From positions 1 to 64,000 of IMG/VR virus record IMGVR_UViG_3300032235_001069: a stretch of 64,000 nucleotides of DNA, one strand, 5' to 3'. This DNA comes from a virus. Each line of letters begins with the position of its first letter. Position 1 is the first letter of the stretch. Shown piece by piece: positions 1 through 64,000 of the stretch. The notes beneath the pieces were generated by a model. It had not been told where the DNA came from. It saw only the letters and a program-made list of their open reading frames with translations, and ran no database searches. The translations under genes and the position numbers were made by a program.

Positions 1-234
1 AAAGTTTTCTAAAGCTCTTATAACGCTTTCATTCGTCCATTCTGGATTATCATAATTATCTCCAGATAGATCGCTCAATAAAATTGGATCTCTAATGCCT
101 TCGATAAAAGCGAGCACTCGTCTATTTTGAACATCATCAATTACTGTTACTTTGATTTCAGTAATTTCAAGCGACTCTTCTGGTTCAGCTGGCTTTAAAA
201 CTATCTTTTTGGGTTGTTGAAGTTGAACTTGCAT
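1..234 (-). CDS. Unknown protein, N-terminal part only
   Basis: The open frame begins at an ATG at 234 and runs off the left edge, leaving about 78 residues. The sequence begins MQVQLQQPKKIVLKPAEP, then alternates hydrophobic and charged residues (ITEIKVTVIDDVQNRRVLAFIEG), as in a small beta-rich domain. It is the next minus-strand gene downstream of the tail-fibre block, separated from it by a strong terminator. I do not recognise the family and give no function. Confidence 0.6.
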   Translation of the reverse strand, partial: MQVQLQQPKKIVLKPAEPEESLEITEIKVTVIDDVQNRRVLAFIEGIRDPILLSDLSGDNYDNPEWTNESVIRALENF

Positions 235-273
235 ATATTTATATAATAAATTTAAGCTTTAATGGTTAAAGCA

Positions 274-307
274 AAAAGAGGGAGGAGCCAAAACTCCTCC
301 CTCTTTT
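274..307. terminator. Rho-independent terminator hairpin
   Basis: A perfect 14 bp stem (AAAAGAGGGAGGAG at 274-287, CTCCTCCCTCTTTT at 294-307) with a 6 nt loop. The A/T ends give a U-tract on either strand. It lies downstream of the 361-1773 minus-strand gene and should end that transcript. Confidence 0.85.
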
Positions 308-360
308 GAATTTAAAGTAAAAATCAATGGGATTGGACCATTAATTTTTTACTAATTTTG

Positions 361-1773
361 TTAGCTTGTGTAATAACCGCCCGCGCCATCTGAATACACG
401 GTTGTAAATGGTTGATTTTCAACATTATCCTGTATAATGTCTCCATTCTCAAGACTAAATTCTTGAGTAAAGTCACCTGCTCCATCTGTCACCCAAGAAA
501 CAGTGCCACCATTATAAATCATACCATTGATGGTTATATCAATAGTTCCACTTGTAACCGTTGTTCCTGCTGAAGGAGGATAGTATGTACCATTTTCTTC
601 GCCACCTGTTCCATTAGCAACAATATCTTGAGTACCATTTGCAAAACCACCTCCATAGTTAACGCCAGCAAAGGAGAATACACCTGTATATACAGTTTCA
701 CTTCTAATAAATGTTCCTTGTGCAGGGGGCCCCTCTTGTCCAAGAGTGATTGTTATCTCTCCCGATGAATTGGTCGTGATTGTGTCATCATTTCCATCAT
801 TATTTAAATTAAGACCCGTTAAATTTAAATTTGTAGCTACGTTTATTAAATCCTGATTGTATAATTTATTTCCATCACTCAAGGAACCAGTATAATAATA
901 AGTATCGCCTCCATGCGTTATAGTATTGATGACTTCTAAAGTAACTAATCCAGAAGCATCAGTAGTTAATAAATCAGATCCATTTACAAAACGTAAGTTT
1001 TGCGCTGGATTTGACAATGCTGATTCTTGATATAATACAATTCCATTTTCAAGATTACCAAGATAATAATAAGTTGTACTTTGCGCAATTAATGTTTCTG
1101 GATTTGCTGATTCACCCTTTGTTCCATTGACAAACATAAATACCGAAAATCCATCTTTATATTTTCCTGATGCTAATGAACCATTTCCATTATCATCATA
1201 TTTGTACCAAAAACTGCCAATTTGATGAACTACTGTTGCATAATTTGCAGGTGCAACTTTAGATCCGCCACTATAATGTGCATTTGGAAAGAATCCATTT
1301 GCTTGAGTATACTCTGTAGGAGTTTCAGTCAACGCTTGATTTTCGCCTTGTGTTGCAGTTTGAGCAATTTCAATTGCTCCTTCAACAACTCCATCGCTTA
1401 TTGATTCATCTGCGAAGATAGCTGAACCAGAAACAATTCCAACGTTTGAAGATGTATCCGCGAACTTTGCCGCTTCAACAATAACTCCCACGTTAGATGC
1501 AGTTCCAAAGAATTCAGCAACATCTACAACTCCACTATTAACCGCTGTACCTAAAAAAGTACCAGAAGTCAATGATCCGACATTTACAGCTCCATCACCA
1601 AAAACTGCAGATACTACAGTTCCTTCGTTGACTGCTGTATCAGAGAATGAAGCTACACTTACTGTACCTTGATTACTTGCTGTATCAATGAAAGCTGCAG
1701 CACCTAAGATTGAACTAGATGAACAGTTAATTGCGTCAGCACCGAATGTTACGTTACCACTTATAAGACTCAT
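361..1773 (-). CDS. Tail-fibre-like repeat protein
   Basis: A 470-residue protein. Residues about 20-135 are degenerate 15-18 residue repeats with the pattern xxFxDTAxNxGxVxx, each with a bulky residue, an Asn and a Gly in register, as expected of a beta-solenoid or beta-prism shaft. The middle holds two longer repeats starting YYYLGNLENGIVLYQ and YYYTGSLSDGNKLYN, and the C-terminus is Gly/Thr/Asn rich. There is no signal peptide. It is the last gene of a minus-strand block of virion-surface genes, flanked by terminators on both sides, so it can be expressed as its own unit. A receptor-binding or fibre role is inferred from repeat type and location; no catalytic motif is visible. Confidence 0.6.
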   Translation of the reverse strand: MSLISGNVTFGADAINCSSSSILGAAAFIDTASNQGTVSVASFSDTAVNEGTVVSAVFGDGAVNVGSLTSGTFLGTAVNSGVVDVAEFFGTASNVGVIVEAAKFADTSSNVGIVSGSAIFADESISDGVVEGAIEIAQTATQGENQALTETPTEYTQANGFFPNAHYSGGSKVAPANYATVVHQIGSFWYKYDDNGNGSLASGKYKDGFSVFMFVNGTKGESANPETLIAQSTTYYYLGNLENGIVLYQESALSNPAQNLRFVNGSDLLTTDASGLVTLEVINTITHGGDTYYYTGSLSDGNKLYNQDLINVATNLNLTGLNLNNDGNDDTITTNSSGEITITLGQEGPPAQGTFIRSETVYTGVFSFAGVNYGGGFANGTQDIVANGTGGEENGTYYPPSAGTTVTSGTIDITINGMIYNGGTVSWVTDGAGDFTQEFSLENGDIIQDNVENQPFTTVYSDGAGGYYTS

Positions 1774-1806
1774 ATATTAAATTATAAAAAAGTTAAAAAA
1801 ATAAAT

Positions 1807-1832
1807 AAGGCCCCGCCCGAAGGTGGGGCCTT
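1807..1832. terminator. Terminator hairpin
   Basis: An 8 bp outer stem (AAGGCCCC at 1807-1814, GGGGCCTT at 1825-1832), GC-rich and flanked by A/T runs. It sits in the 70 bp between two minus-strand fibre genes and probably ends the transcript of the 1844-4072 gene. Confidence 0.75.
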
Positions 1833-1843
1833 ATAGTTAATTG

Positions 1844-4072
1844 TTAGCCGAAAATTGCTCCATTTAAGAATGTAGCATTTCCGTAGATTGTTCCACTGAA
1901 TGTTCCAGAAACAAAGCATATGCCATTGCTATCTGTAACTTCAGTCGTATCGATTGAAGCAGGTTGTACCCATGCTGGATCACTAAGATCAACCAAAGCG
2001 CCAGTTACGCCCTTCATGACAACATTTGTGTCACTAGAAGGTAGTGAAGTTGCTTGATTGGTCATTAATGAATTAACATACCAGTTATTTGACAATGTGT
2101 ACCATGCGTCATTAGCGCCAGAGAAATACGCTCCGACTCCACCGCCACCACCACCATTTGAACTGTCTGTTAATTTTACATAATTAACATTCGCGACCCA
2201 ATGCATTTCAGTGCTTGCGCTACCTTTGACGCGAAGATGAACATCGTAATCATTGGTTGTAATGAATTCAACTCCATAACCACTATCAGTTGTTGCGAAT
2301 GTAGTTACTGACTCACAACCCACTTTGTTTAAGTTGCCAGATTCTCTAGCAAATAAACCTTGGATAGAATAAGCTGCACTTTCGCTATCATCAGATGATC
2401 TGCCAATAACTTCAGCAGAAACAAATGCAGCAGTATATTGATCAACAGGAACGAGAGCGATATCATTGAATGAACTGCTGGTGAAGTTTCCTTTACCAAC
2501 GAATTTTACAGTTTGAGCGTCTCCATTTTCAGCGAAGCATCCAGCAGAATTAACTACTGAGAAGTGTTGATTTTGAGCTTTTCCATTTTGACCCAATACT
2601 AATGCGCCACTTACTGTAGTTGCACTATTAGGATCAAGCATCAATGAATAACTGCATGCAAGATTAATCAAATCACCTTGAACGAATGCTTTCATTGGAT
2701 CAATGCATGCGCTCAATCCAGATATATCGCTCATGGCATGACCATGACCAGTTGCTGATTTGGTTGCAGCAATGCAGTTGAATACTGAAGTCAATGTATA
2801 ATGCGCTCTTTCGCCAGTGAATTCTGCGCAGGATTTTACATCTCCTTCTACAGCCTGAATACCAGAAACGATTGCTGAAATGCACTCGCTTAAGTGAGTA
2901 TTTTGGGATTGGCAATAATGAATGTCAGAACTGTCAATTGTTACGCTGGAAAATCCATCTGCAGAGTGACCATTTACAAAGTAAATTGCTCCATGATCAT
3001 CAACAAATTGAACCCAACCACCTGTAGTATAAATGTATGTTGCTGGTTCGACTGTATTGATTGCAAAATCTCCAAGATGAACAACTTCTCCAGTGAGTAA
3101 TGATGCTAATTCGCCACTGCTTGAAATTTCAAATGTATCGTTATAGTTGTAGCTAGGAATTAATGATTTATCAATAACTCCACCATCTCCAACGACAACA
3201 ACTTCACCAGAAAGCAAACCAGTATTGCGATATGCAGTCTCATCGACTTCAGCATAAGGAACGTAATCAACAATAGTTCCAGTAAATGCTGCAGTTGTTT
3301 CATAGCATGCCAAGCAGTCACTTACGAAACCAGTAGTCAAATATTGCACATCTAAACAATTAGTTGTGAAATCACATGTTTTCATATAACAGCCAATTGT
3401 TCCAGCTGGAGCATCGAAGCTAGTATATGTTACGTAATTTGCTTGTAGATCATTAACATCATCTACCAAGCATGAATAAAGACAATCTACTGCTTGATCG
3501 GCTGTACATCCATTATATTGACCACATGTCAACACAAGGTCATTGCCGCTGATTTGAACGCATCCAGTATAACCGTTTACTGAAAGAATAGTCAAATCTG
3601 CGTTTTGCAATTGGAGCCAGTTTGCAGAATTTCCGAATGATGAACCAGTCAATACATAAGTAGAACTGTTTTCAGTAACTGTTGCGAAATCTCCTTTATT
3701 TGCTGATGTTAAGTTTGTTAAACCATTTATTGTTGGAGAAACAAAGATGCTGTTTTGAATAGATGCTGGAATTGTGCTTACTGCTAACAAACCTCCACCT
3801 GTTCCATCGCTAACAAGAAGCGGAATGCTATTTGCAGAATTTTCTGCATTTTTACATCCAACACTCTTGAATTCTCCAGTAGGAACTTTTAAGTTAAGTT
3901 CCGCTTGAAGACCACTAATTGCCTCAATGCTGAATAAGCCACCTCCGACCATCAACATACCCTCTTGGGCCATGTTAGCTGGTTTAGGAAATATGAACTC
4001 ACCCACGAAAGCCGAGTGACCACCGACAAAAGTCATGTCACCACTGGCTGTATGATCGAAATTAAATGCCAT
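1844..4072 (-). CDS. Tail fibre protein, cysteine-rich
   Basis: A 742-residue protein paralogous to the 4111-6012 product. Both begin with a domain containing DHT and an FxFP motif and carry the fibre signature VNGYTGCVQISGNDL (compare VNNLAGAVVLDGSNV in the neighbour). They also share the GHGHAMSDISGL motif that precedes trimeric fibre tips in many phages. The C-terminus after a poly-Gly stretch (near residue 640) carries SNNWYVNSLMTNQA, a carbohydrate-binding-like tail. About 20 cysteines are spread along the chain, which is unusual for a cytoplasmically assembled fibre. Likely a trimeric side or tip fibre that helps choose the host. Confidence 0.7.
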   Translation of the reverse strand: MAFNFDHTASGDMTFVGGHSAFVGEFIFPKPANMAQEGMLMVGGGLFSIEAISGLQAELNLKVPTGEFKSVGCKNAENSANSIPLLVSDGTGGGLLAVSTIPASIQNSIFVSPTINGLTNLTSANKGDFATVTENSSTYVLTGSSFGNSANWLQLQNADLTILSVNGYTGCVQISGNDLVLTCGQYNGCTADQAVDCLYSCLVDDVNDLQANYVTYTSFDAPAGTIGCYMKTCDFTTNCLDVQYLTTGFVSDCLACYETTAAFTGTIVDYVPYAEVDETAYRNTGLLSGEVVVVGDGGVIDKSLIPSYNYNDTFEISSSGELASLLTGEVVHLGDFAINTVEPATYIYTTGGWVQFVDDHGAIYFVNGHSADGFSSVTIDSSDIHYCQSQNTHLSECISAIVSGIQAVEGDVKSCAEFTGERAHYTLTSVFNCIAATKSATGHGHAMSDISGLSACIDPMKAFVQGDLINLACSYSLMLDPNSATTVSGALVLGQNGKAQNQHFSVVNSAGCFAENGDAQTVKFVGKGNFTSSSFNDIALVPVDQYTAAFVSAEVIGRSSDDSESAAYSIQGLFARESGNLNKVGCESVTTFATTDSGYGVEFITTNDYDVHLRVKGSASTEMHWVANVNYVKLTDSSNGGGGGGVGAYFSGANDAWYTLSNNWYVNSLMTNQATSLPSSDTNVVMKGVTGALVDLSDPAWVQPASIDTTEVTDSNGICFVSGTFSGTIYGNATFLNGAIFG

Positions 4073-4110
4073 ATTATTATTTAGTTAAATTGATTAATAA
4101 TGACGCTTAA

Positions 4111-6012
4111 TTAGATTTTTACTTTTACAACATTGACATCAGATACCCATTTCATTCCAGCGTCACCTTCGACTTTGAATGCAATACCAGTAGAGCCGTG
4201 TACATAAGCGTCTGCAGTATATGCACCAGCGTTATCTTCGAAAATATTAACGCTTGTTGCATTCAAAATGCTGACTGTTCCACCAGCAGATTTTTGAGCT
4301 GCACCTTCAACTTTGAAAGCTGCATAATTTGAAGATGCACCTCTACCTATAATTGTAGCAGAGAACATTATGTTTGAAGAAGCTTCCATTTCGACTGAAG
4401 CGACTACTTCCAATGAACTTGAACTTGTAGAAGCTTTTGCAGGAATCTTGCTGACTTGAGCGTCACCAACAGTGCTGAACCATCCAGCAGCTTGAGCGAC
4501 TTCGTAGTCTTGAACAGCTTTTGCTCCATAACCTAAAGCTACAGAATAATCTCCGAGAGCTTCATTCATCGCTGCGTTTGATGCGTTCTGAGTTGCTGCG
4601 TATGAACCAGCACCAGTATAGAAAGTAGTGATTGAATTCAAGCAGGTTGCCAAACCAGTTACGTCAGAAATTGCATGACCATGACCATTGTCAGATTTTG
4701 TATTGAAAATGCCAGTAGCAGTTCCAGTCAAAACGTAATCAGCGAATAAGGTTGTAGCTTCACCTTCTGTGAGATAGTCTCCTTCTATTACGCCAACTCT
4801 GCCATCAATTCCAGTTAATGCTGCCAAGAGAGTACCACCATCATAAATTGTTGAAGTGGATGCGACATCAATGTGAGCAACTCCAACATTTACGTTTCCA
4901 TCTACTCCAGTTAAACCATTAACTCCAGTGATTGCTCCGAAAGTTGTAGCGAGTTGAACCCAATCTTCAGCTTGTGAATAAGTGTCTCCTCGAAGAATAT
5001 AGTTGGCTTTGACTGCGCCAGTGACAATCGCGATATCACCTTGTTCAGCAGAAGTCAAACCTAACAAATCTCCAGAAGCATCAATCAAGAATGTATCAGT
5101 AATTGCTAATGTAGGAAGAATAGAATAGTTAATTTTTCCATCGCCCTCAACAACAACCACATTACCAACAGATGTTCCAACGTCTAAAGATGCAGCAGAA
5201 CCAGTTTCAGTTTTTAATACATAATTTGTTAAGCAGGTGGTAACGTCTGACGAATAGATGTAATCCATCAAAGTTGTGCTGAAGTTAGAGCATGTTTCAT
5301 AATTTGCCAAACACTGATCTACTACAGTGCAAGTTGGATACTCTGTCAAACAGGTAGCTAACTCACCAGTAGTAACATAATTGTTCAAACAGGATTTATC
5401 AGCTTTATCTGTATAAAGATCTTCGACTGCAGTATCAATTGATTGTCCACCATAATTCACTGAACTTGCGCTTAAAGAAACGTTTGAACCGTCTAATACT
5501 ACTGCTCCTGCTAAATTATTGACGCAGCATACAGTTTGTTCTTGGAATTTGATTTCTTTCCAGTTTGCTTGAGTTTGGTATCCACTAGCTGCAGCAGAGC
5601 AAAGGATGTAATTTTTTTGATCTCCTGTTGCGATAGCCAAATCTCCAATGCAAGCATTGGATAAGGAAGTCGCATCGGATAATGTATTTACTTGATAAGT
5701 ATCTCTGATAGCGATAGAAGGAATCAAAGATCCTTCTAATTTGCCATCTCCATCGAGAATTGGTACTTCTCCAGCAGCTGTTCCATAATTTTTGGTTGCT
5801 GCAGAGCCAGTTACGCTTTTTTCTACTTTCTGTCCCAATGCGGAAACCAATCCAGAAATCGCACTGATGTCAGCTTCTCCAGAGAGAAGAAGGCTTGCGC
5901 TTGCGGATTGAGTATTTGGGAATACGAAGTTAATTGTATCGTTTACGCTTGCGTTGCTAGGGCCACGAAGAGTAATGATTGCCGAATTAGTGTGATCGAT
6001 ATTAATAGCCAT
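4111..6012 (-). CDS. Tail fibre protein, paralogue of the preceding fibre
   Basis: A 633-residue protein that shares with the 742-residue neighbour the N-terminal attachment region, the repeated 'EGDGKI...SILPTLAITDTF' phage-fibre repeats, the VNNLAGAV and GHGHAISDVTGL motifs and a C-terminal tip that includes YSVALGYGAKA and a 'GAASSNYAAFKVEGA' beta-rich domain. It contains 11 cysteines, several in the central SCLNNYV / TCLTEYPTC repeats. The 38 bp gap to the downstream gene has no terminator, so the two fibres are probably cotranscribed. The pair probably arose by duplication and diverged at the tips. Which one contacts the receptor cannot be told from sequence. Confidence 0.7.
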   Translation of the reverse strand: MAINIDHTNSAIITLRGPSNASVNDTINFVFPNTQSASASLLLSGEADISAISGLVSALGQKVEKSVTGSAATKNYGTAAGEVPILDGDGKLEGSLIPSIAIRDTYQVNTLSDATSLSNACIGDLAIATGDQKNYILCSAAASGYQTQANWKEIKFQEQTVCCVNNLAGAVVLDGSNVSLSASSVNYGGQSIDTAVEDLYTDKADKSCLNNYVTTGELATCLTEYPTCTVVDQCLANYETCSNFSTTLMDYIYSSDVTTCLTNYVLKTETGSAASLDVGTSVGNVVVVEGDGKINYSILPTLAITDTFLIDASGDLLGLTSAEQGDIAIVTGAVKANYILRGDTYSQAEDWVQLATTFGAITGVNGLTGVDGNVNVGVAHIDVASTSTIYDGGTLLAALTGIDGRVGVIEGDYLTEGEATTLFADYVLTGTATGIFNTKSDNGHGHAISDVTGLATCLNSITTFYTGAGSYAATQNASNAAMNEALGDYSVALGYGAKAVQDYEVAQAAGWFSTVGDAQVSKIPAKASTSSSSLEVVASVEMEASSNIMFSATIIGRGASSNYAAFKVEGAAQKSAGGTVSILNATSVNIFEDNAGAYTADAYVHGSTGIAFKVEGDAGMKWVSDVNVVKVKI

Positions 6013-6066
6013 AAGTTAAAATATATAGGCTATTACACAAAATTAGCAAAAAAAGTAAAAATTTTT

Positions 6067-7017
6067 TTAATCTACTCCGCCATCTAAGTTGTTATTAATC
6101 AACATAATAGAATCTGCGCCACCATCTAAAATTAAAGTTTGAGAATTGGAATCGCACGTTTGTAGATCTGGTGGCGCATTTATTACTAAATTTGGATTAT
6201 TTTGAATGCAAGTTTTAACGCTTTCAATTAAATTAAATAGAATTAAATCATCATCTCCACCATCTATAATATTATCACTTAGTGAGGAAGGATCAATTCC
6301 AGCATCTACAATCGGAATCTGCTCATCTAAATTATAAACTTGTATATCAGAAGCCGAGCTTATAGTTGTATTGGCATTATTTGCTATATAAGCGTTTATA
6401 CTTTCAATTGAATTCAAAAGATTCAAATCTTCATCTTGAATAGATTGAATAATTCCTATTTTTGCGGTCCATTGAGTTTTTGTATCATTTGAATCAAATA
6501 GTTTTACAATCACTCCACTTTCCCAAATGTCAAACGTCCCAGAGTAAGTGGGTTGGCTTTTTGTATATATTGTATAAAAAGGACCAGTTAAATTATATGA
6601 ATTGTCTGAAGCTGTGACAATTGCAGAATAGTCCGCAGTAAAGCTTTGATTTTTTGCGCCATTCCAATGCTGACCAATTCCTAATACTTCGCTTTTGATT
6701 AACCAAGATTGATTTAAATAATTTTTAGGTAATACTACTTTAAAACAAGCGACATTATTAATTGAGTCATCACTAAAATCAACCCCCTCAGTACCACTTG
6801 ATCTCATTAAAATTGAATACTGGGCATTTGCTTTAGGATAATTACTGTTTGAGAATACAAATTCAGTATCTGAATATTTTTCTCCGTTTACTCCCAAAAT
6901 TGGAAAGCCCGTAGGCACAAATTTTCCAGTTTCACTACTAGGAAAAAATTGCCCAGTTTGACCAGTTGTCACGAACTGACCAGTTGGTATTTGAACTCTT
7001 CTTTTATATAGAGGCAT
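6067..7017 (-). CDS. Putative structural protein
   Basis: A 316-residue protein. The N-terminus is a short repetitive stretch (GQFVTTGQTGQFFPSSETG), followed by a beta-rich middle (TAKIGIIQSIQDED) and a C-terminal half with repeated acidic motifs (NIIDGGDDDL, ILDGGADSI, NNLDGGVD). These DGGxD repeats recur three to four times and could bind metal or mediate oligomerisation. It starts two bases downstream of the 7020-7502 gene, so it is in the same minus-strand operon as the fibres. I do not recognise a family; a minor virion or neck/fibre adaptor role is inferred from position. Confidence 0.5.
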   Translation of the reverse strand: MPLYKRRVQIPTGQFVTTGQTGQFFPSSETGKFVPTGFPILGVNGEKYSDTEFVFSNSNYPKANAQYSILMRSSGTEGVDFSDDSINNVACFKVVLPKNYLNQSWLIKSEVLGIGQHWNGAKNQSFTADYSAIVTASDNSYNLTGPFYTIYTKSQPTYSGTFDIWESGVIVKLFDSNDTKTQWTAKIGIIQSIQDEDLNLLNSIESINAYIANNANTTISSASDIQVYNLDEQIPIVDAGIDPSSLSDNIIDGGDDDLILFNLIESVKTCIQNNPNLVINAPPDLQTCDSNSQTLILDGGADSIMLINNNLDGGVD

Positions 7018-7019
7018 AA

Positions 7020-7502
7020 TTAAGCTCTATAATAAATATTTGCAATAAGGCCAGTCCCATTATTTCCAGGCCAAGGATAAAGACCCTCTCTATCTTCCGA
7101 AATTTTAACTAAGATACCTTGAAATCCATGAACCAGATAAGAAAAACTTTGATCCAATGTAGATTGTGCATAAATTGGATAAGTTATGAATGGAGTAGAT
7201 TCAGCAGTATATGGATTACTATAAAATTGAACAAAGAGAGGCTCATCATTCAAATTGTTATCAACAAAAAATCCAGCTAATTTTGTAGCTCCATTATTTA
7301 CTTCTGAAATCTCTCCTGATAAATTAACGTTTCTATAAACCGAAAGCGCTGGCGGTTTAAGTAAATCGCTTTCACCCAATCCAGCCAAATCAGCAGGAGT
7401 CATCGGTCGCCATTCCTGAGTATCCCCATCATAGATGTAGGAAAACTGAGGAGCAGCTTTACCGTGATATACTGAATCTGATTTGTAAACTGGATTTGGC
7501 AT
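7020..7502 (-). CDS. Putative structural protein
   Basis: A 160-residue protein beginning MPNPVYKSDSVYHGKAAP. It has aromatic-rich beta-strand sequence (PLFVQFYSNPYTAES, VHGFQGILVKISE) and no signal peptide or membrane span. It lies between two other small structural candidates with spacers of two bases on either side, a translationally coupled arrangement. No family is recognised. A virion role is inferred only from the operon. Confidence 0.5.
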   Translation of the reverse strand: MPNPVYKSDSVYHGKAAPQFSYIYDGDTQEWRPMTPADLAGLGESDLLKPPALSVYRNVNLSGEISEVNNGATKLAGFFVDNNLNDEPLFVQFYSNPYTAESTPFITYPIYAQSTLDQSFSYLVHGFQGILVKISEDREGLYPWPGNNGTGLIANIYYRA

Positions 7503-7504
7503 TT

Positions 7505-7753
7505 TTAACTATATAAAATAACTCCCGTATTAGTTGCAGAGAGATTCCTAATAGTTGAAAATGCTACAGGATTCGGAAACGTCACATACTGATCTGTTGG
7601 AATATGAATTGTATGAGCGCCATCAATCCTCATGGTCATCTGAGTATTTGATCCGTTGTATAATGCATGAATTACGCTCGCTCCAGTAATTGTAGTGATA
7701 CCGCTTCCAGACAACGTATATAATTGTGCTACTTTTTGATAATTATTGGCCAT
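7505..7753 (-). CDS. Small putative structural protein
   Basis: An 82-residue protein, MANNYQKVAQLYTLSG..., with short beta strands (MTMRIDGAHTIHIPTDQ), resembling small phage surface or head-tail proteins. It is the first gene of the minus-strand fibre operon and shares a 53 bp divergent intergenic region with the plus-strand gene at 7807. That region contains a 14 bp palindrome. No family is recognised. Confidence 0.5.
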   Translation of the reverse strand: MANNYQKVAQLYTLSGSGITTITGASVIHALYNGSNTQMTMRIDGAHTIHIPTDQYVTFPNPVAFSTIRNLSATNTGVILYS

Positions 7754-7767
7754 ATCTAAATTTTTAC

Positions 7768-7781
7768 ACTTTCTAGAAAGT
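7768..7781. promoter_or_regulatory. Palindrome in a divergent promoter region
   Basis: ACTTTCTAGAAAGT is a perfect 14 bp palindrome midway between the divergent starts at 7753 (minus) and 7807 (plus). A TATAAT box lies 5 bp before the plus-strand ATG. It could be an operator controlling both directions; this is inferred from symmetry and position. Confidence 0.4.
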
Positions 7782-7806
7782 TAATCTTAACTAATTATAA
7801 TCTTGT

Positions 7807-8280
7807 ATGAATTTTAGTCTATATAAACCTAATTCAAAAGTTACTGGATGTGCTTTTCAATTTAAATTGGGAGAAAGTAAAAATGGCGAGAAAGTCGTCT
7901 ATGTAAGCGCTATTCAACAAGCTTCTTGGAATGAAAATACCAAGACGGGTTCATTTTCTGAAAATGCAAAGAATCCAGAAAAAAATTTAAACATTAAATT
8001 AAATGTTAATGAAATAGGCGGATTCCTATATTCAATTAGGCAATATAAAGACTTTTCAGCCTTTCATACATACGAAGATAACAAGACTCAAATTTCATTC
8101 AAGCCATATCAAAAGAAGGATGGCGCTGATGCATTTTCTTTTTCTATCTCAAGAAATGGAAATCAAAAGTTTGGAATTGGAATTGAATTAGGAGAAGCTG
8201 AAGCCTTGGGTGAATTCTTAAAGTTCTCGCTATCCCAAGTATTTTCCAATAGAAAGAATTCATCTAAGCAAGAAGAATAA
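7807..8280 (+). CDS. Candidate PC4/whirly-like ssDNA-binding protein
   Basis: A 157-residue protein with strand-rich segments (GCAFQFKLGESKNGEKVVYVSAI, TQISFKPY, AFSFSIS) ending in a helix with the pattern IELGEAEALGEFLKFSL. This beta-sheet then helix order, with an FHT..TxISFxPY core, resembles the PC4-like single-stranded DNA-binding fold used by some phages and by kinetoplastid MRP proteins. The last residues are charged (NRKNSSKQEE). It overlaps the next ATG by one base (TAATG). The assignment is by eye and needs a structure comparison; a virion protein is the alternative. Confidence 0.45.
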   Translation: MNFSLYKPNSKVTGCAFQFKLGESKNGEKVVYVSAIQQASWNENTKTGSFSENAKNPEKNLNIKLNVNEIGGFLYSIRQYKDFSAFHTYEDNKTQISFKPYQKKDGADAFSFSISRNGNQKFGIGIELGEAEALGEFLKFSLSQVFSNRKNSSKQEE

Positions 8281-10178
8281 TGAAAAAGAAAATCCTCTTT
8301 CATTCTAATTACTCTAGAGCATTTACTGGTTTCGGTAAGAATGCTAAAAATATTCTTCGCTATTTATTCAATACTGGAAAGTATGAGATAATTGAAGCTG
8401 CAAATGGAATGCCATTTGAGTCTGAAGAAACAGCAAGGCAACCTTGGAAGAGTTATGGCACTTATCCAAACCAGCAAAAACTAGAGCAACTAAAAGCTCA
8501 AGATCCAAACATTGAAAGAAGTTTGGGCTATGGAGCTGGAATGATTGATGATTTAATTAAATTAGTTAAACCAGATATCTATATTGGCGCAGAAGATATT
8601 TGGGGATTTAATGGATACTGGGACAAGCCTTGGTGGAGCAAAATTAATTCAGTAATTTGGACGACATTGGACAGTTTGCCAATTTTACCAGATGCAGTTA
8701 ATGCGGCTCCTAAAATTAAAAACTATTATGTTTGGGCTTCCTTTGCAGAAAGAGCATTAAAAGGATTAGGTTACAGTAATGTTAAAACTTTGCGGGGTTG
8801 TTTAGATACTTCTAAATTTTTTAAGATTCAAGAAGAAGAAAGAACAAAGTTAAGAAAGAACTTTGGATTAGATGATTCTTTTTTAATTGGATTTGTATTT
8901 AGAAACCAATTAAGAAAGTCAGTACCCAACTTGCTCGAAGGCTTTTCCATTTTTAGATTTAACAATCCTCAAGCAAATGCAAAGCTACTGCTTCATACTC
9001 ACTGGTCTGAGGGTTGGGATATTCCAAGATTGTTAAGGGAAAAAAATATTCCCGCAGATTTAGTTTATACAACTTACTTTTGTCATGCTTGTAATAATTA
9101 TGAAGTCAAGCCATTTACTCGACAAAATATTGGATGCAAGTTTTGTGGCAATCCGAATAGTCAAGTAACTACAAATGTTACGGCTGGAGTTTCTGACAAA
9201 CAATTGAATGAGATTTACAACTTGATGGATGTATATTGTCACCCATTTACAAGTGGTGGGCAAGAAATTCCTATTCAAGAAGCAAAGCTTGCGGAACTTA
9301 TTACTTTGGTTACTAATTATTCTTGTGGCGAAGATAGTTGCACCACGGAAAGTGGAGGCATGTCATTGGATTGGACGGAGTATAGAGAGCCTGGAACTCA
9401 GTTCATTAAAGCTTCAACTTGTCCGCAAAGCATTAATCAAAGACTTACCGAAGTCTTTTTTATGCATCCTGACAAGAAAATTAGAATTGGGCAAGCTGCC
9501 CGAAAGTGGACAATAGATAATTTTTCTGTCGAAGTAATCGGCAAGAAGCTTGAAGAAATGTTTGATTCATTTCCAGAAGTTGATTATGATTTTTCTTTCG
9601 AACAAGAAGATCCAAACATTGCATACGCAATGCCAGAAATTGAAAGCAATGAAGATTTTGTTGTAGATCTGTATGCAAATATTCTTAAAGAAAAGATAGA
9701 TAAAAATCATGCTAGTTGTCTCGAATGGATGAATCAGTTAAAATTTGGCATCTCAAGAAAACAAATTTACGATCATCTTATTAATCAAGCAAAGCAAAAA
9801 TTAAATAAGCCTAAACAAATTAATTTTGAAGATCTTTTAGATAAGGATGACGAAGGTAAACGATTAGCCGTAGTAATTCCACAATCAGGTGGAGATGTTT
9901 TAATGGTCAATTCGCTTCTTGAAAATTTAAAATCCTTGTATCCAGAGTATAATATTTATATTTTCACCGAGCCTAAATTTTTTGATTTGATTAGAGATAA
10001 TCCAGCAGTGCATAAGGTATTGCCATATAATCCAATTTGTGACAATCTATTATTCTTGGAAGGCCAAGGCGCACACAAAGGATTTTTTGAATTGGCATTT
10101 TTGCCACACGCCACAACTCAAAAATTCTTCGCTTACCAACATAACGGAAAAGATAAAATTCAATTTTCATTAGTATAA
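8280..10178 (+). CDS. Glycosyltransferase, GT4-like with start of a GT9 domain
   Basis: A 632-residue protein. Residues 1-430 look like a GT-B glycosyltransferase: an N-terminal HSNYSRAFTGFGKNAKNILR segment, a DVYCHPFTSGGQEIPIQEA motif (the nucleotide-sugar-binding Glu region of GT4 enzymes) and a C-terminal helix. Near residue 267 there is an insertion with two CxxC pairs (CHACNN...CKFCGN), a probable zinc ribbon. From about residue 525 the sequence matches the N-terminal half of GT9 heptosyltransferase-like enzymes (AVVIPQSGGDVLMVNSLLENL), and it stops after about 108 residues. The rest of the GT9 domain is in the next gene. Likely target is a virion or DNA glycan, or host surface sugar. 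Confidence 0.7.
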   Translation: MKKKILFHSNYSRAFTGFGKNAKNILRYLFNTGKYEIIEAANGMPFESEETARQPWKSYGTYPNQQKLEQLKAQDPNIERSLGYGAGMIDDLIKLVKPDIYIGAEDIWGFNGYWDKPWWSKINSVIWTTLDSLPILPDAVNAAPKIKNYYVWASFAERALKGLGYSNVKTLRGCLDTSKFFKIQEEERTKLRKNFGLDDSFLIGFVFRNQLRKSVPNLLEGFSIFRFNNPQANAKLLLHTHWSEGWDIPRLLREKNIPADLVYTTYFCHACNNYEVKPFTRQNIGCKFCGNPNSQVTTNVTAGVSDKQLNEIYNLMDVYCHPFTSGGQEIPIQEAKLAELITLVTNYSCGEDSCTTESGGMSLDWTEYREPGTQFIKASTCPQSINQRLTEVFFMHPDKKIRIGQAARKWTIDNFSVEVIGKKLEEMFDSFPEVDYDFSFEQEDPNIAYAMPEIESNEDFVVDLYANILKEKIDKNHASCLEWMNQLKFGISRKQIYDHLINQAKQKLNKPKQINFEDLLDKDDEGKRLAVVIPQSGGDVLMVNSLLENLKSLYPEYNIYIFTEPKFFDLIRDNPAVHKVLPYNPICDNLLFLEGQGAHKGFFELAFLPHATTQKFFAYQHNGKDKIQFSLV

Positions 10179-10179
10179 T

Positions 10180-11415
10180 ATGTCACATCTTATAGAAGAA
10201 TACGCAAAAGCGCTTGGTGTAAAAATCGGCAAGCCATACCTGTGCGAGCATTTTTACCCAATCCTTGATGAAAAATATATTACAATTCATACGGACAAAA
10301 GAATTGATTCGAAGAACTACGAATATTTCCCGCAGGTTTTAAATATTATAAAATCTACTTTAAATAAAAGGGGTTATAAGATATATCAAATAGGTGGAGC
10401 GGAAGATCCAAAATTGGATAATGTTGACGGCTGTTTTCTTAATTTAAACTTTAAGCAATCAGCATATTTAATCAAAAGATCTCAACTACATCTTGGGATT
10501 GATAGTTTGCCAGTTCATATAGCCAGCATGTATGACGTACCAATTGTTGTGCTATACTCGCATACCTACGCAGCAAATGCATATCCATATTGGTCATCAA
10601 AGGAAAATGTTATCGTAATTGAGTCTGAAAAGAATGGTAATAAACCCTCATTCTCTTATCAAGAAAGCCCAAAAACAATTCGAACAATTAAACCAGAAAC
10701 AATTGCTCAGTCAATTTTTGATCTATTAAAAGTAGAAGAAAAAATTAATTTTAATACTTTGAGAATAGGTAGTCACTACCATGTTCCATTTGTAGAAATC
10801 GTCCCAAACTTTAGAGCAAATTTAGAGGATCAAAAAAGCAAGACTCTTTATATTAGAGCGGATCTTCATAATGATGATCAAACAATCGCATTCTGGTGCG
10901 CAAATTATAAAACAAAAATCATCGCAGCAAATGAAATTCCAATTCCGTTAATCAAGCAGTTCGCGTCGAACATAGAGCATATTTATTTTAAAATTAAAGA
11001 CACTTCGATCAGTAATGATTATTTTGATCTAGTAAAAAAGTGCAAAATAAATTTTACAATTTGCGTAGATAATGATGAAAACATCGCTCAAATAAGAAAT
11101 CACTATTTTGATTTTAGAGTAGATTTAGATAACGTAAAAGAAAGAGTTGCAAAAATTACAAAACAAAATGGATATTTCTTGACTAATAAAATTTTAATTT
11201 CTCAAGGGATTCTATATCCGAGCGAAGCTCATTTAAATGCAAACAAAAAACTTGACATGCTTAATGAAGTGATGCATGATGATGATGCATTTTGGAAAGA
11301 TGCAGAACACTTCTATATTTATGACTTCATCATCAGAGAAACAATCGAAAGCGCAAGCTCAGAACCCCAAGAATGCTCAAGAAAACTTGAGGAAAGCGAA
11401 CGGACTCCTATCTAA
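10180..11415 (+). CDS. GT9 glycosyltransferase C-terminal half plus extra domain
   Basis: A 411-residue protein. Residues 1-190 continue a heptosyltransferase-like fold where the upstream gene stops. It starts SHLIEEYAKALGV, has the strand YITIHTDKR, and then the sugar-nucleotide site with LGIDSLPVHIASMYDVPIV, equivalent to the GxDSgpxHlA motif of GT9. Residues about 200-411 are a second alpha/beta domain (LYIRADLHNDDQTIAFWC...) I cannot name. The start is one base after the previous stop (TAATATG), in a different frame. A split enzyme working as a heterodimer with the upstream product is the simplest reading. Confidence 0.65.
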   Translation: MSHLIEEYAKALGVKIGKPYLCEHFYPILDEKYITIHTDKRIDSKNYEYFPQVLNIIKSTLNKRGYKIYQIGGAEDPKLDNVDGCFLNLNFKQSAYLIKRSQLHLGIDSLPVHIASMYDVPIVVLYSHTYAANAYPYWSSKENVIVIESEKNGNKPSFSYQESPKTIRTIKPETIAQSIFDLLKVEEKINFNTLRIGSHYHVPFVEIVPNFRANLEDQKSKTLYIRADLHNDDQTIAFWCANYKTKIIAANEIPIPLIKQFASNIEHIYFKIKDTSISNDYFDLVKKCKINFTICVDNDENIAQIRNHYFDFRVDLDNVKERVAKITKQNGYFLTNKILISQGILYPSEAHLNANKKLDMLNEVMHDDDAFWKDAEHFYIYDFIIRETIESASSEPQECSRKLEESERTPI

Positions 11416-12109
11416 CGTAGAATACGTCTTTAACGAAGATGGCTCAATTAATTGGCGAGCTATGGTTAAAGCAGAACATCTTTACCCAAATAAAGATTGG
11501 TTCGAACTTCGAAAGTTAGAAATGCCTCCCACCATTGAAGGGTTGGCAGATAATCAATTACTTATTAAGCTTGGTGGATTGAAAGATCTCGCAAAAATGC
11601 GAGGATTTAATTCAGTCTCTTATGAGGTTATTAAATCCGAAAGAGATTATGTCGTTGTTAAATGTAAAATAAATTGGATAGGTAATTTTGAAACAAGTGG
11701 CATTTGTGTGGAGTTCGAAGATATGGCTAATGCCTCATTAGAAAATACTAATGACTTCTGCGCTAAATTTCTTGAAACTATTGCTACAAATCGTGCATTC
11801 GTTCGTTGCGTTCGCAATTTCTTAAACATTCACATTGTTGGTGATGATGAGATTGATAAGTCGAAAAGCAAAAGCAAAGTTTACGAAAATTCTGAACAAG
11901 TGCAAATCGATGGAGATATCTCTCCACAAAATCTACTTAGGAATCATGCTGTAAAAAAATTGAGCATTAGTAACTTTGAAGACTTCAAACAAAAACTGAG
12001 AGATATGTGGATGTCTGAATCTTATCAAAATCCAGAAGCAAAAAGCTGGAATTCATTTAAAGATATTCCAGCTAGAGAATGTCGCAAGTTAATTTCAATT
12101 ATTTCTTAA
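11321..12109 (+). CDS. Conserved phage protein of unknown function
   Basis: A 262-residue protein if it starts at the ATG at 11321 (MTSSSEKQSKAQ); upstream in-frame ATGs exist from 11276. The recognisable core starts VEYVFNEDGSINWRAMVKAEHLYPN and contains GLADNQLLIKLGGLKDLA, a beta-rich middle and the helix FLETIATNRAFVRCVRNFL. The helix and strand order is loosely like Rad52-type single-strand annealing proteins, and the PC4-like gene is nearby, but I see no decisive motif. It overlaps the end of the glycosyltransferase gene by about 95 bp and is followed by the GNAT-like gene one base after its stop. Confidence 0.55.
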   Translation: MTSSSEKQSKAQAQNPKNAQENLRKANGLLSNVEYVFNEDGSINWRAMVKAEHLYPNKDWFELRKLEMPPTIEGLADNQLLIKLGGLKDLAKMRGFNSVSYEVIKSERDYVVVKCKINWIGNFETSGICVEFEDMANASLENTNDFCAKFLETIATNRAFVRCVRNFLNIHIVGDDEIDKSKSKSKVYENSEQVQIDGDISPQNLLRNHAVKKLSISNFEDFKQKLRDMWMSESYQNPEAKSWNSFKDIPARECRKLISIIS

Positions 12110-12110
12110 T

Positions 12111-12581
12111 ATGTCGGAATCTTTTATTAAAAAAATTATCTCTCCAGAAGAATTAGAGATAGTTGCAAAAGATATTTATTCGCTCCATGAGATAGATAAT
12201 GAAAAGTACGGCCATGCACTTGATTTAAAACATGATTATGAACTTATTTATAAATCTTTATCTCATGAATCATTATTGATTTGGAACATTCATGTTTGGG
12301 CACATTTCAATGGAGAAAAATACGATAGTATTTTCATTGGAATCATTAGAAAGTCGGAAAAATTTAATAAAAAAATAATGGATGAATATTTGTGGCTTGC
12401 TAAAAAATCAAACGTTGGAATGAAATTATATAAAATTGCACATGAATTTGCAAAAAGTCAAAAATGTGAATATATTTCAATGAATGTCACGGAAAGACAT
12501 CCCCTATCCAATAAAATAAAAAAAGTATATAAATTACTTGGATACGAAAAAGACTCCGAATCTTACATTAAAAAAATTTAG
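12111..12581 (+). CDS. GNAT-like acetyltransferase candidate
   Basis: A 156-residue protein. The centre has a strand pair (LIWNIHVWAHFNGEKYDSIFIGII) followed by a helix and then FAKSQKCEYISMNVTERHPLSNKIKKVYKLLGYEKDSE. The terminal 'xxxxLYxxLGYxxxxxxY' pattern is typical of GNAT enzymes, where it lies by acetyl-CoA. The acetyl-CoA loop itself (R/QxxGxG/A) is not clear, so the enzyme could be degenerate. Its stop codon overlaps the end of the convergent giant tail gene by four bases. Confidence 0.45.
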   Translation: MSESFIKKIISPEELEIVAKDIYSLHEIDNEKYGHALDLKHDYELIYKSLSHESLLIWNIHVWAHFNGEKYDSIFIGIIRKSEKFNKKIMDEYLWLAKKSNVGMKLYKIAHEFAKSQKCEYISMNVTERHPLSNKIKKVYKLLGYEKDSESYIKKI

Positions 12582-15500
12582 TATTCAAGAATCAAAATTG
12601 ATCTTGAAGCCATCGTAGAAATTCTATTTAAAAAATTATTATTGCCCTGCATTGATAAAACTCCATTGTATGTTTGCATGTCTTGAGTGGAAGAAGAAAT
12701 TGACACTTGATAAGTCCCAATTTCAAAATTTGCATTTTCTAAATCAAAATTAATTTCATATTCATTATTAATTTCGCTATAGTAATCAATTCCTATATTT
12801 GAAATTGTATGATTATTTGTTTGCTTTGATGGAGTTTGTATAAAAATTTGATAAACTAAATTAGTATTTGAATTAGTGGGCGTCCATTGAATATTTAAAT
12901 ATTTTTTATCATAATTATTATCTCTAATATATTTTAAAGATTTAAATATTGGAGCCTTTAATAAGGCGTCTTTTTCGGAAGAATTATTTTTCGAATTATA
13001 AGCCGAAATAAAATTAAAAGTACTATTTAAATCATCTATAGATGCATTTTCTTCTATCAACTTAAATTTGTCAGCATTGTATTCTGTTGCCAATAAATTA
13101 TATTCATTTATATAATTTTCAGTAATTGACATTATTTTAAAAATTGGCTGATTAATATTTTTAATTTTTAATGAAAATTGAGAACCTACAACTAAATTTT
13201 GAATTCCATTTTTTACGGATTCTTTAATTTTGTTAAAAGATCCACTTTCATAATCCCAGCCACTTTTTGAAATTTCTAATTCTGAATATCCAGAATCTGG
13301 ATAATTGTATCCAGTAATTATTTTAAAATTTTCAATTGATGGTCTATCATTCTCTATTATTTCAGAATAGCTGATTGATCCACTTGAATATCCCAAGGAG
13401 TCATTTACACAAATTTTAAAAGGTTCATCAGTATTTCCAGTAATTGAAAAACCAGAATAATCATAAAGAGGTTCATTTAGCAAATTTGTTCCAGTAAATT
13501 TCAAATATTTGCCGCTATCAAAAATTGAAAAGAAATATTGTTTTTTTTGATTTGTGTTTTTGCAAACTAAATCCGATACAGAATCAAATAAATATAAATC
13601 TTGCCCCATTTCATCTGGATTTCCTGTTATCAATTTCCAATGTCCATATTTTGCAGAATAATTATTATTTATATCATAATTTCTGACATATTTTAAAGAA
13701 CTTTGATAAGTGATTGTACTAGATAAAGGTTCGGAATAATCAAAGGAAATTAATCCAGTGTAATAGTAAGCTTGATTTATTAAATCTCTATCTTCTGTTT
13801 TTGTAAAAATAAATTCTTTATTTACGAATTTTTCATCAATTCTTTTTGTAATAATATTGTTTGTTGCTATTTTTATTTGATATGGATAAGATTCTGTTGA
13901 GGATGAAATATCTTCATATTTTGGCTTTGAAGTAGCGGTATATAGCGTTATTTCTGAAACGTCTAAAAATGTTTCGCAAATAGCGGGAGAAACTATAATT
14001 TTAAATTTATCATCATTTAAATTTTCTATTTTCTCTACTCTACCAAAATTTCTATATGAATTAAACAGTTCATCATTAATTCCTATTAAATCTCCAAGCT
14101 TGTAAAGCAATGCTTTCATGTCCGTAGTAAAAGAAACGTTCATATTTTCTTTTGACGTTTGAAATAGGAAATGCAAGCCTAATCTTCTCGCTTGTCCTTT
14201 TGACGTTACTCCAAAGGCATTTATTTGTTTTTTAAGAATACCTCTTTTTCTTATGCCATCTGAATCTTCTACATATTCAATTTTTGGTTTATAATTATCC
14301 TTTTCATCAATATATGCAACTTCAACCGCTGTATATTCATCATCTTTTTTATGATTTGTATAATTAAAAATACCATCCTTAACATCTGAATTATTAAATT
14401 CTCCAATAATTGGTTTAAGTCTGTCATCATCAAACGTAATCATTGAATTCATGTAATAAACATGACCCCTAAAAATTGAAGCAATTTGATTAATCATGTC
14501 AAAGACATTAAATTTTTCAGTTATAATACCATTAAATGCGTGTCTTGGCTCAGTACCACCATAACTATCTGGAACTCCGTAGTAATATCCATTATCATCA
14601 ACGCCATCACACCATCTAGCTATTTTATAAAGTTCCCATATGTCTATTTGGTCTGAAGATATATAGTTTCCTAATCCATATCTTTTATTTACAAGCATGT
14701 CCATCAAAATCCAAGCTGGATTATTTGTCCACATTAATTTAAATGTACCATCCCAATCTCCATCGTATATTTTATATTTACCAGTTCCGTCCATGTATCT
14801 GACATCTTCCCCATCTTCATCATTTGGAAAATAATTAGAAGGAACCAAAATCTTTTTAAGCTTGCAATCAAAAGTTCTAGTTGGTATTTGGGAAAATGCC
14901 CTAGAATCAATTTTCATTCCAACCATTGAAGAGAAGGGGTATGAAAATTTCTGAGGAATAATTTCAGTAATTTTAGCTAAAGCAACTCTTTTTGAAATCA
15001 ATGGAGATAGCGTTTCGTAAGAAAGTTTTGTAACTTTTACATATCTTCTGAATGGCGTACCATCTTCATAATATTTTGGAGCTGGAAGTTTAATTGCTAA
15101 TCCAGCATCATTTGCAAAAGTATTATTAGAATCACTATCTATATTTGAAAATGGAACATTTTCATAATATAAAAAAGTTACGTCTCCATTTGCGGCTTTA
15201 TAAGTTTTTTCATAAATTGAAGTCGCTATGTAATTTTTAATTTTTAAATCTCTTTTTATTATTCCACATGATGATAAAACGTATTCAAAACATCTCAAAA
15301 TTGTCTCTTGTTGAATAGAACTTGGTAAATCAAAAGTAATAATTCTATTATTATTTAGAAATCCATCTTGAAAAAATTCTACGTGATGGTAGGCTGTTGG
15401 TCGTAAATCTTTTAATTCTTTTAAAAATCCAACTGTCCCACCTTCGTTGCCAAAATACGAATATTGTATTTCATATCCTTTGCCAACGCTAGAAAATCTT

Positions 15501-18500
15501 CTACCACAAAAACGCTGAGTATAACTATCTTGAATAGCGTTACATAGTGTTATTTGTTTTGATCCTGCATAATTACCCCAAAAATAAAAATCTGCAAGCC
15601 CTAATAAATAGTTTATCTGTCTGCCATTATAAAGACTAGAACTACTTTTCCCAACTTGCACAGTGTAATCAAGAGGAATATTCGTACATGTACTAAAAGA
15701 ATTTGATCCATCTCTAGTACCATAAAGAACATTACTTTCATAAGAAGTAAAAGTAATATTACTTATATTGCAAATATAATTTGCGACATCAATTGAATTA
15801 GAAGTATTAAAATTAATTTTTCCATTAAAATTCTGATCAAAAATAAAAGAAATTTTATTTGAAGAATTATTTAAAATAACCCAAAAACTTCCATTAAAAA
15901 ACAAAGGATCAATTTTTTGTGGTAAACCAGCAGCTCTTTCTTGGAGATTTACAGATGGAACAGTAATTACTTCACTAGCAGTTATATGCTTGACTGCGCC
16001 TATACTTTGCGATTTAAAATTAGATGCATTAAGCACTTTTGAAAAAAGTTCATAAAACACATCTGATCTTTTATGTTCAAATACCCAATTTGTATTTTTA
16101 AAATAATTTTTAACATATTCAAAATTCAAAGAATCTATGATTGTTGTACCACTAGCGATTCTTGTTAAAAAATTTAAGTTATTAATTATTTTTGAATTAA
16201 TCTTATCCAAAATTAATTCTTCTTGTAAATAAGCGTTAATATGATTTGATAAATTAATTTTAAAACTAGAATCCAAGGTGGTTTTATAAGAATTAAAAAC
16301 TCTATCTTTTACGGAAAATTCATTTATATTTGCAATTGGATCAAAAAGCGCCTTACTTATTCTAATTATAAAATTTCCATTTTTCCAATTTGCATAAGTT
16401 TCAGGTAAAACTTCAGATCTTGATGGATTAGTTTCCAATGCTGGGAAATTAATAATCACATCATTGGGGAAATTTTTTTCTAAAGTTTTGTAAAGAGATT
16501 GATAATTGTCGCCTCTATAACCAACGAATTCTTCAAAATAAAAAGACATGTAATAATTAGATGCCGTGTAATTTCTAATTTGCTGATCAGTTGGGATATC
16601 CACAACTTGAAAAGCTGTATAGTTATAATTATATAATTCAATTTTAATGCACTTATTAATATTTGAGCAATCGTATATTGCAAAAGTATCAAAATTCTTT
16701 TCGCTAGAAGTAAATTCTGCATAGGAATTGGTATAATTTTCAACAGTTAAAATATTATTTGGTAGAATTTGTTTATTAATGCTATTTCTCTTTCTCAAAA
16801 GACTTTGGCTTTGTCCGAGATCTATTTCCTCATATGCATTATTAAAATAATTGCTTACAATTGGTCCTGAAGAAATGATAAATCGACCTGTCAAATCACC
16901 ACCAGCAATTAATTTATTTTGCGCAGTTGCAAGAATCGTGCAGACACTATTATTTGAAACCACTCCATACTGAGCTGCAAAATCAGAATCTTGTTTCCAA
17001 CAAAATGCATCAAGAGATTTTGCAAAAGTGCCAGAAATCCCACCAGCATAATAAACTCCATTATGATAAGATAATGTGCAAATTCCAGTAATTCCAAAGC
17101 TGCTATTGCGCTCCGTCCAAGTTTGAGCATTTGGAGATGTAGCTAACGTTCCACTTGCTCCAGCAGCCACAAATAGCGAATTGCCAAATATGACACAATT
17201 AATACCAGTAGTTCCGAAACTGCTGATTCTTTCAGTCCAAGTATTTCCATCGGTTGAAGTTGCAAGTTTCCCACTTTGACCAGCAATAACGTAGCAATTG
17301 TTTCCAAAAGCGACTGTGGAAATTCCAGTTGCACCCCAGTTTATATTTCTCGTGGTCCAATTACATGCATCTGCAGATGTTGCTAATTTACCGCTTGCTC
17401 CAACAATTACGTAACAACTATTACCATAAGTTAATCCAGAAATTCCAGTAGTTAAAAAACTACTTGTTCTTTGCGTCCAATCAATTGCATTTGGAGAAGT
17501 AGCAAGTTTACCAGAATTACCAGCGGCAACATATAAATTATTTCCATAAATTACTTTCTGTATTCCAGTACTTCCGAAACTACTTGTTCTTTGGGTCCAA
17601 CTTTCTCCATCGCTTGATGTCGCTAAAAATCCACCAGTACTAACTGCTATATAACATTGATTTCCACAAGTTAAACTTTTAATTCCAGTTTGATTAAAAT
17701 TATTTATTGAAACTTTATGAAATAAAGTTCCACCTTCGTCTAAATCTCCAATTCTGTAATCGTTTAAATCAGAATTAAAACCAAAAATTAAATCATCATA
17801 TTTTTGTATTGCCTCAGAACCGTAAATTGAATTTGAGATATTAATTTCTTGTTTTAAACCTATTACTTTATCATTTTGTATTATTTCGCAAATTCCTTTT
17901 TCTTCATCTTTTTGTCCAAATTTCAATCCTAAATCAACAAAATCAATTTCTTTATTATCAGTCAAAAAGAATCTTAATTTTTGATTAATTCCATCGACTG
18001 AAGACGTAACTTTTAAAAGGTATATTTTTTTATCTGGATAATAAAGATTTGTCGTTTTAACTAGATAACCACCAGAATCAAAACTTCCTTTTGTTCCATA
18101 AACAAAATCATAAGTTTTTCTACCCAAGTCTATATACGACTGCTGCGTAGAAACGCCAAATATTTCAAAAAAATATTTAAAATATTCATTTGGACCTATG
18201 CAAAAAACTCTCTGTTTGGATTCATACCCAGTTTCAACTTGCACTTTTACAACTGCTGGCAATCTTGTTCCTGCTGTTATGTTTTGTAATTTATCACCAA
18301 AGCCTGGATTTAGTTGAGTCGTAGTAGCAGAATTAGCAGTACCCTTATAATAACTTATTTTCTCTAAATCTGGATTATTTATTGATGTTGATACATTTGA
18401 ATATAATTGATAAAATATAATAACATCCGATCCTTGGTTAACTTTTGTATATGCGCCATCTATTATAAAAATATTTTTTGGGTCATAAAAATTGTAATTA

Positions 18501-21256
18501 AAAGTCTTGTTATCAGAATTAATTAAAAAAGTATGAATTCTATTATTTTTAACATTATTTAAATCTGCATTATCTAAATAAACTCTTATAGTATTAGCGT
18601 CAAAAACACTCACTTTTTCAAATAAATATACAGAAGAAAAACCAATTAATTTTCCACCCTCGAATTTTTTTAAACTTTCCTGCAATCCAGAAGTAAAAGA
18701 AACATCTGTAATTATAGATCCACCTTCAACTGATGCGGAATATGTTAGCCCAGAAGGAGATTTTAATAAATATTCTTCTAAAAGTTGATCTAAAACACTT
18801 AATTTTAATTTTCCAGCTGACTGAAAATATGAAAGCTGACTATCTAAATAATGTTTATTAAAACCAATTAGATATAAATTTTTAATGACATCTTTAGCCC
18901 CGTCTTTTATAGTATAAGTTAAATTACTTTTTGAACTCCAATATCTCAAAAATGGATCAACAATATATCTCTGGACATTTGGGTATAGAATATCTAAATT
19001 ATCAATTGTGTTTGGTGTATCTTTTGCAACCGAATTTGCAACAGAATCCCAATATTTAAAAATTAACTTGTAATCAATATAGTTATTTAATATCAAAGCT
19101 ACAGAAGCTCTTTTCTTAAGTTCACTTTCTGGCGCTGTATAATATTTGTATTCTGCTACTATTACGTTTTTTGGATTTGCTAGAGATGGTATATTAGTAG
19201 TAATTAAAGTTAAAAAAGAAGTTCCATTTATGCATAAAGTTTCTCTATCAGTTAAACCATATGAATATGCAATAGTTCCATCTATATTTCTTGATTTTAG
19301 TTTTGATTCAAACGCGCTTGGATTTCCGATATATCCATTTATGCATATCGATTCTTTTGTGTAGCAACTATTGTTCGGAACGGTCCAACACCTTAGTGGA
19401 CTGGCTGTAGATAAGTCGTATTTTGTATTTGATAAGCCGTCATCACTAGCGGTAATATAATTATCAATATTATTTATTTTAGTGCATAAACCTATTGAAC
19501 TTTTAATTGCTGAAAAATAATCGCAAGTTGTGGAAGTAATATTTTTTATATTACAAAATATGCAACTTAAACATTCATTTTCGTCAATTATGTATCCATC
19601 GCTGATTGAGGTTCCAGCAATTAAAAAGTATCCTGTTTTAATTGAATTGACTACATAATCTGTTTTTTGAATTTGTGCCCAAGTTTTTGTACCTGGAGGT
19701 ACTGGGAGCGTTTGATTAGCTTTATTTACATCAGTGCGAAATCCAGGCTGGACACAATCCACATGTGCCGTATCATATAGGGCATCTAATGACAATGTTA
19801 CATAAACTTCTTCTACGTTTTCATTTGCTATGTAATGAGTTATAGGTACTGCTTCTTGACAAATTCTAGATGCCGAAGTTTTATCATATAAAGAATAATT
19901 TGTGTAAAGATTGCATATTAAATATGGAGCACCATCATTTGCATATTCAACAGGCCAAGCTCTTACGTATCTAATATCATCAGAACTTTCTGGCACTGTT
20001 GAATATGTTGGCTTTGAATTAGCGTCCGCACAAAAAGACGCTAATCTGGTAACTCCCATATATGTTGCTGGGTCAGTTCCAGCTGCAGCCGTTTTTTTGC
20101 ACGCAACAAGTTTAAATGGCCCAATTAATTCTTTTCCAATATTATTTTCAATTTCAATTCTATTAAATGCTTTTAATGGGGTTTGGATTTCAGATCCATT
20201 TTTAAATTCCGCTTGAACTAAATTATAATTATATAATGAAACATCATTTTGATAAACGATTAAATTGTTAAAATATTTATCTAAAATATTATCAATATTT
20301 TTAATTCCATCAGTTTCGCTATAAATAGACCAAATAAATAATCTCAAATTAAAAACATCATATTGGTAATAATTACTTGAATCAATTAAAGTCTTCAAAA
20401 AGGTTTTTTGTCCAGCAGGCGTCAATGAGCCGTTTTCCGCATAAGACCTTGGCATTTCAAAATAATTGAAAGAATTCAAAGAATCAGATCCAATTGAAAA
20501 ATAAATATAATTTCCCAAATTTGGTATTGATATTTTTAATGGATATTTTCCATCAACACCGCCTTCGGTTGGATCGAACGTTTTATTTATAAAAATTTTA
20601 AATTTTGGAATTTCTATTGATGTGAGAAATATATTTTCATTTTCAATTGGGGATAAATTAAAAGTTTTATCCAATAAAGCCTGCACATCAAAAGATCCTC
20701 CCAATAATTTAATAAAATTATATGCAGAATTTTTAGGACTATATGAAGTTATTTTTATTCCAGAATCAAAATTTGCATTATCTATGTCAATAGAAGTAGA
20801 TCCAATTTTTAATATTCTGCTAAAAGAATCAACCGAACCATCTACATTTAATATCGAAGTATCGGGCAGATTCACAACGCCATCGCTAAAACAATTTTTA
20901 TTATCACTCCAAAAATCCTTTAACGCTCTTTTTAAAAAATCTATTGATATTTTTTGAGTTTTTATCGAAGATGTTTCCTTAATAGGTGCATCATTTAAAT
21001 ATATGCCCTCAAATATGTTTTCTTCATATACTTTTTTTCCGTTTTTATTAACTAGTCCTTCAATTGGACCATCTGAAATTAAATCTATTAATTCGGCATA
21101 AGAAAATGAAGATACTGTTGCAACTCCGCCCATCTGCGGCGGAGCTAAAACTGAAGGATATTGAGTGACGGTTGGTGGCGGCGAAGGTGGTGGGGATTTT
21201 GGACCACCACCAGCTCCCAAAATAGTAAATTTATTTTTTTTGATTAAATGCTTCAT
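12578..21256 (-). CDS. J: Giant gpJ-like tail tip/host-specificity protein
   Basis: A 2892-residue protein, more than twice the length of lambda gpJ (1132). Residues 21-29 are proline rich. Residues 56-69 (ELIDLISDGPIEGLV) are the gpJ N-terminal signature. Residues about 1180-1465 hold six to seven repeats of about 42 residues with Asp-box-like turns (TSxDGxxWTxR), a beta-propeller. The conserved gpJ core lies near residues 2150-2430 (IARWCDGVDDNGYYYG, GTEPRHAFNGIITEKFNVF, GQARRLGLHFL), and an Fn3-like module is near 2770-2880. It is the last of the L-K-I-I-J tail-tip operon, with a 1 bp gap to gpI. It should form the trimeric central tip; the insertions give it extra ligand-binding surface. 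Confidence 0.9.
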   Translation of the reverse strand: MKHLIKKNKFTILGAGGGPKSPPPSPPPTVTQYPSVLAPPQMGGVATVSSFSYAELIDLISDGPIEGLVNKNGKKVYEENIFEGIYLNDAPIKETSSIKTQKISIDFLKRALKDFWSDNKNCFSDGVVNLPDTSILNVDGSVDSFSRILKIGSTSIDIDNANFDSGIKITSYSPKNSAYNFIKLLGGSFDVQALLDKTFNLSPIENENIFLTSIEIPKFKIFINKTFDPTEGGVDGKYPLKISIPNLGNYIYFSIGSDSLNSFNYFEMPRSYAENGSLTPAGQKTFLKTLIDSSNYYQYDVFNLRLFIWSIYSETDGIKNIDNILDKYFNNLIVYQNDVSLYNYNLVQAEFKNGSEIQTPLKAFNRIEIENNIGKELIGPFKLVACKKTAAAGTDPATYMGVTRLASFCADANSKPTYSTVPESSDDIRYVRAWPVEYANDGAPYLICNLYTNYSLYDKTSASRICQEAVPITHYIANENVEEVYVTLSLDALYDTAHVDCVQPGFRTDVNKANQTLPVPPGTKTWAQIQKTDYVVNSIKTGYFLIAGTSISDGYIIDENECLSCIFCNIKNITSTTCDYFSAIKSSIGLCTKINNIDNYITASDDGLSNTKYDLSTASPLRCWTVPNNSCYTKESICINGYIGNPSAFESKLKSRNIDGTIAYSYGLTDRETLCINGTSFLTLITTNIPSLANPKNVIVAEYKYYTAPESELKKRASVALILNNYIDYKLIFKYWDSVANSVAKDTPNTIDNLDILYPNVQRYIVDPFLRYWSSKSNLTYTIKDGAKDVIKNLYLIGFNKHYLDSQLSYFQSAGKLKLSVLDQLLEEYLLKSPSGLTYSASVEGGSIITDVSFTSGLQESLKKFEGGKLIGFSSVYLFEKVSVFDANTIRVYLDNADLNNVKNNRIHTFLINSDNKTFNYNFYDPKNIFIIDGAYTKVNQGSDVIIFYQLYSNVSTSINNPDLEKISYYKGTANSATTTQLNPGFGDKLQNITAGTRLPAVVKVQVETGYESKQRVFCIGPNEYFKYFFEIFGVSTQQSYIDLGRKTYDFVYGTKGSFDSGGYLVKTTNLYYPDKKIYLLKVTSSVDGINQKLRFFLTDNKEIDFVDLGLKFGQKDEEKGICEIIQNDKVIGLKQEINISNSIYGSEAIQKYDDLIFGFNSDLNDYRIGDLDEGGTLFHKVSINNFNQTGIKSLTCGNQCYIAVSTGGFLATSSDGESWTQRTSSFGSTGIQKVIYGNNLYVAAGNSGKLATSPNAIDWTQRTSSFLTTGISGLTYGNSCYVIVGASGKLATSADACNWTTRNINWGATGISTVAFGNNCYVIAGQSGKLATSTDGNTWTERISSFGTTGINCVIFGNSLFVAAGASGTLATSPNAQTWTERNSSFGITGICTLSYHNGVYYAGGISGTFAKSLDAFCWKQDSDFAAQYGVVSNNSVCTILATAQNKLIAGGDLTGRFIISSGPIVSNYFNNAYEEIDLGQSQSLLRKRNSINKQILPNNILTVENYTNSYAEFTSSEKNFDTFAIYDCSNINKCIKIELYNYNYTAFQVVDIPTDQQIRNYTASNYYMSFYFEEFVGYRGDNYQSLYKTLEKNFPNDVIINFPALETNPSRSEVLPETYANWKNGNFIIRISKALFDPIANINEFSVKDRVFNSYKTTLDSSFKINLSNHINAYLQEELILDKINSKIINNLNFLTRIASGTTIIDSLNFEYVKNYFKNTNWVFEHKRSDVFYELFSKVLNASNFKSQSIGAVKHITASEVITVPSVNLQERAAGLPQKIDPLFFNGSFWVILNNSSNKISFIFDQNFNGKINFNTSNSIDVANYICNISNITFTSYESNVLYGTRDGSNSFSTCTNIPLDYTVQVGKSSSSLYNGRQINYLLGLADFYFWGNYAGSKQITLCNAIQDSYTQRFCGRRFSSVGKGYEIQYSYFGNEGGTVGFLKELKDLRPTAYHHVEFFQDGFLNNNRIITFDLPSSIQQETILRCFEYVLSSCGIIKRDLKIKNYIATSIYEKTYKAANGDVTFLYYENVPFSNIDSDSNNTFANDAGLAIKLPAPKYYEDGTPFRRYVKVTKLSYETLSPLISKRVALAKITEIIPQKFSYPFSSMVGMKIDSRAFSQIPTRTFDCKLKKILVPSNYFPNDEDGEDVRYMDGTGKYKIYDGDWDGTFKLMWTNNPAWILMDMLVNKRYGLGNYISSDQIDIWELYKIARWCDGVDDNGYYYGVPDSYGGTEPRHAFNGIITEKFNVFDMINQIASIFRGHVYYMNSMITFDDDRLKPIIGEFNNSDVKDGIFNYTNHKKDDEYTAVEVAYIDEKDNYKPKIEYVEDSDGIRKRGILKKQINAFGVTSKGQARRLGLHFLFQTSKENMNVSFTTDMKALLYKLGDLIGINDELFNSYRNFGRVEKIENLNDDKFKIIVSPAICETFLDVSEITLYTATSKPKYEDISSSTESYPYQIKIATNNIITKRIDEKFVNKEFIFTKTEDRDLINQAYYYTGLISFDYSEPLSSTITYQSSLKYVRNYDINNNYSAKYGHWKLITGNPDEMGQDLYLFDSVSDLVCKNTNQKKQYFFSIFDSGKYLKFTGTNLLNEPLYDYSGFSITGNTDEPFKICVNDSLGYSSGSISYSEIIENDRPSIENFKIITGYNYPDSGYSELEISKSGWDYESGSFNKIKESVKNGIQNLVVGSQFSLKIKNINQPIFKIMSITENYINEYNLLATEYNADKFKLIEENASIDDLNSTFNFISAYNSKNNSSEKDALLKAPIFKSLKYIRDNNYDKKYLNIQWTPTNSNTNLVYQIFIQTPSKQTNNHTISNIGIDYYSEINNEYEINFDLENANFEIGTYQVSISSSTQDMQTYNGVLSMQGNNNFLNRISTMASRSILILEY
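16870..17715 (-). repeat. Coding repeat: seven-blade propeller in gpJ
   Basis: Six clear units of about 126 bp encode the pattern TGIxxVxYGNxxYVxAGxSGxLATSxDxxxWTxR with an Asp-box-like S/T-x-D-x-x-x-W turn. A seventh, divergent unit (AAQYGVVSNNSV...LTGRFIIS) closes the array. Neighbouring units are similar enough in DNA to suggest recent amplification (GTTCTTTGCGTCCAA-type stretches recur near 17470 and 17590). Confidence 0.75.
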
Positions 21257-21257
21257 T

Positions 21258-21917
21258 TTAATTAGCCAAAAATTCAGAAAATAAAACTAACGATTCGTTG
21301 CCAATAAATTCTTCAGAAGATTTTGAATTTGTTGGATAATTTAAAACAGAGGAAAAAATTACTGATGAGCTTGTTTTAATTTTTCCATAACCAACTGGAA
21401 TTGCAGATCCTTGCTCAGAACTATTTACGTTATTACTAAAAACATAACTTTTCCCAGCAGATTCTATTGCTAGAGTTGCTCCGCCAACCGCTATGTTTTG
21501 AACTCCCATTGAAGGAGGCGAAGCTTGCTTCATTAAAGCGCTCATTAAAAATGAAACCCCCAAAGAAATTGCCATGTTGACTAAGCCAGCCACAATTTGA
21601 CCCGCCACAGTTAATGAACCAGCAGCAACTAATCCTATTCCAGCAGCAACAAGTTCACCACTTCCATATATAATTGGAATTATGTGAATTGACTCTATAG
21701 ACCTCTTTTCAATTAACTGATTTTGATTTTGCATTTCTTCATTATCAACTATAATAGAATAATAAATACCATTTTTACTCAATGATGATATTTTTTGGAG
21801 AAAACCTTTTTTATTAGCATCTATTCCTTTTAGTGCGGATAATGCGTTATTAATTTTTAATTTAAAAAAATTTCCAAAAATATGAGCTAATTCCCCATGT
21901 AAATAAATTTTAGTCAT
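21258..21917 (-). CDS. I: gpI-like tail assembly protein, copy 1
   Basis: A 219-residue protein. Residues 1-85 form a ubiquitin-like domain (KIYLHGELAHIFGNFFKLKI...IIVDNEE...IHIIPIIYGSG), as in lambda gpI. It is followed by a Gly/Ala/Val-rich hydrophobic stretch (AAGIGLVAAGSLTVAGQIVAG) and a C-terminal tail with GKSYVFSNNVNSSEQGSAIPVGYGK. It overlaps the second gpI copy by eight bases and sits next to gpJ. gpI acts in tail-tip assembly between gpL/K and J. Confidence 0.8.
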   Translation of the reverse strand: MTKIYLHGELAHIFGNFFKLKINNALSALKGIDANKKGFLQKISSLSKNGIYYSIIVDNEEMQNQNQLIEKRSIESIHIIPIIYGSGELVAAGIGLVAAGSLTVAGQIVAGLVNMAISLGVSFLMSALMKQASPPSMGVQNIAVGGATLAIESAGKSYVFSNNVNSSEQGSAIPVGYGKIKTSSSVIFSSVLNYPTNSKSSEEFIGNESLVLFSEFLAN

Positions 21918-22521
21918 AAATGTCTATTTTATTTCCCAAGGAGTAAAAATCAGCTTCCTCATTAAATGAAATATTAGTGGGATAGCTTTTTACGGATATC
22001 GCTAAAATTTTAGAAGCAGTTTTAAATCTACCATATCCAAAATCTACTATTGTTCCTTGTGAAGATATGTTTTGCATATTGTCGAAAATATAACTTTTTC
22101 CAGCAGCTTCTGAAGCGTAAGCTGCACCACCAATAGATTGATCTGGCAGTTTAGGTGGAGATGGAATTTTTATCATGGCGTATTGAGCCATCGAAAAAGC
22201 GCTAGTTAAAAGCGACACTCCCAACATTGGCATGCCGAATGCAAAAGCCACTACTGCCGCTACAACTAAAACTGCCGTAACAACCCATTTCCATACTTTT
22301 CCACTTCCGCCAATTATCGGCAGTATGCATAAAGTTTTATTTTTTTTATCAATTTGAATGCAATAACTTAATTTATTTTTATTTAATTCGTTTATTTTTT
22401 TTCTAAAACCATTCTTTACAGCATCAATCGCAATTAAAACGTCATTTATTCTTCCTAAATGAATTTTTATTGTTTCTCCAAATTCTTTTGACAACAAACC
22501 GTATATTTTTACAGTAGTCAC
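21910..22521 (-). CDS. gpI-like tail assembly protein, copy 2
   Basis: A 203-residue protein with the same plan as the neighbouring gpI: a ubiquitin-like N-terminus (VKIYGLLSKEFGETIKIHLG ... LCILPIIGGSG), a hydrophobic segment (WVVTAVLVVAAVVAFAFGM) and the shared C-terminal motif AAGKSYIFDNMQNISSQGTIVDFGYGR. The two copies are clearly paralogous but diverged. Start and stop overlap both neighbours by four to eight bases, so translation is likely coupled. A tandem gpI duplication is unusual. Confidence 0.75.
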   Translation of the reverse strand: MTTVKIYGLLSKEFGETIKIHLGRINDVLIAIDAVKNGFRKKINELNKNKLSYCIQIDKKNKTLCILPIIGGSGKVWKWVVTAVLVVAAVVAFAFGMPMLGVSLLTSAFSMAQYAMIKIPSPPKLPDQSIGGAAYASEAAGKSYIFDNMQNISSQGTIVDFGYGRFKTASKILAISVKSYPTNISFNEEADFYSLGNKIDIYD

Positions 22522-22916
22522 ACTAATTCCTTTAACCTTTGTATAGTATTTACATCATAATCTTTATATTGAGGTTCATAAATAAAAAATTTCTCACTAC
22601 ATATTGAGTAAATTATGAAGGCCAAACAGCAATTTTCAGAAGTTTTTTCATCAAACTCGGATGGCTTTTCACTACCCACTAAATGACTATGAAAAACTGA
22701 AATAATTTTAAAATCATTTATAAACTCTAAATATTCATAAGGATCAATCATGAAATACATTTCTGGATTTTTTGATCTATTTTGCATTTTTCTATAAACA
22801 ATTTCATTTTTATTATTTAATCCTATGAGAGCGCATAATTCTGCAAAAAGACTATATTCAGCTTCTTTTTTTAAAAAAGGCACTAAATCTTCAATTTTTG
22901 AAAAAATTTTATCCAT
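22518..22916 (-). CDS. K: gpK-like JAMM metallopeptidase domain protein
   Basis: A 132-residue protein from the ATG at 22916, two bases after the gpL stop; a longer frame to 22973 overlaps gpL and is less likely. It has a complete JAMM signature, H-S-H-x7-S-x2-D (HSHLVGSEKPSEFD), which binds zinc in MPN-type peptidases. Lambda gpK has this domain fused to an NlpC/P60 cysteine peptidase, which is absent here. It probably processes or assembles the tail tip, or acts on the cell wall during entry. Confidence 0.75.
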   Translation of the reverse strand: MDKIFSKIEDLVPFLKKEAEYSLFAELCALIGLNNKNEIVYRKMQNRSKNPEMYFMIDPYEYLEFINDFKIISVFHSHLVGSEKPSEFDEKTSENCCLAFIIYSICSEKFFIYEPQYKDYDVNTIQRLKELV

Positions 22917-22917
22917 G

Positions 22918-23949
22918 TTATTGATATTGAAATTTATCAGTACCTGGAAATCCGCCAAAGGGCATAATTCCATTTACTGTATCGGAATCGTTATAGGCAA
23001 TATAATTTAAAAATGAATTATATTGTGGTAATACAAATCTTTTTTTACAAGCTTTAATTGTTTTTGAGCATCCGTCTTTTTGCCAAAAATCGTAAGATTT
23101 ATTTGGAGTAATAAATTTTGAAGACGTATGACTTTTTACGCATACAAAAAATGTCCTAGCTGGATCTTTAAAGCCATTTAAATCTATGTTTTCAACAAAA
23201 ACTATATCACCATCCAAATATTGCTTATCTAAAGACCATTTAAATTTTTTAATCGTTTCATCATAAGTCCCATTAATAAATTGACCAACTGAATCTTTTA
23301 AATGATTATTGGAAGTTGGCGCAACCGTAAAATCAACATCATTTTCTTGACATATTAAATCTCCTTGATATCCACAGCCAGCACCTCTATATTGCCAATA
23401 GCAATATCTACCATAAATAGCCCTTGTTGCAGTTTCTAAACTTTGCAAATCGAAAGGCGTAATCAATTCAAATTGAATTATTTGTTTATTTTCGATTAAT
23501 TTTTGCGATATCAGATATCTTTCTTGAGAAATATAAGCTAATGGATCTGGAGTTCCGAAAGGATTTTCTCCTTCATCAAAATTAACTGCATCCAAATGTT
23601 TTAAAAATAATCTAATTCTAACAAATTTACCGTTTCTAAAATCAGAATAGTCTCTTAAAATATTAGATATAGTATAATCAACGTTTGCCACAGTTACCTT
23701 TGGGCGAGGCAGTCTACCCATCAAGTTGGCCTCAAAACCTTCTACTTCAATTGCTGAAGCAAAATATTCATTACCATTCCAAACGATATTTTTTAAAAGA
23801 TTGTTTGTTCCAGAATGAAATCGATAAGGCTCCTGTTCCACATCAAAATAGAGTTCATACAGCTCAAGAATAGCTGATGGCTCCAACTCAATCAAAGATT
23901 TTCCGATTGTTTGCCTAGCTATTTTCCCTAATTCTTCTCTTGTTGCCAT
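22918..23949 (-). CDS. L: gpL-like minor tail protein
   Basis: A 343-residue protein beginning MATREELGKIARQTIGKSLIE. The N-terminal domain (ELYELYFDVEQEPYRFHSGTNN) and the segment YISQERYLISQKLIENKQIIQFEL match phage minor tail protein L. Two cysteine pairs, C-x8-C (CYWQYRGAGC) and C-x6-C (CSKTIKAC), correspond to the four ligands of the 4Fe-4S cluster known in lambda gpL. The C-terminus (QYNSFLNYIAYNDSDTVNG...FGGFPGTDKFQYQ) is also typical. It is the first gene of the minus-strand tail-tip operon and is divergent from the nuclease gene at 24003. No tape-measure gene lies next to it, so that gene must be elsewhere. Confidence 0.85.
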   Translation of the reverse strand: MATREELGKIARQTIGKSLIELEPSAILELYELYFDVEQEPYRFHSGTNNLLKNIVWNGNEYFASAIEVEGFEANLMGRLPRPKVTVANVDYTISNILRDYSDFRNGKFVRIRLFLKHLDAVNFDEGENPFGTPDPLAYISQERYLISQKLIENKQIIQFELITPFDLQSLETATRAIYGRYCYWQYRGAGCGYQGDLICQENDVDFTVAPTSNNHLKDSVGQFINGTYDETIKKFKWSLDKQYLDGDIVFVENIDLNGFKDPARTFFVCVKSHTSSKFITPNKSYDFWQKDGCSKTIKACKKRFVLPQYNSFLNYIAYNDSDTVNGIMPFGGFPGTDKFQYQ

Positions 23950-23968
23950 AGTTATTATAATTTTAAGA

Positions 23969-23996
23969 TTGACTTTTTAACAGATGGTTTTACACT
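23969..23996 (+). promoter_or_regulatory. Promoter for the 24003 gene, leaderless type
   Basis: TTGACT (23969-23974), a 16 bp spacer and TACACT (23991-23996), then 6 bp to the ATG at 24003. Transcription from the normal distance downstream of a -10 box would begin at or near the A of the start codon. The same geometry recurs elsewhere in the window. Confidence 0.55.
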
Positions 23997-24002
23997 CATT
24001 AT

Positions 24003-24530
24003 ATGGGTTTCAGGAGTAAATACGACTACAGTGGAGAAAGTCAAAAAATGGGGGAATCTGCCGAATGCATTTTCGAGGATTTGGCAAAACAAAAGAATTT
24101 AAATCCCGTTAGGGCGACAACAAAGCAACAAATTTCTCACATAGACTTCATTTTAACTGCAAAAAATAATTTAAAGTATCTAGTAGACGTTAAGGCGAGG
24201 AAGAAAAGCTCTAGAGGTGATAGTGGAGTAAGTGACGAATTAGTTTGGGTTGAATTCAAAAATGTCGCTGGAAATAAAGGGTGGCTATATGGAGCTGCCG
24301 ATTATATCGCTTTCGAAAGAGAAAATGATTTTATTATAGTTTCAAGATTGAATTTAATTACTCTTTGCGACCGTTTAGTTAATAAGAATTCAAAAGCAAC
24401 CACCTCAAAAGATGCCTTGTACAAGATTTATTCGCGAGCTGGTAGAAATGATGAAATTTCTATGATTAAAATGCAGGATATTTTGGATAATATTAAAACT
24501 ACAGTATGGAACAAATCTCAGCAAATTTAA
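24003..24530 (+). CDS. PD-(D/E)XK nuclease-like protein
   Basis: A 175-residue protein. It has GESAECIFEDLAKQ (helix with the conserved Glu), SHIDFIL (the Asp of the PD motif) and YLVDVKARKK, the D/E-x-K catalytic strand. This order is that of a restriction-like nuclease fold similar to Holliday-junction resolvases and VSR-like nucleases. It is the first plus-strand gene after the divergent tail operon, overlaps the next gene by 25 bp, and could serve in DNA repair, recombination or packaging. Confidence 0.65.
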   Translation: MGFRSKYDYSGESQKMGESAECIFEDLAKQKNLNPVRATTKQQISHIDFILTAKNNLKYLVDVKARKKSSRGDSGVSDELVWVEFKNVAGNKGWLYGAADYIAFERENDFIIVSRLNLITLCDRLVNKNSKATTSKDALYKIYSRAGRNDEISMIKMQDILDNIKTTVWNKSQQI

Positions 24531-24769
24531 AAGTAATAGGTACAAATGGCTTATTGAAGGAATGGTTGGATAAAGAATTTAAAGCTAATTCTATTGTCGC
24601 AAACGAAGTGAGTTGCATTTTATGTCAACTAGACGATGGAAATGAGATTTATTTCAACAAATCTCCTAAAATCGAACTTACTACCGAGGGTTTTACAATT
24701 GAAGGTCTTGCACAAATAGGCTATTCTATCGGCAACATTAAAGTACTCTTAACAAATATAAACAAATGA
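24506..24769 (+). CDS. Small protein of unknown function
   Basis: An 87-residue protein starting MEQISANLKVIGTNG inside the end of the nuclease gene. A mostly alternating beta sequence (VSCILCQLDDGNEIYFN...GFTIEGLAQIGYSI) suggests a small beta-barrel or SH3-like fold. It overlaps the GMP reductase start by four bases (ATGA), so translation is coupled. No family is recognised. Confidence 0.5.
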   Translation: MEQISANLKVIGTNGLLKEWLDKEFKANSIVANEVSCILCQLDDGNEIYFNKSPKIELTTEGFTIEGLAQIGYSIGNIKVLLTNINK

Positions 24770-25740
24770 AAGAAATGCTATCTTACAAAGATGTAGTTTT
24801 AATCCCTAACTACTCTGAAGTAAAATCAAGAGACAACCTATCAACAGAAGTAGATTTTCTCGGAACAAAATTCAAATTGCCAGTTTTGCCAGCAAATATG
24901 GCATGCACAGTAAATTTTAAATGGGCGGAGACGCTTGGAAAACAAGGATATTTTTACATTTTGCATAGATTTTATGATTATTTTGGCAAGAGTGGAATTC
25001 GCGAATGGTTAATGGCTAAAAATAAATCAGGCTTTCCTTTAAGCATTAGTGTCGGAGTAAAAGATATTGATTATGATCTGCTGCAAGATCTGGCAGAAAA
25101 TGATTACAATGTTCATTTTATTACTATTGATGTTGCTCACGGACATAGTTTGCAAGTAAAGAATGTTTGTAAATTTTTTCATCAACTTCCTTGGAAGATT
25201 AAACCAAAACTAATCGTTGGCAATGCTGGATCAGTTTCAGGAGCAAAAGACTTGATTGAATGGGGCGCAGATGCAATTAAAGTTGGACTTTCAATGGGTG
25301 CGGCTTGCACAACCTATAATAATACTGGTGTGGGTACGCCAATGTATTCGATCATTGCTGAAATCAAAGAAGCAATGGAAAACAAAATCATGCCAAAAGT
25401 TCCAATTATCGCTGATGGACAAGTAAGAGAAGTGGGAGATTCCTGTAAAGCCCTCCATGCTGGAGCAGATATGGTTATGGTTGGCGGTATGTTTGCGGCT
25501 TGCCATGACAGTGCGGCTCCTTTTAATGGAGACAAGAAAATCTTTTATGGTTCTGCTTCTGCAAGAAATAAAGGCGAAGACAAATATACCGAAGGAAGAG
25601 AAAGTTTAATTGATTTATCTCAAGATTCAGTAATCGATTTGTTAAAAAGATTCGAACAAGGAATTAAATCATCAATGTCATATGCTGGGGCATCATCTCC
25701 ATACGAATTGTGTAAAATGGAAGTAAGGAAAAGAGTATGA
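24766..25740 (+). CDS. GMP reductase/IMP dehydrogenase family enzyme
   Basis: A 324-residue TIM-barrel protein. It begins LSYKDVVLIPNYSEVKSR, as in IMPDH/GMPR. The phosphate-binding and catalytic loop is VGLSMGAACTT with Cys181 as likely nucleophile, followed by TGVGTPMYSII, which resembles GMP reductase (TGVGYPQLS) more than IMPDH. IADGQVREVGDSCKALHAGADMVMVGG completes the active site. There are no CBS domains. GMP reductase converts GMP to IMP and would feed guanine nucleotides to the adenine pool, useful to an AT-rich phage. It overlaps the next gene by four bases. IMPDH remains possible. Confidence 0.8.
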   Translation: MKEMLSYKDVVLIPNYSEVKSRDNLSTEVDFLGTKFKLPVLPANMACTVNFKWAETLGKQGYFYILHRFYDYFGKSGIREWLMAKNKSGFPLSISVGVKDIDYDLLQDLAENDYNVHFITIDVAHGHSLQVKNVCKFFHQLPWKIKPKLIVGNAGSVSGAKDLIEWGADAIKVGLSMGAACTTYNNTGVGTPMYSIIAEIKEAMENKIMPKVPIIADGQVREVGDSCKALHAGADMVMVGGMFAACHDSAAPFNGDKKIFYGSASARNKGEDKYTEGRESLIDLSQDSVIDLLKRFEQGIKSSMSYAGASSPYELCKMEVRKRV

Positions 25741-26405
25741 CTCCCGAAACCAAAAACAAAATACAAAGAATTTTAAACTATATAGAATCTGGCTCGCAAA
25801 ATGGAAATTATGCGGCCATTTCTCTATATAAGGATGGTCCCAATCAAATCAAACAAATTACATTCGGCAAAAGCCAAACAACAGAATGGGGCAATTTAAA
25901 TAAATTAATATCCCTATATGTTCAAAAAGATGGCAAATTTGCAGATGAATTAAAGCCATATTTACAAAAGATCGGAAAAGTTTCAGTAGTAAATGACGCA
26001 AATTTACTTTCCTTGTTAAAGGGCTCTGGTTCAGATCCAATCATGCAAGAATCTCAAGATGAATTTTTCGATGAACATTATTGGAAGCCTGCTGTAAAGT
26101 GGTTTGAGTCAAACAAATTTACTTTGCCACTTTCCATGCTTGTGATTTATGATTCTTTCATTCATTCTGGCAGTATTTTGAGCTTTTTAAGGAATAAATT
26201 TTCTGCTTCAATTCCTTCCAAGGGTGGAGGCGAAAGAGAATGGATTGTTTCTTACTTGAAAGTAAGACATGAATGGCTAAAAAATCATTCCAATCCAATT
26301 CTTAGAAAAACAATTTACAGAACAAGAGACATGCTTGCAGCAGTAGAAAAAGAAAACTGGGATCTTAAGCAAGTTTATCACTGCAATGGCGAAAATATCG
26401 CTTGA
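25737..26405 (+). CDS. GH46 chitosanase-like endolysin
   Basis: A 222-residue protein matching the plan of family GH46, whose members have a lysozyme-like fold. Glu17 in LNYIESGSQNG matches the catalytic Glu of chitosanases (AENSS). LSMLVIYDSFIHSG matches FAYYDAIVMHG, and GGGEREWIVSYLKVRHEWL matches the downstream GGDETxYLxxFLDxR motif. The usual second acid (Asp40 in Streptomyces N174) is not clear in ITFGKSQTTEWGN. There is no signal peptide, so it needs a holin. It probably cuts peptidoglycan glycan strands during lysis. Its start overlaps the GMP reductase stop. Confidence 0.7.
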   Translation: MTPETKNKIQRILNYIESGSQNGNYAAISLYKDGPNQIKQITFGKSQTTEWGNLNKLISLYVQKDGKFADELKPYLQKIGKVSVVNDANLLSLLKGSGSDPIMQESQDEFFDEHYWKPAVKWFESNKFTLPLSMLVIYDSFIHSGSILSFLRNKFSASIPSKGGGEREWIVSYLKVRHEWLKNHSNPILRKTIYRTRDMLAAVEKENWDLKQVYHCNGENIA

Positions 26406-26408
26406 CTT

Positions 26409-26717
26409 TTGAAAACGCTAGATGTATTATCTGGCACATATACGAAATTTATGAATGAAGAAATCCCTACAATCAGCGAAGCAATCAACAAAGCAAACTC
26501 AGCTCAAGTAGACTGCCTTTGGGCAATCTTGAAGTATAAGGAAATTGGTATCTTGCGCAAGATCAAGTGCATGGCCGAAGTTCTTAATTTTGATCTGGAT
26601 TTGGCCTGTAAGGAATTGCCAGTGAATGAAAACGGTTTTATTGTAGATTACAAGAGTCGCCATATGATTCACGACATTCTTCTAGGTAAGTCAAAGCAAC
26701 TTGCAGGAAGAAACTAA
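26409..26717 (+). CDS. Unknown small protein
   Basis: A 102-residue, mostly helical protein. The frame opens at a TTG at 26409; a later ATG at 26451 (MNEEIPTISEAINKANS) is an alternative. No motif is recognised. It follows the endolysin by three bases, so it is probably cotranscribed. Confidence 0.4.
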   Translation: MKTLDVLSGTYTKFMNEEIPTISEAINKANSAQVDCLWAILKYKEIGILRKIKCMAEVLNFDLDLACKELPVNENGFIVDYKSRHMIHDILLGKSKQLAGRN

Positions 26718-26721
26718 AAAA

Positions 26722-26946
26722 ATGGAAGAAAAGTCAGTTCCTCAATTTGATGAGTTGGTTTCTGTAGTAAGTTACGAGATCCTTGATGGCAAGGACGAAT
26801 ATGTAACTTCGTACAGTGCCGATCTTAAAAAAAATACGAATGGTCGTCTTGATGGTCTAAAAATGGCTAAAGATACTCTGAGGTATCGTCCAGATTATAG
26901 ACTTTATGAGGTCTATTCTAATGGGTATAGGAAACTGATTGATTAA
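26722..26946 (+). CDS. Unknown small protein
   Basis: A 74-residue protein starting MEEKSVPQFDELVSVVSYE. The sequence is alternating and charged, ending YEVYSNGYRKLID. It is the last gene before the tRNA cluster; the stop at 26946 is only seven bases before the initiator-type tRNA. No family is recognised. Confidence 0.45.
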   Translation: MEEKSVPQFDELVSVVSYEILDGKDEYVTSYSADLKKNTNGRLDGLKMAKDTLRYRPDYRLYEVYSNGYRKLID

Positions 26947-26952
26947 TTTAAT

Positions 26953-27028
26953 CGCAGGTTGGACAAGAGGTCAAGTCGTTTGGCTCATAACCAAAAGATC
27001 GGGGGTTCAAATCCCTCACCTGCAACCA
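26953..27028 (+). tRNA. Initiator-type tRNA-fMet (CAT)
   Basis: A 76 nt cloverleaf with CCA encoded. The acceptor arms are CGCAGGT and ACCTGCA, with a C1:A72 mismatch, the hallmark of bacterial initiator tRNA. The D-stem has A11:T24 (purine 11, pyrimidine 24), a second initiator feature. The anticodon loop is CTCATAA with anticodon CAT, and the 3' end reads GCAACCA as in E. coli tRNA-fMet. The anticodon stem has TGG/CCA instead of the classic GGG/CCC. A lysidine-modified Ile tRNA is less likely because of C1:A72. Confidence 0.85.
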
Positions 27029-27030
27029 AT

Positions 27031-27190
27031 TTCGAGTAACCACAACCCCACTGGTAGTAGGGTGGGATGTAATTGGAATGTAGCATCCTGTAACTCCTGC
27101 TCGAAAGCGACACCTGCCTCTCTGCGAATGTGGAGTGCATGGATCGGGAATACTCGGTCGAAGAGTGGTGCGACTAATCGGAGAGACGAT
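27031..27190 (+). ncRNA. Structured RNA, unit A of a tandem pair
   Basis: A GC-rich, gene-free stretch between two tRNA genes. Foldable elements in order: CCCAC/GTGGG, GGATG/CATCC, the invariant GCGACACCTGC (27107-27117), a variable hairpin, GGTCG/CGACT (27156-27175), then AATC-GGAGAGAC and a U-rich end. CGAGTA (27033) can also pair with TACTCG (27151). Unit B repeats this plan. It does not match a tRNA, tmRNA or group I core. I infer an untranslated RNA of unknown function, probably cotranscribed with the tRNAs. Confidence 0.6.
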
Positions 27191-27197
27191 TTTTAAT

Positions 27198-27350
27198 TAG
27201 CTCGTCCACCATGTGTGGAAGGAGCAACGAGGTCACTATGTGACTTCAGCCTTGCGACACCTGCTAGTGGCTCCATGCCGCTAGGTTGAGTCTGCGCTTG
27301 TTAGTTGCGTGGACTAAATCAGTGGTGTGACACTGGGAGAGACTAGACAA
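27198..27350 (+). ncRNA. Structured RNA, unit B of a tandem pair
   Basis: The second copy, offset about 147-156 nt from unit A. Elements: CCAC/GTGG, GAGGTCAC/GTGACTTC (27229-27247), GCGACACCTGC (27254-27264), TAGTGGC/GCCGCTA, a 9 bp stem AGTCTGCGC/GCGTGGACT, AAATC, an extra hairpin CAGTG/CACTG, then GGGAGAGAC and a U-rich end just before tRNA-Tyr. Stems differ in sequence from unit A while pairing is kept, and the single-stranded motifs are nearly identical. Confidence 0.6.
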
Positions 27351-27357
27351 TTTTAAT

Positions 27358-27442
27358 GGGTAGTTCGCATAGCGGCTATTGCAGGAGACTGTAAATTTCC
27401 CGACTTCGGTCATCGATGGTTCGAGTCCATCACTACCCACCA
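27358..27442 (+). tRNA. tRNA-Tyr (GTA)
   Basis: An 85 nt class II tRNA with a long variable arm. Acceptor GGGTAGT/ACTACCC, anticodon loop CTGTAAA (GTA at 27391-27393), variable-arm hairpin CCGACTTCGG, T-arm GATGG-TTCGAGT-CCATC and encoded CCA. Confidence 0.9.
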
Positions 27443-27481
27443 TTTTAGAAAAAATATAGTAATTATTTACTATATATTAAT

Positions 27482-27556
27482 TCCTCTCTACCATAACGGA
27501 AATGGAACGTCCTGTTAAGACGTAATATCTTGGTTCAAATCCAAGGGGAGGAGCCA
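27482..27556 (+). tRNA. tRNA-Asn (GTT)
   Basis: Acceptor TCCTCTC/GGGAGGA, anticodon stem ACGTC/GACGT with loop CTGTTAA (GTT at 27514-27516), T-arm CTTGG-TTCAAAT-CCAAG, discriminator G and encoded CCA. 75 nt. Confidence 0.9.
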
Positions 27557-27621
27557 TCTTTTTAAGATTAATGGTAGAGCAAAAATGTCTCTACCATTTA
27601 AATTGAGTGTATTCTGCAATA

Positions 27622-27966
27622 ATGAAAGAAAAACTTATTATTAAAAAATGCCCTCATCATGGCGATTCCGACTTTGTTTTAGAAAATAGAAATGCATATA
27701 GATGCAAAAAATGTAGATCAGAATCAATAGCAAAAAAAAGAAAAATTATTAAACAAAAACTAATTAATATTTTTGGCGGCAAATGTACAATTTGCAATTA
27801 TAATAAATGCGATTCAGCCTTAGAATTTCATCATCTAGATAGAAAAACAAAATCTTTTGAATTGAGTCAGCGAAATTACTATAGATCATTTGAAAGAATT
27901 TTAGAAGAAGCTAAAAAATGCATATTAGTTTGCGCAAATTGCCACAGAGAAATTGAAAATTTATAA
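27622..27966 (+). CDS. HNH endonuclease
   Basis: A 114-residue protein from ATG 27622 (MKEKLIIKKCPHHG). It has an N-terminal zinc ribbon (CPHHG...CKKC), a second pair CTIC, the HNH core SALEFHHLDRKTKSFEL and the C-terminal CILVCANCHREIEN. It lies between tRNA-Asn and tRNA-Thr, typical of a free-standing mobile endonuclease. It is closely similar in plan to the HNH at 57767 (LEFHHLN, CILLCANCHREQ), so the two are paralogues. Confidence 0.85.
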   Translation: MKEKLIIKKCPHHGDSDFVLENRNAYRCKKCRSESIAKKRKIIKQKLINIFGGKCTICNYNKCDSALEFHHLDRKTKSFELSQRNYYRSFERILEEAKKCILVCANCHREIENL

Positions 27967-27975
27967 AAATTTCTC

Positions 27976-28050
27976 GCCAACATAGTTTAGTGGTAGAGCA
28001 ACGGTTTTGTAAACCGTCGGTCCTCGGTTCAATCCCGAGTGTTGGCTCCA
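27976..28050 (+). tRNA. tRNA-Thr (TGT)
   Basis: Acceptor GCCAACA/TGTTGGC, anticodon stem ACGGT/ACCGT with loop TTTGTAA (TGT at 28008-28010), T-arm CTCGG-TTCAATC-CCGAG, discriminator T and encoded CCA. Confidence 0.9.
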
Positions 28051-28081
28051 CTTTAATCTCGGTGTAAATATATTACAACCT

Positions 28082-28708
28082 ATGGACAACTACAGATTCA
28101 TTCAAATCCTCCAAGAGCTAATCAATTCTCAAAATAATACGATTGGCACTCTAAACAACTTCCTACAAGAAGCTCAAAATAGTAATTATTCTTCATATTC
28201 AGAAGCTGATTACGGCAATCTACAAAACACAAATCGCGATTTGCAAAGCCAAATAGATAATTTAAATGGCACAATTGGCAATCTTCAATCAAGCTATCAG
28301 CAATTAGTTGATCAAATTAATTCTGGTTCTATTTCAAATAGCGCTCAAACTGACGCTTTACAAAGCTTGGTTTCCGCAATCACTGCAGAAAGAGATTCCT
28401 TGGCGCAACAGTTGCAATCTAAAGAAAGCGAAGCTAATCTATTGAGAAGTGACTTGCAATCAGTCTCGAATTCAATTTCAGATTCATCTAACGCATTAAA
28501 TAATTTGCAAAATCAAATCACTGATTTGAATAACAAATTAACAGAAGCCTACGATAATCTTAATGCTAAAAATGAAGAGCTTTTAGCTTCTGAAGAAAAA
28601 ATTAGCAATTTAAATCAAACCTTAATTGCCGTTAAGAGAAAAATCAAAGAAGAACTTGATGAAGCTGAAGCTGACATCGAATCAGCTTTGGACCAAATCA
28701 AAGGTTGA
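28082..28708 (+). CDS. Coiled-coil protein
   Basis: A 208-residue, almost fully helical protein rich in Gln, Asn, Ser and Leu in heptad spacing (LQSQIDNLNGTIGNLQSSYQ, NLQNQITDLNNKLTEAYDNL), with a basic patch near the C-terminus (VKRKIKEELDEAEADIESAL). There is no signal peptide. It lies between tRNA-Thr and tRNA-Cys. A structural or scaffolding role is possible but not shown. Confidence 0.6.
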   Translation: MDNYRFIQILQELINSQNNTIGTLNNFLQEAQNSNYSSYSEADYGNLQNTNRDLQSQIDNLNGTIGNLQSSYQQLVDQINSGSISNSAQTDALQSLVSAITAERDSLAQQLQSKESEANLLRSDLQSVSNSISDSSNALNNLQNQITDLNNKLTEAYDNLNAKNEELLASEEKISNLNQTLIAVKRKIKEELDEAEADIESALDQIKG

Positions 28709-28762
28709 ATCAAAAGATTCTTTGCTAAAATATTTAATTTGCTTAAGTTTTAGTTGTAGCAT

Positions 28763-28834
28763 CCACCGTTACCCAAATGGCTAAGGGAGCAGTCTGCAAA
28801 ACTGCGAATGTTGGTTCGATTCCAACACGGTGGT
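28763..28834 (+). tRNA. tRNA-Cys (GCA)
   Basis: Acceptor CCACCGT/ACGGTGG, anticodon stem GCAGT/ACTGC with loop CTGCAAA (GCA at 28796-28798), T-arm GTTGG-TTCGATT-CCAAC, discriminator T. CCA is not encoded (the following bases are TTA), unlike the four tRNAs upstream. Confidence 0.9.
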
Positions 28835-28855
28835 TTATTTTGTGTAAAATATTTT

Positions 28856-29059
28856 ATGGGTTTAGAAAAAGCAATTCTTCATGGTAAGGAAAAGAGAAAA
28901 TCCTTTAGGAACTCTAAAGCATTTGACTACTCCTGTCGCAATCACGGTTCATGCCCTTGGTGTTTACATAATCGCACTCATTCTCATCGTAAAAATAAAC
29001 TGATTTGTTTAGAAAAGATAAAAGAATTCAATAATGAGTGGAAGAATAGACAAGATTGA
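28856..29059 (+). CDS. Small cysteine/histidine-rich phage protein
   Basis: 67 residues from ATG 28856. It contains the pattern FRNSKAFDYSCRNHGSCPWC followed by LHNRTHSHR: Cys, Cys-x2-Cys and several His, a likely zinc site. Short proteins with SKxFDxSCRNHGxCxxC occur widely in phages without known function. It ends 26 bp inside the deaminase gene, so the two are coupled. Confidence 0.65.
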   Translation: MGLEKAILHGKEKRKSFRNSKAFDYSCRNHGSCPWCLHNRTHSHRKNKLICLEKIKEFNNEWKNRQD

Positions 29060-29444
29060 TTGGTGGCTTGAATTAGCGGATGTCGCTTCAAAGCGCAGCG
29101 AAGATCCTTATCACAAGGTTGGTGCAGTAGCAATTAGAGAAGACGGCTCAATTGCTGGCGTTAGCTACAATGGCGCACCACCTAAAATAGAAATCGATTG
29201 GTCAGATCGAGAAAAAAGAAGACAATTTGTTATCCACGCAGAAACAAATTTATTAAGATACATTAAACCCCAAGAATGCCCAAATGTTGCGGTAACTTTA
29301 GCTCCTTGTTATGACTGCCTAAAGAATTTGGCATCTTATGGAGTTAAAAAAATTTATTTTAAATCCTACTACGATAAATGCGATAAATCAATTTTAGCAA
29401 AAATGGCTCACATTTACAAAATAGAATTATATCACTGCGATTAA
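29034..29444 (+). CDS. dCMP/cytidine deaminase family protein
   Basis: A 136-residue protein with the zinc-dependent deaminase signature: HAETNLLRY (His ligand and catalytic Glu) and PCYDCLKNL (PCxxC, two Cys ligands). The N-terminal DPYHKVGAVAIREDGSIAGVSYNG is typical of the dCMP deaminase family. It would supply dUMP, the substrate of the ThyX encoded at 33071, fitting thymidylate synthesis for an AT-rich genome. It is shorter than many dCMP deaminases but complete in motifs. Confidence 0.85.
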   Translation: MSGRIDKIDWWLELADVASKRSEDPYHKVGAVAIREDGSIAGVSYNGAPPKIEIDWSDREKRRQFVIHAETNLLRYIKPQECPNVAVTLAPCYDCLKNLASYGVKKIYFKSYYDKCDKSILAKMAHIYKIELYHCD

Positions 29445-29602
29445 TGAAAAGTATTTTATACCTTTGGTTTAAAGCTCTTGGAGAAAAAGCTCATAAAGAT
29501 CCTAAGATAGCTGATCGAGTTGCCATCATTAGGACAATAATTTTATTAATTTATTTAATCACAAACTTTGTGATTATTGCTGGCGTAATTCGCCACTGGT
29601 AA
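29444..29602 (+). CDS. Small membrane protein
   Basis: 52 residues; its ATG overlaps the deaminase stop (TAATG). A charged N-terminal half (FKALGEKAHKDPKIADR) precedes one membrane span (TIILLIYLITNFVIIAGVI) ending in RHW. It ends one base before the convergent 29603 gene. A holin or other lysis or envelope role is possible; no family is recognised. Confidence 0.5.
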   Translation: MKSILYLWFKALGEKAHKDPKIADRVAIIRTIILLIYLITNFVIIAGVIRHW

Positions 29603-29824
29603 TTATATCAAACCAATCGCACCATCTTTACTAACATCGGACCATTTTACTTCTGTTGCGTCTGAAGCATTTGATTTCTTATCTTTTCTGACTCTAAATT
29701 GGCGATAACAAACTGCTGCTCTTTGCTTTTGATCTTTAAAATCTTTGTTCATCGTGGGATCACCCATGCAATTTTGCATAAAGGAGTCTTCTTCTTGGTT
29801 CTTTTCGGGAGTTGGAAGCGGCAT
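29603..29824 (-). CDS. Small phage protein with CMxDPxMxxxFxxxxQRxAVCxxQ motif
   Basis: A 73-residue protein. The motif MQNCMGDPTMNKDFKDQKQR plus AAVCYRQF matches a short phage motif often found alone or at the end of head-maturation protease or portal-region proteins. It is a lone minus-strand gene between two plus-strand genes. The promoter of the 29874 gene lies just upstream of it on the other strand. Function unknown; head-associated by analogy only. Confidence 0.65.
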   Translation of the reverse strand: MPLPTPEKNQEEDSFMQNCMGDPTMNKDFKDQKQRAAVCYRQFRVRKDKKSNASDATEVKWSDVSKDGAIGLI

Positions 29825-29839
29825 ATTTAGTATTTACAC

Positions 29840-29867
29840 TTGACTTTCAGAAAAAAGTCTATATTTT
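29840..29867 (+). promoter_or_regulatory. Promoter for the 29874 gene, leaderless type
   Basis: TTGACT (29840-29845), 16 bp, TATTTT (29862-29867), then 6 bp to the ATG at 29874, so the transcript would start at or near the start codon. Confidence 0.55.
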
Positions 29868-29873
29868 AGACAT

Positions 29874-30830
29874 ATGAAAACATTGGTGATCGATTCCCAC
29901 AAAGGTGGACCAAAACTTTCCAATAACCTACATCTACTCAATGCAAAAACAATTTCAGATCACTTGGGCGCAGACCTCATCTGGTCGTATGAAGGAGTCA
30001 ATGATAGCATTAAATCTGGCTATGACGCTATTATCTTTAATCACGCATCTCATTATTCTTTCGTGGATTATAAGTGGTTAGAAGAAAGTCCGAATGCCAA
30101 GCTTTTTTATATTACAAATGAATACAATCTGGGCGAACCTCGCGCACTTTGGATGGCTGTTAAACGTGGACGTAAGTATGATGTTATTGCAAATCATTCT
30201 CATGAGCCAAGCAAGGTAGTAATGAAGTATGTAAACAAGTGGAATATTCTTAATCTAAATTCATTAATTTATTCGCGAGTAAAAACAGACATATCCAGTA
30301 AAAATGACATCATTTATCATGGCTCATTTCGGGCCGACAGAGCAAAATATTTTAGTAAGTATCTTAGCTCTGACGTTATCGTTAGTACTCATCAGAAAAA
30401 TCGTGAAAAATTCCTGAATGCAGGAGTAAAAACAGAAAAATTTATTGATCGCATTAAATGGGACAAAGATGGACTAGCTCCATATCTTTGTTCGCTTTAT
30501 ATTGAAGATGAGAAAACGCATACTTATTACAACCATCTAGCCAATAGATTTTACGAGTCCCTAAATTATAATGTTATACCGCTCTTCTCTGAAGAGTGCA
30601 TTAATACCATTGAGCTTTCGAAGTATCCAATTACAACTGATTTAATATTTTCAAATCCTGATCAATTGAAGCAAAAGCATGATTTCGTAAAAAATAATCG
30701 AGATTATATGATTCAATTGTTGGTAAATTGGGATATTAAAGCTACACAAGAAAAGCGCAAGGCATTGGATGATATTAAATATTTAGTTTATGGACCAGAA
30801 AATTATACAGCTTCAATTAACACAAAGTGA
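29874..30830 (+). CDS. GT-B-like glycosyltransferase candidate
   Basis: A 318-residue alpha/beta protein. LVIDSHKGGPKLSNNLHLLNA resembles the N-terminal glycine loop of GT-B enzymes. DIIYHGSFRADRAKYFSKYL matches the start of the C-terminal domain, and HLANRFYESLNYNVIPLFSEEC matches the acceptor-end sugar-nucleotide site (compare RxYEaLaaGxIPv). This arrangement appears in phage DNA or capsid glycosyltransferases. It has its own promoter. The substrate is unknown. Confidence 0.55.
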   Translation: MKTLVIDSHKGGPKLSNNLHLLNAKTISDHLGADLIWSYEGVNDSIKSGYDAIIFNHASHYSFVDYKWLEESPNAKLFYITNEYNLGEPRALWMAVKRGRKYDVIANHSHEPSKVVMKYVNKWNILNLNSLIYSRVKTDISSKNDIIYHGSFRADRAKYFSKYLSSDVIVSTHQKNREKFLNAGVKTEKFIDRIKWDKDGLAPYLCSLYIEDEKTHTYYNHLANRFYESLNYNVIPLFSEECINTIELSKYPITTDLIFSNPDQLKQKHDFVKNNRDYMIQLLVNWDIKATQEKRKALDDIKYLVYGPENYTASINTK

Positions 30831-30987
30831 ATTAGAAATCATGAAGGAAGCTTTATGGAATTATCAACTAGAGACTGATAGAAGTTCAAGAAAGCTTGCC
30901 TTTAGATATTTAAAGGGTATTGTGGAAGAATTGACCTCAAAATCACAAAGATCAAAAGATCTTGCTGAAAGAATAAAGGATTTATAA
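30790..30987 (+). CDS. Small helical protein
   Basis: 65 residues, MDQKIIQLQLTQSELEIMKEAL..., mostly helical and charged. It overlaps the end of the glycosyltransferase gene by 41 bp in another frame. No motif is recognised. Confidence 0.5.
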   Translation: MDQKIIQLQLTQSELEIMKEALWNYQLETDRSSRKLAFRYLKGIVEELTSKSQRSKDLAERIKDL

Positions 30988-31029
30988 ATAGAAAAATCAA
31001 TTTAGAAAGGCAGGGTTAATCAAATAGGC

Positions 31030-31626
31030 ATGTTCGATACAATCGCTGTGAAGGATCAACTAATTAAGCCATTAGTTGATAAAGATATTTTTGAAGCTAT
31101 TCAGAAAGATGTTGAAGATAGTTTTCTATCTTTTCAAACAAAGGATTTGGAAAACTGCTTATTCTATTACAAAATAGACGAAGACAAAAAATTAATGCAG
31201 CAAAAATATGGTTTCGTTGAAGATGAAACTGAATTTTTGGGAGGTAGATCTGAATTTCAAGAAGCTACACATGATACCCGCACAACGTATATTGAATTTT
31301 ATGATCATTTAGGATGCGTTGGTGAAGATAGTGTTTTCATTACCTTTAAGGCTCATATAGTAAAAGGTGAAATGCGGGATCTTTCTGTATTTAAAATAGA
31401 GAGAACAAATATAAAAGAACAACAAGAAGCGACCAAAAAATTTCAAGAAAGATGGAAAAAGATTCACTCAACTCCAGAATGGAAATTGCGAGATTTTCTT
31501 AATAACATCGAATGGAAAATAAATAGATTATTTTATCCAATTAGTCGCAAATACTCTTCCTTTAAAACATTTTTAAGAGACAAAGCTGAATCAAAATTTC
31601 CAGATGAGGACATTAGTAGTCGGTGA
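31030..31626 (+). CDS. Conserved phage protein, unknown function
   Basis: A 198-residue protein starting MFDTIAVKDQLIKPLVDKDIF. The N-terminal pattern MFDTI... followed by SFQTKDLENCLFYYKIDED resembles a phage protein group without known function. The middle holds TTYIEFYDHLGC and FITFKAHIVKG. The C-terminal third is basic and helical. It overlaps the phosphoesterase gene by 23 bp. Confidence 0.6.
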   Translation: MFDTIAVKDQLIKPLVDKDIFEAIQKDVEDSFLSFQTKDLENCLFYYKIDEDKKLMQQKYGFVEDETEFLGGRSEFQEATHDTRTTYIEFYDHLGCVGEDSVFITFKAHIVKGEMRDLSVFKIERTNIKEQQEATKKFQERWKKIHSTPEWKLRDFLNNIEWKINRLFYPISRKYSSFKTFLRDKAESKFPDEDISSR

Positions 31627-32332
31627 CATTCACCAAAAAATAGACAAAGTAGAAAAAATAATTTCTGATTGGGATGAAAAGATTATCTTTATTGGAGATT
31701 ACTTTGACGATTTTAATGACACTGTAGAAGATGCAAGAAGGACCGCCCAATGGCTTAAACAATCTTTGCAAAAGCCTAATAGAATTCATCTTATGGGCAA
31801 TCACGATTATAATTATCGTATCCGTCCTCCAGGCGCTTACTACTGCACTGGATTTACTCTGGAAAAGTATGAAGCAATTAATTTAGAATTATCTATTTCT
31901 GATTGGAGAATGCTAAAATATTTCCATCATGAAAAAGACGATACAACAACTTACTGGTTCTCTCACGCTGGCATTAGCACTCATTGGTTTAAGCATCCTA
32001 TATTGGGACTCACGACGGAAGTGATTGAAAAGAAAGTAAAGGAAGCTGATGAAGCTATAGAAAATAGACTTTTTGATAGTCCTCAAATTGCATGTTTAAA
32101 TGCGGTTGATATGTATAGAGGAGGAAGATGTCAAAAAGGAGGATTGCTTTGGAATCATTGGACTAATTGCGAAGTATTTGACGGAGTCACTCAAATAGTC
32201 GGACATACCACAAGAGAAGAAATTAAAATAAAAAGAGGAAAAGGATTTAGTTCAAAGTCGGTAAATATTGACACTCACTTAGCGCAAGTTTTAGTGATAG
32301 ATGATGGAAATTTAATTATTAAAAATACATGA
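31604..32332 (+). CDS. Calcineurin-like metallophosphoesterase
   Basis: A 242-residue protein with the full two-metal signature: GDIHQK, GDYFDDFND, LMGNHDYNYR, FSHAGIS and VGHTTREE. This matches serine/threonine phosphatase or Ap4A hydrolase-like phage enzymes such as lambda PP. It may remove phosphate from proteins or hydrolyse nucleotide alarmones. It overlaps its neighbours by 23 bp upstream and four bases downstream. Confidence 0.85.
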   Translation: MRTLVVGDIHQKIDKVEKIISDWDEKIIFIGDYFDDFNDTVEDARRTAQWLKQSLQKPNRIHLMGNHDYNYRIRPPGAYYCTGFTLEKYEAINLELSISDWRMLKYFHHEKDDTTTYWFSHAGISTHWFKHPILGLTTEVIEKKVKEADEAIENRLFDSPQIACLNAVDMYRGGRCQKGGLLWNHWTNCEVFDGVTQIVGHTTREEIKIKRGKGFSSKSVNIDTHLAQVLVIDDGNLIIKNT

Positions 32333-32712
32333 GCACATATAGCCAGCACGATTATCAACATAATAAAAGTCATATTCTAGTTCCTAAAGGTTGGGGTTAT
32401 GAATTATGGATAACCAATAATCATAATTACTGCGGTAAGCTATTAAAAATTATCAAAGCAAAAAAACTATCTTGGCACTATCATCTCGTTAAAGACGAAG
32501 TGATGTTTTGTCAAAGTGGAAGAGTAAAAATTACTTATGGCTGGGACAAGGATATGTCCTTAGCTGATGATATCATTTTAGAAAAAGGCGAAAGCTTTCA
32601 TATTCCTAGAGAACTTGTTCATAGAATTGAAGCGATTGAAGATTCTGAGATCTTCGAATTCTCTACAACTCATCACGACGAAGATAGTTATAGGGTAATT
32701 AAAGGCGATTAA
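32329..32712 (+). CDS. Cupin-fold protein, phosphomannose isomerase-like
   Basis: A 127-residue single cupin domain. GWGYELWITNN and SWHYHLVKDEVMFCQSG give the HxH...E metal site, and LEKGESFHIPRELVHRIEA gives the second motif with its His. This resembles the C-terminal cupin of mannose-6-phosphate isomerase/GDP-mannose pyrophosphorylase. It could act in sugar metabolism linked to the phage glycosyltransferases. The substrate is unknown. Confidence 0.8.
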   Translation: MSTYSQHDYQHNKSHILVPKGWGYELWITNNHNYCGKLLKIIKAKKLSWHYHLVKDEVMFCQSGRVKITYGWDKDMSLADDIILEKGESFHIPRELVHRIEAIEDSEIFEFSTTHHDEDSYRVIKGD

Positions 32713-32713
32713 T

Positions 32714-32974
32714 ATGATTTTATCATTAATTACTAATTTACTAAAATTAGCATTAGCATATTTCGAACTAAAAAACAAATCTTTTTATTATGATATACTC
32801 GAAAAATCCAGAGCCAAATGTAATCAGCTCGCAGAAGACATTGAAAAACTTCGCACCGAAGGCACTCAGTCTTCTACTGATCGCGCTGACGTTCTCTTCA
32901 TGCGTCTCAAGTCCGAACAAAAATATTCCGAACATCTTTCAGCCCAATATTCTAAGGTTGAAGCAGGGAACTGA
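32714..32974 (+). CDS. Rz: Rz-like inner-membrane spanin
   Basis: 86 residues. A short N-terminal hydrophobic span (MILSLITNLLKLALAYF) is followed by a long charged helical domain (KSRAKCNQLAEDIEKLRTE) as in i-spanins. An overlapping gene in another frame encodes a lipoprotein, the classic Rz/Rz1 layout. It would join with the o-spanin to fuse inner and outer membranes at the end of lysis. Confidence 0.7.
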   Translation: MILSLITNLLKLALAYFELKNKSFYYDILEKSRAKCNQLAEDIEKLRTEGTQSSTDRADVLFMRLKSEQKYSEHLSAQYSKVEAGN

Positions 32975-33074
32975 GTTAATTACTGTAGATGGTCGATACA
33001 TTGCTCAATCTGATGAGGTTTGGCATAGCGATGCGCGTTATAGAAAATTAGAAAGAGAATCATTATATAAATGA
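32790..33074 (+). CDS. Rz1: Rz1-like outer-membrane lipoprotein spanin
   Basis: 94 residues, encoded in a different frame and starting inside Rz, extending 100 bp beyond it. The signal sequence KNFAPKALSLLLIALTFSSC ends in a lipobox-type Cys (near residue 38), so the mature protein starts CVSSPNKNIPN and is probably anchored in the outer membrane. The long N-terminal region before the hydrophobic core is unusual; a downstream start is possible. It overlaps thyX by four bases. Confidence 0.7.
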   Translation: MIYSKNPEPNVISSQKTLKNFAPKALSLLLIALTFSSCVSSPNKNIPNIFQPNILRLKQGTELITVDGRYIAQSDEVWHSDARYRKLERESLYK

Positions 33075-33775
33075 AAGTAGATTTAATTGATTGGATGGGT
33101 AGTGACTTGACAGTTGCGAATGCAGCTAGAGTCAGTTTTGACAAACAGTCAGAATGGGAAGTAACTGGATACGAAACGCAATTAGTTGCTGATAGAGCTT
33201 ACGCAGAATATCCAATAAACAAGTTAAAAAATGCAGATGAAAAATTAATTAAGTTTTTAGCGAAGCATAATCATTGGACTCCATTTGGTCACTGCATGCT
33301 TCAGTTTAGAATCAAGGCTCCAATTTTTGTTGCCCGTCAATTAGGAAAGCATCAAGTTGGTCTTGTATGGAATGAAATTTCTCGTCGTTATGTAGACAGT
33401 GAACCAGAATTTTATTTTCCAGAAAAGTGGAGAAAAAAGAATCCAGACAAAAAACAAGGAAGTTACGAAGATCAATTTGTAGAATTAGATTTTTCCGAAA
33501 AACTATCTACTAAAACTATAATTAATATGGTCAAAGATCATTATAATTTTCTATTGAATTCTGGAGTATGTGCAGAACAAGCTAGAATGATTCTACCTCA
33601 AAACATGTATACAGAATGGTATTGGAGTGGATCTTTGTATGCGTTCGCTCGCATTTGTGGATTGAGACTTAAGCCAGACACTCAGAAAGAAACAAGAGAT
33701 ATTGCAAACATGATTAATGATTTAGTGGCAGAAAAATTCCCAGTTTCATGGAAAGCTCTTACGTGTAAAGAGTAG
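33071..33775 (+). CDS. thyX: FAD-dependent thymidylate synthase ThyX
   Basis: A 234-residue protein, usual ThyX length. The signature is RQLGKHQVGLVWNEISRRYV, a variant of RHRxxSxNExSxRY in which the first His-Arg is replaced by Gln-Leu and the Ser by Gly. Other ThyX features are HNHWTPFGHCMLQFRIKAP, EQARMILPQNMYTEWYWSG and a C-terminal catalytic-base region. It makes dTMP from dUMP using FADH2 and methylene-tetrahydrofolate, and fits with the dCMP deaminase upstream. Confidence 0.9.
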   Translation: MKVDLIDWMGSDLTVANAARVSFDKQSEWEVTGYETQLVADRAYAEYPINKLKNADEKLIKFLAKHNHWTPFGHCMLQFRIKAPIFVARQLGKHQVGLVWNEISRRYVDSEPEFYFPEKWRKKNPDKKQGSYEDQFVELDFSEKLSTKTIINMVKDHYNFLLNSGVCAEQARMILPQNMYTEWYWSGSLYAFARICGLRLKPDTQKETRDIANMINDLVAEKFPVSWKALTCKE

Positions 33776-33776
33776 T

Positions 33777-33980
33777 ATGAAAGCAATAGTATGGCTATCT
33801 CAACACAGTGATCAAATTATTGAAGCTCTTACAGCAATTGTAACTGGAGCATCAGCATTAGCCGCCTTAACGCCAACTCCCAAAGACGATACCTTTTTAG
33901 GAAAAGCTTATAAAATCATAGATTGGTTAGCATTAAATGTAGGCAAAGCTAAAGAAACAGGAAAAGAAGAAAAAAAATAA
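33777..33980 (+). CDS. Candidate holin
   Basis: 67 residues. One hydrophobic segment (IIEALTAIVTGASALAALTPT) precedes an amphipathic middle and a lysine-rich tail (KAKETGKEEKK), the size and charge pattern of a small holin. Small proteins with xALTAxVTxASALAALTPTPKDD near spanin genes are common in phages. It is the last gene before a strong terminator, after spanins and thyX. The endolysin is about 7 kb upstream. Confidence 0.5.
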   Translation: MKAIVWLSQHSDQIIEALTAIVTGASALAALTPTPKDDTFLGKAYKIIDWLALNVGKAKETGKEEKK

Positions 33981-33998
33981 TATTAAATATTCATGCGA

Positions 33999-34028
33999 CC
34001 CCGATTCGAAAGAATCGGGGTTTTTTTT
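33999..34028 (+). terminator. Rho-independent terminator
   Basis: A 9 bp stem CCCCGATTC/GAATCGGGG with a GAAA loop, followed by TTTTTTTT. It ends the plus-strand transcript after the candidate holin. Confidence 0.95.
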
Positions 34029-34043
34029 GTGTAATTTAATTTG

Positions 34044-34634
34044 ATGAAGAAAATAATATTCATTGCTTCAATTTACTTTTTAATTCTAGCGGCGAAAGTT
34101 ATTTGTAGCGAAGACGAATCATTTTCAATACGTAGGGCATACATTGATGTCATTGGAGTAGTTCCAACTGCAGAAGAAATTGATTGGTATTGCGTATATA
34201 ACAAAAATAGCTATGAAATGGCAGTAGATTGGTTGTTAAAACATCCTAATTACAGTTGGAATGATATAAGCAAACAAGACGCAAGAAAAATTCTTCTTTC
34301 AAGTGAGTATAAAAACTTTAGAAAAATGCCATTATCAAAAGATAAATTAAATAAAATTATACTTTATCTCGCTGGAAGCTCTGAAGAGATTACGGACGAA
34401 TCTATTAAAAAAGCTTCAATCAAATTCATTAAAGATGCCAGAATGAGTTCAGATAATGATATGGAAGCAATTGATCATATTACATATAGATTAATGTCAA
34501 GAGTGACCAACATAGAAGAAGCGAACTATTTATCAAAATTTCTTAAAGAAAAATTAAAAATAAAATCAGAAGAAGAAGCTTGGATAGATTTATTTGATCA
34601 AATTTTACACCTTCAGGATGTAAGGAATAGATAA
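34044..34634 (+). CDS. Secreted DUF1549-like protein
   Basis: A 196-residue protein from ATG 34044. The signal peptide is KKIIFIASIYFLILAAKVICS (residues 2-22). Next comes FSIRRAYIDVIGVVPTAEE followed by IDWYC, which matches the DUF1549 core (RRxYLDLxGxxPTxEE) found in large secreted proteins of Planctomycetota and Verrucomicrobiota. The rest is charged and helical, with no cytochrome motif. It is first after the terminator and is probably host-derived. It may act in the periplasm during lysis or on host surface proteins. Confidence 0.6.
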   Translation: MKKIIFIASIYFLILAAKVICSEDESFSIRRAYIDVIGVVPTAEEIDWYCVYNKNSYEMAVDWLLKHPNYSWNDISKQDARKILLSSEYKNFRKMPLSKDKLNKIILYLAGSSEEITDESIKKASIKFIKDARMSSDNDMEAIDHITYRLMSRVTNIEEANYLSKFLKEKLKIKSEEEAWIDLFDQILHLQDVRNR

Positions 34635-34635
34635 T

Positions 34636-35118
34636 ATGAGCCTTATAGAACAGCTTTATGACGACGAATCAGTTAAATTAATTCGTTCAATTTATAAAGA
34701 CGATCCTTCTTCAAGAGATATTTTGTTTCAATCATTTGGACAAAAAATTATAGAAAAACAAGAAACTTTCATTAATTCAAAGCCATTAGATATATTAAGT
34801 TTGATATGCATGACAGCATCTTTTGCGGATTCAAAAGAAGAATGTCAAGAAGTCGCAATGATATTTTTTAATAGATTAAAAGATGAAAATCCACTTCCAT
34901 ATATAACGGATGATCATGGATTTCTACTTGCTCAAAAAACTCTAGTCGCACTATCTCTTTACCATAAAGCAATGGAAAAAAGATGGAAATATCATGGTGC
35001 GCCATCTCCAGACTATTATAGAAGAGTATCGAAACTTGTTTTTGAAAAAAATGGCAAAAATTCTATTGCAAATCATCATGAAATGTGGGAGAATTTTTTC
35101 TCTGAAATATTTTTATGA
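34636..35118 (+). CDS. Unknown helical protein
   Basis: A 160-residue, mostly helical protein (MSLIEQLYDDESVKLIRSIY...) with no signal peptide or known motif. It starts one base after the previous stop (TAATATG) and overlaps the kinase-like gene by four bases. It likely shares a function with these neighbours, which cannot be named. Confidence 0.55.
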   Translation: MSLIEQLYDDESVKLIRSIYKDDPSSRDILFQSFGQKIIEKQETFINSKPLDILSLICMTASFADSKEECQEVAMIFFNRLKDENPLPYITDDHGFLLAQKTLVALSLYHKAMEKRWKYHGAPSPDYYRRVSKLVFEKNGKNSIANHHEMWENFFSEIFL

Positions 35119-35576
35119 TTTTTAAAAAGGGTATTGCTACAATATCAGTCGAAAAAGAAGGAGATTTTGTAAAAAAAGTATTTCAAACGCAGAACAAATA
35201 TAAAAAAGAAAGAGATTTTTATCTTTTTACTGGACATTTATTGGATTTTGTGCCGAAACTTCATAAATTTGAAGATAAAACCAAAACAATCTGGACTGAA
35301 TATTGCGGTCAATCTTTAAATTTAAAATATATATCCAAAGATCGCTACAAATTTAAACCAGAAATAAGAAAAATGGTTAAGCTTTTAAGTGATTTAAACT
35401 TATATCACAACGACATAAGATGGAAAAATATTGTAGAAAATGATAGTGGTCAGCTTTTTTTGATTGACTTTGAGGTCATTTCAAATGAGAATAGGGAAAG
35501 AGATCCAGAAAATATCCTTACAGAAAAATATGAAAAAAGTACCAACAATTCACGAACTAAGAAAAGCGGGCTATAA
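35115..35576 (+). CDS. Protein-kinase-fold protein, reduced
   Basis: A 153-residue protein with the catalytic half of a kinase fold: LYHNDIRWKNIV (HxD...N, as the HRD/N loop) and LFLIDFE (as the DFG/DFD metal-binding site). A strand with Lys (VEKEGDFVKKVF) could supply the ATP lysine. It is shorter than Ser/Thr kinases and closest to phage mini-kinases or RIO/APH-type folds. It overlaps the next gene by 47 bp. It may phosphorylate a host protein; activity cannot be assured. Confidence 0.6.
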   Translation: MIFKKGIATISVEKEGDFVKKVFQTQNKYKKERDFYLFTGHLLDFVPKLHKFEDKTKTIWTEYCGQSLNLKYISKDRYKFKPEIRKMVKLLSDLNLYHNDIRWKNIVENDSGQLFLIDFEVISNENRERDPENILTEKYEKSTNNSRTKKSGL

Positions 35577-35916
35577 AGTAAGAGTGACTCACATCAGAAA
35601 ATTCTTTCGTTTTGATCCTCAGACTGGTAAAAAGCGTACATTTTGGGCAGCTTTTCATGCTAAAAAGCATGCTCCTCTTGCAAAGCCAGAAGATATTAAA
35701 GAGTGCGAAGAATTCTTTATTGATTGTAAGGGTGGAGAAACCGTAATTGATCTAACTTCTCCAGATGGCAAGATGACTACAAAGGGAACTTCAATCTGCT
35801 CTGAAGATGATGCATATGTTAAGAGAAAAGGTATTAGAAGAGCATTGGGCCATGCAGTAAGCGCAATGGATAAACAAAAAGACGTTTACTTCTCTTTAAG
35901 GAAGATCTTTTCTTAA
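35530..35916 (+). CDS. Conserved small basic phage protein
   Basis: 129 residues from ATG 35530 (MKKVPTIHELRKAGYKVRV). The sequence is basic, with THIRKFFRFDPQTGKKRTFWAAF and a KRKGIRRALGHAVSAM helix. It resembles a conserved phage protein that starts VPTIHELRKxGxKVRVxHxR. No signal peptide or enzyme motif is seen. A nucleic-acid-binding role would fit the charge but is not shown. Confidence 0.6.
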   Translation: MKKVPTIHELRKAGYKVRVTHIRKFFRFDPQTGKKRTFWAAFHAKKHAPLAKPEDIKECEEFFIDCKGGETVIDLTSPDGKMTTKGTSICSEDDAYVKRKGIRRALGHAVSAMDKQKDVYFSLRKIFS

Positions 35917-35917
35917 G

Positions 35918-36076
35918 ATGAAGGTTTTTTGTTTATTTTTCTATTATTTAGGCGATATATGCTCTCGATTGGGCGCATATGATTTATATGATTTTTTTAT
36001 GAGATTATCTATAGACATCTCAGATAAAAATGACTTAAATATATGGAAAATTGTTGACAAGAGTGACAAAGATTAA
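35918..36076 (+). CDS. Small hydrophobic protein
   Basis: 52 residues (MKVFCLFFYYLGDICSRLGAY...). The N-terminal part is aromatic and hydrophobic (VFCLFFYYLGDICSRL), then DLYDFFMRLSIDISDKND. Short YYLGDxxSRL-type proteins occur in many phages with unknown role. Its stop overlaps the end of the convergent GIY-YIG gene by four bases. Confidence 0.5.
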   Translation: MKVFCLFFYYLGDICSRLGAYDLYDFFMRLSIDISDKNDLNIWKIVDKSDKD

Positions 36077-36912
36077 TCTTTGTTTAAATATTTAAAAAAA
36101 TAACCCTTTACTGAAGATTTTCTTTCTTTAGACAAACTTCTTGAAATTATTGAACTGTCAACTTTAAGTTCTCTCGCGGCAGTAGCTATTGAACTATAAA
36201 TAATTCCATCAGATCTTTGTATAGATTGTCCTTTGTTAAATTTTGCTTTTGATAGATTTTTAATATGCTCTTGTGTAAATTTTTTATCAATTTTTCCTAA
36301 AGAAATTTTATCTTTAGTTTGTTGAGTTCTTGTTTTACCTAAATTTTTATTTTTTCGATAAACTACATTTAAGTATTTTTCCTTAAAAAAGGAAAAGCAA
36401 AAATCTTTTTTTAAAAACCATAATCTATCTTGAGATTTTGACATTTTTTTAAAAGTAGAAGTGTATTGAGGATGGAAACCTTCTTCTATTGGTTGGGAAG
36501 AAAAATCATAATGCTTAACTTCTCCAGTAATTAAATTGTACGAAATAATTTTTTTTCTGTTATTACTTTTGCATCCCTTATTATGAGGCTGCTTTTTATA
36601 CCAATAATGATTTTTGCCATATAAAACAGCATGAGCGTCTGGTCTTGAATTAAATCCATTTTTATATGCATTTAAAAAATTTATCCAATACTGCTCTCTT
36701 TCAATTAAATTTTCTTTTATATCTTCTTCTAAAATTATGAAACTAAAATTATTTTCGCCATACTTAATCCAAGACCTTTGCAACTTTTTTGAATGATGCT
36801 TTCCCCTTTTTAAATCATTTAAATGCCTACTCTTTCTTTTTTGAAAATTATTTGTAGATCCTACATACATTTTCATTGACAATATACACTTTATTGCGTA
36901 AATTAAACCCAT
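36073..36912 (-). CDS. GIY-YIG homing endonuclease
   Basis: A 279-residue protein from the ATG at 36912 (MGLIYAIKCILSMKMYVGST). It has the GIY-YIG domain (GLIYAIKC...MYVGSTNNFQKRKSRHLNDL, catalytic Arg and Glu in EREQYWINF), a lysine-rich linker and a C-terminal NUMOD-type DNA-binding helix (SIATAARELKVDSSIISRSL). It is the only minus-strand gene in 29.8-54 kb, inserted between plus-strand genes. No intron flanks it, so it is free-standing and probably mobile. Confidence 0.9.
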   Translation of the reverse strand: MGLIYAIKCILSMKMYVGSTNNFQKRKSRHLNDLKRGKHHSKKLQRSWIKYGENNFSFIILEEDIKENLIEREQYWINFLNAYKNGFNSRPDAHAVLYGKNHYWYKKQPHNKGCKSNNRKKIISYNLITGEVKHYDFSSQPIEEGFHPQYTSTFKKMSKSQDRLWFLKKDFCFSFFKEKYLNVVYRKNKNLGKTRTQQTKDKISLGKIDKKFTQEHIKNLSKAKFNKGQSIQRSDGIIYSSIATAARELKVDSSIISRSLSKERKSSVKGYFFKYLNKD

Positions 36913-36946
36913 ATTAGTTCTTACACTCAAAATTAATCTTATTGTC

Positions 36947-37465
36947 ATGAATATATTTGTATTAGATTCTTGTCCCAAAAAAGCAGCAGAGTATAATTGC
37001 GACAAACATTTATCAAAAATTGTCGTAGAAATTTCTCAAATGGCCGCCAATTGTTTCGATGTCAATATACTTAAATCTGCTCCACCTAATATGCTTGGCC
37101 AACCTCGCAAGCATTCTTATTTCAATCATCCTGTATCTAAGTGGATGCGGGAAACAATCGGCAACCTTCTTTGGTCTATCGACCATGCTTTCGCTCTTGA
37201 GCGGGAGCGTATTTATCGCGGATACAATCCACACTTTTCAATACGGTTTATCAATTGGGTTGCTGAGAACTTTGACAAGTCAGTAGTTCCATATGGCGAT
37301 CAAACAGAATTTGCTGTAGCTATTGCGCCTACAATGCAATGCCGTCAACATCCGTCATTCAATGACGCAAATTCAGTTGACAAATATCGTTTGTATTATC
37401 AATATGATAAACCTTTTGTCACTTGGACAAAACGCAACAAACCTGACTGGTTCACAATCTTATAA
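36947..37465 (+). CDS. Conserved phage protein (MNIFVLDxxPxxAAEYxxD)
   Basis: A 172-residue protein starting MNIFVLDSCPKKAAEYNCDKHLSK. This N-terminus, with KIVVEISQMAA and SYFNHPVSKWM following, is typical of a conserved phage group that shares its start with the Pyr_excise family (pyrimidine-dimer glycosylases), though no glycosylase activity is known for it. It diverges from the GIY-YIG gene across 34 bp and is followed closely by the nucleotidyltransferase gene. Confidence 0.6.
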   Translation: MNIFVLDSCPKKAAEYNCDKHLSKIVVEISQMAANCFDVNILKSAPPNMLGQPRKHSYFNHPVSKWMRETIGNLLWSIDHAFALERERIYRGYNPHFSIRFINWVAENFDKSVVPYGDQTEFAVAIAPTMQCRQHPSFNDANSVDKYRLYYQYDKPFVTWTKRNKPDWFTIL

Positions 37466-37466
37466 T

Positions 37467-37901
37467 ATGAAAAAAATAGTAATCGCAACTGGTGGATTCG
37501 ATCCAATTCATTCTGGTCATATCGCTTATTTGAATGAAGCGAAAAAACTAGGTGATTTTTTGGTGGTTGGACTCAATAGTGATGAATGGTTAAAAAGAAA
37601 AAAAGGTAAGTTTTTCTTGTCATTAAATGAAAGATATTGTATTTTGTCCAATTTGAAAATGGTAGATTTTGCAATAAATTTTGACGACTCCGACAATTCT
37701 GCTAAAAATGCAATTATAAAAATTAGATCAGCTTACCCTGACGATAAAATTATTTTTGCAAATGGAGGAGATAGAACATCCGAAAACATTCCTGAAATGT
37801 CATTAAATGACGATAATCTAGAATTTGTTTTTGGAGTTGGAGGAAATTTTAAAATGAATTCAAGTTCTTGGATCTTAAACAAATGGAATGAAAAAAATTA
37901 A
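37467..37901 (+). CDS. Cytidylyltransferase-like nucleotidyltransferase
   Basis: 144 residues from ATG 37467. TGGFDPIHSGHIAYL contains HxGH, the active-site motif of nucleotidyltransferases such as TagD, CoaD and the HldE/RfaE domain. LVVGLNSDEWLKRKKG and FANGGDRTSENIPE supply the other conserved positions. In HldE this activity makes ADP-heptose, the donor for GT9 heptosyltransferases, and a GT9-like enzyme is encoded at 10 kb, so a joint glycan pathway is possible. It starts one base after the previous stop. Confidence 0.8.
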   Translation: MKKIVIATGGFDPIHSGHIAYLNEAKKLGDFLVVGLNSDEWLKRKKGKFFLSLNERYCILSNLKMVDFAINFDDSDNSAKNAIIKIRSAYPDDKIIFANGGDRTSENIPEMSLNDDNLEFVFGVGGNFKMNSSSWILNKWNEKN

Positions 37902-37909
37902 ATTTTGAA

Positions 37910-37937
37910 TTGATTTTTTTGTAATTCCAATTATTCT
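37910..37937 (+). promoter_or_regulatory. Promoter for the 37944 gene, leaderless type
   Basis: TTGATT (37910-37915), 16 bp, TATTCT (37932-37937), then 6 bp to the ATG at 37944. Confidence 0.5.
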
Positions 37938-37943
37938 TTTCAA

Positions 37944-38207
37944 ATGCGCGAAAACATTATAGAAATTTCAAAAGATAAATTTGATGAGTTCTTTAAAGAA
38001 ATTTATCCCAAGCATCACAATATTGAAAGTCAAAATGTTAGCGAGATCCATCGACTATCGGCATTTGAAAAAAATTACGTAAACCAAATTTTTGAATTAA
38101 ATTATGGTTTTAATTATGCTGGAATTTCAATAGATAGATCAAATTATAATTTACTCTTAGTTGACAAAAAGTTATTTTCAGTAGCAAGAATCAAATACGG
38201 TATATGA
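37944..38207 (+). CDS. Small protein with C-terminal IKYGI motif
   Basis: An 87-residue acidic helical protein that ends LLLVDKKLFSVARIKYGI. Two other small proteins here (46782-47087 and 53397-53666) end with the same DKK/NKK...IKYGI pattern. It has its own promoter and overlaps the next gene by four bases. No function is known. Confidence 0.55.
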   Translation: MRENIIEISKDKFDEFFKEIYPKHHNIESQNVSEIHRLSAFEKNYVNQIFELNYGFNYAGISIDRSNYNLLLVDKKLFSVARIKYGI

Positions 38208-38623
38208 TAAAATACATTATATTAACTTCGCTACTGTTGTCACCACCTAAAGCTGAAGGTGGTGTTCGCATTCAAAGCTTGGAGATCAATCAGCAAAAGA
38301 TTATTAGCAATAATCTTGGAATTCTGCAGCCAAGTTTAATTATTTCTTTAAATGTTGGTGATTCAATTAAATTCTATTTTCCAGATGGAACTTTTGAAAC
38401 TGGAATAGTAAAATCAAGAAAGGAAGAAAAAGATTGCATCAGAGTATTTGGTTGCATCTTAAATAAAAAAGATTCTGGTTTTGGTTTTGGCTTAACCCCA
38501 AATGCTTTTGGGGGCGCTCTCGTTTATAGAGATACGGAAAAAAATAAAATTTACGAAGCAAAATTTGACGACTTGCTAGGTGGATTTATTTTTCGTTTAA
38601 AAGTGCCAAGCGTTGAACTTTAA
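38204..38623 (+). CDS. Secreted protein
   Basis: 139 residues. A short signal sequence (IKYIILTSLLLSPPKAEGG) is followed by a beta-rich domain with VGDSIKFYFPDGTFETGIVKS and FGFGLTPNAFGGALVYRD. The latter resembles the propeptide or inhibitor-like strands seen in some secreted peptidases of PVC-group bacteria. No catalytic motif is visible. It would act in the periplasm or outside; possibly host-derived. Confidence 0.5.
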   Translation: MIKYIILTSLLLSPPKAEGGVRIQSLEINQQKIISNNLGILQPSLIISLNVGDSIKFYFPDGTFETGIVKSRKEEKDCIRVFGCILNKKDSGFGFGLTPNAFGGALVYRDTEKNKIYEAKFDDLLGGFIFRLKVPSVEL

Positions 38624-38916
38624 TGATGGAAGTCAAAATTGATTCTCTTGTTTATCAAGATTTTGTCTATCATTGGATAAAAAAAGTTAAAAAAAAGAAT
38701 CCAGATAGATTGCCAGAAGATAAGTTGGATTTACTCTACGTAGACTTTGACAGAGTAAATGGCTTAAAACACAAAGAAAGACTTTATACCAATAAATATT
38801 CTCCAGAAGATATTTTTGAAATTGTTGATAATGGAAAATATTTATTTTTCAAATTGAAAAACAACCTTGACAGTTCCGAGTTTGATGATAGTATCGAGGA
38901 AATCTATGAAAACTAA
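38623..38916 (+). CDS. Unknown small acidic protein
   Basis: 97 residues (MMEVKIDSLVYQDFVYHWIKK...), with the acidic tail DSSEFDDSIEEIYEN. There is a second ATG at 38626. It overlaps the sigma-factor gene by 11 bp. No family is recognised. Confidence 0.5.
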   Translation: MMEVKIDSLVYQDFVYHWIKKVKKKNPDRLPEDKLDLLYVDFDRVNGLKHKERLYTNKYSPEDIFEIVDNGKYLFFKLKNNLDSSEFDDSIEEIYEN

Positions 38917-39460
38917 ATGCCTAAACGAAGAAGAAATTGCAGTTTTATTCACAGAATATTTTTGCGAACTTAAAAAATATGTTTTAAATTTTACTAGTTG
39001 TGTTGATTTTGCTGAAGATTCAGCGCAATTGAGCTTCATGAAGCTTTGTAAAAGCAAGCCATTTTTTGAAGATCAAGAATCCGCAAAACATTGGCTGAAA
39101 AAAGTTGCAAGAAATTCCCTTTTTACTTTGCATAAAAAGAATAAGAAATATATCTTTATTGATCCTCAAGAAAGTAATTCTGAAATTCAAAATCTTGAAC
39201 CAATGCTTGATATTGTCAGCGGCTTTGAAAGCCTAGCTTCTTCAGAAGAAGAAGTTTCATGCAAAACAACTTTAGTTAGTTTAATGAACAAGCTAACCAA
39301 AAAACAAAAGGAAGTTTTGCGACTTAGATATTTTGAAAATCTTACTTACGAACAAATTGCACAAAAAACAAAAAATAAAGTTACAAATGTCGGCTTTCTC
39401 CTTAATGAAGGAAAAAGAAATTTAAGAAAATTCTGGGATAGTTACGCAAAAGCTCACTAA
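38906..39460 (+). CDS. ECF-type RNA polymerase sigma factor
   Basis: 184 residues from ATG 38906 (MKTKCLNEEEIAVLFTEYF). Region 2 is AEDSAQLSFMKLCKSKPFF (the -10 recognition helix) with WLKKVARNSLFTLHKKNKKY. Region 4 is LTKKQKEVLRLRYFENLTYE followed by QIAQKTKNKVTNV (helix-turn-helix for -35). It is the size of an ECF factor. It probably redirects host polymerase to a set of phage promoters, perhaps late genes. No anti-sigma gene is evident nearby. Confidence 0.8.
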   Translation: MKTKCLNEEEIAVLFTEYFCELKKYVLNFTSCVDFAEDSAQLSFMKLCKSKPFFEDQESAKHWLKKVARNSLFTLHKKNKKYIFIDPQESNSEIQNLEPMLDIVSGFESLASSEEEVSCKTTLVSLMNKLTKKQKEVLRLRYFENLTYEQIAQKTKNKVTNVGFLLNEGKRNLRKFWDSYAKAH

Positions 39461-39467
39461 TTATATT

Positions 39468-39815
39468 ATGATGATCAGCTCTCAAAAAATTAAAGACGTT
39501 TTAATGACTTCGTTTGCAGTCTTATCGGTTGCAGCGGTTTCAGTTTGTTATGATTCTTATTTAACTGACAAAGAATGGAAGCAGATGCTTCTAAAAGAAG
39601 GGTATGCAGAGTACGATTCTAAAACTGGAGATTGGAAATTAAGCAAACCAGAAATTGTAATGTTTAATCTTAATGATCTGGAGAGTAAGGGTCAAAAGAT
39701 GCAGCTCAAAATTGATGATTATTTAAAAGCTCTTGAAACAGAAGTGGATAAATTTCAGAAGCAATCAGAAGCCATTATCGAAGGTGTAAAAGCCTCTAAT
39801 GGAAAAAAGAATTAA
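39468..39815 (+). CDS. Small membrane-anchored helical protein
   Basis: 115 residues. An N-terminal span (VLMTSFAVLSVAAVSVCY) is followed by a coiled-coil-like stretch (LKIDDYLKALETEVDKFQKQ). It resembles an i-spanin in plan but has no embedded lipoprotein. It lies seven bases after the sigma factor gene. Function unknown. Confidence 0.5.
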   Translation: MMISSQKIKDVLMTSFAVLSVAAVSVCYDSYLTDKEWKQMLLKEGYAEYDSKTGDWKLSKPEIVMFNLNDLESKGQKMQLKIDDYLKALETEVDKFQKQSEAIIEGVKASNGKKN

Positions 39816-39948
39816 AATTAATTTTAATAATTCGACTCAACTTTGGACTGCTGAAACTGAAAGTGGAATTTTTATCGGAAGAGCGAAAGATAAAGAAAGT
39901 TTGTATGAACAAATTTTCCTTTATTTCAGAATAAATATTCACTTTTAA
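39799..39948 (+). CDS. Small protein, 49 residues
   Basis: The frame from ATG 39799 gives MEKRIKINFNNSTQLWTAET then ESGIFIGRAKDKESLYEQIF. It overlaps the previous gene by 17 bp and ends just before the promoter of the MoxR gene. It is too short for a family call. Confidence 0.4.
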   Translation: MEKRIKINFNNSTQLWTAETESGIFIGRAKDKESLYEQIFLYFRINIHF

Positions 39949-39950
39949 TC

Positions 39951-39978
39951 TTGACAAAATATATAAATCTGCTAAATT
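39951..39978 (+). promoter_or_regulatory. Promoter for the MoxR-like gene, leaderless type
   Basis: A consensus TTGACA (39951-39956), 16 bp, TAAATT (39973-39978), then exactly 6 bp to the ATG at 39985. No Shine-Dalgarno site fits in the remaining gap. Confidence 0.65.
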
Positions 39979-39984
39979 CTCATC

Positions 39985-41079
39985 ATGAGTACTGATAAAA
40001 AAATTGACGTAACAAAAACTACACAAAGCAATGCCCTTGGACCATCTGCAATTAAATCTGCCATCAAGACTCTATTGAAGGCCAGAGAAGTTCCTATGAT
40101 TTGGGGACCTCCAGGTGTCGGCAAATCAGATCTCTGTTTTGAAATTGGCAAAGAAACAAATCGGAAAGTTCTCGATATTCGTCTTGCGCTTTGGGAACCA
40201 ACTGATGTTCGCGGGATTCCATTTTACGATCCAGAGTCTAAAACAATGAAGTGGGCTCCGCCTTCTGAGCTACCACAAGGTAAAAAAGATAATCCTATTA
40301 TTTTATTTGACGAACTTCCTTCTGCAGCACCCACTGTTCAAGTTGGGGCGTATCAGATTACTCTAAATCGCAGAATTGGCGAGTATGTACTTCCCGAAGG
40401 CGCAGATATGATTTGTGCTGGTAATCGCGAAAATGATCGTGGTGTTACTTACAAAATGCCAATGCCTTTGGCCAATCGCTTGATTCATCTTCAGATGAAA
40501 GCAGATTTTAATGATTGGTTTCAATGGGCAATTAATAATGATGTACATAATGACGTAGTTTCATTTTTAACTTGGTCCAAAAAAGATCTTTTTGATTTTG
40601 ATCCAAAGTCTTCGTCAATGGCTTTTGCAACTCCTCGTTCTTGGGAAAAGGCATCTAACATTCTAAAGCATGTAACTAATGAATCTGAAAATTTAGTTAC
40701 CTCCTTGATGGGGGGAGCGATTGGCGATGGCTTGGCAATTAGTTTCATGACCTACAGGAAGCTCGCAAGTAAGCTTCCTAAGACAGATGAAATTTTAGAT
40801 GGTTCGCTTAAGAAACTTAAGAACTCAAAAGACATTTCAATTCTTTACGCAGTTTGCATCAATTGCTGTTCAGAACTAAGAGAAAGAATTGGTCAGAAAA
40901 ATTGGCTAGAACAAGTAGATAATTATTTTCAGTTTGCTCTTGACAATTTCATGCAGGAGATGATAGTTGTAGCAGTCAAGTTCGCATTGAGAAATTACGA
41001 ACTGCCAATCGATCCATGCAAGCTTAAAACATACAACGCTTTCATGGAAAAAGTGGAGAAACATCTCTTTTCTAATTAA
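39985..41079 (+). CDS. MoxR-family AAA+ ATPase
   Basis: A 364-residue protein. Walker A is MIWGPPGVGKSD, the MoxR segment DIRLALWEPTDVRGIPFYDP is clear, Walker B is IILFDELPSA and the sensor region is GNRENDRG with NRLIHL. MoxR ATPases work with a VWA-domain partner to remodel or mature protein complexes, and that partner is the next gene, one base away. It has its own strong promoter. The likely target is a phage or host complex; no metal-centre enzyme is encoded here. Confidence 0.85.
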   Translation: MSTDKKIDVTKTTQSNALGPSAIKSAIKTLLKAREVPMIWGPPGVGKSDLCFEIGKETNRKVLDIRLALWEPTDVRGIPFYDPESKTMKWAPPSELPQGKKDNPIILFDELPSAAPTVQVGAYQITLNRRIGEYVLPEGADMICAGNRENDRGVTYKMPMPLANRLIHLQMKADFNDWFQWAINNDVHNDVVSFLTWSKKDLFDFDPKSSSMAFATPRSWEKASNILKHVTNESENLVTSLMGGAIGDGLAISFMTYRKLASKLPKTDEILDGSLKKLKNSKDISILYAVCINCCSELRERIGQKNWLEQVDNYFQFALDNFMQEMIVVAVKFALRNYELPIDPCKLKTYNAFMEKVEKHLFSN

Positions 41080-41080
41080 T

Positions 41081-42256
41081 ATGCTCAAAAAAACGGAACA
41101 GTTGTCAGCTACCGATAAAATTATATCGGCAAGAATTAAATTGCTATTAAGTCAACCGTTTTTCGGAAATATTGTATCTCGTCTCGAATTGGTCGAGACG
41201 AGACAATTTCCAACTGGAGCAACTGATGGATATAGATTATATTTTAATCCAGACTTTATTGACAAATTAACTTCAGCAGAAGTTTTATTTTTTGTTGCTC
41301 ATGAAGCTTGTCATATCATTTTCCTTTATTGGGAAAGACAGAATGATAGGATCAGTCAAATGTGGAATGCAGCTTCTGATTATGCGGCTAATGATATTTT
41401 AAAAGTAAATAAAATTGGCAAATTGGTTGAAGATTGTCTTTGGAGTGAAAAATACAAGAATTCTTATTCCGAAGAAATTTATGACGATTTGCAAAAAAAT
41501 GCTCCTAAAACTGCTGCGGCATACGATAAGTTTTTAAAAGATTTAGCTTCTAAGATTCTTGATACCCATATTCCAATGGATAAGGATGGAGAGGGCAATC
41601 AAAGATCTCAAGAAGAAATTGAAAGCTTAATTAATCAAATTAAGCAAGATATTATTTCTGGAATACAATCTTGCGATTCTGGAAATAGACCGCAAGGAAT
41701 TGATCGAATTGTTGGATCTATCACCAATCCGCAACTGTCTTGGCAGGAAGTTATTCGCCAAAAGTGCAAATCAAAAATAAGAAATGATTTTACTTTCATG
41801 CGCCCAAGCAAAAGATCTTTTCATACGGGAGTATATCTACCCAGCATGCATGTTGAAGATCATATTGATATCTGCATTGCATTTGATGTTTCGGGTTCAA
41901 TTGGAGACGATTTGATTTCGCTCTTTAAGTCTGAGATTTTTGGAATTATTTCTGATTTTAAATCTTGGAATATCAAGATGTGGAGTTTCGATACTAAGGT
42001 GTACAACGTCAAAGAATACTCGTCAGATGGCGATTCTGGCGTCCTTGATTACGAACCTCAAGGAGGTGGAGGTACTGATTACGAATGCAATTGGCAATAC
42101 ATGAAAAACAATGAAATAGATCCTAAACTTTTCATCATGTTTACCGATCTATATCCATATGGAAGTTGGGGCGATCCTAACTACTGCGATACAATTTTTA
42201 TAGGTTATCATAATAAGACAACAGTAGCTCCATTCGGTGAAACGATTCATCTATGA
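41081..42256 (+). CDS. VWA/metallopeptidase-like partner of MoxR
   Basis: A 391-residue protein. The N-terminal half has HEACHIIFLYW, an HExxH zinc motif within a DUF2201-like domain. The C-terminal half is a von Willebrand A-like domain with CIAFDVSGSIGDDLI (MIDAS DxSxS), GGGTDYECNW and FIMFTDLYPYG. It forms the classic ATPase-VWA pair with the upstream MoxR. Whether the HExxH site is active cannot be judged. It overlaps the next gene by four bases. Confidence 0.8.
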   Translation: MLKKTEQLSATDKIISARIKLLLSQPFFGNIVSRLELVETRQFPTGATDGYRLYFNPDFIDKLTSAEVLFFVAHEACHIIFLYWERQNDRISQMWNAASDYAANDILKVNKIGKLVEDCLWSEKYKNSYSEEIYDDLQKNAPKTAAAYDKFLKDLASKILDTHIPMDKDGEGNQRSQEEIESLINQIKQDIISGIQSCDSGNRPQGIDRIVGSITNPQLSWQEVIRQKCKSKIRNDFTFMRPSKRSFHTGVYLPSMHVEDHIDICIAFDVSGSIGDDLISLFKSEIFGIISDFKSWNIKMWSFDTKVYNVKEYSSDGDSGVLDYEPQGGGGTDYECNWQYMKNNEIDPKLFIMFTDLYPYGSWGDPNYCDTIFIGYHNKTTVAPFGETIHL

Positions 42257-42627
42257 CACTTTATAAAAAGATTGGTAAAAAATACGTTCCAGTAAGCGAC
42301 ACTGAGGCTTATTCTGGACTAGATAATGGCCACTGGCTAATTTCTATTGAAAAGGGTTCAACAAGCTGCAGAAGGGCAATTAATCCAGCTTTTGCTGAAT
42401 TAGAACTCGCTTGCCTCTTGACAAGCCATAAGCTTGTGAGCTATCTTAGTGAAGTTAGTGCTGGTAGACCCAAAAGCAAATCTTTGACAGAAAAAGAACA
42501 GAAAGCACTTAAAGCCTTCTACAGGATAGCTGGTAAAGATTCTTTGCTTTATTGGGAATATCCGTCTCTTCAAGAAATGGCAGAAAATATACTCAAATTA
42601 ATTGCTTCAAACGGAAAATGTGCCTAA
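42253..42627 (+). CDS. Unknown protein coupled to the MoxR/VWA pair
   Basis: 124 residues. The N-terminus (YKKIGKKYVPVSDTEAYSGLDNGHWLI) is beta-rich and SH3-like, and the C-terminal half is helical. Its ATG overlaps the VWA stop (ATGA), so it is in the same operon and could be a third component. It ends with a gene-free gap of 58 bp. Confidence 0.55.
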   Translation: MTLYKKIGKKYVPVSDTEAYSGLDNGHWLISIEKGSTSCRRAINPAFAELELACLLTSHKLVSYLSEVSAGRPKSKSLTEKEQKALKAFYRIAGKDSLLYWEYPSLQEMAENILKLIASNGKCA

Positions 42628-42685
42628 ATTTATTAATGTTATATTTGATAATATTTCACACACCAAAATTCTTTAAACATATTAA

Positions 42686-42847
42686 ATGATTAAATTTATT
42701 AATTCATTTCTAAATCTTTTCGAAAAGATCTTTAAAAGATGTCTGTTTGCATGCTTCGCAACCGTTGCATTTCCATTCATAATGATAGCTTTTATACTTG
42801 GCATAATAGGTTTAGAAAAAATAAAAACCAAAGACGATGAAGACTAA
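42686..42847 (+). CDS. Small membrane protein
   Basis: 53 residues from ATG 42686. An amphipathic start (FINSFLNLFEKIFKRCLFAC) precedes a span (FATVAFPFIMIAFILGIIGL) and an acidic-basic end (EKIKTKDDED). Its last codons overlap the next start by 11 bp. The size would suit a holin or membrane regulator, without further evidence. Confidence 0.5.
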   Translation: MIKFINSFLNLFEKIFKRCLFACFATVAFPFIMIAFILGIIGLEKIKTKDDED

Positions 42848-43031
42848 AACAATTGAAATAGATTTAAATAAATTCTCCAAAGAAGAATTGATTTTTCTCA
42901 TTAACATGGCTCATTCTAAAGATATAACATTTAACGAGTGTATTGTATATATAATTAAAAGAGCATTAAATGAATTCGAAACAATTGAACGAGTTAGAGC
43001 TGAACGAGCAGCTGCAAATATTGAAGAGTGA
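42837..43031 (+). CDS. Small protein, possible ribbon-helix-helix
   Basis: 64 residues, MKTKTIEIDLNKFSKEELIF, with MAHSKDITFNECIVYIIKRAL following. A short strand then two helices, with 'Ixxxxxxxxx...FNECIVYIIKRAL', fits a ribbon-helix-helix DNA-binding fold like CopG/Arc. It overlaps the next gene by 62 bp. Confidence 0.5.
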   Translation: MKTKTIEIDLNKFSKEELIFLINMAHSKDITFNECIVYIIKRALNEFETIERVRAERAAANIEE

Positions 43032-43572
43032 GTATTTAGCTAGAAAAACTTTCCATCTAATAAAAACTGGAAAAGAGCCAAAAAGAAAAAATCTATTTAA
43101 AAATCTATTTTATCTAGCTGGTTTCGGAGATAAATATTTGCAAATATTGTCTACTGGTCAAAAAGGCATTGACTCTCAACTTTATCAATTTTGCAAAATA
43201 AAAATAAGAGAAACTATGGATGAAAATGTTACGGACTTTATGATCCGTAGCATAATTGATGTCTGCGATAAATATTTAAACATAGCTTCTTTTAATTTTA
43301 ACAAATCTTATGTTTGGACTTTAGAAATAGCTTATTCGGATGTGCAGTGGGAGCAGATTGATTTAGAACTTCTATCTAATCACTCTGACAATATTGATAT
43401 TGTTAATTATTTTCCTAGCGTTATAAATTTTAAAAAAATCCCACAAAGCATTAAAAAAATTCTTGAAGAAAAAAAATTAGAATTTGAGGCTAAAAAAGAA
43501 CTCGAAAGAGAGCAGATTATGATTGACTATCTTCAAACAAAAGGCTATACAGTTCAAAAAACAATTCTATGA
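42970..43572 (+). CDS. Unknown protein
   Basis: A 200-residue protein (MNSKQLNELELNEQLQILKS...). It is largely helical with a beta-rich segment (YVWTLEIAYSDVQWEQIDL) and a C-terminal charged helix before the tail YLQTKGYTVQKTIL. That end resembles the end of the central region of the next protein (ILESKGYLIVKPVLP), so they may share a domain. It overlaps its neighbours at both ends. Confidence 0.55.
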   Translation: MNSKQLNELELNEQLQILKSEYLARKTFHLIKTGKEPKRKNLFKNLFYLAGFGDKYLQILSTGQKGIDSQLYQFCKIKIRETMDENVTDFMIRSIIDVCDKYLNIASFNFNKSYVWTLEIAYSDVQWEQIDLELLSNHSDNIDIVNYFPSVINFKKIPQSIKKILEEKKLEFEAKKELEREQIMIDYLQTKGYTVQKTIL

Positions 43573-44027
43573 ATAGACATACTAAATTAAGTTCCAAGCA
43601 ACCATACTTATCTTTAAATAAGTTTTTATACGAGGAAACATTTGAGTTCGAACTTCATGATTTTAATTCTTTAAAATTTTGGATTCAAAAAATTGAAGAA
43701 CAATTTCCAGAATTTAAAACAAATTTTGAAATCAAAACTGAGAATCATCGATGTATTATTAAATTTTCTAGATATCAGAGAGAAGATGAAGATACTTCTT
43801 TAGAGACTTTCGAAAAGATTCTTGAAAGTAAAGGTTATTTAATCGTCAAACCAGTATTGCCTATTTCAAAATCTGAGATTAAGCCCCTTACTATAGCGCA
43901 ACTCTCAGAGCAGTTCATGTCGGTTAAACCATTAGATACTCAATTTCTACCAACATTAACCACAAACTATTTAGCAAATTTATTTCCAACTGGATTTACT
44001 TACCTCAACACTACAAATACAAAATAA
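43569..44027 (+). CDS. Unknown protein
   Basis: 152 residues, with a beta-alpha N-terminal half (EFELHDFNSLKFWIQKI) and an ESKGYLIVKPVLP segment shared in pattern with the upstream protein. The C-terminal third is low-complexity (TNYLANLFPTGFTYLNTT). No family is recognised. It starts four bases before the upstream stop. Confidence 0.5.
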   Translation: MNRHTKLSSKQPYLSLNKFLYEETFEFELHDFNSLKFWIQKIEEQFPEFKTNFEIKTENHRCIIKFSRYQREDEDTSLETFEKILESKGYLIVKPVLPISKSEIKPLTIAQLSEQFMSVKPLDTQFLPTLTTNYLANLFPTGFTYLNTTNTK

Positions 44028-44029
44028 AT

Positions 44030-44311
44030 ATGAAAATCAAAAATCTAATCATTAGCTCAATTTTAATGAGCGCATCTATCGTTTCAGCTATTAAAGCTGT
44101 TGATAATAAGCAAGCTAAGTATTGTCCTGTTGTTGAGCCAATTGTAATTAATCCCGCAGAACTTTACGCACAGAATAATGAAGAGCAGCAATTTATTTTT
44201 GAAGAACATTGTCCAAAATGTCAGTCTGGAGTTTTTAGGGCAAGAATTGACGATCCCAAAAACGAAAAAGGTTTAAGTTGCACATTCTGTAGTTTCACTA
44301 AGGCTGAATAA
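44030..44311 (+). CDS. Exported zinc-ribbon protein
   Basis: 93 residues. The signal peptide is KIKNLIISSILMSASIVSAI. Two CxxC pairs follow in the mature part (CPKCQSG...CTFCSF), spaced like a zinc ribbon. A secreted zinc ribbon is uncommon in phages. Function unknown; possibly periplasmic. Confidence 0.5.
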   Translation: MKIKNLIISSILMSASIVSAIKAVDNKQAKYCPVVEPIVINPAELYAQNNEEQQFIFEEHCPKCQSGVFRARIDDPKNEKGLSCTFCSFTKAE

Positions 44312-44314
44312 TTC

Positions 44315-44563
44315 ATGATTCCAGAAATAGGTAAAAAATACAATATAAATTATCTTCCTTGGCCAAGTTTTCTAAAAAATCAATTTTTAGTTAAATATAA
44401 AGGCATTGGCACTTATGGAGGAGATTCAAGAATTGAAACCTATGGAATGGAATATGGAGCAGAAGCAAGTGAAATAATTTATTGGTTTACAGATCTAGAA
44501 GGTGGAAATTCGGGCTGGTTCTCTTCAGAGGATATCATATCTGAATGCAAGGATGAAGTGTAA
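44315..44563 (+). CDS. Unknown small protein
   Basis: 82 residues, MIPEIGKKYNINYLPWPSFL..., ending EGGNSGWFSSEDIISECKDEV. The GxxYNIxYL...GWFSSEDI plan is that of small SH3-like proteins common in phage accessory regions. No function is known. Confidence 0.45.
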   Translation: MIPEIGKKYNINYLPWPSFLKNQFLVKYKGIGTYGGDSRIETYGMEYGAEASEIIYWFTDLEGGNSGWFSSEDIISECKDEV

Positions 44564-44572
44564 TACTATTAC

Positions 44573-44953
44573 ATGGATTCTAATCATTTAAAAGAGTATG
44601 GGATTGACATAGGTCTGTTGGTGAGCGGTTTGTTCGGAGCAATACTTCTCACCAGTAAAGGCTCTGCAATGAATCTTCCTAGAACTATATCTAGTTTAAT
44701 AGGTGGTGCTGCTTCAGCTAATTACATCACCCCTATCGTAGTTAATATAGCTAAACTGGATAATACTCACTACCATTATGGTATAGCTTTTCTGTTGGGC
44801 TTCTTGGGATTGAAGGGAATTGAATATTTTAGCAAAAAACTTCTCCCAGATGATATGGAACAAATTATACAAAAAGTTGAAATTCCTCTCGAAGAGGAGA
44901 GTATAAAAGAGATCAAGAAATCTAGAAAACCAAGAAAGAAAACTTCTTTATGA
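44573..44953 (+). CDS. Membrane protein, candidate phage holin-like
   Basis: 126 residues with about three membrane segments (DIGLLVSGLFGAILLTSK, ISSLIGGAASANYITPIVV, YGIAFLLGFLGLKGIEYF) and a basic tail. The start DIGLLVSGLFGxxLxxSK and the ASANYITPIV segment resemble small multispan phage membrane proteins, some annotated as holins. It overlaps the next membrane-protein gene by four bases. Confidence 0.55.
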   Translation: MDSNHLKEYGIDIGLLVSGLFGAILLTSKGSAMNLPRTISSLIGGAASANYITPIVVNIAKLDNTHYHYGIAFLLGFLGLKGIEYFSKKLLPDDMEQIIQKVEIPLEEESIKEIKKSRKPRKKTSL

Positions 44954-45357
44954 GCGCAATCGTAGTAGTCAATGCAATCTGTAACGTAACAACATCAATT
45001 TCCTCTTTAGCATTATTGCTTCATGTTTTTGGAGATCCTCATAATGAAATTTGGGATAATAAAATTAAAGCTTGGCTTGCCAAGCTTGGATTGAGCGTAA
45101 TGATTTGTGGTGCGACATCCAACGCTTTAACGCTTTCAAATCCACCTGCAACAGAAGTTTTATTAAATGTCGGTATCGCCCTTACGCTATTCTGGCTATC
45201 TTGGTGGCAATGGGAATTGTTCAAGCAAATGCACCACAAAGCAAAAAAGCATGTGGAAAAGCAGCAAGAATTAAAAAAGTCCGAAGAAAAAGAACAGGTT
45301 AAACCTGTAGTTCGTAGATCTCCAAGAGTCAAGAGAACGAACAAAGTTAATGCTTAA
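44950..45357 (+). CDS. Membrane protein
   Basis: 135 residues. Hydrophobic segments are AICNVTTSISSLALLLHVF, AKLGLSVMICGATSNALTL and VLLNVGIALTLFWLSWW, followed by a long basic tail (RRSPRVKRTNKVNA). It forms a two-gene membrane module with the upstream gene. It may be a holin/antiholin-like or superinfection protein; no family is recognised. It overlaps the amidotransferase gene by eight bases. Confidence 0.5.
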   Translation: MSAIVVVNAICNVTTSISSLALLLHVFGDPHNEIWDNKIKAWLAKLGLSVMICGATSNALTLSNPPATEVLLNVGIALTLFWLSWWQWELFKQMHHKAKKHVEKQQELKKSEEKEQVKPVVRRSPRVKRTNKVNA

Positions 45358-46042
45358 AAAGCTTTTAAATTTAAACTTTTTACGTCTCAGCCTTTTTAAT
45401 AAGACTGAGACTCTTGCTATATATGTGCAATACCCAATAGCTGATTTAGAATGCGCTCAAGCATTAGGTGCAATTTGTAAGAAAAAATATAAAATCAAAT
45501 ACCTGAACCATGGCACTTTAAACAAAAAAGCTTTAAAAAAAGTCGATTGTTTAGTTTTTCCAGGTGGCTTGGGTGATTCTGATAATTTTGATCATCTTCT
45601 AAAAGATAAAAAGAAAATCGTCGAAGATTACGTTTCGAACGGCGGCAAGTATCTAGGCATATGTATGGGTGGATATCTTGCGGGTAAGCATTATTTTAAT
45701 TTATTAAAAAATGTAGATGCGGTTCAATACATTAAAAGAAAAAAAGCTGAACTGCGATACGAACACGAAACAGTAACCCAAATCAAGTGGAAAGGAAAAG
45801 CATATAAAATGTTTTTTTATGATGGTTGTGCATTGATTGGTGATGAATCTAGCTTTCAAACTATCGCAAGATATAAGAATGGCGATCCAATGGCTATTAT
45901 TCAAGGTAACGTTGGCGTAATTGGCTGTCATCCCGAAAGTCCAAAGTATTGGTACGAAGGCACTGCATTTGAAAAATACTGGCATGAAGGCGCGGATCAT
46001 GAATTATTGCTTGACTTTATTCAAGACTTGCTAGATAATTAA
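45350..46042 (+). CDS. Class I glutamine amidotransferase-like protein (BPL_N type)
   Basis: A 230-residue protein. It has VDCLVFPGGLGDSDNF, the nucleophile elbow KYLGICMGGYLAGKHYF (Cys in GICMGGY) and the His-x-Glu region GVIGCHPESP, so Cys-His-Glu are all present. This matches the biotin-protein-ligase N-terminal (BPL_N) class of amidotransferase-like enzymes. No synthetase partner is adjacent. It could modify a peptide, nucleotide or wall component; the substrate is unknown. Unusual for a phage. Confidence 0.7.
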   Translation: MLKKLLNLNFLRLSLFNKTETLAIYVQYPIADLECAQALGAICKKKYKIKYLNHGTLNKKALKKVDCLVFPGGLGDSDNFDHLLKDKKKIVEDYVSNGGKYLGICMGGYLAGKHYFNLLKNVDAVQYIKRKKAELRYEHETVTQIKWKGKAYKMFFYDGCALIGDESSFQTIARYKNGDPMAIIQGNVGVIGCHPESPKYWYEGTAFEKYWHEGADHELLLDFIQDLLDN

Positions 46043-46064
46043 CGCGCACCCTTTCTTGTAAAGT

Positions 46065-46292
46065 ATGAAAAATAAAAACGAAGTAATCTTTGTCGTAAGC
46101 AATCAAATCGTCTTTCCAAATTCAAAAATCAATTGGCCTGATTTGAATTATCCAGATTCTGGAGAAACAATTCTTAGATATCTTCATTTGATCGACTATT
46201 CGAATAAAAAGATTCAACTAGATTCTGCAAATGGACCTTGGTTTGAGAACTCTCAACTTCCATCTGGCGTAGGTTTCTTCAAAAAAATTTAA
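46065..46292 (+). CDS. Unknown small protein
   Basis: 75 residues, MKNKNEVIFVVSNQIVFPNS..., with strand-rich sequence ending PSGVGFFKKI. No motif. Twenty-two bases separate it from the amidotransferase. Confidence 0.45.
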   Translation: MKNKNEVIFVVSNQIVFPNSKINWPDLNYPDSGETILRYLHLIDYSNKKIQLDSANGPWFENSQLPSGVGFFKKI

Positions 46293-46294
46293 TC

Positions 46295-46456
46295 ATGCAA
46301 AACGGAAAAGGTTCAAAGCCTAGACCAATCAAAAATTTTGATCAGTTTTCAAATAACTGGGAACAAATCAATTGGAACAATAAAAAGCCTAAAAAAAATG
46401 AAAAAAGTAAAAATCAAAACACTGTGCTCAACTTGTCTGGACCCACTAGAAGTTGA
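46295..46456 (+). CDS. Small phage protein MQNGKGSxPRP
   Basis: 53 residues: MQNGKGSKPRPIKNFDQFSN then NWEQINWNNKKPKK. Short proteins that begin M(x)NGKGSxPRP and contain FxxNWExIxW are common in many phages with unknown function. It overlaps the next gene by 59 bp in another frame. Confidence 0.6.
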   Translation: MQNGKGSKPRPIKNFDQFSNNWEQINWNNKKPKKNEKSKNQNTVLNLSGPTRS

Positions 46457-46619
46457 GTGGCCTGAACAAATGAATTGGGCTGGCGAAACAGTCACTGCCC
46501 ACGAATACATGGCAAAAGCGTTAAATTCAGACTTTGCCAAGATCTGTTGTGATAAATGTCTTGACGAAATGCCAGATTTTGATTTTAATGATCCTAATTA
46601 CAACGTAGAATACGTATGA
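46398..46619 (+). CDS. Zinc-ribbon protein
   Basis: 73 residues from ATG 46398 (MKKVKIKTLCSTCLDPLEVE). Cys pairs CSTC and CCDKC suggest a zinc site. The end is acidic and aromatic (DFDFNDPNYNVEYV). It overlaps the next start by four bases. No function is known. Confidence 0.55.
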   Translation: MKKVKIKTLCSTCLDPLEVEWPEQMNWAGETVTAHEYMAKALNSDFAKICCDKCLDEMPDFDFNDPNYNVEYV

Positions 46620-46792
46620 ATTTATATAAAAAAGAACCAGAGACTTCAGAACTTGAATCTGTACTAACTCTTGTTCCAGATGTTGGAAGTGTTGCTGATT
46701 TGATAGATTATTTGATTGATCAGCAAAACAAATATAAAAACGACGAACTCTTTTATAGTTTCGTGCAGTCAAAGAAAATCTATGGAGAATGA
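46616..46792 (+). CDS. Unknown small acidic protein
   Basis: 58 residues, MNLYKKEPETSELESVLTLV then PDVGSVADLIDYLIDQQNK, helical. It overlaps the previous gene by four bases and the next by 11. No motif. Confidence 0.45.
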   Translation: MNLYKKEPETSELESVLTLVPDVGSVADLIDYLIDQQNKYKNDELFYSFVQSKKIYGE

Positions 46793-47087
46793 TGATTCTT
46801 TAACAGTTCAAATAGAAGAGCAGAATTATCATAGACTTGTTGACACGATTATTGAGCAGTCATACGTTCTCGAAGGAGAAGATTTAGAAACCTTTAATAG
46901 AATTCTCCGTAAAAAAAGAAAACATTTTGATGAGTCTTGTGGTTTAGAATTCGTTTCGGTAACTAGAAAAAGCACGCTTGATGGAGATGACGAATTCGAA
47001 GACTACGTAAGATATACTTATTATCATAATTTTAAAGTAGTAAATAAGAAAAAATACACTTGGGCAAAAATAAAATATGGAATCTAA
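46782..47087 (+). CDS. Small protein with C-terminal IKYGI motif
   Basis: 101 residues from ATG 46782 (MENDDSLTVQIEEQNYHRLV). The second half has a TRKSTLDGDDEFEDYVRYTY segment and ends NKKKYTWAKIKYGI, matching the ends of the 37944 and 53397 proteins. The N-terminal half is helical and acidic. It overlaps the next start by 11 bp. Function unknown. Confidence 0.5.
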   Translation: MENDDSLTVQIEEQNYHRLVDTIIEQSYVLEGEDLETFNRILRKKRKHFDESCGLEFVSVTRKSTLDGDDEFEDYVRYTYYHNFKVVNKKKYTWAKIKYGI

Positions 47088-47292
47088 ACTTAATGATCTA
47101 ATTGAATATCACGTAGCCAAAAGAGAAAACAATACTTGGTGGACATGCAAAGAAGTAAATTCTCTTGAAGAGGCTCTTGAGACTCTACAGAATTTGAAAT
47201 TTGAAAACAAAAAAGCAGATTATCAGATTTTAAAGAAAACAACTTCCTTCGAGGTAGTTTTCCATGATTCGGCGCAAATGGATTTATTTTAA
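47077..47292 (+). CDS. Unknown small protein
   Basis: 71 residues, MESKLNDLIEYHVAKRENNT, ending FEVVFHDSAQMDLF. One helix and a strand pair. No motif. Confidence 0.45.
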   Translation: MESKLNDLIEYHVAKRENNTWWTCKEVNSLEEALETLQNLKFENKKADYQILKKTTSFEVVFHDSAQMDLF

Positions 47293-47293
47293 T

Positions 47294-47389
47294 ATGAATA
47301 AAATTTTATTCGTAATCGGATCAATCATACTTTTAGTTTTTGGAGGCTTGACAACTGGTCTTTTATTTGCTTATCTAATGAAGCAATGA
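47294..47389 (+). CDS. Tiny membrane peptide
   Basis: 31 residues from ATG 47294: one membrane span (ILFVIGSIILLVFGGLTTGL, then LFAYLMKQ). The stop overlaps the next start by four bases, which supports translation. Its size is that of phage toxins or holin-like peptides, without further evidence. Confidence 0.4.
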   Translation: MNKILFVIGSIILLVFGGLTTGLLFAYLMKQ

Positions 47390-47607
47390 CATACCTGCTC
47401 AAGATATACAAACAAGATAAAAGAAAAAAAACTGGCTATCGTTTTTGTGGCGAGTACGAATACGATAGAAAAGACTTGCATTCAATGCATAGAGAGATAA
47501 AAGAACTACATCCTTTATATCCTCACAAAGAAGGATACATGTTTCAAGTCTTTGAAAAAGAAAATCCACCATTTGCTTCAACCAAAGATCCTGTATATCA
47601 AGCATGA
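47386..47607 (+). CDS. Unknown small protein
   Basis: 73 residues, MTYLLKIYKQDKRKKTGYRF, with basic N-terminus and a YMFQVFEKENPPF end. Strand-helix order. It overlaps the next start by four bases. No family is recognised. Confidence 0.45.
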   Translation: MTYLLKIYKQDKRKKTGYRFCGEYEYDRKDLHSMHREIKELHPLYPHKEGYMFQVFEKENPPFASTKDPVYQA

Positions 47608-48065
47608 AAATCTTCTTAGATGGCCACAAACCTTTTGAAAAACATTTCAAAATTAAATTTGATGAGCCAAAAATTAAAATCCATAGTAATGGATTTATTT
47701 CTGTTACTGTAGATTGGCATTCAAAGAAGGGTTGCGAGCATTTCTGGAGATTTAAATATCCAGATTTGACCCACAAAATGTTTGGCGGCGAAACAATCTT
47801 TAAAAGAAAAAAATATTTAACTAAAGCTGCGGCATTCAATTTTCCAGATCTAGATGTAGATAACGAGGATTGCAAGAAGGTGGATTTTAAAGAATTAAAA
47901 ATGGCTTCTTGGTTTGACATATGCATTGGATCAGAAACGGAAGAAGAATTTTATAAAGATAGATATGATTACATTTTCTTCGAAAGTACAAAATACGGTT
48001 TGGTTTGCTGGTTTGCTCCAGAACGCTGGGAAAATTGGGATGAAGCAAAAGATTTCGTACAATGA
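47604..48065 (+). CDS. Unknown protein
   Basis: 153 residues with beta-rich aromatic sequence (KIHSNGFISVTVDWHSKKG, YIFFESTKYGLVCWFAPERW). No signal or membrane span. It overlaps both neighbours by four bases, so it is part of a tight operon of small genes. Confidence 0.45.
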   Translation: MKIFLDGHKPFEKHFKIKFDEPKIKIHSNGFISVTVDWHSKKGCEHFWRFKYPDLTHKMFGGETIFKRKKYLTKAAAFNFPDLDVDNEDCKKVDFKELKMASWFDICIGSETEEEFYKDRYDYIFFESTKYGLVCWFAPERWENWDEAKDFVQ

Positions 48066-48271
48066 AACAATGGCCTAAAGTTGGTAGTAAAGTAACCTTT
48101 ATAGGTGCGCAGCATTTTTGGTTTAAAAATGTTACCAATTATGCAAATGATCTCTTGCAAGTTGGTCAAGAATATACTATATCTAAGGTAGAACCTTTGT
48201 CTAGTTGGTGCAAAATTTATTTAGAAGAGTTTCCAGATAAAATATTTTCTTTAAGTTTCTTTGATTATTAG
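48062..48271 (+). CDS. SH3-like small protein
   Basis: 69 residues, MKQWPKVGSKVTFIGAQHFW, with LQVGQEYTISKVEP and WCKIYLEEFPDKIFSLSFFD. The GxKVTFxG...VGxxYTIxxV pattern is that of a small SH3-like barrel. Function unknown. Confidence 0.5.
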   Translation: MKQWPKVGSKVTFIGAQHFWFKNVTNYANDLLQVGQEYTISKVEPLSSWCKIYLEEFPDKIFSLSFFDY

Positions 48272-48280
48272 CAAACAACG

Positions 48281-48526
48281 ATGAGTAGTTTAAGTGGACA
48301 GAACAGCAATGGACGCATTAGTGGTACACGTTCGAGTCGTGTCTCATCGACCTTATTTCATCAATTACGAGAGTTAGATAGAAAGATCACTAAGATTGAC
48401 GACAACATAATATTCTGGCTTAGAATCTTTAATTACAAAGAAGCAAATAAATTAGAAAAGAGAAGAGAAACTCTTGATAAAAAGAGGCAGCAAGTTAGAA
48501 ACAAAAGAAAAAAGTATGAAGCATAA
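48281..48526 (+). CDS. Small basic helical protein
   Basis: 81 residues. A Ser/Gly/Arg-rich start (SSLSGQNSNGRISGTRSSRV) is followed by a basic coiled helix (RRETLDKKRQQVRNKRKKYE). It overlaps the next gene by 11 bp. DNA or RNA binding is possible from charge only. Confidence 0.45.
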   Translation: MSSLSGQNSNGRISGTRSSRVSSTLFHQLRELDRKITKIDDNIIFWLRIFNYKEANKLEKRRETLDKKRQQVRNKRKKYEA

Positions 48527-48725
48527 AATTGCTTACAAATTCTACTCTTATGAGTGCGGAGATGGTTGTTGCGTTGAAACTGGGTACGACTGGTACGTAG
48601 ATGGAGAATTTATTCTTCGTAGTCCGAGCGAGGACGCTGGATGGATGGCGGTAATACGAAAACTAGGAATTGATGCCACATTGGTGGGGCTGGATGAGAA
48701 TGATCAAGAAATTTGGGAACTATAA
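48516..48725 (+). CDS. Unknown small protein
   Basis: 69 residues from ATG 48516 (MKHKIAYKFYSYECGDGCCV), with three cysteines near residues 14-19 and a beta-rich middle (WYVDGEFILRSPSEDAGWM). No family is recognised. Confidence 0.45.
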   Translation: MKHKIAYKFYSYECGDGCCVETGYDWYVDGEFILRSPSEDAGWMAVIRKLGIDATLVGLDENDQEIWEL

Positions 48726-48729
48726 TATT

Positions 48730-48966
48730 ATGGATAAAACTCCCACACCTACTCTCAAACAGAAAGTAGAACAGTACGAACTGTTCTTGCACAACATTAA
48801 CATGATGCTTGTTTCTGGAAGTATTAAAGGTGTTCAAAAACTTATTGACCATGCAGATTCTTGGTCGTATAGTCATCGAGTGGGTAACGGAGAACTTACA
48901 GAAGAAGAACAGCAAGAATTAATCAACAGAGCTTTCTGGAATCTCAATAATATTCATCTAGATTGA
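48730..48966 (+). CDS. Small helical protein
   Basis: 78 residues from ATG 48730 (MDKTPTPTLKQKVEQYELFL). Two or three helices with ELTEEEQQELINRAFWNLNN at the C-terminus. It starts a few bases after the previous stop. Function unknown. Confidence 0.5.
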   Translation: MDKTPTPTLKQKVEQYELFLHNINMMLVSGSIKGVQKLIDHADSWSYSHRVGNGELTEEEQQELINRAFWNLNNIHLD

Positions 48967-48967
48967 C

Positions 48968-49570
48968 ATGGAAAACACAAACTTTCTAAAAGAATTAGAA
49001 AAAAATCACAGAAAAGCTATCAAAGCAATCAAACACATGATTGATATTGAGGCTCAAGAATATCCTGAATATAAAGCAGCCGCAACACTGTGCAGGTTTA
49101 TTTATGATAGCGAAGATAGGTATCTACTAATCCAAGAATCTGAAAAATTTGTTTATTTCTACCAAAGCTCACATGACTTTGAAATTCTGTGCAATAATAT
49201 ATATCACTCATTGACTGATGATGGGGATATTGCCTTCGTGCAGATTAATAATCATTGCCCAGTTATCGTGTTTCAATCTCGTTGGGAGCTGAAGATTGAT
49301 GATCTCATGTCTAAAAGTGATAAGGCATTATATGAAAGATTAAATGCATTTAAAAAACGAAGAGGAATGCTTCCTCTTCATGAGAATAAAATGGTAATTT
49401 TTAATAATGCTTACGAGTATATTGAAGCGGTTAAGCAGTATCGCATAGACTCAGAAATACAGAGCAACCGATTTGAAGAATGGAAAAGGTTGAATTTGAG
49501 ATTAGCAGATAGACCACAAGCTAATTTAGATGAAGTTGACTTTGGAGCACCACATTTAAAAGAAGAATAA
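48968..49570 (+). CDS. Unknown protein
   Basis: A 200-residue acidic protein. A helical start (FLKELEKNHRKAIKAIKHMI) precedes an alpha/beta middle (YLLIQESEKFVYFYQSSHDF, VQINNHCPVIVFQSRWELKI) and a charged helix. No catalytic motif is seen. It is in the tight plus-strand operon. Confidence 0.5.
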   Translation: MENTNFLKELEKNHRKAIKAIKHMIDIEAQEYPEYKAAATLCRFIYDSEDRYLLIQESEKFVYFYQSSHDFEILCNNIYHSLTDDGDIAFVQINNHCPVIVFQSRWELKIDDLMSKSDKALYERLNAFKKRRGMLPLHENKMVIFNNAYEYIEAVKQYRIDSEIQSNRFEEWKRLNLRLADRPQANLDEVDFGAPHLKEE

Positions 49571-49571
49571 T

Positions 49572-49766
49572 ATGGAAATCAAACCAAAACATTTCTATTA
49601 CAACGAAACAGAAAACCGATTAATCTTTGTCTCAAAAGTCGAGAAAAGGCATGATGGAGTTGAAATCGTTTGGGCTTCCAAAGTTAACAAGAAAGATAGC
49701 ATTTATACTCATTATGCTTCTGGTTTTTTGTTTAATCATAAATTGGTAGGATTTTTAATAGAATAA
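49572..49766 (+). CDS. Unknown small beta-rich protein
   Basis: 64 residues, MEIKPKHFYYNETENRLIFV. Alternating strands (GVEIVWASKV, SGFLFNHKLVGFLIE) suggest a small barrel. It starts one base after the previous stop (TAATATG). Confidence 0.45.
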   Translation: MEIKPKHFYYNETENRLIFVSKVEKRHDGVEIVWASKVNKKDSIYTHYASGFLFNHKLVGFLIE

Positions 49767-49769
49767 TAT

Positions 49770-49970
49770 ATGGGTAAATCAAACTACAAACTATCAGACG
49801 AACAAAAGAAAGAATTAGATATCGTTGCTGAAAAAATGATTGAAGAGCTAGAAAATAGGTTGAGCGCTGTCGTAGGAGATATTTTAGATCCATACGATGG
49901 TCGCAAACTAGATAATAATAAACTTACTGCCATGATGCGGCATGTTGGTGATCAGATAGCTTCTTATTGA
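49770..49970 (+). CDS. Small helical acidic protein
   Basis: 66 residues, MGKSNYKLSDEQKKELDIVA, helical; a DPYDGRKLDNNKL stretch sits in the middle. No motif. Confidence 0.45.
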   Translation: MGKSNYKLSDEQKKELDIVAEKMIEELENRLSAVVGDILDPYDGRKLDNNKLTAMMRHVGDQIASY

Positions 49971-49971
49971 T

Positions 49972-50241
49972 ATGACAGAAGAAGCCAAATTCCAAAAACT
50001 CTTTGAACAGAATGAAAAAGAAATAATTAAATGTCTGATCAATGAGACTAAAGAGCTTTATGACAAACTAGAAGCTTGGGAAAAGTGTGCTGAAAATCTT
50101 GTTGACTATGCTCATGAATTTGTGCATCAATTATCATTATGGGGCAAAGGTTACGATAGAAATGATAAACAAATTAAGCTTGCAGAAGACGCTATTGCAG
50201 AGTATATTAGATTGAAAAATGAAACGAAACCTAATGAATGA
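49972..50241 (+). CDS. Small helical protein
   Basis: 89 residues, MTEEAKFQKLFEQNEKEIIK, long amphipathic helices. It overlaps the next gene by 23 bp if that gene starts at 50219. Function unknown. Confidence 0.45.
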   Translation: MTEEAKFQKLFEQNEKEIIKCLINETKELYDKLEAWEKCAENLVDYAHEFVHQLSLWGKGYDRNDKQIKLAEDAIAEYIRLKNETKPNE

Positions 50242-50458
50242 ATTGAAAGAAGGTATCGATGCATTGACTTATTTAGCCACTAATATGAAAGTTTACCTTG
50301 TAATTGGTCACAGTAATATTTACGGCAGTGATGTTCATAGCGTTCATCAAACAAAAGAATCAGCTGAGATGCAACAGCAATTCTTAGAGGAATCTGACAA
50401 TAAAGAAGAAGGAAAGTTCTATTTGGTTGAAGTGTTTGAAGTTGAGAATATAAAATAA
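50219..50458 (+). CDS. Small protein, DUF7336-like
   Basis: 79 residues if started at 50219; ATGs at 50234 and 50285 are alternatives, the last preceded by TAAT as at many starts here. The core KVYLVIGHSNIYGSDVHSVH then QTKESAEMQQQFLEESD has the strand-turn-helix plan of the DUF7336 group (KVYxLxxS...VxxSKEKAE). No function is known. Confidence 0.45.
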   Translation: MKRNLMNELKEGIDALTYLATNMKVYLVIGHSNIYGSDVHSVHQTKESAEMQQQFLEESDNKEEGKFYLVEVFEVENIK

Positions 50459-50463
50459 TAAAT

Positions 50464-50838
50464 ATGGCAATTGAAACACATTTCGACGCATGGATAAGAT
50501 TCCCAGTGATCTCCGAATATGATCATGGGACGTTTGATCGTTTACATAAATTGCTTGGTTCGGTAGAAGATATCGAATATAGCTTTGCAATTGAATTCTC
50601 CTGTGGAGATGGAAAATATCTATCAGATCTAGACACAAAAGAGGAAATAGAAAAGTATGATGGTAATGTTTGTCTACTTACTCCTCCTCGTCTTAATGTA
50701 ATTAAGATGTCTCAGATGCCAGAGCAAATGAAACCTAACAAAGATTACCGCTTTACTGTCAAATATAATCCCAAAACAGAAGAACAAATCTTCTACATCA
50801 ATAGTAAAGTAAGAAGCAGAAAAGAAATAAGAAGATAA
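50464..50838 (+). CDS. Unknown protein
   Basis: 124 residues, MAIETHFDAWIRFPVISEYD, mixed alpha/beta with CGDGKYLSDLDTKEEIEKYD in the middle. No motif or signal. It is the first of a group of genes with short gaps. Confidence 0.45.
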   Translation: MAIETHFDAWIRFPVISEYDHGTFDRLHKLLGSVEDIEYSFAIEFSCGDGKYLSDLDTKEEIEKYDGNVCLLTPPRLNVIKMSQMPEQMKPNKDYRFTVKYNPKTEEQIFYINSKVRSRKEIRR

Positions 50839-50848
50839 TTTCGGGCTA

Positions 50849-51091
50849 ATGAAATTAAATTATCTAATAATCTTTGTTAGTCTTGTATTAATAGACATTG
50901 TCTACATCTTTTATCTTAAGTATGTAGCTCAAAACAAAATAAATAAAGCATCTAGCTGGGCATCAGTTGTTACTCTCTTGAATGGAATTATAATCATTAA
51001 TTATTCCTCCGACATTTATAGCGTACTTTCTGCGATGATTGGCGCATATGTTGGCACTTTCATCTCAATGAAATTCTTTAATAAAGATTAA
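50849..51091 (+). CDS. Membrane protein
   Basis: 80 residues with two or three spans (YLIIFVSLVLIDIVYIFYL, WASVVTLLNGIIIIN, VLSAMIGAYVGTFISM). Short loops and a FFNKD end. It resembles small phage membrane proteins of unknown role. Confidence 0.5.
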   Translation: MKLNYLIIFVSLVLIDIVYIFYLKYVAQNKINKASSWASVVTLLNGIIIINYSSDIYSVLSAMIGAYVGTFISMKFFNKD

Positions 51092-51093
51092 AA

Positions 51094-51651
51094 ATGAAAA
51101 ACTACGACGATCTAGTAAAAAAATATCCAGAACTCTTCGTTGTTGAAGAGGATTCTCAAGAGCCTTTTGCACATTTTGGTTTTGAATGTGGCATTGGATG
51201 GTATGACATCATCGATAAAGCGTGCTATGTAATATATTCTGAATATAAACGTCACCTTTATTATGCAAAAAAGTACAAACAAGATTTAGACGACATTGAA
51301 AAAACCATTCAAGAAAGGCAATCTTGGGATAAAGACAAGACTAGAGAATGGATTATTGCGCATACTGAAGCATCTTATAGCAGTTACAGCAAGATGGCAG
51401 AAGAAGAAAAAGAAAGATTGCCCAAAACAACCCAAATCAAAGAAAAATTTGGTACTTTGCGCTGGTATGTAAACAATGCCGACAAAACTTCTCAAAAAAT
51501 CATTGACTTTGCGGAGCTAATGAGCGAGAATACCTGCGAAGTTTGCGGTGAATACGGTAAAACCTACACAACAGGCTGGCATAAAACTTTTTGCTTAAAA
51601 CATGCTATTGAAAAATATGGAAAAGAAAAAGTTGATCAGTACAACAGTTGA
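51094..51651 (+). CDS. Unknown protein with C-terminal zinc ribbon
   Basis: A 185-residue protein. The middle is a long charged helix (KKYKQDLDDIEKTIQERQSW). IKEKFGTLRWYVNNADKTSQ precedes CEVCGEYGKTYTTGWHKTFC, a CxxC...C/H zinc site. The IKEKFGxLRxYxxxA...CExCG pattern occurs in other phages without known function. It overlaps the next gene by 35 bp. Confidence 0.55.
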   Translation: MKNYDDLVKKYPELFVVEEDSQEPFAHFGFECGIGWYDIIDKACYVIYSEYKRHLYYAKKYKQDLDDIEKTIQERQSWDKDKTREWIIAHTEASYSSYSKMAEEEKERLPKTTQIKEKFGTLRWYVNNADKTSQKIIDFAELMSENTCEVCGEYGKTYTTGWHKTFCLKHAIEKYGKEKVDQYNS

Positions 51652-51817
51652 GAATGTAGAGACAACTGTAGCTTTCATCAGAGAACTTCAAAACAGAATC
51701 AAACAATTAGAATCAGAAGCAAATAAAAACTACGACAAAGGATATGATATGGGCTACGAGACTGGCTATGAAGCTGGTTTAAACGCCGCATACATATCTA
51801 GTCAACATCCAGAATAA
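51617..51817 (+). CDS. Small protein with GY repeats
   Basis: 66 residues from ATG 51617 (MEKKKLISTTVENVETTVAF). A helix is followed by a repeat of the form YDKGYDMGYETGYEAGL, four-residue GY/GL periods. Such xxGYxxGYxxGYxxG repeats are seen in flagellar and phage proteins. Function unknown. Confidence 0.5.
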   Translation: MEKKKLISTTVENVETTVAFIRELQNRIKQLESEANKNYDKGYDMGYETGYEAGLNAAYISSQHPE

Positions 51818-51827
51818 AAGAATAAAT

Positions 51828-52298
51828 ATGATAACTGAAAAAAAAATGTCACTTAGCGAACTATTTGAAAGCTTTCCTTCTATTAATTTATCTCTAAAAG
51901 AAATTAGGGAAATTATTCCTGCAGAGGAAGTCATGAGTAGAAAATTTGTTTTCATAGACTCAGATTTATTGTTTGATATTGAAGAGGAGTTTGGGAGGAG
52001 TCTTGAAAAAGAAAGTCGCAAAAACGAAAGAAGAGAATTACCTCCACCTCCAGAAGTTCATTACTTTTCCTCTTTTGGTATTCACAGAATAATGGAGGAA
52101 ATGAACGATTTATGCGGTATGGATGAAATAGGTAGATCAGATTTGGAAGTATTAGGATTTGACTATGGCGAAGGTGGAGAAAATTGTCACATTTATGAAA
52201 TCCTTGATGAAGAAAAGTTTTTAAAAGGTAATGAACGATTTAATTTTAATTATAAGAATGTAGTTTTAACAAAGACAGATAAATACGATTCAATATGA
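51828..52298 (+). CDS. Unknown acidic protein
   Basis: 156 residues, MITEKKMSLSELFESFPSIN, acidic, with FGIHRIMEEMNDLCGMDEIG and a C-terminal NFNYKNVVLTKTDKYDSI. It overlaps the next gene by four bases. No family. Confidence 0.45.
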   Translation: MITEKKMSLSELFESFPSINLSLKEIREIIPAEEVMSRKFVFIDSDLLFDIEEEFGRSLEKESRKNERRELPPPPEVHYFSSFGIHRIMEEMNDLCGMDEIGRSDLEVLGFDYGEGGENCHIYEILDEEKFLKGNERFNFNYKNVVLTKTDKYDSI

Positions 52299-52645
52299 AA
52301 TACCAAATCCGCAAAGTAGAAAAAGTAACCATCTGGGAAGCAACAGATGCAATTGAACTAAATCCTAAGTTCTTTAAGAAACTAAAAGATAACCCATACA
52401 AGGGCTCGACAGAAGAAGATTTCCTAAAGTATATCAATTCTCTTCAATTCGATCTACCACAAGAACTAGAGGATATTGATTTCGAAACCTATGATAAACT
52501 AAAAGATCTATTCGAAGGCGAAATGCAGAAAAAAATCTACAACTCAACAGCTGAACACTCCGAAGACTCTTGGCTCGAAATCGGTGACGTAGATCCTAGC
52601 TATTCTAAAAAAGGTGGATTTAATTCTCGATTTGATACTCTTTAA
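52295..52645 (+). CDS. Unknown acidic protein
   Basis: 116 residues, MKYQIRKVEKVTIWEATDAI. Acidic helical middle, ending DVDPSYSKKGGFNSRFDTL. No motif. It overlaps the previous stop by four bases. Confidence 0.45.
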   Translation: MKYQIRKVEKVTIWEATDAIELNPKFFKKLKDNPYKGSTEEDFLKYINSLQFDLPQELEDIDFETYDKLKDLFEGEMQKKIYNSTAEHSEDSWLEIGDVDPSYSKKGGFNSRFDTL

Positions 52646-52648
52646 TGT

Positions 52649-53044
52649 ATGGGGCGCAATTATTGGGGTGATATAGAAGGTAAGTTTTGGTATGGTATCC
52701 AATCGTCGGATGACGCTTCTTTTTTCAAGGAGCCATCCTTGATAAATGAAGATGACGATGGCGATGAAGTTTCTCTCACGTATTCCTTTGATGAATCAGA
52801 TATAGAGCTGTTAGAGGACGTACTTGAGGAAATAAATAACGAACTTGGCCCTTGGAAAGAAAAGATTGATAAGTTCTGTAACCTCAACGAATCTTTTAGT
52901 GAAGATATCTTATGTAAAGAGACAGGTATCTTTGCGGAAGATAGCAAATCAATTCTAGCTTTATATGCTCGCATCAAACTAGGCAATCAAATACTAGATT
53001 GCGTTAAGGAGAATGGCGAATGTGTATTTGAATGTGAATTATAA
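52649..53044 (+). CDS. Unknown acidic protein
   Basis: 131 residues, MGRNYWGDIEGKFWYGIQSS, then DDASFFKEPSLINEDDDGD. The N-terminal RNYWGDIEGKFWYGIQSSDD sequence is a distinctive start found in some phage and bacterial proteins of unknown function. It is acidic throughout. It lies three bases after the previous gene. Confidence 0.5.
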   Translation: MGRNYWGDIEGKFWYGIQSSDDASFFKEPSLINEDDDGDEVSLTYSFDESDIELLEDVLEEINNELGPWKEKIDKFCNLNESFSEDILCKETGIFAEDSKSILALYARIKLGNQILDCVKENGECVFECEL

Positions 53045-53047
53045 TTA

Positions 53048-53404
53048 ATGAGTGAAGCAATAAAGTCTTTACTTCCATATGATATGGCAAGGGGAGGTCA
53101 GGTAATAGAAAAGCTTGACCTTACCTTTGCTAATCATAACAGAAAAAATAAGCTTCATTCATACGCTACATCCAAGATGGATGATTTGCGTAAACAGTAT
53201 GAAGATACTATCGCCCCATGGGAATGGAACGAATACGTCGATACATTCGACATAGGCTTCGAACCCGTCGTAGGTAAGACGTACTATCTATACGAAGGCG
53301 TAACCAAATTCGTATCCATACTCAGTCCAAAAGAGTTCAGGAAAAAATCATTAGGTACAATCAAATTGTCTAGTGATGGTTATTGGATCAAGTTGGATGA
53401 ATAA
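53048..53404 (+). CDS. Unknown protein, DUF2452-like
   Basis: 118 residues. The C-terminal half (EWNEYVDTFDIGFEPVVGKT, YYLYEGVTKFVSILSPKEF) matches the plan of the short phage/bacterial DUF2452 proteins (xFxPxVGxxYxLYE...LSLxxPxEW). No function is known. It overlaps the next gene by eight bases. Confidence 0.5.
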   Translation: MSEAIKSLLPYDMARGGQVIEKLDLTFANHNRKNKLHSYATSKMDDLRKQYEDTIAPWEWNEYVDTFDIGFEPVVGKTYYLYEGVTKFVSILSPKEFRKKSLGTIKLSSDGYWIKLDE

Positions 53405-53666
53405 TATTATTTATCTTTCCAATAGGGATGTCTGGAAAATATTTTCCATAACTTCTGCAAATAACAGAAAAGGAATCAAGCCTTTTAAATTTGAGGATGT
53501 TGGTTTGAAATTTGTAGATGAATTAGATGAATTTGTGGAAGACAATCTCAATATTCAAGAGCCTTATAATGCAGATACTATTGTAGAAAAAAAACGACGC
53601 TTTGAAGTAATAGACAAAAAAGAGTTTATATTTTTTGCAATTAAGTATGGCATAAATTATAATTAA
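53397..53666 (+). CDS. Small protein with C-terminal IKYGI motif
   Basis: 89 residues from ATG 53397 (MNNIIYLSNRDVWKIFSITS). The end DKKEFIFFAIKYGINYN has the same IKYG motif as the 37944 and 46782 products. The N-terminus is basic-hydrophobic and the middle acidic. Function unknown. Confidence 0.5.
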   Translation: MNNIIYLSNRDVWKIFSITSANNRKGIKPFKFEDVGLKFVDELDEFVEDNLNIQEPYNADTIVEKKRRFEVIDKKEFIFFAIKYGINYN

Positions 53667-53670
53667 TTAT

Positions 53671-53799
53671 ATGCGAAAGCTTTTTCGTTTTTATTGTCTT
53701 GACTGCGACAACGCATGGCTTGAAATCCTCAATGCAGATGAGATGCATTCAAGGTGTGAATACTGTAATAGTTTACAAACAGCAGAAGTGCTAGATTAG
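53671..53799 (+). CDS. Small zinc-ribbon protein
   Basis: 42 residues from ATG 53671 with two CxxC pairs (YCLDCDNAW...CEYCNSLQ), a complete zinc ribbon. It is the last gene of the long plus-strand run. Function unknown. Confidence 0.6.
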   Translation: MRKLFRFYCLDCDNAWLEILNADEMHSRCEYCNSLQTAEVLD

Positions 53800-54094
53800 G
53801 GGTAAAAAATCAAATTACAATCGCGGCTGAATGTAATTTATAATGAATTTTTATTCCAGTTTTCTATTTGCTCTCTGTAGTTTGTAATGAGATGCAGTGT
53901 TTGTGGTGATTTAATGTAATTAGCCTAGTATATTACTGACTCGGCTCCAACAGAAGCGGAAAGAAATTTAATAATCGAATCGTTGTCATTTCATAACGAC
54001 TCATTATGGACTAGGTAATTTTTGCCTAGTAAATTAAAAAACGTCAAAGCCGAATGGCCAATGAACGTTGGTTTGTATTGGCGTTTGTTACAAA
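53800..54094. other. Non-coding stretch after the late-type operon
   Basis: No convincing gene. It contains an isolated palindrome of the array type at 54010-54030 (arms ACTAGGTAAT and TTTGCCTAGT), half-sites such as AGCCTAGTA near 53927, and the 12-mer AACAGAAGCGGA (near 53951, again near 54211). There is no clear terminator. Confidence 0.5.
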
Positions 54095-54592
54095 TTAACG
54101 ATACGTTAATACGTATAAGGCTAACCAAAGCCAAGTGATATTGTCGGAACCTATATCGTAAAGGATAGTAGAGATCAAGTTAGTCATGTTCTTGGCTTGC
54201 TTTATCGTCTCAACAGAAGCGGAGAAGTCCAAAATGTTATCTGGGGACATGTAAATAGAGTCAAAAGCACTTACTTGCCCACTCGACTCACTGCCACGTA
54301 AAGCATCAAGATTATTAGAATTACCATCATATTGTTGGTTATTATAAGCCGACGCTAACGCCTTTTCCACAGGTTCGACAGGATACGCCAAACAAACGAT
54401 CTTATCAGCAGCAATAGGAGAAGAAACAATAGTAGAATGAGAGACAGAAGAAATAGAAGAAGAAGATAAAGAAGATGGTAAAGATGAAAGATTAGATGAA
54501 GAAGATGATTTTGAATGAGTGGAACTTTCACGTTTGCCTAACTCTCCCGTTTGTTTTATTTTACTCCTTTCACTAGGCTTTAATCTGCTCAT
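54095..54592 (-). CDS. Serine-rich protein, uncertain
   Basis: A 165-residue frame from ATG 54592 (MSRLKPSERSKIKQTGELGK). Residues 22-55 are nearly all Ser (STHSKSSSSSNLSSLPSSLS), followed by a mixed region and a hydrophobic end (NITWLWLALYVLTYR). Upstream lies TTGTCT, 17 bp, TGTAAA and 7 bp to the ATG, the leaderless promoter plan, which favours expression. The composition and flanking non-coding DNA argue for caution; it may be spurious. The frame continues upstream to 54703 without support. Confidence 0.4.
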   Translation of the reverse strand: MSRLKPSERSKIKQTGELGKRESSTHSKSSSSSNLSSLPSSLSSSSISSVSHSTIVSSPIAADKIVCLAYPVEPVEKALASAYNNQQYDGNSNNLDALRGSESSGQVSAFDSIYMSPDNILDFSASVETIKQAKNMTNLISTILYDIGSDNITWLWLALYVLTYR

Positions 54593-54694
54593 GCAACGAT
54601 TTACACGGACGTAGAACCGACGAGACAAAATATTTTGTAACTTATTGCAGACACAAAACTTACAAAAATTTCTTACGATGGGCCAAATAATACA

Positions 54695-54925
54695 ACTAGG
54701 CAAATTTTGCCTAGTAGCTCAAAAAAACCCAAAAAATTTCATGACCTCGGCCAAATAAAGAGGTAGGCAATTTTTGCCTAGTACGTAAAAAACTCAAAAA
54801 ATTTCATATAATGGGCCAAATAAGCGCCCCTCCCAACTAGGCAAATTTTGCCTAGTAATAAAAAAGCAAAAAATTCCCAGCCGCCAGGCAAATAAAGACC
54901 AGGGCAACTAGGCAATTTTTGCCTA
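54695..54925. repeat. Array of four ~70 bp palindromic units
   Basis: Four palindromes (arms ACTAGGCAAA and TTTGCCTAGT) lie at 54695-54715, 54762-54782, 54836-54856 and 54907-54925, spaced 67, 74 and 71 bp. Spacers are also conserved: an A-run, AAAAAATTTCAT-like sequence, then GGGCCAAATAA. A fifth copy is at 54010. The arms are identical while centres vary, so a symmetric DNA-binding protein is likely to bind. It could be an origin, a partition site or an operator cluster. Confidence 0.75.
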
Positions 54926-55112
54926 CCATCTAGTTATCGCCACCGATATGGTTAGTCACACAATTTCTTTTGTTTCTATGCTATTATATAGTAACACAAA
55001 TCTAAACGTATTTCGCGCAATCAAATCAAATCAAACGTTAGGTAAGACAATCAAACAAAAACAAAAAGAATCTTGTTAGTTAATTTTTTATCATTTAAAT
55101 GCGCCAAGGGGC
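54926..55112. other. AT-rich leader region before the early operon
   Basis: There is no gene. It contains three direct ATCAA repeats near 55020-55035 and AT-rich stretches, then leads into the promoter at 55113. It may be part of an origin with the upstream palindrome array. Confidence 0.4.
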
Positions 55113-55141
55113 TTGACAACCTCACTTCTTTCTGATTTAAT
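55113..55141 (+). promoter_or_regulatory. Promoter for the 55151 gene, leaderless type
   Basis: A consensus TTGACA (55113-55118), 17 bp, TTTAAT (55136-55141), then 9 bp to the ATG at 55151. Confidence 0.65.
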
Positions 55142-55150
55142 CTCTCCCAT

Positions 55151-55450
55151 ATGAATACCCAATCCTATGCTCAAACCGTAAACGAAACTGCAGCAACCAA
55201 GCGTGGACGCGGTCGCCCATCTGGTTCCAACAGTTTTGCAAACGCACAAATCAAACAGTTGCTTACACTTCTGTCTGAAGATGCAGTTATCCCAGTGTCG
55301 CGCATCTGGTTACGTGATACATTTGGTGCGATTGCAGAGCCCGCACCTGTCATCATCAACACGGCCAATAACACTGTAGTAGAAAACCAAACAGAAGAAA
55401 AAATTCAGTTCCACATCGAAAAATTTGAGGACGCGAATTGTCCTTTTTAA
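55151..55450 (+). CDS. AT-hook protein with an SSB-like C-terminal tip
   Basis: 99 residues. KRGRGRPSGSN is an AT-hook (core GRP) that binds the minor groove of AT-rich DNA. A helical segment follows (NAQIKQLLTLLSEDAVIPVS), and the C-terminus is acidic and ends EKFEDANCPF. This resembles the acidic PF tip with which SSB recruits partner proteins. It is driven by a strong promoter next to the palindrome array and is followed by the RuvB-like gene. A role in DNA replication, or in early regulation, is inferred. Confidence 0.6.
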   Translation: MNTQSYAQTVNETAATKRGRGRPSGSNSFANAQIKQLLTLLSEDAVIPVSRIWLRDTFGAIAEPAPVIINTANNTVVENQTEEKIQFHIEKFEDANCPF

Positions 55451-55479
55451 TTGACATTTAAATTCAACCCCTATATATT
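55451..55479 (+). promoter_or_regulatory. Promoter for the RuvB-like gene, leaderless type
   Basis: TTGACA (55451-55456), 17 bp, TATATT (55474-55479), then 7 bp to the ATG at 55487. It begins immediately after the AT-hook gene's stop codon. Confidence 0.65.
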
Positions 55480-55486
55480 TGCTCAC

Positions 55487-56410
55487 ATGTTTGACAACCT
55501 CATTGGACAATCCGAAATCAAAGATCAACTGGGCTTCTACTCGAAAGCCTATCAAAAGACTGGTACTGTGCCATTTATATTGCTGAATGGTGCTAAAGGC
55601 TTGGGTAAGACCGAGTTCCTAAAAGCATTCAGCAAGACTATCACCAATAGTGATGGCAAGCCGCGCCCCATGCTGGAACTAAACTCCAGCACAATCAAGA
55701 ACAATACAATGTTCTTTGAGCAGATCTTCCTACCCATCGTGCAGGGAAACGAAGTAACTCTTTTCTTCGATGAGTGCCATGCACTCCCCAACGATCTGGT
55801 GATGGCATTCCCATCCATCCTCAATACAGAACGTACACCTTATAAGGAGTTCAACTGGAGAGAGTACACCTTTACTTTTGATTTCACTAAGATCTCCATG
55901 ATCTTTGCGACTACTGAGTTAGATAAACTATTTCCTCCTCTTAAGGATCGGCTGACTGTTCTTGATTTCAAACCATATAATCAAAATAAGTTAGCCGCAA
56001 TCATCAAGGGTCGCTTGCCAGATGTAGAGTTCGAAGATGGTCTGCTGGAAGAGATTGCCACCACTACCAGAGGTAATGCGCGTGATGCAGTTAAGCGTGC
56101 AAAACAAATTGAGTTGTATTGTGAAACCAATAACTCTAATCTGTTTCTCAAAGATGAGTGGAATGATCTTCGCAAAGTGCTTGGTATCAAACCTTTGGGG
56201 CTTTCTAATACAGAGTTGCAAGTGCTTGAGATTCTTAACACTAGGGGGCCATCTACCCTACAGACTATCGCAGCAGTAACTGGCATGAGTCGTACTGCAA
56301 TCCAGAAGGATGCTGAACTGTATCTCCTACAGCGTGGACTCATGAAGATCAATGGTGTTCGTGAGCTTACCAAAGCAGGATCAGATCTAATCAAACAAAT
56401 GTCAGAGTAG
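55487..56410 (+). CDS. RuvB-like AAA+ ATPase
   Basis: 307 residues from ATG 55487 (MFDNLIGQSEIKDQLGFYSK). This start follows the promoter directly. Walker A is LLNGAKGLGKTE (GxxGxGKT), Walker B LFFDECHALP, sensor region IFATTELDKLFPPLKDR, and a C-terminal winged helix (TLQTIAAVTGMSRTAIQKDA) with RGLMKINGVRELT, all in RuvB order. RuvB drives branch migration at Holliday junctions with RuvA; no RuvA or RuvC is seen here. It may load or process replication forks for this phage. Confidence 0.8.
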   Translation: MFDNLIGQSEIKDQLGFYSKAYQKTGTVPFILLNGAKGLGKTEFLKAFSKTITNSDGKPRPMLELNSSTIKNNTMFFEQIFLPIVQGNEVTLFFDECHALPNDLVMAFPSILNTERTPYKEFNWREYTFTFDFTKISMIFATTELDKLFPPLKDRLTVLDFKPYNQNKLAAIIKGRLPDVEFEDGLLEEIATTTRGNARDAVKRAKQIELYCETNNSNLFLKDEWNDLRKVLGIKPLGLSNTELQVLEILNTRGPSTLQTIAAVTGMSRTAIQKDAELYLLQRGLMKINGVRELTKAGSDLIKQMSE

Positions 56411-56425
56411 AGAGTAGTCAAACAG

Positions 56426-56447
56426 CCCCCCTTCGAGTGAAGGGGGG
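56426..56447 (+). terminator. Strong hairpin after the RuvB-like gene
   Basis: A perfect 9 bp stem CCCCCCTTC/GAAGGGGGG with a GAGT loop. The following TAACTCTTTT is weakly U-rich, then the ATG at 56458. It may be a terminator with partial read-through or a translational control element for the next gene. Confidence 0.6.
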
Positions 56448-56457
56448 TAACTCTTTT

Positions 56458-56706
56458 ATGAAAGCGCAATACATCTTCAGACACATAAGCAAGAGAAAGT
56501 CAAGAACTATCTTGTTCCATTGCTTGTATGATCCCAAAACATTGCGCATTATTGCAATGAGTGCATTCAACTTCGACGATGGAGTAGCTAAAGAATGCGA
56601 CTACTCGCTCTTCACCGACGAAGAGCTGAACTACACGCTCGCGTGGCTCGAACTAATGCTAGAGACTAAATCGTGGGAGGAAGATAAGCAGGAAGATAAA
56701 GAATAG
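56458..56706 (+). CDS. Small protein of unknown function
   Basis: 82 residues from ATG 56458 (MKAQYIFRHISKRKSRTILF), ending in an acidic lysine tail (SWEEDKQEDKE). It is preceded by a 9 bp stem at 56426-56447. No family is recognised. It is the last plus-strand early-type gene. Confidence 0.45.
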   Translation: MKAQYIFRHISKRKSRTILFHCLYDPKTLRIIAMSAFNFDDGVAKECDYSLFTDEELNYTLAWLELMLETKSWEEDKQEDKE

Positions 56707-56766
56707 TCAAGAGTAAAAATTAACAAAAATTATTCTAAATAAGACGAAATAAGTAGGCAAAAACTG

Positions 56767-56825
56767 CCAGGGGGAGCCCTGGTCAGAAAAGACTACACCC
56801 CACCCTTTCGGGTGAGGTGTTTTTT
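56767..56825. terminator. CCAGGG hairpin plus terminator between convergent genes
   Basis: Two hairpins in the convergent gap. CCAGGG-GGAG-CCCTGG at 56767-56782 is the same element as in the minus-strand cassettes. ACACC..ACCC/GGGT..GGTGT with a TTTC loop (56795-56820), followed by TTTTT, is a terminator for plus-strand transcripts and, by its A/C-rich left side, possibly for the other direction. Confidence 0.7.
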
Positions 56826-56889
56826 ATTGGGGGGAAATTTATTTACTTTTTATTCTTGCTTGCCAGTGCGAACACAACTAGTAGAACAA

Positions 56890-57444
56890 TTAAGATTTGC
56901 ATTTGCTGGGGGCATATGGCTCTCCTGTTTCTAGGTTGATGAGGACAACGTCGTCGAGATGTCCTCCGTCTTTTGCGTTCTTGGCATAGGTATCAAGCAT
57001 AAGGCTTGGCGTTACATGTCTTGCATATACATAGATCTTGCCACTTGCAACGTTTCTGATTGCCCACTTGGCGTTCTTTGGTACGCAGAGCCACTTGCTG
57101 CTGTCGTAGCATCTCTCGACAGGTATTCCCAGCTTCTTCATCCAAGACTTCCAAGTAGGCCCATGCCCCCAACCCTTGTTAACTTCCCAATCTAAAGCGT
57201 GCGCCCATTCGTGTAAAATAGTTTCTTTTGCTTTTTTTAAGAAGTTCGGGCTGTTCTTGTTTATGTGTATTATGTGGGTGGAAAGCTCGATTCGTTTTGT
57301 CTTTCCATTATCAGATCTCCAAGCCCTGCCCATTACAGTTCTAAGCCTTTTGTTCCATTTGATTTCCCACCCTTCTAGGATGGGATACTGGAGTTTGATC
57401 TGAGCAGAGATGTCTTTGAACAATGTATTTACTTCGGCAATCAT
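56890..57444 (-). CDS. SprT-like metallopeptidase
   Basis: 184 residues from ATG 57444, two bases after the upstream stop (TAATATG). It has the zinc motif HEWAHALDWEVNKGWGHG then PTWKSWMKKLGI, the HExxH...GHGPxW...M pattern of SprT/Spartan-like proteases. The N-terminus is helical with WNKRLRTVMGRAWR; the C-terminus is beta-rich. SprT-like proteins can degrade DNA-bound or crosslinked proteins. Upstream in-frame ATGs at 57474 and 57489 lie within the preceding gene. Confidence 0.8.
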   Translation of the reverse strand: MIAEVNTLFKDISAQIKLQYPILEGWEIKWNKRLRTVMGRAWRSDNGKTKRIELSTHIIHINKNSPNFLKKAKETILHEWAHALDWEVNKGWGHGPTWKSWMKKLGIPVERCYDSSKWLCVPKNAKWAIRNVASGKIYVYARHVTPSLMLDTYAKNAKDGGHLDDVVLINLETGEPYAPSKCKS

Positions 57445-57445
57445 A

Positions 57446-57631
57446 TTAGTCTTCGTTTCTAAATTTAATCTCATCTTGGATGTAGTCAAGCAAATTTAGG
57501 ATACCATCCATATGTTCGCGCATTTCATCTGTCCACTCAATTTTCTCATCCATGAGTTTGTAGAGTGTTTGTTTTTGTTTGTCTAACAGAACTGGACAAA
57601 CTGTTATTTCGATGTCGTACAATTTATTCAT
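57446..57631 (-). CDS. Small helical acidic protein
   Basis: 61 residues from ATG 57631 (MNKLYDIEITVCPVLLDKQK), ending DYIQDEIKFRNED. One strand and an amphipathic helix. It precedes and is coupled to the SprT-like gene. No family is recognised. Confidence 0.5.
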   Translation of the reverse strand: MNKLYDIEITVCPVLLDKQKQTLYKLMDEKIEWTDEMREHMDGILNLLDYIQDEIKFRNED

Positions 57632-57650
57632 ATTTTTTAGCAATTTAAAT

Positions 57651-57725
57651 TGGCGATTCTAGCTGGATTCGAACCAGCAATAATTCTTTAGAAGAGAACT
57701 GTGATGTCCATTTCACTATAGAATC
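57651..57725 (-). tRNA. tRNA-Arg (TCT)
   Basis: On the minus strand: acceptor GATTCTA/TAGAATC, anticodon stem GTTCT/AGAAT with loop CTTCTAA (TCT), T-arm GCTGG-TTCGAAT-CCAGC, discriminator G and encoded CCA. 75 nt. TCT reads the AGA codon, frequent in AT-rich phage genes. Confidence 0.9.
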
Positions 57726-57743
57726 TTTGTTCACTGGGATAAA

Positions 57744-57764
57744 TTCAAAGTGTAAACACTTGAA
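57744..57764. promoter_or_regulatory. Inverted repeat before the HNH start
   Basis: Arms TTCAAAGTGT (57744-57753) and ACACTTGAA (57756-57764) pair with one bulged base, ending two bases before the ATG at 57767. A candidate operator or mRNA hairpin at the start codon. Confidence 0.35.
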
Positions 57765-57766
57765 CT

Positions 57767-58252
57767 ATGGACAAGAGTATTTTAGCAGAGATGATAAGTC
57801 AAGGATTTTCCACCAGAGAAATTTCGAAAAAAATGAATTGCGGCCAAACAAATGTTATGTATTGGATGCGAAAACATAATTTAAATATTTTAACTAAAGT
57901 GAAGAGCGAAAAAACTTGTCCAAAATGCAAGCAAATTTTAGATCTTTCTTTTTTTTACCAAAGGAGAGGAAAAATTGGAGGATCAGTTTATTGCAAAGGC
58001 TGCACTAACTCACAAGCAATGGAGAGGCAGAAAAAATTAAAAATACAATGCGTTGAATACAAGGGTGGCTGTTGTCAAGTTTGTAATTATTCTAAATCTT
58101 TATCCGCTTTGGAATTTCATCACTTGAATCCAAGCGAAAAGGAATTTAGTTTATCTAGCAAAAAATCGTTTTCTTTCAACGAGCTGATAAAAAAGGAACT
58201 GGATAAATGCATTTTGCTTTGCGCAAATTGCCATAGGGAACAACATGACTAG
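57767..58252 (+). CDS. HNH endonuclease with N-terminal HTH
   Basis: 161 residues. Residues 1-40 (EMISQGFSTREISKKMNCGQ, then TNVMYWMRKHNL) form a helix-turn-helix. CPKCKQI...CKGC and CQVC are zinc ribbons, and SALEFHHLNPSEK with CILLCANCHREQHD is the HNH core. It is a paralogue of the HNH at 27622. It sits 41 bp from tRNA-Arg on the opposite strand, again beside a tRNA, and is the only plus-strand gene in 57-64 kb, consistent with mobility. Confidence 0.85.
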   Translation: MDKSILAEMISQGFSTREISKKMNCGQTNVMYWMRKHNLNILTKVKSEKTCPKCKQILDLSFFYQRRGKIGGSVYCKGCTNSQAMERQKKLKIQCVEYKGGCCQVCNYSKSLSALEFHHLNPSEKEFSLSSKKSFSFNELIKKELDKCILLCANCHREQHD

Positions 58253-58584
58253 ACTGAGCTATGGGTACTGGAAAGATCAATGCTCTTGCGGTGATATTCT
58301 TCACCATAAACTCTTTCTGTCAAGACAATTTCGACTTTGCCTGACGGATAAACATACACCTCACCATAAGTGCCAAGAAAATAATCGAACTTTGGATAAT
58401 GTTCTCTTAGAAAATCAGCAACTGCATCTCCGTAGTCGTCGCCCATCTTGACGCACGCGCCTTCCATATATGCTGCCGCATCAAACCATTCGAAGATACG
58501 GTCTTGAGCAGACCAGTTAAAGATGGCATAGTCTAGCTTACCACTCTTCAGAAACTCAACAAGATCAAGCAATGTCTTTTCCAT
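58249..58584 (-). CDS. Unknown small protein
   Basis: 111 residues, MEKTLLDLVEFLKSGKLDYA, acidic with DDYGDAVADFLREHYPKFDY in the centre and a beta-rich end (VYVYPSGKVEIVLTERVYGE). It is expressed from cassette C1. Its end overlaps the convergent HNH gene by four bases. No family is recognised. Confidence 0.5.
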   Translation of the reverse strand: MEKTLLDLVEFLKSGKLDYAIFNWSAQDRIFEWFDAAAYMEGACVKMGDDYGDAVADFLREHYPKFDYFLGTYGEVYVYPSGKVEIVLTERVYGEEYHRKSIDLSSTHSSV

Positions 58585-58593
58585 ATGCGATAC

Positions 58594-58691
58594 ATGATAG
58601 CCAGTGTTAGGGAGAATGCAACACTTATTTCAAAAAATATTTACGCACTTGTGCGTAATAACACTTGACAGGGAGCCAGGGCTATCCCTGG
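58594..58691 (-). promoter_or_regulatory. Cassette C1: hairpin, palindrome, promoter
   Basis: On the minus strand, in order: CCAGGG-ATAG-CCCTGG hairpin (58676-58691), palindrome TTACGCACTTGTGCGTAA at 58641-58658, AT-rich spacer, TTGCAT (58616-58621), 16 bp, TATCAT (58594-58599) and 9 bp to the ATG at 58584. One of five copies. Confidence 0.7.
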
Positions 58692-58714
58692 AACGTAACC
58701 ACCTCATTCTGAGG

Positions 58715-58800
58715 TGGTACGGGGAGTGGGACTCGAACCCACACGCTCTAACGAGCATCAAATTTTAAGTCTGATGTGGCTGCCATTACACCATCCCCGC
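58715..58800 (-). tRNA. tRNA-Leu (TAA)
   Basis: A class II tRNA on the minus strand. Acceptor GCGGGGA/TCCCCGT (G1:T72 wobble), anticodon stem TCAGA/TTTGA with loop CTTAAAA (TAA), long variable arm TGCTCGTTAGAGCG, T-arm GTGGG-TTCGAGT-CCCAC and encoded CCA. Its first 15 nt overlap the end of the upstream HNH gene. Confidence 0.9.
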
Positions 58801-59226
58801 TTTTCTTTTCTTGTTTCTCCAGTTGTCTGTCAAAGCATGACAGTTGCAACATAAGAGTTGAAGATTTTCAAAATTGTTATTGGTTCTATTTCCATCTACA
58901 TGGTGAAGCTCCAAAGGGATACTATCACTCAACCATTCACTTTGCAAGCATTTTTCGCATTTGTGGCCTTTTTCATTTATTAAATGAGAACGAAGATTCT
59001 TTGTTCTTTTGTAGGAAGACCAATCTTTAATCCTTTGATCTTTGCTCCAAAGTTGACCAGTGAAATGCGACGTTTCTAAATTTAGTTTAGCAATCTTTGT
59101 CTTGACTGTATCAAAGTTTCCACCAGCTTCCTTTAGATCCAAAAATCTAAGGACTTCAGAAATGGATTTGCTTTTCTTAACCGCATTAATCAAATCCTCT
59201 TCTGTGTATCGTCTATACTTTCTCAT
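58786..59226 (-). CDS. HNH endonuclease overlapping tRNA-Leu
   Basis: 146 residues, MRKYRRYTEEDLINAVKKSK, with an N-terminal helix-turn-helix-like part. CEKCLQSEWLSDSIPLELHH then VDGNRTNNNFENLQLLCCNC gives the HNH core with two zinc CxxC pairs. Its last codons and stop (58786-58800) lie inside the 5' end of tRNA-Leu on the same strand, so tRNA processing would remove the stop from the mRNA. It is a different HNH subtype from the two paralogues at 27.6 and 57.8 kb. Confidence 0.85.
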   Translation of the reverse strand: MRKYRRYTEEDLINAVKKSKSISEVLRFLDLKEAGGNFDTVKTKIAKLNLETSHFTGQLWSKDQRIKDWSSYKRTKNLRSHLINEKGHKCEKCLQSEWLSDSIPLELHHVDGNRTNNNFENLQLLCCNCHALTDNWRNKKRKAGMV

Positions 59227-59289
59227 GCTTTATTTTACACTAAAAAGGTAGACGAAGAATCAATTTGATTGCGAGACTGCCGAAGAAAG

Positions 59290-59562
59290 TGGGGGAGGTG
59301 GGAATTGAACCCACGACCAAGCGATTATGCTTACTACTATAACTTTCGTTACCAGAATTTCTGTTTGTAGTCTGGACTATGCCTTTACCGTGGTATTTCT
59401 ACTTTAGGTAGGTGATTATAGTCTCTACACGTTCCTCTTTCGAGGCTTCGCTCGACGTTGGGATTTTAAACCGTTCATCGAATTTACACCTTACTAATTA
59501 TTCGTTTCCGAATAATCGACCCATTATTAAGTCGCCTGCTCTTACCTCTGAGCTACTCCCCC
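59290..59562 (-). tRNA. Intron-split tRNA-Met (CAT; or Ile-CAT)
   Basis: Exon 1 is 59530-59562 (33 nt) and exon 2 is 59290-59329 (40 nt), giving a 73 nt tRNA without encoded CCA. Acceptor GGGGGAG/CTCCCCC, D-arm GCTC/GAGC, anticodon stem GGCGA/TCGCT, loop CTCATAA (anticodon CAT), T-arm GTGGG-TTCAATT-CCCAC, discriminator A. The intron lies between T33 and C34. The short variable region rules out Leu. It may be elongator Met or lysidine-type Ile; G1:C72 excludes initiator. Confidence 0.85.
59330..59529 (-). ncRNA. Group I intron, 200 nt, in the tRNA anticodon loop
   Basis: The 5' exon CGACU pairs with intron GGUCG, giving a U-G pair at the splice site (P1), and exon 2 CAU pairs with the adjacent intron AUG (P10). 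P2 is ATTATTCG-GAAA-CGAATAAT. The core has GTGTAGAGACTATAATC (R-like) and AAAGGCATAGTCC (S-like, P7). The intron ends in G before the CAT anticodon. No ORF fits inside. It should self-splice. Confidence 0.85.
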
Positions 59563-59569
59563 TAAAAAC

Positions 59570-59956
59570 TTACAATTCAAAAGCGAGAATGTTATCTGCT
59601 GGAAGAAAGTTCAACTCTGCCTCACCTTCATATAAGGAATATCCTAGCACAGTCAAAGCGAAGACGCAAGCATTATCGTAAGAAAAATCTCGAAAGGAAT
59701 GAATCTCTACACCATCATCTTTGTCCACGATGTAATAGTCTTTAATCTCATCAGACAAAGATTTAGGTTCTACACGAAAGCCCAAATGTGTAAGGGCTTG
59801 TTCTTCAGCGGTTTCCGCTGAATCTTTGTCAATCATTACTTGTTCCTGAAAGGAAGTATCATCTTCGATTAGTGTGTATGGTTCGTGCATATTTATTTCT
59901 TTAATGTTAAGCATATTACTACAAGGGTTACGATTAGAGCATCCATAATTAGACAT
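59570..59956 (-). CDS. Unknown acidic protein
   Basis: 128 residues if started at 59956 (MSNYGCSNRNPCSNMLNIKE), which overlaps the upstream stop by eight bases; an alternative ATG at 59914 gives MLNIKEINMHEP. The middle (TAEEQALTHLGFRVEPKSLS, YYIVDKDDGVEIHSFRDFSY) suggests an alpha/beta fold. The stop lies seven bases before the split tRNA. No family is recognised. Confidence 0.5.
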   Translation of the reverse strand: MSNYGCSNRNPCSNMLNIKEINMHEPYTLIEDDTSFQEQVMIDKDSAETAEEQALTHLGFRVEPKSLSDEIKDYYIVDKDDGVEIHSFRDFSYDNACVFALTVLGYSLYEGEAELNFLPADNILAFEL

Positions 59957-60644
59957 GAATTACAAAGCCCGAATTATCTTTTTTTGCTGGTCCCTTGGCA
60001 CGCAGTCCCACGATTGCGTTCTTTGGATCAAGGAAGCGGAGATCGTTTTCATCTCCGTCAATGACTTTGAAACCTTCGTGTTCTGTTGGCAAGGGTTGAT
60101 CTTTTTTAGTGGAGAAAACAAAAGCTGAATTGTTTCCTTTTGCTAAAGCTGCGAACGATTTAACTTGAGACACTTTAGTCTCTGCGCGTGAAAAAGTCAA
60201 GTGGTAATTTGAAATTGTCAAGTCCAAACGATCAAACAATTTTATGTAATCATAGAACTGCACACCAGAAAAATGCTGGAAAATGTTTTTTCCCTTGTGG
60301 ATAATGTCTTCCCATCTGATATCAGAAGTCAAGTTGAGACGAAACACAGCTTGCAAGCTTTTCTTTGCGGCTGATTTGATTCCTGTCTCAATTTCTTTGA
60401 TTAAATTATCCATGAACAAAGCCTGCTCTTCAAAGAAGCTTTTTGTTTTTTCGATTCGCTGTGGCTGAACCATGACACCCATGCCTGCCAAGTTAAGGCA
60501 AGAATCTGTGCAACCTTTTGATCTGCCTTGACAAACTTCATACCCGCTAATGTTAGCGGGTGCAAAGTGAATGCCAAAGGTTTCGTATCCGAAGGATCTG
60601 CCCTTCAGTGTTTTGTAATTAGCAACGGTGAGTATTTTTTGCAT
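59949..60644 (-). CDS. Conserved phage protein with Cys motif
   Basis: A 231-residue protein. YETFGIHFAPANISGYEVCQ, then GRSKGCTDSCLNLAGMGV and AVFRLNLTSDIRWEDI match a phage family (DUF7227-like) in which Cys-x(n)-C-xxx-C and a conserved FRLNxTSDIxWE segment are constant. The C-terminus is alpha/beta (SAFVFSTKKDQPLPTEHEGF). Resemblance to radical-SAM-like phage proteins is only suggestive. It is driven by cassette C2. Confidence 0.65.
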   Translation of the reverse strand: MQKILTVANYKTLKGRSFGYETFGIHFAPANISGYEVCQGRSKGCTDSCLNLAGMGVMVQPQRIEKTKSFFEEQALFMDNLIKEIETGIKSAAKKSLQAVFRLNLTSDIRWEDIIHKGKNIFQHFSGVQFYDYIKLFDRLDLTISNYHLTFSRAETKVSQVKSFAALAKGNNSAFVFSTKKDQPLPTEHEGFKVIDGDENDLRFLDPKNAIVGLRAKGPAKKDNSGFVIHV

Positions 60645-60650
60645 GACGTA

Positions 60651-60770
60651 AGAATATCACTAGCAAGGGTTCGTGCAACAATTATTTCGCAAAATATTTA
60701 CGCCTTTAGGCGTAATAGTTCTTGACATCCCAGCCAGGGCTACCCCTGGCCCCCACCCGATGGGTGGGGG
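60651..60770 (-). promoter_or_regulatory. Cassette C2: terminator, hairpin, palindrome, promoter
   Basis: Minus strand order: GC hairpin CCCCCACCC/GGGTGGGGG (60750-60770), CCAGGG/CCCTGG hairpin (60734-60749), palindrome TTACGCCTTTAGGCGTAA (60698-60715), TTGCAC (60673-60678), 16 bp, TATTCT (60651-60656) and 6 bp to ATG 60644. The first hairpin is likely the terminator of the upstream gene. Confidence 0.75.
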
Positions 60771-60823
60771 TCAGCTTCCCGATAGTGTTGGTAGTCAGTT
60801 AAACAAACCAAAAAACAAACCAA

Positions 60824-61078
60824 CTATCTATTTGGAAGAATGGAATTGTCCAAGATTCTGTCAAGGTAGAACATTCCGAAGTGTGGTTGCTCCACCTTAC
60901 CGTTCTTTGCTACTATGTAGAGAGTGACAGCTTCAGGTGGGCAATGGTTAGTTCCACCTTTTGATCCTTTCTTTACGCCAGTACGAACGGTGTAGGTGTT
61001 TGTTTCACCTTTCTTGTTGTGATACTTAATCGAAAAGAACTTTCCGTTTGTTGTTGCGATAATGCGTTTGCCAATCAT
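60824..61078 (-). CDS. Unknown small basic protein
   Basis: 84 residues from ATG 61078 (MIGKRIIATTNGKFFSIKYH). A beta-rich stretch (KGETNTYTVRTGVKKG) is followed by VTLYIVAKNGKVEQPHFGMF. It begins four bases after the previous stop and is followed by the GC-rich terminator of C2. Function unknown. Confidence 0.55.
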   Translation of the reverse strand: MIGKRIIATTNGKFFSIKYHNKKGETNTYTVRTGVKKGSKGGTNHCPPEAVTLYIVAKNGKVEQPHFGMFYLDRILDNSILPNR

Positions 61079-61082
61079 AATG

Positions 61083-61334
61083 TTATTCCTCGTCTTCGTC
61101 GTCAAAATCTTCGTCCTCGTCGTCCCAATCATCTGGTTCTGTGGTGTTCATCGCAATGGTGGCGAGCAGATGATCGTAGTCTCCGCTTTGCGCTTCTTCT
61201 AGAACCGCACGAACTTCTTCTTGTGACCAGCCTTGGCGAAGCGCATTGCTTCTCCATGTTCCCATGATCACGAATGCATTGCCATCGAGGCCGACCAACT
61301 GCATCTTAACTTTCTTGGTTTTTGTGTTTTGCAT
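61083..61334 (-). CDS. Conserved small phage protein
   Basis: 83 residues. VKMQLVGLDGNAFVIMGTWR, ALRQGWSQEEVRAVLEEAQS and GDYDHLLATI match a short phage family (VKxxLVGxDGNAFxIxG...GDYDHLL). The C-terminus is a run of Asp/Glu (DDEDEDFDDEDEE), often a DNA mimic or protein-binding tail. Function unknown. A TTGCGA-like sequence lies upstream, but the promoter is weak. Confidence 0.65.
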   Translation of the reverse strand: MQNTKTKKVKMQLVGLDGNAFVIMGTWRSNALRQGWSQEEVRAVLEEAQSGDYDHLLATIAMNTTEPDDWDDEDEDFDDEDEE

Positions 61335-61424
61335 GTCGCTTGTATTGTTTTTTGCTTGGTTGTACGACTCGCAACATTCTGTTGCCCCATCGTAAAGTTT
61401 TTTGATAGGTTACTCCATCAACTT

Positions 61425-61667
61425 TTAGTTGTTTCTTTTTGGAGTCCATACTTTGAGCATAGCCTCATCCTTCATAATGTCAATACCGAATCCTAAAGTC
61501 TGGAAAGTATTTCTGAGAGTGTAGGCTTGGAGTTCAAGAATCTTTTTCATTTCGCTAGTTGACATTGCATCGCCAACAGCTTCCTGCGTAGCCCTGTGGA
61601 ATGCGTAAAGCATTTCACAGAACTGGTTTACCAACGGGGTCAACTCTTCAATAGTGCTTTTGTTCAT
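61425..61667 (-). CDS. Small helical protein
   Basis: 80 residues, MNKSTIEELTPLVNQFCEML, two long helices (FHRATQEAVGDAMSTSEMKK). It has its own promoter in cassette C3 with the ATG 6 bp after TATGCT. No family is recognised. Confidence 0.55.
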   Translation of the reverse strand: MNKSTIEELTPLVNQFCEMLYAFHRATQEAVGDAMSTSEMKKILELQAYTLRNTFQTLGFGIDIMKDEAMLKVWTPKRNN

Positions 61668-61673
61668 GTGAGA

Positions 61674-61790
61674 AGCATATACAGAGCAAACGAATGCGCA
61701 ACATTTATTTCAAAAATATTTACGTCCTTGGACGTAATAGTTGTTGACAGTCCAGCCAGGGGTAGCCCTGGACCCCCGCCTTTCGGCGGG
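61674..61790 (-). promoter_or_regulatory. Cassette C3: terminator, hairpin, palindrome, promoter
   Basis: Minus strand order: CCCGCC/GGCGGG with TTTC-type loop (61775-61790), CCAGGG/CCCTGG (61756-61771), palindrome TTACGTCCTTGGACGTAA (61720-61737), TTGCGC (61696-61701), 16 bp, TATGCT (61674-61679) and 6 bp to ATG 61667. Confidence 0.75.
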
Positions 61791-61808
61791 AGCCCATTCG
61801 TATGGAAA

Positions 61809-62114
61809 TTAATGTGCGACTACTTCTGCTTCGTCGATTTCTATAGAGAAGTCTCCACCACCAAAGGAGAATTCAAGCTCATTACCCGTAAGGGAAACTT
61901 CTTGAGGAAGCCTGCGATCTGTTTTATGGTTAAGTAGAACGCTGTGATCCATCCCATCTTTCCACCTTTCGAGGTGAACATTAGTGGGAACGAAGTGGGA
62001 GACATGATTCCAGAGAATCAATCTTTCTCCCTTTTTGATTGCTCTCTTGACTCTCTCAACGTGAGCGTGTTTGACTTTGATTGTGATGTTGGTGTTTCCA
62101 ATGTTTGTTTGCAT
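61809..62114 (-). CDS. Unknown small protein
   Basis: 101 residues. A basic N-terminal part (HAHVERVKRAIKKGERLILW) is followed by an acidic C-terminus (GGGDFSIEIDEAEVVAH). It is expressed from cassette C4 and followed by the C3 terminator. No family is recognised. Confidence 0.55.
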   Translation of the reverse strand: MQTNIGNTNITIKVKHAHVERVKRAIKKGERLILWNHVSHFVPTNVHLERWKDGMDHSVLLNHKTDRRLPQEVSLTGNELEFSFGGGDFSIEIDEAEVVAH

Positions 62115-62120
62115 GTGAGA

Positions 62121-62235
62121 AGCATAGCAAAAGCTCTCATGCGTGCAACAATTTTAATTAAAAAAAATTACGCACCTGTGCGTAATAGTTGTTGACAGGA
62201 AAGCCAGGGCCCTGGACCCCGCCTTGCGGTGGGGT
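62121..62235 (-). promoter_or_regulatory. Cassette C4: terminator, hairpin, palindrome, promoter
   Basis: Minus strand order: ACCCCGC/GCGGTGGGGT hairpin (62216-62235), CCAGGG/CCCTGG without loop bases (62204-62215), palindrome TTACGCACCTGTGCGTAA (62168-62185), TTGCAC (62143-62148), 16 bp, TATGCT (62121-62126) and 6 bp to ATG 62114. Confidence 0.75.
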
Positions 62236-62244
62236 CTGGTTCTT

Positions 62245-62454
62245 TTACGCTTGTTTGATTCTCGCCTCTACGAGCATCTCATTGAACTGGTCAAGCACTT
62301 TCTGCTTGTTGCCTCTCAAACCAAACTCCTTTTTGATTTGAGCATATGCGGAACATCCTTTGATCGGATAGATTCCTTTTGTTTCGAGTTTCAGGGCGCT
62401 TGCCAGCATCAGGAGGCGATAAGCGGAGATTTGTTGTGGTGTGTCTAGTGTCAT
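62245..62454 (-). CDS. Small helical protein
   Basis: 69 residues from ATG 62454 (MTLDTPQQISAYRLLMLASA), two bases after the upstream stop (TAATATG). It is basic and helical with GCSAYAQIKKEFGLRGNKQK. The pattern QIxxYRLLxLxxALKLExKG...S.Y...KKEFGLxGxKxxV resembles a small conserved phage protein. It lies in the operon of 63000-62245. Function unknown. Confidence 0.6.
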   Translation of the reverse strand: MTLDTPQQISAYRLLMLASALKLETKGIYPIKGCSAYAQIKKEFGLRGNKQKVLDQFNEMLVEARIKQA

Positions 62455-62455
62455 A

Positions 62456-62659
62456 TTAGGTGTAGCATACTGGGTGGATGTCATTCCTGCAACCATTATA
62501 TTTTCTGTTCATCATAATGGAATGGGTGTGCATGACTCTTTTGAGCCTCTGCTTGGATTCTGTCTTGACCTTCTTCAACTTGGAAAGCTCCATCTGCAGA
62601 TAGGTAATCTCATCAATGCTGAGACTTTTTGCGGCTTCAATGATTTGTTTTTTATTCAT
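62456..62659 (-). CDS. Small basic helical protein
   Basis: 67 residues, MNKKQIIEAAKSLSIDEITY then LQMELSKLKKVKTESKQRLK. A helix with a Lys-rich half, ending RNDIHPVCYT. No family; DNA binding is only suggested by charge. Confidence 0.5.
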   Translation of the reverse strand: MNKKQIIEAAKSLSIDEITYLQMELSKLKKVKTESKQRLKRVMHTHSIMMNRKYNGCRNDIHPVCYT

Positions 62660-62664
62660 AAGAA

Positions 62665-63000
62665 TTAGCGAAAGACTCTTGTCAAGTGATTATTGACACC
62701 GTTCTTGAAAAGCTCATAGTCAACGCAGTCAACCGCATCCAACTTGTACCCACCGATATTCCATTCAAACAAAACGTCTGGGCTGGATGGTACACGCTTC
62801 CATGCGTAGATGGTGGCGACTGTATCATTGGGGAACTTTAAGCGCCATTCGATGTTAACTTTTTCGCTTTCATCGATTGGATTATTATGCTTGTCAGGCG
62901 CACCGAATACAGCAACCAATTGGTCGTATGTGCATGAGATGTAACCTTTGAGCGAGGTTCCGTTGATGAGTGGCGTTCTTCTAACTGTTGTAGTTGTCAT
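62665..63000 (-). CDS. Conserved small phage protein
   Basis: 111 residues, MTTTTVRRTPLINGTSLKGY. YISCTYDQLVAVFGAPDKHN followed by IEWRLKFPNDTVATIYAWKR resembles a phage group of short proteins with GYIxxTYxxLxxxFGxP...KxxxEWxIxFxDGxVATIYxWK. Function unknown. It is the first gene after cassette C5. Confidence 0.65.
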   Translation of the reverse strand: MTTTTVRRTPLINGTSLKGYISCTYDQLVAVFGAPDKHNNPIDESEKVNIEWRLKFPNDTVATIYAWKRVPSSPDVLFEWNIGGYKLDAVDCVDYELFKNGVNNHLTRVFR

Positions 63001-63007
63001 GGATAGA

Positions 63008-63105
63008 AAGATAGCACAGGAAAGAGTGCGTGCAACTTATTTTTCAAAAATAATTACGCCCTTGGGCGTAATAGTGCTTGACAGATCCCCAGGGCTACCC
63101 CTGGG
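63008..63105 (-). promoter_or_regulatory. Cassette C5: hairpin, palindrome, promoter
   Basis: Minus strand order: CCCAGGG/CCCTGGG hairpin (63088-63105), palindrome TTACGCCCTTGGGCGTAA (63054-63071), TTGCAC (63030-63035), 16 bp, TATCTT (63008-63013) and 7 bp to ATG 63000. It lies directly downstream of tRNA-Lys. Confidence 0.75.
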
Positions 63106-63108
63106 CGT

Positions 63109-63183
63109 TGGTGGACAGGATGAGACTCGAACTCATAACCAACGCCTTAAAAGGGCGCTGCTCTACCATTGAGCTACCTGTCC
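63109..63183 (-). tRNA. tRNA-Lys (TTT)
   Basis: Minus strand: acceptor GGACAGG/CCTGTCC, D-arm GCTC/GAGC, anticodon stem GCGCC/GGCGT with loop CTTTTAA (TTT), T-arm ATGAG-TTCGAGT-CTCAT, discriminator A and encoded CCA. 75 nt. Confidence 0.9.
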
Positions 63184-63196
63184 CTTTGTGCCAGAG

Positions 63197-63220
63197 CCTC
63201 CCCTGCACCCGCAGGGGAGG
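63197..63220. terminator. GC-rich hairpin between gene and tRNA-Lys
   Basis: A perfect 10 bp stem CCTCCCCTGC/GCAGGGGAGG with an ACCC loop, between the 63252 gene and tRNA-Lys. It has no U-run, so it may be a processing or stability element as much as a terminator. Confidence 0.6.
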
Positions 63221-63251
63221 ATGGATGACACAACACACCTAACCACAGAAA

Positions 63252-63560
63252 TTATTTTCTTGCTACCTCAAAGCAGTGAGCCGCATGGAGTTCCAGATGT
63301 TTGCGGATGTCTTTAATCTTTTGCTTGACCTCATCTCTTTGAGAGACTGCCATGTTCCAACTCTCATCACCCTTTGGGTAGTAGTCTCGCTTGTGGAACT
63401 CAACCGCAAAAAACTTTTCAGAGAATTGTTCTAACGCACGAAGTGCATCGAAGTATTGTCCACCTAGCGCTTTACCGCTATTCCCATTCATGTGGATAAA
63501 TGGAAAGCAAACAGAAGGATTATCAAGCTGAACTTGTGATTGTGCTGTTTCGGAGATCAT
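63252..63560 (-). CDS. Unknown small protein
   Basis: 102 residues. QVQLDNPSVCFPFIHMNGNS, GKALGGQYFDALRALEQFSE and FAVEFHKRDYYP match a phage protein group with FPFIHMNGxSGxxLxxQY, function unknown. The C-terminus is helical and basic (VKQKIKDIRKHLELHAAHCF). It overlaps the next gene by four bases. Confidence 0.6.
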   Translation of the reverse strand: MISETAQSQVQLDNPSVCFPFIHMNGNSGKALGGQYFDALRALEQFSEKFFAVEFHKRDYYPKGDESWNMAVSQRDEVKQKIKDIRKHLELHAAHCFEVARK

Positions 63561-63712
63561 TGTTGCAAGTATGTTTGGATTTTTTCTTTTAGTTCAATGA
63601 GGAAGTTTTCTTCCACGTTCAATTCGTATGAGAGCTTATCTCTTAAGTCTGCATCTGTCAAGCAATGTTTGCAGATTTCGAGGGCTTTGGTGATGTCTTC
63701 TGGTGTTAACAT
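63557..63712 (-). CDS. Small helical protein
   Basis: 51 residues from ATG 63712 (MLTPEDITKALEICKHCLTD), acidic helices. It starts two bases after the previous stop (TAATATG). Its first residues resemble the start of the upstream neighbour (MLTLEGM). No family. Confidence 0.5.
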   Translation of the reverse strand: MLTPEDITKALEICKHCLTDADLRDKLSYELNVEENFLIELKEKIQTYLQQ

Positions 63713-63713
63713 A

Positions 63714-63896
63714 TTATGCGTATTTGGCTTCGTACTCTGCATTGCAGATGACATGATCAAGCCAGATCTGAAACTTCTTGAGATTCCATACTCCGCTCTT
63801 GACCCATTCATAGGCTTGTTCGGAGGTAATGCTCAGATAGCCTTCTCTGTCAGTTGATTTGATGTCGTGTTTGTTCATGCCTTCTAGTGTTAGCAT
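63714..63896 (-). CDS. Small helical protein
   Basis: 60 residues from ATG 63896 (MLTLEGMNKHDIKSTDREGY), ending WLDHVICNAEYEAKYA. TAAT precedes the ATG. No family is recognised. Confidence 0.5.
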   Translation of the reverse strand: MLTLEGMNKHDIKSTDREGYLSITSEQAYEWVKSGVWNLKKFQIWLDHVICNAEYEAKYA

Positions 63897-63897
63897 A

Positions 63898-64000
63898 TTA
63901 TGCACTTTCAATCATGCTCATGAGCATTACCTTTACGTTGACTTCCTGCAAAACAATAAACTTGAGTGTTGAATTAATGCATGAGGTGAGTTCGACGAAT
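63898..64000 (-). CDS. C-terminal part of a gene cut by the right edge
   Basis: The frame from the right edge gives about 33 residues, FVELTSCINSTLKFIVLQEV then NVKVMLMSMIESA, ending at TAA 63898-63900. The stop lies two bases before the next gene's ATG in the usual TAATATG junction, which supports it. The family is not recognisable from this fragment. Confidence 0.5.
   Translation of the reverse strand, partial: FVELTSCINSTLKFIVLQEVNVKVMLMSMIESA

Follow-up and report, generated by a model that had tools for sequence, protein, structure and literature searches.

The window, by which we mean the whole 64,000-nucleotide stretch of IMG/VR virus record IMGVR_UViG_3300032235_001069 analysed here, comes from an uncultured lambda-like phage and encodes a gpJ-family tail-tip hub protein with a predicted beta-propeller in its interior. 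The features of this gene are as follows:

12578-21256, minus strand: gpJ-family tail-tip hub protein (P0001), 2892 aa, with matches to PHROG_31, PF13550 and NF049904
20972-21091, minus strand: aa 56-95, N-terminal gpJ segment corresponding to lambda gpJ 26-55 (blastp E=0.021)
15056-20971, minus strand: aa 96-2067, giant insert of 1,972 aa replacing lambda gpJ 56-172 (FNIII-A/HDII-ins2 region), with colinear lambda matches on both sides
19766-19852, minus strand: aa 469-497, possible FNIII-A remnant (lambda gpJ ~97-125), weakly suggested by a conserved motif
16862-17719, minus strand: aa 1180-1465, predicted seven-bladed Asp-box-like beta-propeller (repeats, alignment, predicted fold, Foldseek)
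17594-17713, minus strand: repeat unit 1, aa 1182-1221, box SSDGESW
17474-17593, minus strand: repeat unit 2, aa 1222-1261, box SPNAIDW
17354-17473, minus strand: repeat unit 3, aa 1262-1301, box SADACNW
17234-17353, minus strand: repeat unit 4, aa 1302-1341, box STDGNTW
17114-17233, minus strand: repeat unit 5, aa 1342-1381, box SPNAQTW
16994-17113, minus strand: repeat unit 6, aa 1382-1421, box SLDAFCW
16862-16993, minus strand: repeat unit 7, aa 1422-1465, degenerate and without a box (aligned to unit 7 of stand-alone propellers; strands predicted)
14036-15055, minus strand: aa 2068-2407, gpJ hub core corresponding to lambda gpJ 173-495 (blastp 32% identity, E=2.5e-50)
12965-13420, minus strand: aa 2613-2764, aligned to lambda gpJ 479-630 (blastp E=2.9e-4)

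Profile matches to PHROG_31 (E=3.7e-109) and Phage-tail_3 (PF13550; E=1.4e-17, above the cut-off), together with blastp, establish homology to lambda gpJ and identify a gpJ/TipJ hub core. The NF049904 model, lambda_TipJ, matches only residues 2073-2413 (E=2.3e-58), with 197.6 bits against a curated cut-off of 1950; by that cut-off, and by the C-terminal central fibre and receptor-binding domain, the window gpJ falls outside the lambda-type proteins. Its neighbours stand in the L-K-I-J order: a Phage_tail_L/PHROG_18 gene is followed by a JAB-type minor tail protein (gpK-like), two PHROG_32 genes (gpI-like) and gpJ. This order, the hub core and the insertion place are all shared with lambda (PMC10721106, PMC11101478). 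The two adjoining PHROG_32 (tail assembly) genes, at 21258-21917 and 21910-22521, appear to represent a duplication of the gpI-like plug protein, and two such ORFs are also present in the related loci L003 and L004.

Several other genes in the window deserve mention. Genes at 8280-11415 are convergent with gpJ; one matches Glyco_transf_9 (heptosyltransferase), and its neighbour has a glycosyltransferase-like reading without a Pfam match. Both glycosyltransferase-type genes also lie near gpJ on the L004 contig. Two ORFs at 1844-6012 have weak PHROG tail or virion matches and are possible fibres, hence rival receptor binders. A glycosyl hydrolase family 46 (chitosanase-type) match is found at 25737-26405 (E=5.3e-13).

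The first-pass annotation described this gpJ as more than 1700 residues longer than that of lambda, and with lambda gpJ at 1132 aa (PMC11101478) the difference comes to 1760. Aligned to lambda gpJ (all such comparisons used the fetched record L016), the window protein has ~1,970 aa between lambda positions 55 and 173, where lambda has ~117. The propeller contributes ~286 of these residues and is not the main cause of the protein's size. Outside the propeller, the giant insert has no Pfam or PHROG family and no solved-structure match. The profile phrog_1727 matches the N-terminal gpJ segment, at aa 48-97 (E=3.9e-7), and in a whole-gpJ tblastn search against phages matches start only at aa 1938.

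In lambda gpJ, the HDII-ins2 domain is inserted in HDII-ins1 (PMC11101478); we take it to be the same part as the FNIII-A insertion region (PMC10721106). The motif at aa 469-497 is conserved in 11 giant gpJs and resembles lambda 97-125 in hhalign (P=0.0066, at a probability of only 5.7%), with weak PF24801 matches in relatives. Fragments of the FNIII-A domain may thus remain, with the propeller located in a loop further on. The other end of the protein also differs. The C-terminal ~500 aa of lambda gpJ include a helical shaft, the central fibre and the receptor-binding domain (PMC11101478), whereas the window gpJ ends 128 aa past the position that aligns with lambda residue 630. By this alignment, it is without room for a lambda central fibre and C-terminal receptor-binding domain.

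The repeats of the propeller are sharply defined, with a period of exactly 40 residues across units 1-6 (aa 1182-1421). Self-identity reaches 0.43 at a lag of 40 and 0.40 at a lag of 80, compared with a maximum of 0.17 among 2000 shuffles over lags 15 to 99, and it nowhere exceeds 0.14 in the rest of the window gpJ. Units 1-6 are 32-70% identical in pairwise comparisons, and each carries S-x-[DN]-[GA]-x-x-W, a motif with one residue fewer than the canonical Asp box. The canonical form, S-x-D-x-G-x-T-W, has zero occurrences in the whole window gpJ, and the propeller gives no Pfam BNR match. With six copies of the 7-residue variant and none of the 8-residue canonical box, the repeats are properly called "Asp-box-like". 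Six or seven such repeats had been proposed at 16870-17715; we find six with the box variant plus the degenerate seventh, and boundaries that differ by a few bases. Four propellers, including that of the window, align over seven units, and the one-to-one alignment with stand-alone seven-unit phage propellers shows that the seventh unit completes the ring. Rotated copies of the repeat array aligned poorly, and single units gave no searchable pattern.

Given a 54-row alignment of the window and locus proteins, AlphaFold2 predicts a ring of stranded blades matching solved propellers, with a mean pLDDT of 84.3 and a pTM of 0.81. Averaged over ten-residue blocks, pLDDT is mostly 92-98 in blades 1-6 and 62-88 in the seventh blade, and it is low at the segment ends; prediction from the single sequence gave a mean of 30.8. 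The best solved match in Foldseek is Ycf48 (5ojr; E=3.5e-13, TM 0.73 by target length), with a probability of 1.00 against Ycf48 and WD40 proteins. Among viral models, it matches many phage proteins, including other phage propellers and a cyanophage baseplate wedge initiator. A propeller had been suggested from the letters alone, with a non-propeller fold named beforehand as the outcome that would overturn the idea, and the prediction instead returned a confident seven-bladed propeller.

Ycf48 (PDB 5ojr, 2xbg) is likewise a seven-bladed propeller, but it is a photosystem II assembly factor with ~15% identity to the window sequence, and no shared function is implied. The likeness is one of fold only: the Ycf48 profile PF14870 (PSII_BNR) gives no match to the window propeller up to E=10, and PDB sequence searches returned no propeller for either the window sequence or a four-row profile. 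A relative from phage DSL-LC01 gave a weak Ycf48 match. DUF6242 (PF19755) matches the window sequence at 31.9 bits against a gathering cut-off of 29, in four stretches that cover only part of the profile. Overall, the model supports, with high confidence, a complete beta-propeller with seven blades, similar in kind to Ycf48/DUF6242.

Sialidases typically have Asp boxes, and the propeller could be imagined to trim envelope or capsule sugars enzymatically, for instance as a sialidase-like glycosidase. A match to an NCBIfam glycosylhydrolase model points the same way but, at 30 bits, is far under the cut-off of 175. No sialidase family is found in Pfam up to E=10, and the nearest solved fold, Ycf48, is no glycosidase. 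In addition, only one arginine (column 2) recurs across the units, and the related gpJ L200 does not retain it. An enzymatic role is highly improbable, and we rejected it on the Pfam, NCBIfam and fold results.

Judging from sequence matches, the propeller family is widespread among phages, and those of its members that were examined are frequently linked to virion proteins. Ten records of isolated phages match, none annotated as gpJ; they include Actinomycetia phage DSL-LC01 (45% identity), Limnohabitans phage DC31 and cyanophage baseplate proteins. The DSL-LC01 propeller belongs to the same repeat family, its seven units aligning 1:1 with those of the window, but it is a stand-alone gene and the cyanophage version is part of a myophage wedge protein; neither lies in gpJ. 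The family also matches 253 stretches in IMG/VR, where the examples examined are stand-alone genes of ~300 aa, long arrays or fusions to fibre-type sequence, and 51 loci in bacterial genomes. Homologous propellers lie C-terminally in proteins that otherwise show phage tail-fibre repeats (L067), an Mtd_N domain (L044), collagen together with a carbohydrate-binding module (L051), or a match to a tail-fibre family (L011). In L042, a galactose-binding match from Pfam was set aside since it overlaps the repeats. One viral ORF of 3589 aa (L027, 3205-13971) consists almost entirely of the same propeller repeats, with 23 profile matches. The unusual part of the window propeller is its place inside gpJ, for which we found no report in the open-access literature.

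How is the propeller distributed among related gpJs? Searching IMG/VR with the gpJ core returned L003 (93% identity) and L004 (72%), and a search with the gpJ alignment returned 66 loci. The distance from the N-terminal match to the core ranges from 185 to 1,965 aa across relatives. It is 1,482-1,965 residues in the complete gpJs with giant inserts, which include those of the window, L003, L135, L137, L140, L141 and L205, and ~530-840 residues in most others. The first-pass annotation called for the insertion to be sought in related gpJs, and it is indeed present at the same site in two of them: L200, where it is complete (aa 1677-1963), and L008, where ~three blades precede the contig end. 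It is absent from the gpJs of L202, L205, L135 and L003. The L003 protein matches window aa 1-1169 and 1449-2892, with ~ten residues joining the flanks. Because gpJ homology resumes on both sides and relatives cleanly lack the propeller, we regard it as an insertion. A scan for the window-L200 junction found no further example.

Some relatives encode gpJ in pieces. In L004, whose contig is shared with L139 and L207, it occupies two ORFs (3953-8164 and 8168-12460; 1404 and 1431 aa) separated by one in-frame TAA that falls within the giant insert, reflecting either a gene split or an assembly error. The L204 gpJ consists of two overlapping ORFs, and in L189/L190 the N-terminal gpJ segment and the core lie on separate ORFs ~1 kb apart (7876-8187 and 9185-12268).

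When the tree is built from the N-terminal insert with the propeller left out, the window groups with L200, L008 and L003 (100/100), and within this group L003 is sister to the propeller-bearing L008 (100/99). The fewest propeller changes on this tree are two, which suggests one gain and one loss; recombination could also produce the pattern. Each of units 2-5 has the corresponding L200 unit as its best match, indicating that the ring was inherited whole. Comparing diversity did not bear out the idea that the propeller evolves faster than its surroundings: identity to L200 is 62% in the propeller versus 74% and 68% in the flanks, but identity to L008 is 80% versus 73%. Differences from L200 are concentrated in the turns between strands 1-2 and 3-4 (31/48 versus 58/192 elsewhere, P=2e-5), with columns grouped after the differences and model had been seen and two L200 residues omitted to keep register. 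We rejected this concentration as evidence of binding, since the grouping is post hoc and turns vary more in most proteins.

The L200 gpJ contains a further insert of ~500 aa (aa 128-634; locus ~10076-11596) that is absent from the window. Its sequence is beta-rich and repeat-like, with a Pfam FG-GAP_2 match at only E=0.035 and no phage or PDB match, and it may be a second propeller.

Such variability, seen in the extra L200 insert and in the 185-1,965 aa spacing, would fit a largely neutral passenger, one of many inserts gathering in a tolerant gpJ region and lost again without strong selection. Against this history, which we consider quite improbable, the L200 propeller, at 62% identity, keeps the register of all seven blades and conserves their strands, implying that folding is under selection.

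Alternatively, the propeller might serve tail-tip structure or docking, keeping adjacent tail proteins or fibres in place without itself touching the host. The T7/SU10 nozzle protein has a core of seven-bladed propellers, which line its channel (PMC9509320); that nozzle is a structural part of a podophage tail and is likened to the window propeller by fold, not sequence. Ycf48, an assembly factor whose structure was determined with a D1 peptide, and the related propellers of cyanophage baseplate wedge proteins are also consistent with a structural role. However, L003 cleanly lacks the propeller while the rest of its gpJ is closely related, which is awkward for a load-bearing part, and many homologues are stand-alone or C-terminal in fibre proteins. 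We consider a purely structural role unlikely.

We favor the reading that the propeller acts as an adhesin at the tail tip and is optional and exchangeable, with a rough probability of 0.6; its fold and modularity are computed, and host binding we infer. Three observations favor receptor binding: homologous propellers are C-terminal in tail-fibre proteins, the propeller is cleanly present or absent between close relatives, and the window gpJ lacks a lambda-type C-terminal receptor-binding domain. Beyond this context, the adhesin reading draws on precedent. The receptor-binding protein of phage phi11, Gp45, has a propeller with a cavity that could hold GlcNAc and is displayed as a trimer on a siphophage tail tip (PMC4901313), and fibres of contractile injection systems carry propeller lectins (PMC12923769). 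The phi11 propeller, likened here by architecture, has five blades and belongs to a separate receptor-binding protein rather than a hub insertion (PMC4901313). PhiKZ gp131C, as far as it is cited in PMC4901313, has a seven-bladed propeller at the baseplate periphery whose receptor role is only speculated, and there it is the C-terminal domain of another protein in a myophage.

The propeller is a single-module insertion in a part of gpJ that was expanded already, at the site of lambda FNIII-A/HDII-ins2. Since gpJ is a trimer in lambda, three propellers would, by analogy, be displayed around the tail tip. If exposed on the outside of the tip, they could bind an envelope sugar or protein and hold the hub at the membrane while it opens, and they may play a role in host range. 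Some evidence runs counter to this reading. The fibre-like genes at 1844-6012 could carry out recognition, L003 appears to do without the propeller, which would not be essential to its gpJ, and divergence of propeller versus flanks is inconsistent. On sequence, model and analogy, the propeller may be a receptor-binding module, a role that is plausible though unproven.

What we describe is known parts in a new combination. Lambda-like phages both seal and open their tails through the hub protein gpJ, whose C-terminal fibre is usually credited with recognizing the host. A complete propeller within the hub, shared by some relatives and cleanly lacking in others, suggests a second place for changing what such phages bind. 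We tentatively raise a broader possibility: in the giant-gpJ lineage, the FNIII-A/HDII-ins2 region might be a docking place for whole modules swapped in and out, such as the window propeller and, at another site, the ~500-aa, possibly propeller-like insert of L200, so that host recognition would have moved from the lambda-type C-terminal central fibre into the hub. The idea of a second binding place is directly testable, because closely related gpJ cores occur both with the module and without it.
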